From: a virus
IMG/VR virus record: IMGVR_UViG_3300021197_001935
Span: 1-34,512 of that record
DNA length: 34,512 nucleotides
Direction: 5' to 3' (one strand)
Shown: piece after piece, positions 1 to 34,512 of the stretch
Layout: every line of letters begins with the position of its first letter
Numbering within the stretch: position 1 is the stretch's first letter
The notes under the pieces: model-generated
Seen by the model: only the letters and a program-made list of their open reading frames with translations
The model's database searches: none
What the model was told of the DNA's origin: nothing
Translations under genes and position numbers: made by a program

Positions 1-24
1 AAATAGTATCATTTAAAAATTGCA

Positions 25-36
25 ACTATTTAATAT
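25..36 (+). promoter_or_regulatory. ACTATTTAATAT element before first gene
   Basis: This copy of the recurring gap element directly abuts the ATG at 37, leaving no room for a ribosome binding site. If it is a promoter, the transcript would begin at or inside the first codons. Confidence 0.3.
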
Positions 37-195
37 ATGGAACCAAAAAGATTCTTTCAGTCTAATTTACTAAAGGCTTTGATTTTCTTCTGCTTTGGTT
101 TCGTTGTATTGCCGCCAATGGATACTGTGCTCTGGATACTTTCTGGGGTGTTTATCTCGTTGGCTTTTTTTGAAAAGACAGATTTTTTAGGCTAG
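37..195 (+). CDS. small two-helix membrane protein
   Basis: This is a 52-residue ORF beginning at the only in-frame ATG after an upstream TAA. Residues about 12-27 and 29-46 are hydrophobic, split by a PPMD turn, so a two-helix hairpin in the inner membrane is likely. The ORF ends in TAG overlapping the strong AGGAGG ribosome site of the next gene, which argues that it is a real member of the operon. No Shine-Dalgarno sequence precedes its own ATG; an ACTATTTA element sits at 25-32 directly in front. Size and location in a cluster of small membrane proteins are compatible with a lysis accessory protein, but I do not recognise the family. Confidence 0.55.
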   Translation: MEPKRFFQSNLLKALIFFCFGFVVLPPMDTVLWILSGVFISLAFFEKTDFLG

Positions 196-203
196 GAGGC
201 TGG

Positions 204-398
204 ATGAGGTCCCAAGATTACTGGGTAGTTAAGTATTATTTAGACAACACAAAGCACATATTTCATATTGAAGCAAGTCAAAAATGGTACGATGAAGAAA
301 AGATACTAAAAATATTCCAAGAACTGCACCCAGACTGGGAGAATATATCAGCCTCCCCAGTAGAAAACCTAAAATTCAAGACACCAGACGGAGGATGA
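204..398 (+). CDS. hypothetical protein, 64 aa
   Basis: This small soluble protein starts at ATG with an excellent AGGAGG site (194-199). It is aromatic-rich at the N terminus (DYWVVKYYLDN) and contains an ELHPDWENI segment, giving the look of a small alpha/beta fold. It lies between two membrane protein genes and its stop is one base from the next start, so translation is probably coupled. I do not recognise a family, and no function is assigned. Confidence 0.6.
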   Translation: MRSQDYWVVKYYLDNTKHIFHIEASQKWYDEEKILKIFQELHPDWENISASPVENLKFKTPDGG

Positions 399-399
399 T

Positions 400-603
400 A
401 TGATGTCTGCTATTAAGCACGGATTAGATAGATTGTTAGTAAAGTTAGTTTCTAGGAAACTTATGGTATGGTTAACAGCCACAGGGTTAATGCTATCAGA
501 GAGAACCCCACTAGATTCTAGTGATTGGGTTGCTATTTCTTTAGCATATATAGGAATGCAGGGACTAACAGACCTCGCTACACAATGGAAGCACGGTAAA
601 TGA
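400..603 (+). CDS. holin-like small membrane protein
   Basis: The protein has 67 residues (66 if the second ATG at 403 is used; both follow an ACGGAGG site at 388-394). A basic N-terminal helix (KHGLDRLLVKLVSRK) is followed by two hydrophobic stretches, about residues 21-33 and 42-60, and a charged tail ending in KHGK. This amphipathic, two-segment plan with a positively charged start is typical of small phage holins. Its neighbour is a spanin-like protein, overlapping by ATGA. No endolysin is recognisable nearby, so the holin role is an inference from topology and context. Confidence 0.55.
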   Translation: MMSAIKHGLDRLLVKLVSRKLMVWLTATGLMLSERTPLDSSDWVAISLAYIGMQGLTDLATQWKHGK

Positions 604-1022
604 TAGAGTTTTGGTTAGTTGCTAGAGTCTGGGCATCAAAGACTTGGGCTTTTATAAAGAAGTATTGGCAAGTTTTTGCCGGAGCGGTCTATGCAATCTG
701 TGTGTGGGTCTACTTTAAGGGCAAGGTTGATAATATCAAAGAAGTCCTTGAGGTGGAAGAAGACACCCATCAAAAAGAAATCGACACGCTTAATAATTCT
801 CATGCAGAAGAGATAGCTTTTCGTGATGAGGCTTTGGATAAATACCAGCAAATCATCGCCAAGGTAGAAAAGAAATACGAGGAAAGAAAGGAAGAACTCT
901 CGGAAGAAAAAAGGGCAGAGGTCAATAAGCTCGTATCAAAATACAGGGAAGATCCCGCTACTTTGTCTAGGTTGTTAGCAGAAAGGTTTGGGGTCACCTA
1001 TGTGGAGAGCGGAGAAGAATGA
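600..1022 (+). CDS. membrane-anchored coiled-coil protein, i-spanin-like
   Basis: The protein has 140 residues. Residues about 23-39 (WQVFAGAVYAICVWVYF) form a single membrane helix near the N terminus, followed by about 75 highly charged residues (Glu/Lys rich, heptad-like, about 44-118) and a short globular tail. That plan, N-terminal anchor plus periplasmic coiled coil, is that of Rz-type inner-membrane spanins, which bridge the envelope in the last step of lysis. The gene overlaps the genes on both sides by ATGA, so it is translationally coupled. Against the assignment, no partner lipoprotein is embedded in or next to it. It could instead be another membrane-tethered coiled coil. Confidence 0.5.
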   Translation: MIEFWLVARVWASKTWAFIKKYWQVFAGAVYAICVWVYFKGKVDNIKEVLEVEEDTHQKEIDTLNNSHAEEIAFRDEALDKYQQIIAKVEKKYEERKEELSEEKRAEVNKLVSKYREDPATLSRLLAERFGVTYVESGEE

Positions 1023-1684
1023 AAGAAATCCTAACAGAATGGCGAAAGTTCGTCGCCCTAAATGAAGCACTAGTGCTTAAGCCCGGACCAAATGGTTGGG
1101 ATAAGTATTGCCAATTAGTTGCAGAGGCTTATGCTGCTGCCCCTGAATACGAAGATGTGGCCGTTGATTCGTTTAAGGCTATGATTCCTTTTGTCAATAA
1201 TATGTTTGATAAAATTAACAAAAGGGTAGATATTCAATTTATAGATGATCACCCATATGAAACTGCCGAAGAGTTAAGGCAAGATGTTAATCAAAACAAA
1301 GTCTTAAAAATTTCTACACTTGACTCTGAACACGATGTATTCGACCCAGAAACAAACCAAAAGTTTAGGGCAGTCCATGATTATATGACCCATATTCAGG
1401 GCAACACAAACTTTGATGGTAGAGGCGAGATCGCTTCCTACAATAGGCACATAAAGACTGTACCGCCAGCAGCATATCCAGCCCTATTCACAGAAGTGGT
1501 AGGTCAGGCTTGCTCGTTTATTGTAAATGGCGAATTCCCAGAGCAAAAGATTGCCCTCCTCCCCGGCTTTGACTACGAAAATGTAGGAGTTGTGGAAGGC
1601 TATGATATAGTTAATAAAGAATTGGTAAAGAAAGGCGAAGAACCAGAACCAGAGGAGAGTGAAAATGAAAAAGATGTTGAATGA
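1019..1684 (+). CDS. conserved hypothetical protein with capsid-targeting-like leader
   Basis: This 221-residue protein starts with MKEILTEWRKFVALNEA. The leader closely resembles that of the next gene and contains L-x-E sites (LTE, LNE) of the kind cut by T4-type prohead proteases. The central part (about residues 115-190) has conserved-looking blocks including RAVHDYMTHI, GEIASYNRH and TEVVGQACSFIVN, reminiscent of a domain found in phage-associated polyvalent and head-injected proteins. The C terminus is a short acidic tail (EEPEPEESENE). I infer a possible internal or structural protein delivered with DNA, but I cannot name the family. The start overlaps the previous stop (ATGA). Confidence 0.6.
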   Translation: MKEILTEWRKFVALNEALVLKPGPNGWDKYCQLVAEAYAAAPEYEDVAVDSFKAMIPFVNNMFDKINKRVDIQFIDDHPYETAEELRQDVNQNKVLKISTLDSEHDVFDPETNQKFRAVHDYMTHIQGNTNFDGRGEIASYNRHIKTVPPAAYPALFTEVVGQACSFIVNGEFPEQKIALLPGFDYENVGVVEGYDIVNKELVKKGEEPEPEESENEKDVE

Positions 1685-1901
1685 ATGGAAAGAGTTCCTA
1701 AATGAACAAGAAGAAGAAGTTGTGGTAAGCGATTTTGATAAGCGATCTCAGCAAATTGCTAAGATTCATGATGGATTCGTTGACTTTTTAGAAGTTGAGG
1801 ATGTATTCCCTATGGGAGAAATTCCCAAATCTGTTATGGATGCACTTATGAATGCAGCGATGGTAGCCGTGGATGCCACGGGGGGTGATGTCCAAGAATG
1901 A
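1665..1901 (+). CDS. small acidic protein with capsid-targeting-like leader
   Basis: The ATG at 1665 is preferred over the in-frame GTG at 1659 because the GGAGAG site (1654-1659) overlaps the GTG and is correctly spaced for the ATG. The product is 78 residues and starts with MKKMLNEWKEFLNEQEEE, parallel to the leader of the preceding gene, with L-x-E motifs at residues 5-7 and 12-14. The remainder is acidic and helical, ending GGDVQE. Its start lies inside the end of the preceding gene and its stop overlaps the next start (ATGA). Function unknown; a small internal head protein is one possibility. Confidence 0.55.
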   Translation: MKKMLNEWKEFLNEQEEEVVVSDFDKRSQQIAKIHDGFVDFLEVEDVFPMGEIPKSVMDALMNAAMVAVDATGGDVQE

Positions 1902-2335
1902 AACAACTACTATCCATATTTTTAGTTATACTCTTTGCTTTCCCTGCTTGGGCGCAAGAGGGAGTTATAACTGAAATACAGAAAGGCAAGCGAGCACCCT
2001 TCACGGGTGTTCTGTTGGATGCTAAAGCAGCAGCCAAAGTCCTAACTGATCAGAAATACACGGCAGAAGAGTGTAAGATAGAAATGGATAGAGAGATAGA
2101 AATATTAAAAGCCAAGTTAGAACTAGATCTCAAAATCAGCGAGATCAAACTAAACTCGGCAACTGACAAATACACAAATCTTCTCAGTATAAAAGACGAG
2201 GAGAACAAGCGACTACAGGAACTAGCACTTAGGAGACCAAACGATTATACCCACTGGTGGTTTGTCGGCGGCGTTATTGGCGGCGTGGTTTTGACGGTAG
2301 GTGTCTTTGTGGTTGCTGTGGGGATTACTAACTAA
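1898..2335 (+). CDS. exported coiled-coil protein with C-terminal membrane anchor
   Basis: The protein has 145 residues. Residues 1-19 form a classical signal peptide (MKQLLSIFLVILFAFPAWA) with a signal peptidase I site after AWA. There is no cysteine lipobox. Residues about 55-112 are charged and heptad-like (coiled coil). Residues about 121-143 (WWFVGGVIGGVVLTVGVFVVAVG) form a strong glycine-rich membrane helix. The mature protein would therefore be periplasmic and tethered by its C terminus. This topology resembles unimolecular spanins apart from the missing lipoprotein cysteine. It lies downstream of holin-like and i-spanin-like genes, so a lysis role is reasonable but inferred. Confidence 0.55.
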   Translation: MKQLLSIFLVILFAFPAWAQEGVITEIQKGKRAPFTGVLLDAKAAAKVLTDQKYTAEECKIEMDREIEILKAKLELDLKISEIKLNSATDKYTNLLSIKDEENKRLQELALRRPNDYTHWWFVGGVIGGVVLTVGVFVVAVGITN

Positions 2336-3243
2336 TGGCAATAGGTAAGTATAGTCATGGAAAATTAGTATCTATAATAAAGCAGGTACACACTAAGGAA
2401 GATCCGGATCATGGAGACTTAGACCCTGCTGGCGCGAACAGGCAATTGCAGTTTAATGATAACGGCTCTTTTGGAGCGGTAACCTCTATTGTTTTTGATG
2501 GAAATGACCTAACTGTTTCCGATGATAAAAAGCTTCATTTTGGAGATGCCCAAGAAGCACACATAGAATATAATGAAAATGGGGATGATTTTTTAGTAAT
2601 ATCAGGCTCATCAAAGGGCATCGTCTTATCCGGCTCAACAATCCAAATAGCAGGCACATTAGAAGGTGCATCCCCACTCAAGATTGGTGGAGAGCTACAG
2701 TTTGTATCCACGGGAGACGCATCAGCTTTTAACTTCGGACCAAATAACGAAGCAAAAATATATTATGAGGATGGCGGCAACGGGGCTTTGATAGTCTCAG
2801 GGTCAGAACACAGGGGGCTCGTCTTGTCGGGCTCTTGCGTTCATGTAGCCAACTATTTGGCTGTGGGGGACTGCTCCGCAACTCACGCGATCACTTTACC
2901 AGAAACTAGCGGACCATCAGGGCAAGTTAAGGCAAATGCTTTTGTTTCCTACTCTTCCATAAGATTTAAGAAAGATGTTGAGCCACTTGGTTCTGCCCTT
3001 GATACAATTGGTAAGCTTCAAGGTGTATCATATAGTTGGAAAGATACAGGAAAAAAAGATTTTGGTTTTATTGCAGAAGAGGTCGGTAAAGTGATTCCTG
3101 AGATTGTCGAATGGAGCGCTGACCCGCAATATGCCAACACGATGGACTATTCTAAGATTATTTCATTCTTGGTTGAAGCCGTAAAAGAACAACAAAATAA
3201 AATTGATATTTTATCTGAAAAACTAGATAAATTAGATGTATAA
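2335..3243 (+). CDS. short tail fibre / spike with S74 chaperone domain
   Basis: The protein has 302 residues and its start overlaps the preceding stop (TAATG). Residues about 70-180 are two beta-rich repeats, each containing a VSGS/ISGS...VLSGS core (LVISGSSKGIVLSGS and LIVSGSEHRGLVLSGS). Residues about 203-302 form a C-terminal intramolecular chaperone of peptidase family S74. The self-cleavage dyad is visible as Ser207 and Lys212 (SSIRFK, spacing +5), followed by LQGVSYSWKDTGKKDFGFIAEEV and a C-terminal helix ending in a coiled coil. In known S74 proteins this domain trimerises the fibre and then cuts itself off. The product is probably a receptor-binding fibre or spike. Confidence 0.85.
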   Translation: MAIGKYSHGKLVSIIKQVHTKEDPDHGDLDPAGANRQLQFNDNGSFGAVTSIVFDGNDLTVSDDKKLHFGDAQEAHIEYNENGDDFLVISGSSKGIVLSGSTIQIAGTLEGASPLKIGGELQFVSTGDASAFNFGPNNEAKIYYEDGGNGALIVSGSEHRGLVLSGSCVHVANYLAVGDCSATHAITLPETSGPSGQVKANAFVSYSSIRFKKDVEPLGSALDTIGKLQGVSYSWKDTGKKDFGFIAEEVGKVIPEIVEWSADPQYANTMDYSKIISFLVEAVKEQQNKIDILSEKLDKLDV

Positions 3244-3252
3244 TAATGTGAA

Positions 3253-3669
3253 ATGAACAGAAGAGACTTTAACTGGATAGCGAAAATTGAAAAGGCTATA
3301 GCACAAAAATATGGCAATATTGCTATACAAAATCCACGCTCTTTTTGGAATGAAGAAAAAGAGGCTAGCTACCTTGAGCAAATAAAGCAAAGATACAAAA
3401 AAGATAACAAGCAAAGGGAAAGCTCTGAAAAGATTAACAAAGATGGTTTTTTCCTTTCAAAAAAACTACTTACTAAAGACGAAGACCGTGTTTGCCCTGC
3501 TTGCTTTGAATATTCGTTTGATCTGAAAGACGATTTATATATGAATAAGTACGATTGCTGTTGGAAATGTTATGTGCAATTTGTTGAGAGAAGAGAAGAG
3601 CGCTGGGCTGACATAGACCAAAGAGTAGAGTTTTTAGGAAACTTTTATAAGGGGAAAGATAATGGCTAA
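3253..3669 (+). CDS. hypothetical protein with Cys4 zinc-binding motif
   Basis: The protein has 138 residues, with a basic, helical N-terminal part and a C-terminal part containing C81-x2-C84 (CPAC) and C103-x2-C106 (CWKC), spaced as in a zinc ribbon or treble clef. Aromatic and charged residues follow (YVQFVERREERW). It sits two genes upstream of the large terminase and its stop overlaps the next start. The ATG at 3253 has no clear Shine-Dalgarno site; nearby ATG/GTG codons at 3246 and 3248 run straight into stops. A nucleic-acid or protein-assembly adaptor is possible, but the family is not recognised. Confidence 0.6.
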   Translation: MNRRDFNWIAKIEKAIAQKYGNIAIQNPRSFWNEEKEASYLEQIKQRYKKDNKQRESSEKINKDGFFLSKKLLTKDEDRVCPACFEYSFDLKDDLYMNKYDCCWKCYVQFVERREERWADIDQRVEFLGNFYKGKDNG

Positions 3670-4162
3670 TGTTTTAGATGTCATACAAACAATTCAGAAT
3701 ATTGTGTCGGCTAAAGGTTACGACGGAGCACTCGACGAAGAAGGCAATCCGGTTAAGGTTGGACTAAGAAGAGAGGTCGACAATATTGTTACAGATAGCA
3801 GGCTTGTTGACGGATTTAAAGTCAGGTTTCAGGGCAACAAAATGATCCTTAGTTACTCTTCGGAATGTAATATTAAGAGTGTAGCAGATCCAAAATTTGA
3901 ATCCAAGGTCAATCAAAAAATCGCAGATATTGTTTCTTTCCTTAAGAAAGAATATAGATCCTCTGCTGGAAAAAATCTCTCTTTAGTCCAAGAAGGCGAG
4001 ACAGATATTCTTGTACAGAAGATGTCCAACATTAGAACTTGGTACCAGACATCCTCCATTTATAGGCTCGGTGGCGTTCCCGGACTCGGGGAAGAGGAAA
4101 CCGTACCGCCGCAGCAAAGATTGGAAGAGAGTATTAAGAACTGGATTAAGGCTTCAAGATAG
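3662..4162 (+). CDS. hypothetical protein in small-terminase position
   Basis: This 166-residue protein starts with an AAGGGGA site before its ATG, inside the end of the previous gene. It is mixed alpha/beta, with a central segment FKVRFQGNKMILSYSSEC, a helical Lys-rich stretch (FESKVNQKIADIVSFLKK) and a C terminus ending ESIKNWIKASR. Its position directly upstream of gp17 and its size match T4 gp16, the small terminase subunit that recognises DNA and stimulates gp17. I see no clear sequence resemblance to gp16 and no helix-turn-helix or long central coiled coil, so the small-terminase label is a positional guess only. Confidence 0.5.
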   Translation: MANVLDVIQTIQNIVSAKGYDGALDEEGNPVKVGLRREVDNIVTDSRLVDGFKVRFQGNKMILSYSSECNIKSVADPKFESKVNQKIADIVSFLKKEYRSSAGKNLSLVQEGETDILVQKMSNIRTWYQTSSIYRLGGVPGLGEEETVPPQQRLEESIKNWIKASR

Positions 4163-4171
4163 TGAAGGCAC

Positions 4172-5746
4172 ATGTCATATCAATTAACAAAAAAAGAGAA
4201 ACTCAAAGAAATTGTTAAGTCTGGTAAAAATCCATCTTACTTTATAAATAACTATACCAAAATTTCACACCCCATTAGGGGTCAAATTCCATTCAAAACT
4301 TATGACTTCCAAGATCAGTTGTTGGAAGACTTTAATGATTATCGCTTTAACATCATATTAAAAGCAAGGCAGCTAGGCATTTCTACCATTACTGCTGGTT
4401 ATGTTGCTTGGATGATGCTTTTCCATAAAGACAAGAACATTCTTGTTATGGCTACCAAATTCCAGACAGCGGCAAATTTAGTCAAGAAAGTCAAAGCACT
4501 AATGAAAAACCTACCAGATTGGATGCAGATTGCCAGTATTGAAATTGACAATAGAACATCTTTCGAATTGAGTAACGGATCACAAATTAAAGCTTCTACA
4601 ACTTCTGGCGATGCTGGTCGTTCAGAAGCCCTGTCTCTCCTTGTTGTGGATGAGGCAGCGCATGTAGAGGGACTCGATGAACTCTGGACTGGTCTTTACC
4701 CTACCCTATCGACAGGTGGTCGCTGTATCGCTCTATCTACCCCAAATGGTGTGGGAAACTGGTTTCACCAAACATATATCGATTCCGAATTAGGCAACAA
4801 CGATTTTCATAACACCAATTTACCATGGGATGTACATCCAGATAGGGATGAGGAGTGGTTTGCAGAGGAGACTAAAAATATGTCTCGTAGGCAAATCGCG
4901 CAAGAGTATGAATGCAATTTTAATATGTCCGGAGAGACCGTTATTCATTCTGACGACATGCAGAGAATAAAAGATAATCTCGCAGAGCCAATTTACAGAA
5001 CAGGGTTTGATAGAAATTTCTGGATATGGGAAAAGTATAGTGCGGACTGCAAGTACCTTTTGGCAGCAGATGTATCTAGAGGGGATGATAGAGATTTTTC
5101 TGTGTTTCACATATTTAAATTGGAAACTATGGAGGTTGTGGCTGAATACAAATCAAGAATCACACCAGATTTGTTTGCTAGCATGTTAAATGATGTTGGT
5201 CGCGAATATGGAAGCTGTCTTATGGTCATTGAAAACAATTCTGTTGGATATGCTGTTTTGGACAAGTTAAGAGACATGTCTTACCCAAATTTGTATTATT
5301 CAATTAAGTCAACTCACGAATATGTTGAACAGTATCAGGGAGAAAATATGAGTAACGCCGTCGCAGGCTTCTCCATGACCTCCAAGACTAGACCACTTGT
5401 TATAGCAAAAATGGAAGAATTCATTAGAAATAAACTAGTTACAATATATTCTGCTAGACTATTTAGTGAGTTAGAAACATTTGTTTGGCACAACGGTCGA
5501 CCACAAGCTATGCGTATGTATAACGATGATCTTGTAATGTCTTTCGCCATAGGGTGCTGGGTTAGGGATACTGCTTTAGAAGTAAACCAAAGAGATATAG
5601 AATATGCTAAAGCGTTTTTGGGTTCCATAACAAGAGTCAAAACAGAAATAAATACAGCGATACCGGGACAGATTGGCTATAAACCCGTCGCAAAAAGTGA
5701 TAGAATAGAGGAACAACAAAAATATTCTTGGATATTAAAAGGATAA
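4172..5746 (+). CDS. gp17: terminase large subunit, gp17-like DNA packaging motor
   Basis: This 524-residue ATPase/nuclease pumps DNA into the prohead through the portal and cuts the concatemer. ATPase domain: Walker A-type segment KARQLGIST at residues 64-72, Walker B VVDEAAHV with Asp160-Glu161, and coupling motif ALSTPNG near residue 187. RNase H-like nuclease domain: Asp300 (LAADVSRGDD), Glu354 (MVIENNSVG) and Asp452/Asp453 (YNDDLVM), the acidic triad of T4 gp17. T4 gp17 is 610 residues, so this one is somewhat shorter. The Walker A lysine of T4 (SRQLGKTT) is replaced by Ile70. The portal gene follows after 3 bases. Confidence 0.96.
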   Translation: MSYQLTKKEKLKEIVKSGKNPSYFINNYTKISHPIRGQIPFKTYDFQDQLLEDFNDYRFNIILKARQLGISTITAGYVAWMMLFHKDKNILVMATKFQTAANLVKKVKALMKNLPDWMQIASIEIDNRTSFELSNGSQIKASTTSGDAGRSEALSLLVVDEAAHVEGLDELWTGLYPTLSTGGRCIALSTPNGVGNWFHQTYIDSELGNNDFHNTNLPWDVHPDRDEEWFAEETKNMSRRQIAQEYECNFNMSGETVIHSDDMQRIKDNLAEPIYRTGFDRNFWIWEKYSADCKYLLAADVSRGDDRDFSVFHIFKLETMEVVAEYKSRITPDLFASMLNDVGREYGSCLMVIENNSVGYAVLDKLRDMSYPNLYYSIKSTHEYVEQYQGENMSNAVAGFSMTSKTRPLVIAKMEEFIRNKLVTIYSARLFSELETFVWHNGRPQAMRMYNDDLVMSFAIGCWVRDTALEVNQRDIEYAKAFLGSITRVKTEINTAIPGQIGYKPVAKSDRIEEQQKYSWILKG

Positions 5747-5749
5747 AAA

Positions 5750-7720
5750 ATGGCTGATAGAAACAGAAACCCTAGAAATGAAGCGTCCCCCCTATTTAGG
5801 AGATTGACTAGATTATTATCTGGACCATTGGTAAATTATGACGCCCAAATGGTTGTTAGGAATTCAAGATCCGACACTGATAAATTCGCCTCCAAATTCA
5901 AATCCGCTAGCGGTCAACAATTTAAAAAAACAAGTTACAATCCCTTTTCTAACTTATCATCTGCGACCATGGCAAATGTCTCAAGAAGTCAAAGATATAT
6001 TGATTTTGATCAGATGGAGTATGAACCAATTATTGCATCCGCATTGGATATCTATGCAGATGAAATGACTACTTCATCTCACTTGAATCCCCTGCTTAGG
6101 ATACATTGCCCAAACGAAGAAATAAAATTGATACTCAACTCTTTGTATCACAATGTATTAAATGTGGAGCACAATCTTTTTAGTTGGTGCCGAACAATGT
6201 GTAAGTTTGGGGATTTTATGCTTTATCTTGACATTGAAGAGGCACAGGGGGTTATAAATGCCATAGGGTTGCCAACAAGGGAAGTGGAAAGATTAGAAGG
6301 TGAGGACAAGACAAATCCAAACTATATTCAATACCAATGGAACTCCGCAGGGATGACTTTTGAAAACTGGCAAATAGCACACTTTAGAGTTCTGGGTAAC
6401 GACAAGTTTGCGCCGTATGGAACATCAATCCTCGATCCAGCACGAAGAATATTTAGGCAACTGAGCTTATTAGAAGATGCGATGATGTCGTATCGAATCG
6501 TTAGATCTCCCGAACGAAGAGTATTTTATGTTGATGTCGGGGGAATTAATGCAAATGAAGTAGAACAGTATATGCAAAAAGTGGTCACACAGATGAAGCG
6601 TAATCAAGTTGTTGACGCGAACACTGGTCGTGTTGATCTTCGCTACAATCCGATGTCGGTCGATGAAGATTATTTTATTCCTACGCGAGCCGGACAATCG
6701 ACAAAGATTGAGACTTTGGCAGGTGGGCAATATACTGGTGACATTGAGGATGTAAAGTATCTCAAAGATAAGTTGTTTTCAGCATTAAAAATTCCTCAAT
6801 CTTATTTATTTAGGGGAGAAGGCGCAAATGAAGATCAGACAACCTTGGCTCAAAAAGATATTCGATTTGCCAGAACAATCCAGCGCCTCCAGAGGGCTGT
6901 TGTAACAGAATTGGAAAAAATAGGTATAATACACCTTTATACTTTAGGATATCGCGGCAATGATCTTATTTCCTTTAAGATGTCTCTGAATAATCCATCA
7001 AAAATAGCAGAACTACAAGAGTTGGAGCAGTGGAGAACCAAGTTTGATGTTGCTTCGGCAGCCTCCGAGGGTTTCTTTTCAAAGCGATGGATTGCCAATA
7101 ATCTGTTTAATATTTCTGAGGAAGAGTTTTTGAGAAACCAAAGGGAGATAGCATACGATAAGATTATGCTAGCCCAGTTCGATGTTCTGGATGCAGATGC
7201 AGGCTCCGGCGGCAGCGGCGGCGGCTTGGGGGGTGATCTTTTGGGAACTGGAGACGCCCTCGGAGACGATGATTTAGGAGACGCTCTCGCGGGAGATGAA
7301 GGGGATACAACAGGTCCAGAGGTCGCAGCGCCAGAAAGTCCAGAACCAGATGAACCCGAGGGGAACTTGTTGGCTGTGCCCGGAAAGCGAGATGACGACG
7401 ATGTTGTAAAAATGGCAGCTAAAGGTCGAAAGGGAAAGGTGTATACAACTACAAACAAATCTAAAGGAAAAATGTATGAGCCAAGAAATGATTTGTCCGG
7501 AAAGCGAGCAATTGCAAGATCTATGAAATCTATGGGTGGAATGAGGGGAATATCTGGACTTCCTCATGGCGCAAACGACATGAATAGGCTGGCGAGAGGT
7601 GTTTACACTGAAGAGCAATCTAATTATGATATGCAAGAACAACAAGTTCTTGAGCATAACAATGAAATTAAAAAACTAATAACAGAGTTGGAGACAAAGA
7701 AAGATGTCAAGCAAGATTAA
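5750..7720 (+). CDS. gp20: portal protein, gp20-like
   Basis: The portal forms the dodecameric ring at the unique head vertex, nucleates prohead assembly and docks the packaging motor. The 656-residue sequence has typical gp20 blocks: YIDFDQMEYEPIIASALDIY near residue 85, the FAPYGTSILDPARRI region near 222, and the wing/crown segment ALKIPQSYLFRGEGANEDQ near 345-363 followed by a long helix. It exceeds T4 gp20 (524 residues) mainly by a C-terminal extension from about residue 484: a Gly/Ser run, an acidic Gly/Asp/Pro stretch and then a basic, Lys/Arg/Gly-rich segment. The gene follows gp17 and overlaps the next gene by 17 bases. Confidence 0.95.
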   Translation: MADRNRNPRNEASPLFRRLTRLLSGPLVNYDAQMVVRNSRSDTDKFASKFKSASGQQFKKTSYNPFSNLSSATMANVSRSQRYIDFDQMEYEPIIASALDIYADEMTTSSHLNPLLRIHCPNEEIKLILNSLYHNVLNVEHNLFSWCRTMCKFGDFMLYLDIEEAQGVINAIGLPTREVERLEGEDKTNPNYIQYQWNSAGMTFENWQIAHFRVLGNDKFAPYGTSILDPARRIFRQLSLLEDAMMSYRIVRSPERRVFYVDVGGINANEVEQYMQKVVTQMKRNQVVDANTGRVDLRYNPMSVDEDYFIPTRAGQSTKIETLAGGQYTGDIEDVKYLKDKLFSALKIPQSYLFRGEGANEDQTTLAQKDIRFARTIQRLQRAVVTELEKIGIIHLYTLGYRGNDLISFKMSLNNPSKIAELQELEQWRTKFDVASAASEGFFSKRWIANNLFNISEEEFLRNQREIAYDKIMLAQFDVLDADAGSGGSGGGLGGDLLGTGDALGDDDLGDALAGDEGDTTGPEVAAPESPEPDEPEGNLLAVPGKRDDDDVVKMAAKGRKGKVYTTTNKSKGKMYEPRNDLSGKRAIARSMKSMGGMRGISGLPHGANDMNRLARGVYTEEQSNYDMQEQQVLEHNNEIKKLITELETKKDVKQD

Positions 7721-8519
7721 GCACAATAAGAAAAGAAATACCGCTTTTCTTTACGAGGCTCTAGTAAGAGAACTCACTAAGGCTACCATGAAAAAGGATA
7801 GCGGCAAGAAGAATACCATTGTTTCAATATTCAAAGAATTTTTTAAACCTCACAGCCCCCTCGCCAGAGATTTGAAAATATATCAAAACATTTTAGAAAC
7901 AAAAGTGGAAGACAAAAGACTTGCAGAAAAGATTGTGCTTGAGTCTAGGTTGGAGAGGAGCGCAATAGACAGCAAAGTCTTGTTTAACGAGCAAAGCGCC
8001 CTCATATCTAGAATTAATAAAGAACTCACCGCAGATGTTTATACAAACTTTGTACCATGCTACAAGGACTTGGCAACTCTACATCAAATATTTAATAATC
8101 CAAAGATTGAAGCGAAGCAAAGAGTTTTACTGGAGGAAACTATTATTTCCAATATGATCATCAGCGAGGGTACAGGCGACACCGGCATTGATCATATAGA
8201 TAACATCGTTTATGAATCATTTACAAAGAGGTTTAACAAATCTTATGATATACTGAGCGACAGGCAAAAAAATCTTCTTCAAGTTTACATTGGATCAGTG
8301 GGCAATAATGATTTGGAAATGAAAGTTTATTTGGACGATGAAATTTCTAATATCAAAGAAGATCTTCAAAATTCTGATGAACTAGAAGTTTTTCCTGAGA
8401 GGAAGCAAGAGTTATTAAACTTGGTAGATTCTTTTTCTCAAAAAGAGATCGGACAACAGGAGTTAACAAAGATATTAAAAATTCAGCAATTACTAGAGGA
8501 GTCTAGAGAGGATGCTTAA
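7704..8519 (+). CDS. conserved hypothetical protein, portal-adjacent
   Basis: This 271-residue, largely helical protein has a very basic N terminus (MSSKIKHNKKRNTAFLYEAL) and a charged, coiled-coil-like C terminus (residues about 215-271). It starts inside the end of the portal gene and overlaps the next gene by 8 bases, so it is part of the head operon. In T4 the portal is followed by the prohead core genes 67 and 68 before 21. This protein occupies that place but is much larger than gp67/gp68 and shows no recognisable similarity to them. A prohead core or virion role is an inference from position. Confidence 0.6.
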   Translation: MSSKIKHNKKRNTAFLYEALVRELTKATMKKDSGKKNTIVSIFKEFFKPHSPLARDLKIYQNILETKVEDKRLAEKIVLESRLERSAIDSKVLFNEQSALISRINKELTADVYTNFVPCYKDLATLHQIFNNPKIEAKQRVLLEETIISNMIISEGTGDTGIDHIDNIVYESFTKRFNKSYDILSDRQKNLLQVYIGSVGNNDLEMKVYLDDEISNIKEDLQNSDELEVFPERKQELLNLVDSFSQKEIGQQELTKILKIQQLLEESREDA

Positions 8520-9051
8520 AGTAACAATTGGGGGATCCCCGGAATACATACAGGAATATATTGACACTTTAGATATAAAAAAATCTTTGGGTGGTCATTT
8601 GATGATTTTTAATCATAAAGATATTAATGTTGTTGTGAAGGCTAAAGAAAGAAAAATTGTTGCATACAGTAAGAGCAATTTCAGCGACATTGTGTACAAC
8701 ACACAAAATAGATTTTTTAATTATTTAGTAGAGCATGGGGTTGTGGAACCAGAGACAATTAGGGGATCTAATGTTTTTGGGTCTTTATTAGCAGAGTACC
8801 CCGAGAATAAAGAAATTAAAAACTTATCTGAAGTTATATTATATAATATAGCAACATTTATGTTGGAAGAAAATCATTACATGGAAGCTATGAAAAGAGC
8901 AGAGATGGAAAGGGAAGAGGATTTGCTGAACCCATCCGACAAAGAATCTACTGAGCTTGGAGAAGTACCACAAGAAACTACCAAAGGATCAATGCAGCCA
9001 TACTATCCGGGCTATTCATACGGTCTGGCAGGAATCTATAGGTATGAGTAA
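8512..9051 (+). CDS. conserved hypothetical protein in head operon
   Basis: The protein has 179 residues. The first 90 look like a compact alpha/beta domain (KVTIGGSPEYIQEYI, HLMIFNHKDINVVVKAKERK). A helical segment (IKNLSEVILYNIATFMLEENHYMEAMKRAEMEREEDLL) follows, then a low-complexity, Pro/Tyr-rich tail ending in PYYPGYSYGLAGIYRYE. The tail looks like an exposed interaction peptide. The gene is coupled to both neighbours (8-base overlap upstream, TAATG-type overlap downstream). It lies between portal and protease and may take part in prohead assembly. No family is recognised. Confidence 0.55.
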   Translation: MLKVTIGGSPEYIQEYIDTLDIKKSLGGHLMIFNHKDINVVVKAKERKIVAYSKSNFSDIVYNTQNRFFNYLVEHGVVEPETIRGSNVFGSLLAEYPENKEIKNLSEVILYNIATFMLEENHYMEAMKRAEMEREEDLLNPSDKESTELGEVPQETTKGSMQPYYPGYSYGLAGIYRYE

Positions 9052-9365
9052 TGGATCTATTGCATTTTATCTTAGCCTCTTGGGGTATGACTCAAATTTT
9101 AGTATACGGGACAATTTTTGAAGATCATAGAGATTGGATTATGGAAAAATCTAATTGGTTTGGAACACTTATCCACTGTCCTATGTGTACAGGTTTTTGG
9201 GTTGGTGTTTTTTTGTTTGGAATAAACGGCTTTACAGAACTATTTAATTTTGAGTATAATATCGCTAATTTGTTAATTTTGGGATGTATTTCATCTGCGA
9301 CATCATATGCATTTAATGTAGTTGTTAGCGATAGTGGAATAAAACTTAATCACATTAGTGAATAG
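9051..9365 (+). CDS. small membrane protein with CPMCTGFW motif
   Basis: The protein has 104 residues with three hydrophobic segments (about residues 4-22, 45-62 and 72-92). Between the first two lies HCPMCTGFWVGVF, with C43-x2-C46 placed at the membrane edge. A CxxC-x-x-FW-G block of this sort is characteristic of small DUF1360-like membrane proteins found in phages and bacteria. The function of that family is not known to me. The start overlaps the preceding stop. A membrane protein among head genes could relate to prohead initiation at the membrane, as known for T4 gp20/gp40, but that link is speculative. Confidence 0.6.
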   Translation: MDLLHFILASWGMTQILVYGTIFEDHRDWIMEKSNWFGTLIHCPMCTGFWVGVFLFGINGFTELFNFEYNIANLLILGCISSATSYAFNVVVSDSGIKLNHISE

Positions 9366-9377
9366 GAGATTTTTGAA

Positions 9378-9431
9378 ATGACAGCAAAATGGAAATTACA
9401 GCCAGTTAGAAGATGCTGCAAGGGATCCTAA
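9378..9431 (+). CDS. possible 17-residue leader peptide or broken 5' end of gp21
   Basis: A strong AGGAGAT site (9364-9370) precedes an ATG with ideal spacing and opens a 17-codon ORF, MTAKWKLQPVRRCCKGS. Its ATG overlaps a TGA in the reading frame of the downstream protease gene. If one base after the ATG is skipped, the reading continues without a stop through the gp21 start (9466), adding a plausible 30-residue extension. A translated leader peptide and a frameshifted remnant of a longer gp21 N terminus are both possible. Confidence 0.35.
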   Translation: MTAKWKLQPVRRCCKGS

Positions 9432-9465
9432 CTCGCACGGGTCGCGCCCGTTTAAGGAAGAAGAC

Positions 9466-10062
9466 ATGACTGAAAAAATGGTAATTAGAGAATACTATGA
9501 ACTTTGTGACGGTGGCATATGTCAAGACTTGCTCACAGAGGCAGAAAAGCGCTTTGTTAACAATGGTGGCATGATTCTTTCTGGCGTTATACAAAGATGC
9601 GGTGTTCCAAACGGAAACGGAAGAATTTATACAGAAGGTGTTCTTACAAGAGAGATTGGCTTATATGAGAAGCTAGTAGAAGAAAATAGAGCCCTTGGGG
9701 AGTTAGACCACCCAGAGTCTAATATCGTTAATCTTGCCAATGTTTCTCACAAAATGACAGCCGTTTGGATCGACGGCAATGATGTGTATGGCAAAATCCA
9801 AGTTTTAGACACACCATCTGGCAAGATCTTAAGAGCGCTTGTTGATGGCGGCTGCTCAATTGGTATTTCTTCTAGGGGGACAGGGACACTCCAAGAAAGC
9901 CCGAAAGGTTCGATTGTTAATGACGACTTTCAGTTGATTTGTTTCGACATGGTTTCAGAGCCATCAACTGCTGGTGCATTTATGATGAAAGAAAATAAAG
10001 ATAATAATGTCTTTACTAAAGCAGATAAATTAAACAGACTAATACAGGATATTTTAAGCTAG
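9466..10062 (+). CDS. gp21: prohead core protease, gp21-like (serine protease)
   Basis: This 198-residue protein is the maturation protease that digests the scaffold and trims the capsid proteins inside the prohead, cutting after (L/I)-x-E. The fold family (U9/herpes assemblin-like) is recognised from GVPNGNGRIYTEGVL near residues 45-60, the catalytic His82 in GELDHPES, and Ser135/Ser136 in DGGCSIGISSRG, followed by DFQLICFDMVSEPST. Length is close to T4 gp21 (212 residues). The chosen ATG has an AAGGAAG site (9454-9460). Upstream in the same frame the sequence stays open back to 9382, so a longer N terminus is conceivable. Confidence 0.92.
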   Translation: MTEKMVIREYYELCDGGICQDLLTEAEKRFVNNGGMILSGVIQRCGVPNGNGRIYTEGVLTREIGLYEKLVEENRALGELDHPESNIVNLANVSHKMTAVWIDGNDVYGKIQVLDTPSGKILRALVDGGCSIGISSRGTGTLQESPKGSIVNDDFQLICFDMVSEPSTAGAFMMKENKDNNVFTKADKLNRLIQDILS

Positions 10063-10066
10063 TAAT

Positions 10067-10486
10067 ATGAAAAAATCAGAGTTTAAACAACTTATTAAGG
10101 AAAGCGTAAGGGAAGTTCTCATAACAGAGGGTTTCCTTTCGACAATTGTAGCTGAAGTCGTCAAGGGTATCGGTACGAATGTTGTAACAGAGAGAGTTGT
10201 TGAAGAGCAGAATCCACAAGAAAAGGTGAAGTTTCAAAATGTTCGAACACAAGAGAAAAAAAAGCAGCTTCAAGAGACAAGAAAGAGGATGCTTGATGCT
10301 ATCGGTAAAGATTCTTTTGGCGGCGTAGATATATTTGAAGGCACAACCCCAATGAGAAAAGGTGGGGATCCCAATGCTTCGGCGAGTCCCAATTCTGCTT
10401 TGGGTGATGTAGACCCAAGTGACCCCGGAGTGGATATTTCTGGAATTTTGGGATCTGCCTCTGCGTGGAAAAAAATAATTAAATAG
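10067..10486 (+). CDS. putative internal/head protein with I-x-E leader
   Basis: The protein has 139 residues. It begins MKKSEFKQLIKESVREVLIT followed by EG, a helical leader with I-x-E sites (IKE at residues 10-12, ITE at 19-21), so gp21 could process it. A charged helical middle (EKKKQLQETRKRMLDAIGKD) and a Gly/Asp/Pro/Ser-rich, probably disordered C-terminal part (DPNASASPNSALGDVDPSDPG) follow. It lies immediately after gp21 and before the bS21 gene. I infer a prohead core or internal protein, but cannot name it. Confidence 0.55.
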   Translation: MKKSEFKQLIKESVREVLITEGFLSTIVAEVVKGIGTNVVTERVVEEQNPQEKVKFQNVRTQEKKKQLQETRKRMLDAIGKDSFGGVDIFEGTTPMRKGGDPNASASPNSALGDVDPSDPGVDISGILGSASAWKKIIK

Positions 10487-10493
10487 GTATAAA

Positions 10494-10730
10494 ATGAAAA
10501 AGAAAGCAAAACCAGTTCATGTAGAAGTTACACCAAGAAAGAATGAGTCTCCCGAAAGGATGATTAAGAGATTCATTAAAAAAGTTAAGAAAGAAGGCAT
10601 TCAAGATGAATGGCGAGAAAAACATATGTTCTTTGAGAAACCGACAGACAAGCGCCGACGAAAAAAGAAAGAGCGCAACAGGGTATTAAAAAGGCTCCAA
10701 AGAGAATACGATGCTAAATATAAAGACTAG
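10494..10730 (+). CDS. rpsU: phage-encoded ribosomal protein bS21
   Basis: The 78-residue, extremely basic protein aligns along its length with bacterial bS21 (71 residues in E. coli). Landmarks are NESPERMIKRFIKKVKKEG at residues 17-35, corresponding to bacterial NEPFDVALRRFKRSCEKAG; the hallmark FEKPT at 47-51; and a poly-basic helix RRRKKKERNRVLKRLQRE at 54-71. It has an N-terminal extension of roughly a dozen residues compared with E. coli. bS21 is a loosely held 30S protein near the mRNA exit/anti-Shine-Dalgarno region, so a phage copy may exchange into host ribosomes and favour phage messages. It is embedded in the head gene operon with short spacers on both sides. Confidence 0.9.
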   Translation: MKKKAKPVHVEVTPRKNESPERMIKRFIKKVKKEGIQDEWREKHMFFEKPTDKRRRKKKERNRVLKRLQREYDAKYKD

Positions 10731-10741
10731 GAGAAAATAAA

Positions 10742-11185
10742 ATGGCAATTTATTCACCCAAAGCAAGTGGGTTAGGAAATTCAGCAGCATACCAAGTTTC
10801 AGGTGTTCCATATGCTACAGCTTCAATCCAAACACCAGTTCTCGGTACCGCACCGTATGAACATTCGTTTCCATTTGTGACAAAGTTCGTTACAATTACA
10901 AACACAACTACGGGAGTGAATATTCCCTTGAGAGTTGGGTTTAGTGCGTTAGGAATAACAGGCTCTTCGCAGGGAGGAGGCAGCCCCCCACCAGACGGTG
11001 CTAGCGATCACTATTTTATTTTAGATAACGGAGAGTCTTATACTGGAGAATTTAGAATATCTAGATTGTATTTTTTGAGTAATGGAACGGGAGCTGCTCC
11101 AACTGTTTCAATTATTGCTGGAATCACTGGTGTTCCTAGTGCAGACTTGGTAACCAACTGGTCCGGTTCGGCTGGGGTGGGCTAA
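10742..11185 (+). CDS. small beta-rich virion protein (decoration/head-fibre candidate)
   Basis: This 147-residue protein has a good AGGAGA site. Composition is rich in Ser, Thr, Gly, Pro and Val with almost no long helices. The segments FPFVTKFVTITNTTTGVNIPLRVGF, HYFILDNGESYTGEFRISRLYFLS and VSIIAGITGV read as beta strands, with a GGGSPPP loop. This is the profile of small capsid-decoration or fibre-associated proteins. It precedes the LamG-like protein by three bases and lies within the accessory island between gp21 and gp22. No family name can be given from sequence alone. Confidence 0.55.
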   Translation: MAIYSPKASGLGNSAAYQVSGVPYATASIQTPVLGTAPYEHSFPFVTKFVTITNTTTGVNIPLRVGFSALGITGSSQGGGSPPPDGASDHYFILDNGESYTGEFRISRLYFLSNGTGAAPTVSIIAGITGVPSADLVTNWSGSAGVG

Positions 11186-11188
11186 TCA

Positions 11189-12142
11189 ATGATTACTAGC
11201 GGATTTGGTTCAAAGAGTTCTAAATCCCTGTCTTCCGTGCAGGGAGGCACAAGCACATCTTCTGACAGGGCAGGCGGACCAGATAAAGTCATTAGGTCTC
11301 TTGGCGGCTCAGACATTAAAGGCTGGTATGATGCCACAAATGTCCTCCTCGCTGGCACAGCTAACGATGCAGATCTAACTTTTTGGTTCGATAAAGGACC
11401 AGACCAAACTCACCTACATCAATCAACCGCAGCAGAAAAGCCACACTATATTCATGACGGATTAAATGGTCGCCCAGTTGTTAGAGGCGATGGTTCTGAC
11501 GATGTATATCTAACTGCTGATGCAGGAGGCACCGCAAAAAATGTTGACTGGGGCGCATCATGCAGTGCATTCGTTTTAGTAAAAGCAGCAAACAATGACA
11601 ACAACCATGGAATTTTCGGAGGAGATTCAGGAGGTTCCGTGCCAAAGTCAAGATTCGGCTTTGGCTCAATGCAGGACGAAGATCCTGACCGAATGAGGGT
11701 TGAGTGTTTCGGCAGAGTTGACAATGGTGGTGAAGTAAATTTTCAAGTAGATAACTTCTATAATACAGGAGGCGGAATACCAACATGTAGAAATCAATTT
11801 GTACTATACTACCTTGAGTACAAAATAAATGCGGGAGAGACAGGAGCGGAAGATACCTTTACTAGGAGTGCTTATACAAAAGAAGCAGTGTCGGCTGTTA
11901 GTACATCAAGCACTGGCGAGACTAACGAAAATAAGGTTACTAGCTCCGACGCCAATGCTATGGCAGCAAAAGGCTTTGACACGGATCAAATGGTTGTGTT
12001 TAAGAATATCCATACTGCCATGGGTTTTCTTGACGGCGATCTAGCATTTCTATTGTTTTCAAACAGGCACTACTCTCTTGGCGAAAGACAAAGAATCTCA
12101 AAAGCAATCCAACAAATTTATGGTTTCTCTAATATAAATTAA
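11189..12142 (+). CDS. LamG/concanavalin A-like lectin domain protein
   Basis: The protein has 317 residues. After a Ser/Gly-rich N terminus (residues 1-30) a jelly-roll domain is indicated by KGWYDATN near 44, LTFWFDKGPDQTHLHQ near 64, then GLNGRPVVRGDGSDDVYL and a C-terminal GDLAFLLFSNRHYSLGERQRISKAI, the typical end of bacterial LamG domains in which a polysaccharide-facing sheet is followed by a short helix. Such domains bind sugars or decorate surfaces. The likely role is a capsid or tail decoration/adhesin protein. It ends the operon: a terminator follows at 12246-12269. Confidence 0.65.
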   Translation: MITSGFGSKSSKSLSSVQGGTSTSSDRAGGPDKVIRSLGGSDIKGWYDATNVLLAGTANDADLTFWFDKGPDQTHLHQSTAAEKPHYIHDGLNGRPVVRGDGSDDVYLTADAGGTAKNVDWGASCSAFVLVKAANNDNNHGIFGGDSGGSVPKSRFGFGSMQDEDPDRMRVECFGRVDNGGEVNFQVDNFYNTGGGIPTCRNQFVLYYLEYKINAGETGAEDTFTRSAYTKEAVSAVSTSSTGETNENKVTSSDANAMAAKGFDTDQMVVFKNIHTAMGFLDGDLAFLLFSNRHYSLGERQRISKAIQQIYGFSNIN

Positions 12143-12212
12143 AAAAATCTTCAATCCTTCTCATTAGTTGCCACTATATAGCATTTTGCTTTCACTAAAT
12201 CTAATCCTCAAA

Positions 12213-12223
12213 ACTATTTATAT
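12213..12223 (+). promoter_or_regulatory. ACTATTTATAT element before tandem hairpins
   Basis: The element lies just upstream of two hairpins and a terminator rather than upstream of a gene. The long fibre gene starts only at 12317, beyond the terminator. Confidence 0.35.
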
Positions 12224-12225
12224 AT

Positions 12226-12243
12226 GAGCACAATCTCGTGCTC
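12226..12243 (+). other. hairpin upstream of terminator
   Basis: GAGCAC (12226-12231) and GTGCTC (12238-12243) form a perfect 6-bp stem around AATCTC. It starts just after an ACTATTTATAT element and ends two bases before the terminator stem. Two adjacent hairpins in 45 bases would give a short, highly structured transcript. Confidence 0.5.
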
Positions 12244-12245
12244 CA

Positions 12246-12269
12246 AGCGCCCTCGGGCGCTTTTTCTTT
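12246..12269 (+). terminator. rho-independent terminator after LamG-like gene
   Basis: AGCGCC (12246-12251), loop CTCG and GGCGCT (12256-12261) form a GC-rich 6-bp stem followed by TTTTTCTTT. It separates the gp21/bS21/LamG operon from the long fibre gene. Confidence 0.85.
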
Positions 12270-12316
12270 GACTTTAATTTAAAATTTAATAACTAAATCT
12301 ATGGGAGGATTTATGA

Positions 12317-14806
12317 ATGGCTTATTTTACTGAATCTAGTTACGGTAAATATATCGAACTTCAGAATGTTTCTGGTTCTGGAGACCCGGCAGATGCCCCA
12401 ATTGGCGGTGCCTATCTTTTTTCTTCTGGTACATCCGCAGACCCTGCGGCTTCCAGACTTTACATGCAAAATCAAGGGGGCGTTGTTACCGACCTCGCTA
12501 AATCTCTTGACATCGATGCTTTTTCCGCTGGCACTAGCCTTCACCAAACACAAGATCACTTTGTCTTTTCCGACAACGGAACTGAGAAGAAGATCACTTT
12601 CTCTAACCTTCAAGACGCAGTTTTCGCTGATGTCTCTGGAGACGCAACCATCGCCGCAGGCGGTGCTTTAACTATCGCTGCTCAAGCAGTTGAAAACAGC
12701 ATGCTTGCTGACGACGCCGTTGGCGCTGATGAATTGGCTGCTAACGCTGTTGTCAATGCTTCTATTGCTTCTGACGCTGCAATTGACATGGACAAGCTTG
12801 ACGGTGGATCTTTGGCTTCATCTTTGAGTGACCTTGCACAAGGTGACTTGATGTATGCAGGTGATATTGATGATTCTAACAACCTTAAGTCAATCACCTT
12901 CTCTAACTTTGAAGACGCAATCTTCGGAAATGTTTCCGGTGATGCTACAATCGCTGCTGGTGGCGCTTTGACTATTGCCGCTCAAGCAGTTGAAAACAGC
13001 ATGCTTGCTGATGACGCTGTTGGTGCTGACGAGTTGGCTGCTAACGCTGTCGTTGAAGCTAGCATTGTTGACAACGCAGTCACTTTGGCTAAGATGGCAG
13101 GTATTACTAGAGGTTCTCTCATCTTGGGTGATGCATCTGGTGATCCTTCACTTCTTGGAAAAGGTACTGCTGCTCAATTCCTTCAGTCTGATGGAACTGA
13201 TCCGTCGTATGTATCAATCTCCGGTGACGCTACAGTTGCTGCTGGTGGTGCTTTGACAATCGGAACCGGCGTTGTTGAGCATGCAATGCTCGCTGCTGAT
13301 TGTGTCGATGGCGACAACATTCAAGATGATGTTGTTAACTCTGAACATCTTGCCGCCGGCGCAATTGACACTGAGCATCTTGCTGATAATCAAGTTACTT
13401 TGGCTAAGATGGCTGGATTGGCTGCTGCTAAGTTTATTCTTGGTAATAGCGATGGCGACCCTGCTGCTGTAACTATGAGCGGTGACGCAACTATGTCTAA
13501 CACTGGTGCTTTGACTATTGCTGCTGCTGCTGTTGAGCATGGTATGCTTGCTGAAGACATCATCTCTGGGCAAGCTGCTCTCGGCGGTGCAACCGTTGCT
13601 CAAGCTGACTTGTTGATGCTTGATGATGGACCGGGCGCTGTTAAGAAAGTCACATTCTCAAACTTTGAGGATTCACTCTTCGGAAATGTTTCCGGTGATG
13701 CCACTGTGGCTGCTGGTGGTGCTTTAACAATCGCTGCTGACGCTGTTGAAGGCTCAATGCTTAACGACAATGTTATTTCTGGTCAAACTGAATTGGCTCA
13801 CGCAGACATCGCTTCTGCTGACGAGTTGATGATCTCTGACGGTGGAACATTGAAGAAAGTTGGACTTGATAGTCTTCGCGATCACTACTACGGACAAGTT
13901 TCCGGTGATGCTACTATCGCTGACGGCGGTGCTTTGACTATTGCCGCTCAAGCAGTTGAAAACAGCATGCTTGCTGATGACGCTGTTGGTGCTGACGAGT
14001 TGGCTGCTGATGCTGTTGTCAACGCTTCTGTTGCTTCTAACGCTGCAATCGTGGCTACTAAGTTAAACTTCAATGTTGACTTTGGTGGAAATGTGCAGTT
14101 CGGTACCCAAACAGACGACGCAGTTGCCTTTGGTGGTTCGATCTCAGTCGGAAGTAATGTAATTGCTAACGCTCAGGGCGAAGCTACCATCAGTATGGAC
14201 AATGATCAGAATGTTGCAATTGCTGCTGCTGCTACCGTTGGTGGTGGATATGGCTCTTCTGGAGTTACTATGAGTGCTGCTGGTGCAATCAGCGCAGACG
14301 GAGCACTTACTATTGGTGCTGACGGCGCTGGTGTAAACGCTAAGTTCTTTGGTGGTGCTGCTAATGAGCACATGTCCTACGATGCTGGTAACCATGTTCT
14401 TTACTTTGTTAACGGATCTAGCGCTACTTTGCTGACTCTTGGTGGAGACGCCACTACTGAGTATGCACTTGATGTTGCTAACGGATCTGATAACATTAAC
14501 AAAGTTCGTGCTGCTGCATTCGTTACTTACTCGGACGAAAGCCTCAAGAGTGATGTTGCTACAATGAACACTGCGCTTGATACTGTTATGTCCTTGAATG
14601 GTGTTGAGTTCACTTGGAAAGATTCCGGTGAAAGAGACTTCGGTTTCATCGCTCAAGATGTTCAATCTGTTCTCCCAAAGGCAGTTCACACTGCTGATGA
14701 CGGAGTACAGGGAGTTGACTACTCAAGACTTACTTCGGTTCTCGTTGAGGCTGTAAAGGCTCAACAAGTTCAGATCGAAGAATTGAAAGCAATCCTCAAG
14801 AAGTAA
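12317..14806 (+). CDS. long repetitive tail/head fibre with S74 chaperone domain
   Basis: The protein has 829 residues. The GGGAGG site at 12303-12308 supports the ATG at 12317; the ATG at 12313 hits a stop after six codons. Six degenerate repeats begin SGDAT followed by GALTI and an AVExxML segment, at residues 107, 207, 302, 388, 459 and 529, with intervening segments such as KKVTFSNFED. Ala/Gly/Asp dominate. The C terminus (about 735-829) is an S74 intramolecular chaperone with Ser739 and Lys744 (SDESLK), then FTWKDSGERDFGFIAQDV and a final coiled coil. It would form a long trimeric fibre whose chaperone cuts itself off. Its place between protease and scaffold genes is unusual for a fibre; host recognition is the likely role. 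Confidence 0.85.
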   Translation: MAYFTESSYGKYIELQNVSGSGDPADAPIGGAYLFSSGTSADPAASRLYMQNQGGVVTDLAKSLDIDAFSAGTSLHQTQDHFVFSDNGTEKKITFSNLQDAVFADVSGDATIAAGGALTIAAQAVENSMLADDAVGADELAANAVVNASIASDAAIDMDKLDGGSLASSLSDLAQGDLMYAGDIDDSNNLKSITFSNFEDAIFGNVSGDATIAAGGALTIAAQAVENSMLADDAVGADELAANAVVEASIVDNAVTLAKMAGITRGSLILGDASGDPSLLGKGTAAQFLQSDGTDPSYVSISGDATVAAGGALTIGTGVVEHAMLAADCVDGDNIQDDVVNSEHLAAGAIDTEHLADNQVTLAKMAGLAAAKFILGNSDGDPAAVTMSGDATMSNTGALTIAAAAVEHGMLAEDIISGQAALGGATVAQADLLMLDDGPGAVKKVTFSNFEDSLFGNVSGDATVAAGGALTIAADAVEGSMLNDNVISGQTELAHADIASADELMISDGGTLKKVGLDSLRDHYYGQVSGDATIADGGALTIAAQAVENSMLADDAVGADELAADAVVNASVASNAAIVATKLNFNVDFGGNVQFGTQTDDAVAFGGSISVGSNVIANAQGEATISMDNDQNVAIAAAATVGGGYGSSGVTMSAAGAISADGALTIGADGAGVNAKFFGGAANEHMSYDAGNHVLYFVNGSSATLLTLGGDATTEYALDVANGSDNINKVRAAAFVTYSDESLKSDVATMNTALDTVMSLNGVEFTWKDSGERDFGFIAQDVQSVLPKAVHTADDGVQGVDYSRLTSVLVEAVKAQQVQIEELKAILKK
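12965..13042 (+). repeat. 78-bp perfect direct repeat, copy 1 (fibre gene)
   Basis: This segment is identical to 13931-14008, 966 bp downstream in the same frame. It encodes the core ALTIAAQAVENSMLADDAVG plus ADELAA. A third, diverged copy lies at about 12665-12742 and differs at synonymous positions. Confidence 0.9.
13931..14008 (+). repeat. 78-bp perfect direct repeat, copy 2 (fibre gene)
   Basis: Identical at nucleotide level to 12965-13042. Other repeat units in the gene agree in protein but differ in synonymous bases, so this pair is likely a recent duplication or gene conversion. Confidence 0.9.
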
Positions 14807-14821
14807 ACCTTTTTGATAACC

Positions 14822-14851
14822 GAGGGCAGGGATCTACGGGTCTCTGCCCTC
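14822..14851 (+). terminator. long hairpin with UNCG loop after fibre gene
   Basis: GAGGGCAGGGATC (14822-14834) pairs with GGTCTCTGCCCTC (14839-14851) around TACG, giving 13 base pairs including two G-U pairs and a C(UACG)G loop, an unusually stable tetraloop type. The following bases, CACCTTCTTCTACTT, are pyrimidine-rich but not a true T-run, so it may act as a weak terminator or as an mRNA 3'-end stabiliser. Confidence 0.65.
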
Positions 14852-14870
14852 ACCTTCTTCTACTTATATT

Positions 14871-15125
14871 ATGAGAATTGTATCCAGAAAAGATATATTA
14901 GAATATGTAAGAGCAACTGACAAAGATTATCGTGTCGAAGATAATGTCGTGTATGCAAGAAAAGCCTTCCTAGCCAACACTGTTATTCAATGGTGCCTAG
15001 ATCAAGTAAATACTAAAAGAATGAATCCCGGCGAAATGGAGTTTTATTTGCAAGCAATATCTTCATTTTTAGAGGGAGAAACTAATATTTATTGGGATGA
15101 ACAATCTAACTTGGTGATATCCTAG
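14871..15125 (+). CDS. hypothetical protein, 84 aa
   Basis: This small, mostly helical protein starts MRIVSRKDILEYVRATDKDY and has a WCLDQVNTKRMNPGEMEFYLQ centre and an INYWDE-like acidic end (TNIYWDEQSN). It stands alone between a hairpin and the scaffold gene. There is no Shine-Dalgarno site: the ATG follows directly on the element ACTTATATT (14862-14870), as for the gene at 37. The reading frame is unbroken and protein-like, so I consider it real. The family is not recognised; position suggests a head-assembly role. Confidence 0.6.
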   Translation: MRIVSRKDILEYVRATDKDYRVEDNVVYARKAFLANTVIQWCLDQVNTKRMNPGEMEFYLQAISSFLEGETNIYWDEQSNLVIS

Positions 15126-15164
15126 AATAAAATTTGTTTTTTTGTACCTTTTAGCCACATGCCA

Positions 15165-15178
15165 ACTAATTATTACTG
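15165..15178 (+). promoter_or_regulatory. ACTAATTATTACTG gap element before scaffold gene
   Basis: This variant of the recurring element lies about 45-55 bases before the gp22 start. The preceding text TACCTTTTAGCCACATGCC partly resembles that before the 18187 copy (TACCTTCTTTAAACATTGTC). Confidence 0.4.
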
Positions 15179-15221
15179 AAAAATTATCCTTTTCTCATTT
15201 ACACACTTAGGAGATTAAGTT

Positions 15222-16247
15222 ATGTCATCTATGTTAGAGCAAGCAATAGTGGATGCAACTGCCTTAAAAGAGGCAGCAATGAAAAACGCTGAAGCAACAA
15301 TATTAGAAAAGTATTCAAAAGAAATAAAAGAAACAGTCGATAACATGCTCAACGAATCCCCGGAAAAAGACGCTGACTATGCAGCAATGGAGGCACCAGA
15401 CCAACAAGAGCCGCAAGAGCAAGAAATGAAAGGATCTGGTTCAGGCACTCTCGTATTGGATTTGTCTAAACTAGAAGAGTTGGCAAGATCTAGTGTTGAT
15501 GGAGAGGTGGACATGGAGGAAATATTGTCTCATGAAGAAGTTTCGGAGGATGTAGAGGCAGCCGAAACGATGTCAGAACCAACCGCTGAAGTTGGAAATA
15601 TTGATGAAGAGATCGATCTAACAAATCTATTTGAAGGTGACGAAGAGGTAGAAATTTCACAAGAACAATTAAAGGATATTGTAGAAAAACTCACCTTGGA
15701 TTTCCACCCAGAAAAAACAGGCTGGTTAGAAAAGCCACAATATGAGACTCGCCAAGCAGAACTTGAGGCAGAGGCTCTTGCTGCACATGATGACAGCAAT
15801 ATTGAAGAAATGGATAAACTGAAGGAAGCTTTCAAGCTTTCTAACCAAGAAAATGAAAACCTTAGAGGAAAATTAGAAAAAATGACTGGTAGCATCCAAG
15901 AGATGAAGTCATTTGCCAATAGGGTAAAGGGAACTTTAAGTGAGGTTAACCTACAAAATGCTAGGTTACTTTATATAAACAAGGCTTTGAGTAGTGACTC
16001 GTTGAATGGGCGGCAAAAAGATAAACTTGTCGAGGCTATATCGAATTCTAAAACAGTTGAAGAAGCGAAAGTAATTTACGAAACCCTTCAGGGCGCAGTG
16101 GGAGAGCAGGGAAAACAATCTCGTGCTCCGAAATCACTTAGCGAGGCGGTGACTAAGCGTTCTTCAGCTTTGCTTAAAGGCAGCGAAGCTAAACCTAAAG
16201 CTGATCCTAATTTGGATCGGATGAAGCGTTTGGCTGGTATTAATTAA
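15222..16247 (+). CDS. gp22: prohead core scaffolding protein, gp22-like
   Basis: This 341-residue, strongly acidic and helical protein forms the core around which gp23 assembles and is then degraded by gp21. The diagnostic part is LLYINKALSSDSLNGRQKDK near residues 247-266, followed by LVEAISNSKTVEEAKVIYETLQ, a conserved block of T4-type gp22, and the terminal LDRMKRLAGI. The N-terminal half has long Glu-rich tracts (about 45-160) and a coiled coil at about 200-240. It is longer than T4 gp22 (269 residues). A consensus AGGAGAT site precedes it, and the major capsid gene follows 22 bases downstream. Confidence 0.88.
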   Translation: MSSMLEQAIVDATALKEAAMKNAEATILEKYSKEIKETVDNMLNESPEKDADYAAMEAPDQQEPQEQEMKGSGSGTLVLDLSKLEELARSSVDGEVDMEEILSHEEVSEDVEAAETMSEPTAEVGNIDEEIDLTNLFEGDEEVEISQEQLKDIVEKLTLDFHPEKTGWLEKPQYETRQAELEAEALAAHDDSNIEEMDKLKEAFKLSNQENENLRGKLEKMTGSIQEMKSFANRVKGTLSEVNLQNARLLYINKALSSDSLNGRQKDKLVEAISNSKTVEEAKVIYETLQGAVGEQGKQSRAPKSLSEAVTKRSSALLKGSEAKPKADPNLDRMKRLAGIN

Positions 16248-16269
16248 ACTAAAAAAGGAGAAAAAAACT

Positions 16270-18099
16270 ATGTCAGTTTTAGAAAAATTAACAGAAGGTA
16301 TCGTTAATAGAGATCTCCAGAAGGAAGGTGCTGCCCTACTTGCGAAGTGGGAAAACACAGGTCTTCTAGAGGGAATGAATAGCGAGCGTTCTAAAGACGC
16401 CATGGCTCGATTGCTTGAAAACCAAGCTAAAGAGTTGTTGCGTGAGGCATCCACTATGGCTAGTGGAGATGTCGAAGGTTTTGCATCTGTTGCATTTCCA
16501 ATCGTTCGTCGCGTTTTCGGAAGCTTGATCGCTAACGATCTCGTAAGCGTTCAACCAATGAGCCTACCATCAGGACTTATTTTCTTCCTTGACTTCACAT
16601 ATGCTGAAACTAAAGCAGCAGGTGGTGCAGTTCTTGGAGAATCACTTTACGGACAAGGTAAAGTCGGTCTTGAAATCACAGGAGGTGTTGACCTTGACAA
16701 TAAGTTGAACGGCGGAACATCAGCTAACCCTAGTGCTACACAAAATCCAGAAAAAGGATTCTATGGGCTTAACAACGGTTATGCTTCACCTACCGCATCC
16801 AACACCTGTTCAGTCAACCACCTAACAAAGGTGGTAACTGGTGTTTATCCGGGAGATGAAGCTACTAACATTAATAAGCTAGCATTATACGATGTTGACA
16901 TTCCAAGTGGATCTCTTGTCGCGGTATACACAATGGCTAGAAGCACTCTTACTGGTTCTAATGATGGTGGTATTACCAGCAATGGAACTCAATTCAACGA
17001 AGATAATTACCTCGCATTGGATTTCAAACCACCCAACGAGGCAGGAACTGTTGCAGGACCAGCTGGGGTTCTTCAAAGAAGATTAACTCATGTGTCCGAA
17101 ACAGATAGCACCAAGCTAAACCTTGTTTTCATGGCAACAGCGTCTTCGGATGCATCCGCAGCAACACATTTGGATGCTAACATTGTTAAGGTAGGAGGAA
17201 CTCTTTCCTTTGCTCTCGAAGATAACTTCAATGGTACTGCCACTGCTCCAGCAGCAGACGCTATGGGAGTCATCGCAGGTACCGATTCTTGGGGACTTGA
17301 AAATAACGAAAACATCCCAGAAATCGACATCAAAGTTGATTCGATTGCTGTGACTGCTGTGACCAAGAAGCTCAAGGCTAAGTGGACACCAGAATTAGGT
17401 CAAGACCTTAATGCTTACCACAACCTTGATGCAGAAGTTGAGCTTACAAGCATCCTTTCTGAGCAAATTGCTTTGGAAATCGATAGAGAAATCCTTAAGG
17501 ATCTTGTTGCAGGCGCAACTGCTGGTAAACTTTACTGGTCTCGTCGTCCGGGTAGATTCCTTGACAGATCCACTGGTGGACAGATTGGAGTTATTGGCGG
17601 AGTTTCCCGTGACAATGAATCCTTGATGGGTGCTGACTTTACTGGTACTGTTTCCGAATGGTACGAGACTCTTGTCGAAACCATCAATGATGTTTCTGCT
17701 CAAATCCACAGAAAGACACTCCGTGGTGGTGCTAATTTCGTCGTCGTTTCGCCGGAAATTGCCAACATCCTTGAGTTCACTGCTGGATTCCGCGCTAGTG
17801 TAACTGCTGATGCCGATAGAGGCACAGTTGGTGCAGTTAATGTTGGATCGTTGAGCAAGAAGTGGGACATTTATGTTGATCCTTACTTCCCACGAAATGT
17901 TGTTCTTGTGGGTAGAAAAGGTGGTTCATTCCTTGAGAGCGGATATGTTTACGCTCCATATGTACCGCTTCAGGTAACTCCAACTATCTTTGGTGTCGAG
18001 GACTTTGTACCTCGTAAGGGTGTCATGACCCGTTATGCTAAGAAGATGGTTAGACCAGATATGTATGGTCTTGTTATCTGTCGTGACCTTAACGGCTAA
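16270..18099 (+). CDS. gp23: major capsid protein precursor, gp23-like
   Basis: This 609-residue HK97-fold capsid protein forms the hexamers of the head shell. The N-terminal propeptide (MSVLEKLTEG to about residue 59) ends in LLREAS; LRE|A at residues 57-60 matches the gp21 cleavage rule, so maturation probably occurs after Glu59. Immediately downstream come VAFPIVRRVFGSLIANDLVS and VQPMSLPSGLIFFLDF, hallmark gp23 blocks. The C-terminal domain has KKWDIYVDPYFPRNVVLVGRKG and the end ARK-like KKMVRPDMYGLVICRDL. T4 gp23 has 521 residues, so surface insertions are likely, for example in the 150-330 region. GGAG site ideal; terminator follows. Confidence 0.97.
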   Translation: MSVLEKLTEGIVNRDLQKEGAALLAKWENTGLLEGMNSERSKDAMARLLENQAKELLREASTMASGDVEGFASVAFPIVRRVFGSLIANDLVSVQPMSLPSGLIFFLDFTYAETKAAGGAVLGESLYGQGKVGLEITGGVDLDNKLNGGTSANPSATQNPEKGFYGLNNGYASPTASNTCSVNHLTKVVTGVYPGDEATNINKLALYDVDIPSGSLVAVYTMARSTLTGSNDGGITSNGTQFNEDNYLALDFKPPNEAGTVAGPAGVLQRRLTHVSETDSTKLNLVFMATASSDASAATHLDANIVKVGGTLSFALEDNFNGTATAPAADAMGVIAGTDSWGLENNENIPEIDIKVDSIAVTAVTKKLKAKWTPELGQDLNAYHNLDAEVELTSILSEQIALEIDREILKDLVAGATAGKLYWSRRPGRFLDRSTGGQIGVIGGVSRDNESLMGADFTGTVSEWYETLVETINDVSAQIHRKTLRGGANFVVVSPEIANILEFTAGFRASVTADADRGTVGAVNVGSLSKKWDIYVDPYFPRNVVLVGRKGGSFLESGYVYAPYVPLQVTPTIFGVEDFVPRKGVMTRYAKKMVRPDMYGLVICRDLNG

Positions 18100-18123
18100 T
18101 ACCGTTAGGATCTAGACAAACAA

Positions 18124-18163
18124 AGAGCCTCGTCATTAATTTGGCGGGGCTTTTTTCTTTTCT
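18124..18163 (+). terminator. rho-independent terminator after major capsid gene
   Basis: AGCCTCGTCA (18126-18135) pairs with TGGCGGGGCT (18142-18151) around TTAATT (10 pairs, two of them G-U), followed by TTTTTCTTTTC. This is a typical strong terminator closing the scaffold/capsid transcription unit. Confidence 0.9.
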
Positions 18164-18186
18164 ACCTTCTTTAAACATTGTCGCAG

Positions 18187-18200
18187 ACTAATTATATAAA
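18187..18200 (+). promoter_or_regulatory. ACTAATTATATAAA gap element before gp13-like gene
   Basis: It follows the gp23 terminator by about 25 bases and precedes the gp13-like start by about 35. The terminator-element-ribosome site order suggests a new transcription unit for neck genes. Confidence 0.45.
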
Positions 18201-18234
18201 GCATATTTTATTTTGAAACAAGGAGATCTAAACA

Positions 18235-19524
18235 ATGGCTCTTCCAACTTTAACACCTGCCAGTAGCACTAGTGTGTCTATATTGCCTGTAACTGGAAAT
18301 ACAGACAATGTTAATGCTACGGCTAACCCATTGCCATATGGAATATATGTGGCGAAAGCATCAACCAACCATGCTGCCACTGCTTTCAAAGAGGGAGCGT
18401 CTGATCAAGTAGCTTATGTTTATCAAAAGCTAGGTGGGGATATACTTGATCTTGAATTGACAGAATATCAAGTATATGCCGCATATGAAGAGTCAGTGCT
18501 TGAATACTCTTATATCGTAAACATACATCAGGCAAAGAACGCTATGTCAGACTTTCTTGGAAATCCAACTGGAACATTTGATCAAGATGGAGAAATAGTG
18601 AGCGGCAACTCACTCAGCGGGTCCAATATTGAAACTAGATATCCAAAATTTAATTTTGAATACTCAAAAAGAGTGGCAAATACCTTGGCAACAGAAGGCG
18701 GATTTGGCGGCAATATACCAATATATTCCGCTTCTTTTGCCACAGCAGTGGGACAACAGGATTATGACCTTCAGTCAATCATAGAGGATACATCTACATC
18801 TGACTCCTCTAGCCCTTTCTATAATGTTGTCGGAAATAAAAAAGTGACAATCAGAAAAGTATTCTATAAGACACCACAAGCGATGTGGAGATTTTTTGGT
18901 TATTATGGTGGTCTGAATACAGTGGGGAATATGTCATATTATGGGCAGTACGCCGATGATTCGACATTCGAGGTAATTCCAGTTTGGCAAAATAAATCAC
19001 AAGCAATGGCTTTTGAGGATGCTATTTACACAAGAACTTCTCATTTTTCTTATGAAATTAAAGATAATAAATTAAGAATATTCCCAGACACAACTAGAGT
19101 TTCTCCCACGACCATGTGGGTGGAATTTAGTGTACAGACTGAGGCTTTTGCTCATGGTGCAGATAAAGATGGGGTTCGTGGCATAAATAACATGAATACG
19201 CTGCCTTTTGAAAATATAGAGTATTTAAACATTAATTCAATCGGGAAGCAATGGATAAGAAGGTTTGCTCTTGCCGTGTGTAAAGAAATGTTAGGTAATG
19301 TTAGAAGTAAGTTTGCAACTTTGCCAATTCCGGGAAGCAATGTAACCCTTAATGGACCTGCCCTAGTTTCAGAGGGAAAGGCAGAGCAGATTGCTCTCAG
19401 GGATGAATTAAAGGCAGTCCTAGAAGAAATGACATATCCTAAACTAGCCGAAGAAACGGCAGGAGAGATAGAAAACACAATTAAGACAATGCAGGGGGTA
19501 CCACTCCCCGTATTCGTGGGGTAG
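18235..19524 (+). CDS. gp13: neck protein, gp13-like
   Basis: The protein has 429 residues, preceded by AAGGAGAT. N-terminal blocks: LGGDILDLELTEYQVYAAYEE and LEYSYIVNIHQAKN. Centre: KKVTIRKVFYKTPQAMWRFF. C terminus: WIRRFALAVCKEMLGNVRSKF, then IPGSNVTLNGPALVSEGKAE and a helical end. The C-terminal block (helix, PIPG loop, VTLNG, then a charged helix) is what I know from gp13-type neck proteins of marine T4-like phages. In T4, gp13 and gp14 close the filled head and provide the tail-attachment site. It is larger than T4 gp13 (309 residues). Location directly after gp23 and before gp14/gp15-like genes supports the call. Confidence 0.7.
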   Translation: MALPTLTPASSTSVSILPVTGNTDNVNATANPLPYGIYVAKASTNHAATAFKEGASDQVAYVYQKLGGDILDLELTEYQVYAAYEESVLEYSYIVNIHQAKNAMSDFLGNPTGTFDQDGEIVSGNSLSGSNIETRYPKFNFEYSKRVANTLATEGGFGGNIPIYSASFATAVGQQDYDLQSIIEDTSTSDSSSPFYNVVGNKKVTIRKVFYKTPQAMWRFFGYYGGLNTVGNMSYYGQYADDSTFEVIPVWQNKSQAMAFEDAIYTRTSHFSYEIKDNKLRIFPDTTRVSPTTMWVEFSVQTEAFAHGADKDGVRGINNMNTLPFENIEYLNINSIGKQWIRRFALAVCKEMLGNVRSKFATLPIPGSNVTLNGPALVSEGKAEQIALRDELKAVLEEMTYPKLAEETAGEIENTIKTMQGVPLPVFVG

Positions 19525-19531
19525 TTAACTC

Positions 19532-20023
19532 GTGGCTAAAAAAAATAAGTGGGAACAACCTAGTAATCCTCCACCTCCTCTTTTTACAGGAAAGAAGGAA
19601 AGGGATCTTGTTAAAAAGATCAATGACGAGGTTATTGAAAGAGTTATAGGGCAAACTGTTCTTTATTATCCTGTAAGTCTTGAGCACACTAATTTCCATT
19701 CTTTATATGGAGAGGCGATTAAAAAGACATTCTTACCTCCAGTTAGAGTGCATGCTTTGGTAGAATGGCAAGGAATTGCGTCCACGAACACTAATATAGG
19801 GATTGACAAAAGGTCATCTGTCAATGTGTTCTTCCACAAGAGAAGATTGATAGAAGATCAAGACCTATTCGCAAGAGAGGGAGATTTTATTCTTTATGGC
19901 TCTTTTTTGTATGAAATACTATCTTTGAACGAACCTAAACAAATTTTTGGTCAAGTTGATCACAAAATGGAAATAGTAGCGATGTGCAAAAGAGCAAGAA
20001 AGGGGGTTTTCGATGCCACATGA
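19532..20023 (+). CDS. gp14: neck protein, gp14-like
   Basis: The 163-residue protein uses a GTG start (GTGGCTAAAAAA); there is no alternative ATG before the conserved part. The sequence contains GQTVLYYPVSLEH, SLYGEAIKKTFLPPVRVHALVEWQ, SVNVFFHKRRLIEDQDLFAREGDFI, a LYEILSLNEP block and IFGQVDHKMEIVAM. The order (YY-P near the start, EGD-x-I, then L-x-E-I, then F-x-Q-x and a final strand) resembles T4 gp14 and related head-completion proteins, though it is shorter than T4 gp14 (256 residues). It overlaps the next gene by 11 bases. Role by homology and position: head closure and neck. Confidence 0.6.
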   Translation: MAKKNKWEQPSNPPPPLFTGKKERDLVKKINDEVIERVIGQTVLYYPVSLEHTNFHSLYGEAIKKTFLPPVRVHALVEWQGIASTNTNIGIDKRSSVNVFFHKRRLIEDQDLFAREGDFILYGSFLYEILSLNEPKQIFGQVDHKMEIVAMCKRARKGVFDAT

Positions 20024-20960
20024 TGACAAATACATGGACCTCCCGCCAGAGAGAGCCTCCTCAGAATATCCTCAAAAAATAAAACAAATCTCTTTTTTGC
20101 CCTCAACTTTAGAGACAATAGATTACTCCATCTATGACTACATGCATGAAGATTTAAATTTTCATGTTACAACAAATAAGGGATTTGAGAAAGTACCTGT
20201 TATATGGGTTGCCTCTGAAAGGGCGTTTCAGATAAAGAACAAAAAAGAACTTAGGGATGATGAAGGCACGATAATATTGCCAATGATAACTATAGAAAGG
20301 ACATCTGTAGTGAAAGATTTGACAACAAGGGGTGCTTACTACGGAGACCAGTTTATAAATAAAGACGAGAAAGGCGGAGGATTGGTCATAGGCAGGAGGA
20401 TACAGCAAAAGAAAACCTCGGAGTTCAACAATGCTGATCAAAACAGGAAATACCCAACTTCAGACCCAGCAACAGGACCAAAATTTATACGCAGGTCAGA
20501 TAATAGAAAAGTAGTTTATGAAACGATTTCAATACCACCGATAGTATATGTTGATGTTACTTATAAAATAGTTTTAAGGACAGAATATCAACAGCAAATG
20601 AACGAATTGGTACAAGTATTTGCTACCCGACCCGGAACAATCAACTCTCTTCTGTTTAAAAGAGACAATCATCGATATGAAGCATTTGTTCAAGGTAATT
20701 TTTCACAAGCTAACAACATAGCATCTATGGACGACGAGGAACGACGATTCGAAACTTCCATAGACATTAAAGTCCTTGGGTACTTAATAGGCGAAGGGAG
20801 TAATGATGACAGACCTAAGTTTTCTGTGCGAGAAAATGCAGTCGAGGTAAAAATTCCAAGAGAAAGGACGGTTTTTGGAGATATACCGGAATACGGTGGG
20901 GATGGCAAGCTGCGTGGCAAAAATCCGTATTCTTCGGATAGAACTGGATATATTGAATAA
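20013..20960 (+). CDS. gp15: tail completion / sheath terminator protein, gp15-like
   Basis: The protein has 315 residues. Features shared with T4 gp15 in order: FEKVPVIWVASERAF near residue 58 (T4 has VPITYASKEHF), TIILPMITIER near 86, IPPIVYVDVTYKIVLRTEYQ near 174-193 (T4: YELSIFTRYED), FKRDNHRYEAFV near 215, and the ERRFETSIDIKVLGYLI block near 242. gp15 caps the completed tail and binds the head-neck complex. It starts within the end of the gp14-like gene and completes a 13-14-15 set in T4 order. The C-terminal 50 residues are Gly/Pro/charged and probably disordered. Confidence 0.75.
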   Translation: MPHDDKYMDLPPERASSEYPQKIKQISFLPSTLETIDYSIYDYMHEDLNFHVTTNKGFEKVPVIWVASERAFQIKNKKELRDDEGTIILPMITIERTSVVKDLTTRGAYYGDQFINKDEKGGGLVIGRRIQQKKTSEFNNADQNRKYPTSDPATGPKFIRRSDNRKVVYETISIPPIVYVDVTYKIVLRTEYQQQMNELVQVFATRPGTINSLLFKRDNHRYEAFVQGNFSQANNIASMDDEERRFETSIDIKVLGYLIGEGSNDDRPKFSVRENAVEVKIPRERTVFGDIPEYGGDGKLRGKNPYSSDRTGYIE

Positions 20961-20984
20961 TTTTGTCCTTTCTAGTTGCTCCTT

Positions 20985-20996
20985 ACTATTTATTAA
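20985..20996 (+). promoter_or_regulatory. ACTATTTAT gap element upstream of sheath gene
   Basis: ACTATTTATTAA lies about 50 bases before the gp18 start, in a short gap with no hairpin. It matches the element seen in most other gaps of the window and may be a late-type promoter; proof would need transcript ends. Confidence 0.4.
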
Positions 20997-21044
20997 AGAA
21001 AAAATGTTTTTATTCCAAGCGAATATAGAAGGAGACTCCAAGCA

Positions 21045-24000
21045 ATGTCAGCAAAGAATTTTAAGTTTGTTTCCCCCGGCGTTTTTATCAAGGAAATTGA
21101 TAATTCGCAGCTGCCGAAAACAGCGCCTCCAGTCGGACCAGTAGTCATTGGTCGCTTTAGAAGAGGACCAGCTTTTCTACCAACAAGGGTAGAATCTTTG
21201 TCAGAGCTAATCGAAATCTTCGGTGAGCCTGTAAGAGGAGACATAGCGTCTGATGTTTGGAGAGGTGGCATCCCAACAGCTCCAACCTACGGCGCTTATG
21301 CAGCCGCAGCATGGTTAAAAAACGGCGCACCATTAACAGTTGTAAGAATATTGGGAGATCAAGATCCTCAAGCATCTTACTCATCAGCCGCCCCAGACTC
21401 CACCGCTGGATGGGCAATGGGGACTACGCCTTCGAATAGTGAAGACTCAGGTGGGGCGTATGGTCTTTTCTTGATAAATTCCTCCTCCTACGCTGCGGGA
21501 GCAACAGGTTCCGCTGACGGAGTTTTGGCTGCATCATGGTACTTAAAGCAGGGAGGAATTATTCTTTCTGGCACGATTGCGGGGGCAGCCACCGATGTTG
21601 TATCCGGATCCGGAGTGCTGATAGAATCAACAACCGCCAGCTCCCCCGCAGGAGCAAAATTCACCGCGTTGATGTACAAGGAAGGCGCGGTCGGTCTCGG
21701 AACCCCAGACGAGGTTTTTACTTTTAATTTTGATAAAGATTCAAAATATTTTGCCAGAAAAGTTTTTAATACAAACCCAACAACAACAAATTCGTCTCTT
21801 ATTTCGAGCAACGCATCTACAAAAAATTACTTTTTGGGAGAAACCTTTGAAACAGCAGTGAGAAGCACTTTGTCTGGGACAAAGTGTTATGGTGTTATAT
21901 TGCCGTTGGGGGATAGCGCCGGCGCAAAAGCAGGGCAAAAGTTTAAAAAAGCAGCGAATGCAGCACAAACTGGCTGGTTTATCGCACAAGACATGAGAAC
22001 GACTGAAGGTATAGAGCCTGAGACTGGTGGAACTCAAAATCAATTAACCCCTACATATAATCCGGAAAACACAGCGATTTGCGCTCGATTGTTCAAATTC
22101 TATACTCTAAGTGCAGGACAAGAAGAACAGCGTTCTTTCAAAATATCTATTGAAAATGTTAACTATTCCAAGAGAACAGATGTTAATGCATACGGAAGTT
22201 TTTCTGTTGTAATTAGATCACTATTTGATAGCGACAATGCTCCTAAGATCATTGAGAGATATGACAATTGTAATTTAAATCCAAATTCATCAAATTATGT
22301 CGCCCGAAAAATCGGAGATCAGTATTATGAGTGGGACAATTCAAAGAAAAGATTAATCGAGTATGGTACTTATCGTAACAACTCCAGAATTGTAAGAATT
22401 CAAATGGCTTCCGAGGTTGACTTGGGGCAAGCAAATTCAGAATTGTTGCCGTTTGGTGCTCAGGGACCAGTTAAGAGAGAATCGTTCAGACTCAAATTTA
22501 ACTCAGGCTCCGCTGGGGTCTCCGCAGCAGCTACCGTTTTTGCTACCGCGTCATTTCAGTCTCATACATCTTCTTGGGGAGATATAGATATTGATCTTGC
22601 GAAACTAAATGTTAGAAGATCGCCATCCGACTCCTACAAGTGGTTTGATCAAGCAGCAGGGGCTGCCCCTAATGATGCTGTTGTCTGGGGTGGAGGACTT
22701 ATTGGCGCTAATGCTGCTACAGTTGTGATTGCTGCATCTAACGCACCCACTAACGGCAATCAGATCACTATTCGAACAACGGATGGATCATCGCAACAGT
22801 TTACCTGCACCAACACCACTACCGATGCCACCCAATTTGGTCGCGACGGCAGCAAGGATGGCATAGATAATTTAAAGACAGCTATTGAAGCTAGCTCTAT
22901 TGCGAGCAAAGTGACGGTAAGTAGTGTTTCGACAGCGCCATTTACCATAACAATCACGCAAAATGTTGCTGGGGTATTTGGTAACACAACAGTTACATCT
23001 AATTGTACAGACTGGACTGTTGCAGGAGGTTCAGCTGCTGCTGATGGAGACTTCGCAGGGGGTACCGACCTCAACCCAGCGCCCGGTCAAGGAACATGGC
23101 AAGCAACAGTTAAGTTCCCGGATGTCTTTGTTAGGGACGCTGCAAGTGATGGCAATCTGAGTGATCCAACCTTGGCTTACTTCGGATTTAGCACTACTAG
23201 TGGATCCACAAGTACTTCGTTTGAACAAAGTAACTTGGACCTATTAAGGGCGATGCCATCTGATTACGATAATTTTTCCACGAACGAGTACACAAAAAGA
23301 ATGTTTGTGTTTTCATTGGATGATCTTTCGTCATCGGCAGGAGGAGCGTATTCATATGTATCTGGATCCAGAGCATCAGGTCTTTCCCATACAGCCAGAA
23401 ATGGATCATATAGAGACATTATTGATGCAGGATATGACAGGTTCACTGTTCCGCTTTTCGGAGGCTTCGATGGACTCGATGTTCAAGAGGCGGAACCTTT
23501 TAATAATGAAAGGGCTCTTAGGGCAGACGCTACAGCGGAAACATACGCTATGTACTATTCCGTTAAAAAAGCTATTGATATCCTAGCAGATCCAGAATTT
23601 GTAGAAATGAATTTAGTAGCTTCTCCGGGCATCACAAATGAGACTTTAACTCAACATCTCGTTAACACTTGCGAAGATCGCGGAGATGCTCTAGCTATTA
23701 TCGACCCCAAAGGTGGATATAAGGCAGCGTCTGAGCAAGCAGGCACCGAGGCTAGTAGAATTTCAACAAATCATGTTAATGAGGTTGTAACAAACATGCA
23801 ACAACGAGGAATGAATTCAAGCTATGGATGTACTTACTATCCATGGGTGAGAATCAACGATGATATCGGTGGCGGCTCACTGTGGGTACCTCCATCTGTA
23901 GCAGCTATCGGGACAATGGCATATTCAGAACAGCAAAAAGCTGTTTGGTTCGCACCAGCTGGCTTTAGCAGGGGAGGCTTAAGTCGCGGCGCGGCTGGTT

Positions 24001-24464
24001 TCCCAGTAACGAATGTTAGATCGAAGCTTACATCTGCCGAGAGAGATGAACTTTATGATGTCAATATCAACCCAATTGCTTCTTTCCCAAGTGAGGGTAT
24101 AGTAGTGTTTGGTCAAAAGACGCTTCAAGTTACGCCATCCGCCTTGGACAGAATTAATGTTCGAAGATTGATGATCTTTGTGAAAAAACAAGTTTCAAGA
24201 ATTGCGGCGAACCTGTTGTTTGAACAGAATGTTGATGCTACTTGGGACAGATTCAAAGCTCAAGTCGATCCATTCTTAAGCAATATTAAGACAGCATTCG
24301 GATTATCAGAATTTAAAGTGGTCCTTGATGAATCGACAACAACACCAGAATTGGTAGACAGAAACATCATGTATGCTAAGATTTTCTTAAAACCAGCAAG
24401 AGCAATCGAATACATTGCAATTGATTTTAACATTACAAACACTGGTGCAAGTTTCGACGACTAA
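21045..24464 (+). CDS. gp18: tail sheath protein, gp18-like, with large insertions
   Basis: This is the contractile sheath subunit. The N terminus is diagnostic (FVSPGVFIKEIDNSQLP, then VGPVVIGRFRRGPAF), and so is the C-terminal core: ALAIIDPKGGY near residue 884, YYPWVRINDD near 930, the FSRGGLSRGAAGFPVTN block, TLQVTPSALDRINVRRLMIFVKK and a final IDFNITNTG. In T4 the protein has 659 residues; this one has 1139. The extra length is in the middle, including a Thr/Ala/Gly-rich beta domain at about residues 545-680 (QITIRTTDGSSQQFTCTN, FTITITQNVAG, FAGGTDLN), which resembles domains found inserted in other phage virion proteins. Consensus GAAGGAGA site. Confidence 0.96.
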   Translation: MSAKNFKFVSPGVFIKEIDNSQLPKTAPPVGPVVIGRFRRGPAFLPTRVESLSELIEIFGEPVRGDIASDVWRGGIPTAPTYGAYAAAAWLKNGAPLTVVRILGDQDPQASYSSAAPDSTAGWAMGTTPSNSEDSGGAYGLFLINSSSYAAGATGSADGVLAASWYLKQGGIILSGTIAGAATDVVSGSGVLIESTTASSPAGAKFTALMYKEGAVGLGTPDEVFTFNFDKDSKYFARKVFNTNPTTTNSSLISSNASTKNYFLGETFETAVRSTLSGTKCYGVILPLGDSAGAKAGQKFKKAANAAQTGWFIAQDMRTTEGIEPETGGTQNQLTPTYNPENTAICARLFKFYTLSAGQEEQRSFKISIENVNYSKRTDVNAYGSFSVVIRSLFDSDNAPKIIERYDNCNLNPNSSNYVARKIGDQYYEWDNSKKRLIEYGTYRNNSRIVRIQMASEVDLGQANSELLPFGAQGPVKRESFRLKFNSGSAGVSAAATVFATASFQSHTSSWGDIDIDLAKLNVRRSPSDSYKWFDQAAGAAPNDAVVWGGGLIGANAATVVIAASNAPTNGNQITIRTTDGSSQQFTCTNTTTDATQFGRDGSKDGIDNLKTAIEASSIASKVTVSSVSTAPFTITITQNVAGVFGNTTVTSNCTDWTVAGGSAAADGDFAGGTDLNPAPGQGTWQATVKFPDVFVRDAASDGNLSDPTLAYFGFSTTSGSTSTSFEQSNLDLLRAMPSDYDNFSTNEYTKRMFVFSLDDLSSSAGGAYSYVSGSRASGLSHTARNGSYRDIIDAGYDRFTVPLFGGFDGLDVQEAEPFNNERALRADATAETYAMYYSVKKAIDILADPEFVEMNLVASPGITNETLTQHLVNTCEDRGDALAIIDPKGGYKAASEQAGTEASRISTNHVNEVVTNMQQRGMNSSYGCTYYPWVRINDDIGGGSLWVPPSVAAIGTMAYSEQQKAVWFAPAGFSRGGLSRGAAGFPVTNVRSKLTSAERDELYDVNINPIASFPSEGIVVFGQKTLQVTPSALDRINVRRLMIFVKKQVSRIAANLLFEQNVDATWDRFKAQVDPFLSNIKTAFGLSEFKVVLDESTTTPELVDRNIMYAKIFLKPARAIEYIAIDFNITNTGASFDD

Positions 24465-24479
24465 AAAAACAAAACAAAT

Positions 24480-24490
24480 ACTATTTATAG
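24480..24490 (+). promoter_or_regulatory. ACTATTTATAG gap element upstream of tube gene
   Basis: ACTATTTATAG lies about 40 bases before the gp19 start. The element recurs in other gaps. No terminator separates gp18 from gp19, so this could give extra transcription of the abundant tube protein. Confidence 0.4.
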
Positions 24491-24528
24491 TATAAGAATG
24501 AAATAATCATATAAGGGGAAACTAAAAA

Positions 24529-25137
24529 ATGCCTATTTATGGAGACAGCCTAAATACAGATAGCTTCTGGTCAAATCCGACGAGTGAGCCAAAAAGAAAA
24601 TATAGATTTACTTTTAATATCGCAGGACTCCCAGTTTGGACAATCACAAAGGTTAACAGACCAAGTTTCAAAATGACTGAAACTTCACATGTTTTTTATA
24701 ATCACAAATTCAATTATCCGGGAAGATTAGAGTGGGATCCACTTACCTTTACAACTGTAGACCCCATCAGTCCTGATGCGACAGGTATATTGATGAAAAT
24801 GGTTTATGCTTCTGGATATGAATTCCCTGACAAACAATTTGGCGGAACTGCGTATTCCTTTAATTCACTAAATAAGGTAGATTCTATTGACGCTCTTAAC
24901 CCTGTAACAATCAACGCTTTTGATGCCGAAGGTGTCAATGTCGAAAAGTGGACTCTCAAAAACGCTTACATCTCAGCAGTTAACATGGGAGAATTTGCAT
25001 ATGATAATAATGAAATGCTAACAATGGATGTAACATTGACATATGATTGGGCAACCATTGAGAAGATGGGCGACAGAGCAACATTCCAAACTAGCTTAGA
25101 TAAGCCAGAAATTCCAAACTCAGTAATTGAGCCTTAA
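24529..25137 (+). CDS. gp19: tail tube protein, gp19-like
   Basis: This 202-residue protein forms the stacked hexameric rings of the inner tail tube. The family signature is clear: RKYRFTFNIAGLPVWTITKV, RPSFKMTETSHVFYNHKFNY, then PGRLEWDPLTFTTVDPI with a WD-P-LT motif, VNVEKWTLKNAYISAVNMGE, and MLTMDVTLTYDWATI at the end of the domain. T4 gp19 has 163 residues; the extra length includes a C-terminal tail (ATFQTSLDKPEIPNSVIEP). It directly follows the sheath gene, as in T4. Confidence 0.95.
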   Translation: MPIYGDSLNTDSFWSNPTSEPKRKYRFTFNIAGLPVWTITKVNRPSFKMTETSHVFYNHKFNYPGRLEWDPLTFTTVDPISPDATGILMKMVYASGYEFPDKQFGGTAYSFNSLNKVDSIDALNPVTINAFDAEGVNVEKWTLKNAYISAVNMGEFAYDNNEMLTMDVTLTYDWATIEKMGDRATFQTSLDKPEIPNSVIEP

Positions 25138-25168
25138 TAATTCTTTAATATTTTTTAAACTGTGTTAT

Positions 25169-25180
25169 ACTTATTTTAAC
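25169..25180 (+). promoter_or_regulatory. ACTTATTTTAA gap element
   Basis: ACTTATTTTAAC lies about 25-35 bases before the gp26-like start, in an AT-rich gap. It is a diverged form of the recurring gap element. Confidence 0.25.
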
Positions 25181-25203
25181 ATCACTTTTTAAAAGAGGTA
25201 AGA

Positions 25204-26082
25204 ATGTCCGAAAGAAATAATTTAGATCGAATGGCTAGTCCAAGCCCAGATCCAACACAGGGCACTGTTCCACAGGTCCAACCCCCTCCCCCACAACAGG
25301 CACAGGGACTTCAATTCACTGTACCTACAGAATTTGTAGACTTGCCATCAAAAGGCAAGTATTACCCAGAGGGTCATCCCCTAAAAGACAAGACTTCAAT
25401 TGAAATAAAATTTATGACGGCTAAGGAAGAGGATGTACTCGCTTCTACAGTATTGATCAAAAAAGGTATAGTTTTCGACAGGCTATTGCAGTCAATTCTT
25501 GTTGACAGGATCGACCCAAACGATCTTTTAATAGGAGATAAGAATGCTATTCTTGTGGCTACTCGAATAAATGGGTATGGGCATGAATACCAAACAGAGG
25601 TTAAGTGTCCTGCGTGTTCTAATACTTCAAAATTTTCTTTTGATTTGTCCGACTTGAAAACAAGAGTGACTTCTAATGAAGACTATAAGCAAGACATGGG
25701 TGTCGTTGAAACTGAAAGGGGAACATTCAAAATTCACCTGAAAAGGATAGATAAAACTGTAGAAGTTAAGCCAATGACTGGGCACGATGAGAAGCGCCTG
25801 ACTTATATGATAAATGCGAAATCAAAAAATAACATGGAAGAATCATTGGTTACAGATACATTAAAGTCTTATGTTGTCTCCGTAGATGGAGAAACCAGCA
25901 GAAATACCATAAACTCCTTCATCGATTCCCTTCCAGCAAGAGAATCTAGAACTCTTAGAACTGCTTATAAGCATGTTGTGCCAAGGGTCGAAATTTTAAG
26001 CCACTACTCCTGCGCTAGCTGCGCTCACGAACAGGAATTGGAGGTACCGCTTAACACTGACTTTTTTTGGCCTAACGAATGA
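25204..26082 (+). CDS. gp26: gp26-like baseplate hub / tail assembly protein
   Basis: The protein has 292 residues. A Pro/Gln-rich N terminus (about 12-36, disordered) is followed by FVDLPSKGKYYPEGHPLKDK, then IEIKFMTAKEEDVLASTVLI and FDRLLQSILVDRIDPNDLLI, the conserved core of proteins named gp26 in marine T4-like phages. Two CxxC pairs (C135-x2-C138 and C270-x2-C273) probably bind zinc. In T4, gp26 and gp51 assist hub assembly. Position between tube and tape-measure genes is that of two-frame tail assembly chaperones in other tailed phages. The ORF ends DFFWPNE on a seven-T run from which a second frame continues (see 26123-26254). Confidence 0.75.
   Translation: MSERNNLDRMASPSPDPTQGTVPQVQPPPPQQAQGLQFTVPTEFVDLPSKGKYYPEGHPLKDKTSIEIKFMTAKEEDVLASTVLIKKGIVFDRLLQSILVDRIDPNDLLIGDKNAILVATRINGYGHEYQTEVKCPACSNTSKFSFDLSDLKTRVTSNEDYKQDMGVVETERGTFKIHLKRIDKTVEVKPMTGHDEKRLTYMINAKSKNNMEESLVTDTLKSYVVSVDGETSRNTINSFIDSLPARESRTLRTAYKHVVPRVEILSHYSCASCAHEQELEVPLNTDFFWPNE
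26061..26070 (+). other. candidate frameshift site (seven T)
   Basis: The gp26-like ORF reads GAC TTT TTT TGG and stops four codons later. Moving +1 or -2 within the T-run opens an uninterrupted 61-codon frame encoding a coherent sequence beginning GLTNEYIESVYEEIF. The -1 frame stops at once (TAA at 26073). The site is a candidate only. Confidence 0.45.
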
Positions 26083-26122
26083 ATATATAGAGAGCGTTTA
26101 TGAAGAGATTTTCAATTTAAAA

Positions 26123-26254
26123 ATGCACGGCAACTGGTCTTTTCAGGAGGTTTATAGCCTTCCAATAACTATAAGAAGATGGTTTTTGAAAAGAACTGTT
26201 AAGTATTATAAAGATAAAGCCGACGCAGAAAAGAAAGCCCTAAAAAACATTTAA
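26123..26254 (+). CDS. second frame of the gp26-like locus (tail chaperone partner)
   Basis: From ATG 26123 this ORF encodes 43 residues, MHGNWSFQEVYSLPITIRRW onward, ending KKALKNI. The same frame is open and protein-like back into the end of the gp26-like gene (GLTNEYIESVYEEIFNLK before the Met). There is no Shine-Dalgarno site at a suitable distance from the ATG. The block F-x-L-K-x-HG-x-WSF-x-E-x-Y-x-LP...R-x-WF is one I associate with short proteins encoded right after the gp26-type gene in marine T4-like phages. So this may be produced as a frameshift extension of the upstream protein (about 349 residues in all) or by re-initiation. A terminator follows. Confidence 0.55.
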   Translation: MHGNWSFQEVYSLPITIRRWFLKRTVKYYKDKADAEKKALKNI

Positions 26255-26264
26255 ACACTTTGTG

Positions 26265-26299
26265 AAGACCAAGAACAGTAGTTTTTGGTCTTGTTTTTT
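26265..26299 (+). terminator. rho-independent terminator after tail-chaperone locus
   Basis: AAGACCAAGAAC (26265-26276) pairs with GTTTTTGGTCTT (26281-26292) around AGTA: 12 pairs, one of them G-U, followed by GTTTTTTATAA. A strong terminator. Confidence 0.92.
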
Positions 26300-26309
26300 A
26301 TAATAAACA

Positions 26310-26320
26310 ACTATTTACAG
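26310..26320 (+). promoter_or_regulatory. ACTATTTACAG gap element after terminator
   Basis: ACTATTTACAG begins about ten bases after the terminator T-run and ends just before the AAGGAGA ribosome site of the next gene. Its placement between a terminator and the next operon is the best support for a promoter role of this recurring element. Confidence 0.45.
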
Positions 26321-26336
26321 AAAGGAGACCCTCATT

Positions 26337-26663
26337 ATGAAACCCGTTAGTGAAGAGAAAATACAAAATCAACAAATTAATTTTTCGTCTACGATAAATG
26401 AGCAATATTTAAAGAATTTTGCACACAAAGTAGAAGAGATATTAAAGTCCATGATTACCGGAAGACACGCCCCGGTATCTGTAAGTGGAGAAAAAGAAAA
26501 AGTGGAGGCTTTTGCAAAAGCTTTGGGCAATGAAGAGAGATACATAAAGGCTCTCCAAGATTCCAGCCCCACAGAACCTCAAACAATGGAACTTAGGCAC
26601 CAGTTGGAGTCTGCAATCGCAGGCTTTGAAAAGGCAACGGGAATTAAGTGGCCAATAAGGTAA
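26337..26663 (+). CDS. hypothetical protein upstream of tape measure
   Basis: This 108-residue soluble, mainly helical protein contains MITGRHAPVSVSGEKEKVEAF with a short beta segment, ALGNEERYIKALQ and a final ATGIKWPIR. It has a strong AAGGAGA site after a terminator, so it is the first gene of a transcription unit leading into the tape-measure gene eight bases downstream. A chaperone or baseplate role is possible from position; no family is recognised. Confidence 0.6.
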   Translation: MKPVSEEKIQNQQINFSSTINEQYLKNFAHKVEEILKSMITGRHAPVSVSGEKEKVEAFAKALGNEERYIKALQDSSPTEPQTMELRHQLESAIAGFEKATGIKWPIR

Positions 26664-26671
26664 AGTAAGAC

Positions 26672-28564
26672 ATGGCAGAAGAATTCGACCCATCAAAAAT
26701 CGAAGAAGTTACCGAAGCTTTGAAAGAATACAAAAAGGTTGTCCAAGACACTCTTGAGCTAGAGGGAGATAGAAAGAAAGAACAGCGTGAGTTTTATGAT
26801 TCTCTGTTGGAACAACTCATCGAAAATCGCACCAAACTTCAAGATGAGATAAACGCTACAAATAATCTCATCGCGCAAGACCTCCAAGCCCTCCGAGATG
26901 CAGAGAGCAAAGGCAGGGACTTACGAGCCGAACAGATGAGAGAAAATCTAAGTATCTACAGAGCAAGGCTCGATCTCTTGGAAGAAATTAAAAAAGCAGA
27001 TGAGGAGCAAAATGAGCAAATAGAGGAAAGCGTCGAAAGACAGAAAAAAGCCCTCTCTGGATTCGCAGGTGTTTTTTCTAATATGGGAGATTCTGTATTT
27101 GCAAGCGCAGCGAAAACTGTAGCTGCTATGAAGCTGCTAGGGATGGAAGTTCCAAATATTTTTGGAAAAGCAAGAGAGGCTTTTACTGTTCTAGATGACG
27201 CTCGAAGAGAATTAATACCATTCTCAAAAACTATAGCAGATGCAAATGACCTTCAAAACCAATTGGCTGCAAGATTTGAAAAAAGTCGAATACCCATAAC
27301 AGACTTGGGACAAGCAGCACAAAATGCAGCAGGAGACTTTAGTTTATTTGCTACAGAGTCTGCAACAGTACAATCAGAAATAGCGACATTTACAGCGCAA
27401 TTGGGTCTTTTGGGCGTTCAAGGTGGCGGCTCAATGATAGAGTCAATAATCGCTGATACGGGCGTCGAGGGTGCAAAAAACGCTATTGGTGTACTGAAAG
27501 GTCTTACAGTTCAAATGAAAGAGTTGGGAGTAACGCCAGTTAAATTTTTCAATGATTTTCAAAAATTGATCCCACAGTTTGCAATGTTTGGAGAAGCCGC
27601 TGCCATGAATATAGCAAAGGTTTCTTATATGGCACAAAAAATGAAAGTCGATGTCGGAACAATTACTGGTTTTGCAGATAATTTCAAGGGCTACACGGGA
27701 GCCGCAAGAGCCGCACAGAGAATTAATGCCGTTTTTGGCATGAACATTATTGATAATCCGGCTGAACTAGTTCGAACATTTTATACCACAGGTCCTTCCG
27801 GCGTGGCGATGTTAGTAAAGCAAAAAATATTAGAGAGCGGAATTGACATTGAGGCAATGCTAGCAGGACCAGCAGGAGCAGCGAAACTAGGGGCACTCAG
27901 CCCAATACTCGGCGATCCTCAAGGCGCAGGAAGGTTCTTGAGGGCAGAGATCGGCGCTGAAGATCTAGCTGACATAGGATTAGGCGCATCTGCTAAAGAT
28001 TTTGATAAAAATATTGCAGGAATAATCCCCCAGTCAAAACAAATAGAGGCATTGGCTGAAAATATGGCAGTGACACTCTTAAAAAAACTGGGGATAGGTC
28101 TTGGTGAGACAGGCGTCGTCATGGATGCGCTGTTAAAAGATCTCTCGATGCAATTTGCAGAAGCGTCATCGACAGCAATGGAAGGCAAAGCTTTTGAGGG
28201 GGTGAAAAAAACAATTGCCGAGAAAGTTAAAGATATCTTTGGAGTAACGCTTGGCGAAACTGTGCAAACCACACCCCCTCCGGGCGGCAAAGGCACCACT
28301 TCAGCCCTAACAGAAGCAGCAGCCCAAAGCGCCGAAGCTTCCAAGTCTTTAAAAATATCGGCAGATAAACTTGCAAAGTCGGTAGAAATCCTTGAGAAGA
28401 CGATGAGAGACACACGATCACCGGGAGAGATAACCAGAGGTACCGCACCATTTGGTCAACCCGGATTCGGAGAAAATCCGGAGTTTAGGCTGGTTCTAGA
28501 CCCATCAGGAAGAAAAGGCTTGGTCAAGATAATCACCGATGCAGCTATGGGAAAATCTTTATAG
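26672..28564 (+). CDS. gp29: tail tape measure / hub protein, gp29-like
   Basis: The protein has 630 residues, close to T4 gp29 (590). Residues about 5-130 form a long coiled coil (Glu/Lys/Arg/Gln-rich). The middle, about 130-480, alternates Ala/Gly-rich hydrophobic helices (AGVFSNMGDSVFASAAKTVA, IPQFAMFGEAAAMNIAKVSY, GPAGAAKLGALSPILGDPQG), and the C-terminal 100 residues contain another coiled coil (residues about 550-575) after a PPPGGKG linker. This architecture and the place after the tube and chaperone genes identify the protein that sets tail length and plugs the tube. T4 gp29 plays this role in the hub. The call rests on architecture and context more than on a motif. Confidence 0.75.
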   Translation: MAEEFDPSKIEEVTEALKEYKKVVQDTLELEGDRKKEQREFYDSLLEQLIENRTKLQDEINATNNLIAQDLQALRDAESKGRDLRAEQMRENLSIYRARLDLLEEIKKADEEQNEQIEESVERQKKALSGFAGVFSNMGDSVFASAAKTVAAMKLLGMEVPNIFGKAREAFTVLDDARRELIPFSKTIADANDLQNQLAARFEKSRIPITDLGQAAQNAAGDFSLFATESATVQSEIATFTAQLGLLGVQGGGSMIESIIADTGVEGAKNAIGVLKGLTVQMKELGVTPVKFFNDFQKLIPQFAMFGEAAAMNIAKVSYMAQKMKVDVGTITGFADNFKGYTGAARAAQRINAVFGMNIIDNPAELVRTFYTTGPSGVAMLVKQKILESGIDIEAMLAGPAGAAKLGALSPILGDPQGAGRFLRAEIGAEDLADIGLGASAKDFDKNIAGIIPQSKQIEALAENMAVTLLKKLGIGLGETGVVMDALLKDLSMQFAEASSTAMEGKAFEGVKKTIAEKVKDIFGVTLGETVQTTPPPGGKGTTSALTEAAAQSAEASKSLKISADKLAKSVEILEKTMRDTRSPGEITRGTAPFGQPGFGENPEFRLVLDPSGRKGLVKIITDAAMGKSL

Positions 28565-28582
28565 CAATAGGAGCAGCACAGT

Positions 28583-29584
28583 ATGGCGTTTAAACCAGAT
28601 ATTATTTCAGAACTCCCAAAGCCGTTTCAAGCACCAGCTGGTGATTTGTTCGAGGCTGGAAGAGATTATGTAGAAGAAAAACTTAAAAAAGCATTGGGTG
28701 TCGGCAAGCCAGATGTTTTCGGAGGACAATCTCTTCCTACTTCATATGTGGATCCGAGCTTTCTGGCTACCAGCAAAGAACAGCTCCTTTACATCCAACA
28801 CATAGCCAGCAAAAAAACTATCGGTCTTTTTGCCATGCTAACTTCCCTAAGCCACAATTATAACATTGGCTGGAATCCGGAGCAAGTTTACGGTCGACCC
28901 GATCCCATACCGGGCTACACAAACACGGTTAAAACGATGCGAGTAGGCTTTAATCTTGTATCTGCGAACTTGGATGAGGCGAGATATAACTACTCTAAAA
29001 CCATTGGAAGGGGAGGTCTAGAGAGGGTTAGTTTTTCAAACATGTTTTACCCCACTTATAAAGAAATTAACGGCTATAAGACAATTGCATCCCCTCCCAT
29101 CGTGGCGATAAAACATGTTCAATTAATACAAAGCTATGGAGATGTTGTCGATGGTGGGTATTTGGTTGGATATATCGGCGGAGCAAACATTGTACCAAAA
29201 TTTGATGATGGAGCTTACGAGGATTTTGAAAATGGAAATTTCCTATATCCAAAGGTGATAGAAATTGGATTCGACTTTACAGTTCTCCATGATTATGATC
29301 TGGGGTGGAAGGCATCAACGGGGTTTTTGGCAGAGTTGTTTCCGGAAATTGGTAGCGGGGAGGATCTTGGCAGAATTATTGGTGGCAGAAGCTTTGGCGG
29401 AGCATCAGGCGCAGCTTTAGGATCTATCTTGGGAGGCACGACTGACGATGCAGTTAATACTGCTTTTTACCAAGATGAAGAGAATGTCCCCGGCGACGGT
29501 GTTGCACCGGGAGACCCACGGTCCACAGGGGTTTTGCCAATATTGGGGCAGGCAACACTTACAGGTATGTTCGGGAAGAAATAA
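28583..29584 (+). CDS. baseplate tail-tube initiator candidate (gp48/gp54-like)
   Basis: The protein has 333 residues, close in length to T4 gp54 (320) and gp48 (364), which cap the baseplate and start tube growth. A central domain resembles tube-type folds: KTMRVGFNLVSANLDEARYN near residues 117-136, SFSNMFYPTYKEING near 152-166, IVAIKHVQLIQSYG near 173-186, and a final strand VIEIGFDFTVLHDYDLGW near 224-241. The C-terminal 80 residues are Gly/Ala/Ser-rich. Only one such gene is visible here, whereas T4 has two. It follows the tape-measure gene by 18 bases. I am moderately sure of a tube-initiator type function and cannot say which T4 gene it matches. Confidence 0.5.
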   Translation: MAFKPDIISELPKPFQAPAGDLFEAGRDYVEEKLKKALGVGKPDVFGGQSLPTSYVDPSFLATSKEQLLYIQHIASKKTIGLFAMLTSLSHNYNIGWNPEQVYGRPDPIPGYTNTVKTMRVGFNLVSANLDEARYNYSKTIGRGGLERVSFSNMFYPTYKEINGYKTIASPPIVAIKHVQLIQSYGDVVDGGYLVGYIGGANIVPKFDDGAYEDFENGNFLYPKVIEIGFDFTVLHDYDLGWKASTGFLAELFPEIGSGEDLGRIIGGRSFGGASGAALGSILGGTTDDAVNTAFYQDEENVPGDGVAPGDPRSTGVLPILGQATLTGMFGKK

Positions 29585-29607
29585 AGCTAATATAAGGGTT
29601 TGAATTC

Positions 29608-29946
29608 ATGAGTTTGAGATATGAAAATGTAGATGTGTTTATTAATAAAAGCAAGCTGTACTCCTCTACCTTTAGGGACCGAGGCGTTTCTCAAGTTAGG
29701 CAATATGGCACAAGAAATTTGAAATTTCCATCGGTTGAGCAGATGACTGAATTGAACATAATAGCGCATACTTGGAAATACGGAGACAGATATCATAGGT
29801 TGGCAGATGACCACTATGGCGACTCAAAATTGTGGTGGGTAATTGCTTTTTTTAATCAGAAGCCCACCGAGTCAAATTTAGAATTCGGATCCATAGTTTA
29901 TATTCCGCATCCACTAGAAACAATAATAAATATGTACGGAGCATAA
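29608..29946 (+). CDS. LysM-like baseplate protein (gp53/gpX-type)
   Basis: This 112-residue protein has a recognisable LysM core at about residues 50-100: HTWKYGDRYHRLADDHYGD with the GD at 59-60 and YGD at 70-72, LWWVIAFFN at 75-83, and LEFGSIVYIP at 91-100. This follows the LysM pattern of GD, YGD, WW-x-I, N and a final IP. In tailed phages LysM domains of this kind occur in baseplate proteins such as T4 gp53 and the P2 gpX family, where they bridge wedge or hub components. It is shorter than T4 gp53 (196 residues). It lies two bases upstream of the large hub-like gene. Confidence 0.65.
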   Translation: MSLRYENVDVFINKSKLYSSTFRDRGVSQVRQYGTRNLKFPSVEQMTELNIIAHTWKYGDRYHRLADDHYGDSKLWWVIAFFNQKPTESNLEFGSIVYIPHPLETIINMYGA

Positions 29947-29947
29947 A

Positions 29948-32119
29948 ATGAGTTCGAAATCGAAACCATCCAACAAATACTCAGATCAGAGCGTACTTAT
30001 GGCTTGTCTGCCATTTATTTTATTAAGTTCAAAATATCATTTTGAACATCCTCCAAAATTTTACATAAGATCAGATAACACTGAGCACTCAACAGCCCCA
30101 CCAGCGCGACTTGATATGCCAAGTGAAAAAGATTTGCGGAGCATTCTAAAGGTAAACAACATTGATTTGGCATCGGTGGTTCCCAAGATAGAATTTTATA
30201 AAATTTACAGGACTGACTCCGGGGTGAAGGAGGTCTACATACCATATGCTTATGACGCTAGAAAGTATGCCGAAAATATATATGGCAACAAAGAACAAAG
30301 AGGAGACGATGTTGGAATCAAGGGCGTATCTTTTGTGTACGATGAGCAAAACCCTGCCGTAGCTGAAACTTTGTTGGGATGTACGATTGATTTTGTATTT
30401 GCAAATGCAGAAGCTTTAGTTACAAAGCGAAACGCCGGATTCAGGTTCGCCGATCTTTTTTCTTTCCCAAATACAAAATCGAGCGAGATAGTAGACAAAG
30501 GCAAATATGACATAGTGTTACGAGTGGGCTACCAATTGGATGGGGTAACTGATGTATTATCTGCTGACATTAGTGATGCATTAAAAAAACAAGATAGACT
30601 CATAGAGCTTACAATGACTGATTATGATTTAACTTTTAGTCCAAATGGAATGTTAAATGTTTCTGTGCAATACAGGAGTGCCAATATTAACTTTTTTTCT
30701 GCGAAAAAAAATGAAATCTTTGGCGCAAAAGCTTTAACTAAAATTAAGCCTCTCCCCGTTGCAGACACGAAGGCTAAACAATCCGAACCACCAGAGGACC
30801 CTAGCGACCTTACGCTGGATGAAATTCTGGACCCAACTGAGGAAGCACCCGAGGACAGCAAGCCAGCTGTTGATCTTCAGGCTCTATATTCTCGCTTGCA
30901 AACCTACATGGCTGAAAATTGTATGATACAAAAAATGGACGCAAGCCTCGCGGACCTAGTAGCAGAGGGGCAATATTATTTTAGCACAAATCCTTGCAAG
31001 GCAAGCGGTCAACAGAATAATCTAAAGGAGGAATTGTCTGGTCAAATGATCCAAGCCGGGTCCCCTTCCTCTGAAGTAGAAGAAATGTTGCAGAGGTTTA
31101 CAAAAAATGATTATGAGGGCAAAAGAACAATCACCTATTTTTATTTTGGCGATTTAATAGATGCATTGTTGGCTACTAATCCAGAGTTGGTAGAAGAAAT
31201 GAAAAAAAGAAAGTTTTTTATTTTACTTGATAATGTGGGCTACCAGTTTATTAAGGGAAAGCCAATATCTGTTTTCAATGTCGCAAAATTACCAATAGCC
31301 CAGTCTGTTTTCAATGAATGGTTTTCTAAGAGTATAATGGGGCAAGAAAAAAAAATTGTTTCCTTGATGAGCTTTATGAAGGTATATATAATGAATTTTG
31401 CTCTAGGACTTTTGAGGGTTCGAACACAAGACCAAATAGGGTCGGATTATACACCTAACCTAGTTAGAAGACTAATCAGTCTTCCATATCGCATCCCCAC
31501 CCACGAGATTGCGCTCCACAACGGCAGGAGCACCGCCATCGGAGGGAAAACTAAATTATCTCCTGTTAAGGGAAGGTCTTTTTATGCTAAAAATGTAGGA
31601 TCCTCCTATCATGAATATTATACAATTTATGATGAAACCTACTACAACGACCAATTGTCAGAGCGCATGACTAATATAGGTGATGCTGATAGATATTTTT
31701 TTAATTTGGTTGAAGGAATTCCTCATTTTTATATTGGTGCAGATAAGGGTCTGCTTAAAGAGTTTAGCTTTCAAAAATCTTCACTAGGGGAAGAAATATC
31801 TGTCATAAGAAATCTGGAGCCGGGAAACCCATATCAAGAATTATGGACCATATTCGACATCAGCGCAACTTTTATTGGCAATAACTTGATGACAGTTGGC
31901 AAAAACATTTATATGGATCCGTCTATAACAGGTCTTGGCTCTCCTCTTAAAAAAGGCACCGTTGCGAATATCATGGGCTTGGGAGGATATTACATGGTTA
32001 CGAGAGTTGAACACAATTATTACCCGACATGGACAACAAGTATTACGGGGATGTGCATAGTTCCAGCTAGCCAAAAAGCTTCTCACAGCTCTAAAGGCGC
32101 AGTATTTACATATTTTTAG
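29948..32119 (+). CDS. large baseplate hub-like protein
   Basis: The protein has 723 residues. The N-terminal part (about 70-260) has VVPKIEFYKIY, a VYIPYAYD strand and DLTFSPNGMLNVSVQYRS, an immunoglobulin/beta-like region. A long acidic linker (about 275-315) is followed by a helical region. The C terminus (about 600-710) has GIPHFYIGADKGLLKEFSFQ, ISATFIGNNLMTVGKNIYMD and LGGYYMVTRVEHNYYPTWTT, reading like the distal part of hub proteins of the gp27/gpD type, in which a beta domain is followed by a final strand pair with Tyr-Val and a conserved His. Its place after a LysM protein also fits. The exact T4 counterpart is uncertain. Confidence 0.5.
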   Translation: MSSKSKPSNKYSDQSVLMACLPFILLSSKYHFEHPPKFYIRSDNTEHSTAPPARLDMPSEKDLRSILKVNNIDLASVVPKIEFYKIYRTDSGVKEVYIPYAYDARKYAENIYGNKEQRGDDVGIKGVSFVYDEQNPAVAETLLGCTIDFVFANAEALVTKRNAGFRFADLFSFPNTKSSEIVDKGKYDIVLRVGYQLDGVTDVLSADISDALKKQDRLIELTMTDYDLTFSPNGMLNVSVQYRSANINFFSAKKNEIFGAKALTKIKPLPVADTKAKQSEPPEDPSDLTLDEILDPTEEAPEDSKPAVDLQALYSRLQTYMAENCMIQKMDASLADLVAEGQYYFSTNPCKASGQQNNLKEELSGQMIQAGSPSSEVEEMLQRFTKNDYEGKRTITYFYFGDLIDALLATNPELVEEMKKRKFFILLDNVGYQFIKGKPISVFNVAKLPIAQSVFNEWFSKSIMGQEKKIVSLMSFMKVYIMNFALGLLRVRTQDQIGSDYTPNLVRRLISLPYRIPTHEIALHNGRSTAIGGKTKLSPVKGRSFYAKNVGSSYHEYYTIYDETYYNDQLSERMTNIGDADRYFFNLVEGIPHFYIGADKGLLKEFSFQKSSLGEEISVIRNLEPGNPYQELWTIFDISATFIGNNLMTVGKNIYMDPSITGLGSPLKKGTVANIMGLGGYYMVTRVEHNYYPTWTTSITGMCIVPASQKASHSSKGAVFTYF

Positions 32120-32129
32120 GAGCAATTAG

Positions 32130-33308
32130 ATGGCAGAAATTAAATATGAGGGAATAGAGATTAAAAATAGCCTCGGCGCAGGGGCAAAAAATGTTTTTGA
32201 CATTAGAAAGACTTATGATGAGGTCTTTCCCGCAATTGTTGGCACTTACGATTTTAATCAGCAAGACAATTTGTTTTACGGAAGAGTAGATCTTGATGGA
32301 GATATAGTTCATGCAAACGAATATTACTTGAAGGAAGTCGCCACCCCTAGAGATGAAGAGGTTTTATGCATGAACTTTGTAGCCGATGCATACGAAGACT
32401 TCAGGTATGCTGTAAAGACGCAATACTTTAATAGGCTTAAGCCAGATGATTTCTTAACTACAGAATGGGAAGCAGAAAAAGGATGGGAATCTCCTCATAG
32501 CTTTTATGATAATAAGATGAGCGATATAAATCAAGTTTTCGTGAAGGGCAATTTGTTTTTCAAAAATAACAAGGACCTAATAAAGAATATAGATGATTTT
32601 TTAAAAATATTTTTCAATGATTTCTATCATAGCGCAAATGGTGTGATGCCGCTAACAAAAAGTGGAGTGTTGTCTTCAAAATTTTACAACCCTTCCAGCA
32701 CTGGGATGTGTATTGAGATATCAAAAGCCAGCACATCACTAGAATCTGTTAAATTTAACACATTTATAAAGAGCCCAAATTTTGAATTTTATTTGTTAAC
32801 TGCTGCCAAACATGGATTCATTGTAGATAAAAATGCTCCATGGAGATTGATAGCCAATCTTAATTCTCCACAAATGCACAAATACATGGCTCTATATAAT
32901 TTAGACAATAGTAATGTTTTTGAAACTTGTTTTGTTAAAACACATATCTATGACATAGAAAATTTAAAAATTTATATGAGGCAAATGTATAACTACTTTC
33001 TGTCTATTTCTCCAGTCTATATGGAAAAGCAAGCCGTATACGATAATCAAAAATGTCCTGCCGATCAGCAATTGGATAAAGTGGTTGTGCAAAGAGAGCC
33101 TCTCGATGTGGACTATTACAATTTAAAATATGGTGATATTTTTTGGCTCAAATTATATTACAGATTGAAATTATTTGAAAAAAAAATACAGCAATCGACT
33201 AGTCTTTTGTCTAGGGAGGTGGCAAAGATAGAACAAATTTATAATTCTCTTGACTTTGAACAAACTTTAGATTATATTAATAAAAGAATTAAATCACAAG
33301 CTAGTTGA
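32130..33308 (+). CDS. hypothetical protein, baseplate/virion operon
   Basis: This 392-residue protein has a good TAGGAG site. It is mixed alpha/beta, aromatic-rich (many Phe/Tyr), with blocks YDEVFPAIVGTYDF near 29-42, NFVADAYEDFRYAVKTQYFN near 82-101, FNTFIKSPNFEFYLL near 210-225 and APWRLIANLNSPQMHKYM near 236-253. The C-terminal 60 residues are helical and charged, coiled-coil-like. It is the last gene of the tail series, separated from the polymerase-like gene by seven bases. I do not recognise the family and no enzymatic motif is evident. A structural role is possible by context only. Confidence 0.6.
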   Translation: MAEIKYEGIEIKNSLGAGAKNVFDIRKTYDEVFPAIVGTYDFNQQDNLFYGRVDLDGDIVHANEYYLKEVATPRDEEVLCMNFVADAYEDFRYAVKTQYFNRLKPDDFLTTEWEAEKGWESPHSFYDNKMSDINQVFVKGNLFFKNNKDLIKNIDDFLKIFFNDFYHSANGVMPLTKSGVLSSKFYNPSSTGMCIEISKASTSLESVKFNTFIKSPNFEFYLLTAAKHGFIVDKNAPWRLIANLNSPQMHKYMALYNLDNSNVFETCFVKTHIYDIENLKIYMRQMYNYFLSISPVYMEKQAVYDNQKCPADQQLDKVVVQREPLDVDYYNLKYGDIFWLKLYYRLKLFEKKIQQSTSLLSREVAKIEQIYNSLDFEQTLDYINKRIKSQAS

Positions 33309-33315
33309 GTTAAAT

Positions 33316-34506
33316 TTGTTATTTCAAGCTTTAGATGATAAAGAATACTGCGTCGGCATTTACCTAGATGGCAAGATGGTGTACGACCATATTCCGTCTA
33401 ATTTGACCAAAACTTGGTCATATTCATCATTTTTGGAAGATAAAGAGGTAGAATTTGCCGAGATCTACGCCAAAGGTAAGAACTTAACAGAGATCTGCCC
33501 ACCGCAGCACAAAGAAGAGTTAGCTTTGGCTTGGAAGAAGATGTCGGCATTCTACAAGTCTTTTACGATTGCCAAAATAGACCTAAACCAAAACTGTTTC
33601 TTCGACCTCCTACCAGAGCAATTCGTTAAAGATTTTTGCGAGGTTAAAAACAAGATCACGCAGCATGTCTTTGATAACTACCAAAGACCCGACAACTATG
33701 AACTACAACAGAAAATCGTATCTATCACCGCAGAAATATCCAATCAAAAACTAAATGTAGACCTAGATCCACTCAAGGAATCTTTCGAGAATCCAAGAAC
33801 AAGGGAGTTCTTTAAAAGATTTAAAGCAGCCACCCCATATGTAAACTACAATCCATATGGTACCAAGACGGGCAGGCTCACAACCAGAAAGAATTCATTT
33901 CCCATACTCACTATGGACAAAAGGTTTCGCAAGGTCCTCCAGCCAAACAACGATATGTTTGTGGAGTTGGATTATAATGCGGCCGAACTAAGGGTTCTAA
34001 TCGGGCTGCTTGGTATGCCTCAACCAGATGAAGATATTCATGACTGGAACATTAAGAATCTCTACGAGGGAAGTGTCGGTAGAGAGCAGGCAAAGAAGAA
34101 TATCTTTTCATGGCTTTATAATCCTAATTCCAAGGACAAAGCCTTAGACAAGCACTATGACAGAAAGAAGGTCATGAATAAATATTGGGACGGTAAGTGC
34201 GTAAAAAACTACTACAAAAGAGAAATAGAAAGCGATGAGTATCACTCGCTGAACTATATCATTCAAAGCACATGTAGCGACTTAATTATGAACAGGGCTT
34301 TTTTGATCAAGGAGAGGTTGCGAGATCTAAAATCAAACATAGCATTTATTATTCATGATAGTGTTGTTTTAGATCTTGACAAAGGGGACTTAAGTATGAT
34401 AAACCATATGGTCAAGGAGTTTTCAAACACTCCTTTTGGCACATTTAAAGTTAATGTGTCGGCAGGAAAGAACTTTGGAGAGATGAAAGAATTATGTATA
34501 CAATAG
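33316..34506 (+). CDS. compact family A DNA polymerase-like protein
   Basis: The protein has 396 residues from a TTG start; upstream in frame there is a TAG at 33268-33270 and no ATG, and the first in-frame ATG (33376) would remove conserved-looking sequence. Residues about 176-396 carry the family A palm and fingers: T185-G-R-L (E. coli PolI TGRL region), motif A L218-D-Y-N-A-A-E-L-R226 (Asp219, Glu224), D-x-H at 240-242, the O-helix R256-x3-K260-x3-F264-x3-Y268 with exact PolI spacing, IQSTCSD at 316-322, and motif C H347-D348-S349 (PolI has HDE). No 3'-5' exonuclease is visible; residues 1-170 are unassigned. T4 itself uses a family B polymerase. Confidence 0.85.
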   Translation: MLFQALDDKEYCVGIYLDGKMVYDHIPSNLTKTWSYSSFLEDKEVEFAEIYAKGKNLTEICPPQHKEELALAWKKMSAFYKSFTIAKIDLNQNCFFDLLPEQFVKDFCEVKNKITQHVFDNYQRPDNYELQQKIVSITAEISNQKLNVDLDPLKESFENPRTREFFKRFKAATPYVNYNPYGTKTGRLTTRKNSFPILTMDKRFRKVLQPNNDMFVELDYNAAELRVLIGLLGMPQPDEDIHDWNIKNLYEGSVGREQAKKNIFSWLYNPNSKDKALDKHYDRKKVMNKYWDGKCVKNYYKREIESDEYHSLNYIIQSTCSDLIMNRAFLIKERLRDLKSNIAFIIHDSVVLDLDKGDLSMINHMVKEFSNTPFGTFKVNVSAGKNFGEMKELCIQ

Positions 34507-34512
34507 TGGGAC

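Follow-up and report, generated by a model that had tools for sequence, protein, structure and literature searches.

The stretch of DNA analysed here (the window, 34,512 bases) is the whole of one IMG/VR record and represents a fragment of a genome. Its features are collected in Table 1. The preliminary description had placed a compact family A DNA polymerase-like gene next to a T4-like structural module, and this attachment was borne out by the terminase large subunit, portal, major head, tail sheath, tail tube and baseplate hub genes found upstream; the phage is a marine one and only a distant relative of T4. The phrog_23 profile has 496 positions, and the tail sheath protein, at about double this length, may contain large inserted domains. 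Tail-fibre-type genes at positions 2335-3243 and 12317-14806 of the window have C-terminal families in common (phrog_8215 and others).

Table 1. Positions of the structural genes, the compact polymerase and its motifs in the window.
Feature	Position	Strand	Evidence
Terminase large subunit	4172..5746	+	
T4-type portal protein (phrog_213)	5750..7720	+	
T4-type major head protein (phrog_138)	16270..18099	+	
Tail sheath protein, enlarged, 1139 aa (phrog_23)	21045..24464	+	
Tail tube protein	24529..25137	+	
T4-type baseplate hub subunit (PF12322, phrog_150)	25204..26082	+	
723-aa protein ending the tail module; precedes PolA in most relatives	29948..32119	+	
392-aa protein directly upstream of the polymerase, fast-evolving; also upstream of PolA in relatives	32130..33308	+	
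Compact family A DNA polymerase, 396 aa, TTG start	33316..34506	+	ORF, Pfam, PHROG, orthologues, AlphaFold2, Foldseek, profile alignment, relatives
N-terminal region, residues 1-170	33316..33825	+	AlphaFold2; alignment of residues 94-170; Pfam
T185-G186-R187-L188 motif (R668 region of Klenow)	33868..33879	+	Profile alignment; no variation in TGR among 47 relatives
Motif A, VELDYNAAELR, with catalytic Asp219 (=D705) and Glu224 (=E710)	33961..33993	+	Profile alignment, 47 relatives
O-helix, R256-x3-K260-x3-F264-x3-Y268 (=R754, K758, F762, Y766)	34081..34119	+	Profile alignment, 47 relatives
Gln317 (=Q849)	34264..34266	+	Profile alignment, 47 relatives
Motif C, His347-Asp348-Ser349 (=H881-D882-E883), third residue variable	34354..34362	+	Alignment, relatives, other phage PolAs
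Start of next gene (280 aa in relatives), 13-bp overlap with polymerase stop, cut by window end	34494..34512	+	

The polymerase ORF of 396 codons is intact. Its TTG start at 33316 is correct, because the orthologues begin at the homologous residue and many of them use ATG there. The protein matched Pfam DNA_pol_A (PF00476) with E = 2.3e-13 (50.3 bits against a gathering score of 34.3) and PHROG_17 with E = 1e-14, and gave no match to PF00136, the T4 gp43-type family. Among the closest relatives, dN/dS was 0.05-0.10 in both the N-terminal and the core halves, which indicates a real gene. The ORF was thus confirmed to encode a predicted family A DNA polymerase, one on which purifying selection is strong.

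In a profile alignment with a Klenow-led set of full-size Pol A enzymes (E = 1.1e-19, residues 171-387), each of the motif residues had the Klenow equivalent given in Table 1. The positions T185-G186-R187, D219, E224, R226, R256, K260, Q317, H347 and D348 do not vary in 47 diverse relatives, and F264 and Y268 were each present in 46 of the 47. The polymerase A landmarks and the O-helix spacing recognised in the preliminary description therefore stand, in register with Klenow. Two features that it had singled out proved to be ordinary. Phe264 corresponds to F762 of E. coli and is the usual bacterial and phage state, the Tyr of T7 being the exception in the compared set. The third residue of motif C was Ser in 33 of the relatives, Glu in 9, Ala in 3 and Asn in 2, and HDS is also found in Staphylococcus and SPO1-type (Herelleviridae) phage PolA enzymes.

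The AlphaFold2 model of the compact polymerase, obtained with a 47-row alignment, had a pLDDT of 93.5 and a pTM of 0.90 from 47 diverse sequences; with 10 mostly near-identical ones the pLDDT was 57. Foldseek matches of the model in the PDB included the apicoplast polymerase, Bst, Klenow, Taq and human Pol nu (E-values of 1e-13 to 1e-11), and Pol theta was also among them. The TMq values of ~0.6 with high rmsd would fit a conserved core whose peripheral parts differ from enzyme to enzyme. The confident model, the Pol I-type matches and the Klenow-register aspartates all point to the right-hand palm/fingers fold, with D219 and D348 predicted to lie in a common active site. The palm and fingers are shorter than in Klenow, as had been claimed, with 129 residues between D219 and D348 versus 177 between D705 and D882.

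The N-terminal region of 170 residues, formerly left unassigned, folds confidently in the model. Residues 1-60 make up a small beta-rich part and are followed by long helices at residues 63-85, 101-121 and 128-142, which may occupy the place of the thumb. Residues 94-170 can be aligned with the compact PolA enzymes of uncultured phage LR756508, Flavobacterium phage immuto and Microcystis phage Mel-JY01. No 3'-5' exonuclease domain (PF01612-type) was matched by Pfam in the 396-aa protein, in agreement with the earlier reading of the sequence. A 5'-3' exonuclease is not fused at the N-terminus either; in relatives it has a gene of its own (PF02739) within the cassette. A separately encoded 3'-5' exonuclease had also been suggested. 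The PolA-type PF01612 exonuclease was not found in three long marine genomes and, among the genomes searched, occurred only in the other, full-size PolA of immuto; an RNase_T exonuclease was present in one of the three long marine genomes.

Only 6 bases of the window follow the polymerase stop. In relatives, the compact polymerase is followed by a ~280-aa protein, a gp32-type SSB, RecA/UvsX, a 5'-3' flap-type exonuclease and a DnaB-type helicase, and in the close relative L006 the same order continues to ribonucleotide reductase. The orthologues in one of the long marine genomes (G001) carry the domains gp32 (PF08804), RecA (PF00154), 5_3_exonuc_N (PF02739) and DnaB_C (PF03796). When 78 marine loci were compared, with only those having enough sequence counted for each gene, the order was kept for the next gene in 72/72, SSB in 60/60, RecA in 44/44, exonuclease in 28/28 and helicase in 21/22.

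The ~280-aa gene (L006:11179-12021) often overlaps the polymerase stop by 4-16 bp in relatives, and its product has an N-terminal GLGxxG motif in register with FtsZ. The Tubulin/FtsZ match in Pfam was weak and limited to one member (E = 0.0086), and comparison with E. coli FtsZ by hhalign was not significant, with some landmarks in register. No match to this product was found among solved structures. In the divergent relative L011, a gene that looks by eye like a hotdog thioesterase takes the place of the usual ~280-aa neighbour. The compact PolA, the next gene, SSB and part of RecA were also present in CP070664, the chromosome of a WOR-3 MAG. We do not trust a WOR-3 host assignment on this basis; the RecA match stops partway, so the locus is probably phage sequence inside the MAG.

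Because the window is a fragment, it is the relatives that decide between a replicative and an accessory reading of the polymerase. Three relatives on contigs of 185-191 kb each encode a single PolA, no family B polymerase and a full DnaE-type (family C) polymerase. The catalytic Asp triad of E. coli DnaE is kept in all three, and the DnaE of G001 has the PHP, NTPase, finger and HHH domains. Within the 40 marine records, DnaE was found in all 12 contigs having at least 13.7 kb downstream of the compact polymerase, and in none of those with less. It lies 12.4-25.7 kb downstream of PolA in 11 of the 12 (one of the 12, G037, has the start of a DnaE domain alone, at the contig edge), and in G003, the twelfth, PolA and DnaE are connected by way of the contig ends, in the manner of a circularly permuted genome. 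Family B polymerase (PF00136; gp43), which the preliminary description had proposed to look for elsewhere in the genome, was absent from all 40 marine records.

The window record and its relatives of at least 85% identity have at most 11.2 kb downstream and end before the position of DnaE, so the enzyme would be expected in the window's own species by extension from the other marine phages. A search with a 306-aa gene of L006 for contigs of the window clade that reach DnaE returned the same contig alone. No recognisable bacterial beta clamp was found in the marine genomes, which leaves the replisome of DnaE incompletely accounted for. Directly upstream of the phage DnaE in G001 are genes of 293 and 242 aa with no Pfam or PHROG match (L108:11300-12906).

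Homologues of the compact PolA in immuto (QQO91919, 441 aa), LR756508 (452 aa) and Mel-JY01 (WWT39333, 408 aa) are located at the same site, between the tail module and an SSB-RecA-5'exo-DnaB cassette like that of the marine relatives. Each of these phages has another polymerase. Immuto encodes immuto35A_71, an additional full-size PolA of 777 aa with its own 3'-5' exonuclease, and Mel-JY01 a family B polymerase with exonuclease and clamp-loader genes. In LR756508 there are matches to family B and one DnaE-like match, so this phage may have three DNA polymerases. Its family B matches extend across two long ORFs, split or interrupted, and the DnaE-like match is separate (LR756508 (W02) 260623-266900, 47415-48068). 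In the Mel-JY01 record (PP395634; 50397-51623, 55792-56832), the compact PolA is annotated as hypothetical, whereas the name "DNA polymerase I" is given to the 5'-3' exonuclease.

The window polymerase shares only 18-22% identity with the enzymes of these three phages. The profiles of the marine and the immuto/LR756508/Mel-JY01 groups nevertheless matched with E = 2.8e-21 over residues 94-393, and in a tree all compact enzymes fell on one side of a 99/98-supported branch, opposite the full-size PolAs (a small tree of 20 rows, in which T7 and immuto71 are long branches). The immuto/LR756508/Mel-JY01 branch keeps both aspartates and the equivalents of K758, F762, Y766 and Q849, and replaces E224 by H, R256 by Y, H347 by Y and S349 by A. 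Activity could differ in this branch, as the equivalents of E710, R754 and H881 are among the residues replaced. The N-terminus of the LR756508 compact enzyme weakly resembles a degenerate 3'-5' exonuclease.

Two roles had been offered in the preliminary description, a second, specialised polymerase and a replicative replacement with a separate exonuclease, and the relatives support the former and not the latter. The compact enzyme is accompanied by DnaE in all 12 testable marine relatives, by family B polymerase in Mel-JY01 and LR756508 and by full-size family A polymerase in immuto, and is not the sole polymerase in any of these genomes (the genome represented by the window is incomplete). 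Since its neighbours in relatives are genes of repair and recombination, and a different, full-size polymerase is encoded there as well, it is probably accessory in this T4-like phage lineage and not the replicase, being reduced to a minimal family A enzyme with palm, fingers and a reduced thumb. Such an enzyme would bind primer ends on SSB-coated DNA and fill short gaps, and the 5'-3' exonuclease, made from its own gene, would clear RNA primers or flaps from its path. Jointly, the two genes would supply both parts of bacterial Pol I, for Okazaki-fragment maturation and repair. In addition or instead, the compact polymerase may extend 3' ends after strand invasion by RecA/UvsX, and bulk synthesis would be left to DnaE. 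The enzyme would thus be like bacterial Pol I in function and not in architecture, as both nuclease domains are absent. Sequence cannot decide among gap filling, recombination synthesis and lesion bypass as its putative role.

The compact gene adjoins those for SSB, RecA, DnaB-type helicase and ribonucleotide reductase, and phage replicases often adjoin such replication genes. Together with the lack of gp43 in the marine records, this could be taken to mean that a family A enzyme has replaced gp43 as the replicative polymerase, with proofreading in trans. We regard this as highly improbable given the second polymerases of the marine and the three other phages, the compact fold without an exonuclease and the lack of PF01612 in the three long marine genomes. 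Sharing of the fork with the replicase, for example primer extension on one strand followed by hand-off to DnaE, would suit the DnaB-type helicase and SSB of the cassette. Forks with two polymerases, PolC and DnaE, are known in Firmicutes (see also PMC3814617) and provide a precedent. The phage DnaE, however, belongs to another gene group at a distance of 12-26 kb, and such a division of labour is improbable. A translesion or error-prone polymerase similar to Pol theta or Pol nu, acting in damage bypass or in the extension of recombination intermediates, is plausible in several respects: there is no proofreading domain, the cassette includes RecA/UvsX and SSB, Pol nu and Pol theta are among the structural matches, and the third residue of motif C is variable. 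We nevertheless consider it unlikely, as the O-helix and motif A follow the canonical pattern of accurate Pol I enzymes (fidelity itself cannot be read from sequence), and the 5' nuclease of the cassette suits gap filling at least equally well.

Compared with known systems, the compact polymerase shares with bacterial Pol I/Klenow (PF00476) the catalytic motifs, the O-helix spacing and the Q849 and H881-D882 positions, and as in bacteria it is accompanied by a 5'-3' exonuclease and a DnaE replicase. It differs in having no 3'-5' exonuclease domain, in the location of the 5' nuclease on a separate gene and in a motif C whose third residue is usually Ser. In Far-T4/RM378-type phages, too, a capsid and tail of the T4 kind go together with a divergent replication module (PMC4360716). 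RM378 was considered as a precedent for a split family A enzyme and rejected; its split polymerase belongs to family B (PF00136 and a separate PolB exonuclease) and is unrelated to the compact polymerase.

A survey of virioplankton PolA, which distinguishes classes by residue 762 and its neighbours, includes Phe762-type PolA near DnaB helicase and RNR genes, as found here; its accessible text describes no exonuclease-less compact PolA paired with DnaE (PMC6302109). T4-like phages with two polymerases of different families are represented by jumbo-phage group 2.2, which has family B and a split Pol III core, whereas here a compact family A enzyme accompanies a full DnaE, or family B or A (PMC7824862). 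In marine jumbo phages, a DNA pol III alpha domain is reported in about half of the large cluster PGC_A (PMC9123017). No earlier description of a compact second polymerase was found in the passages covered, with subscription papers mostly outside their range.

On balance, we lean towards regarding the compact enzymes as a distinct minimal family A subfamily that serves a broad group of T4-like phages as their constant helper polymerase. It would be tied to one syntenic recombination cassette while the replicase varies among families A, B and C, and would include the immuto/LR756508/Mel-JY01 branch with its altered active site and retained aspartates. The window polymerase is simple, a family A enzyme of 396 residues that lacks an exonuclease and whose fold is predicted with confidence, and it has homologues in two cultured phages, immuto and Mel-JY01. 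Descriptions of phage replication modules usually name a single polymerase. In the phages compared here, the small second polymerase varies less than the replicase, suggesting that large T4-like phages conserve gap filling or recombination-coupled synthesis as a function in its own right.
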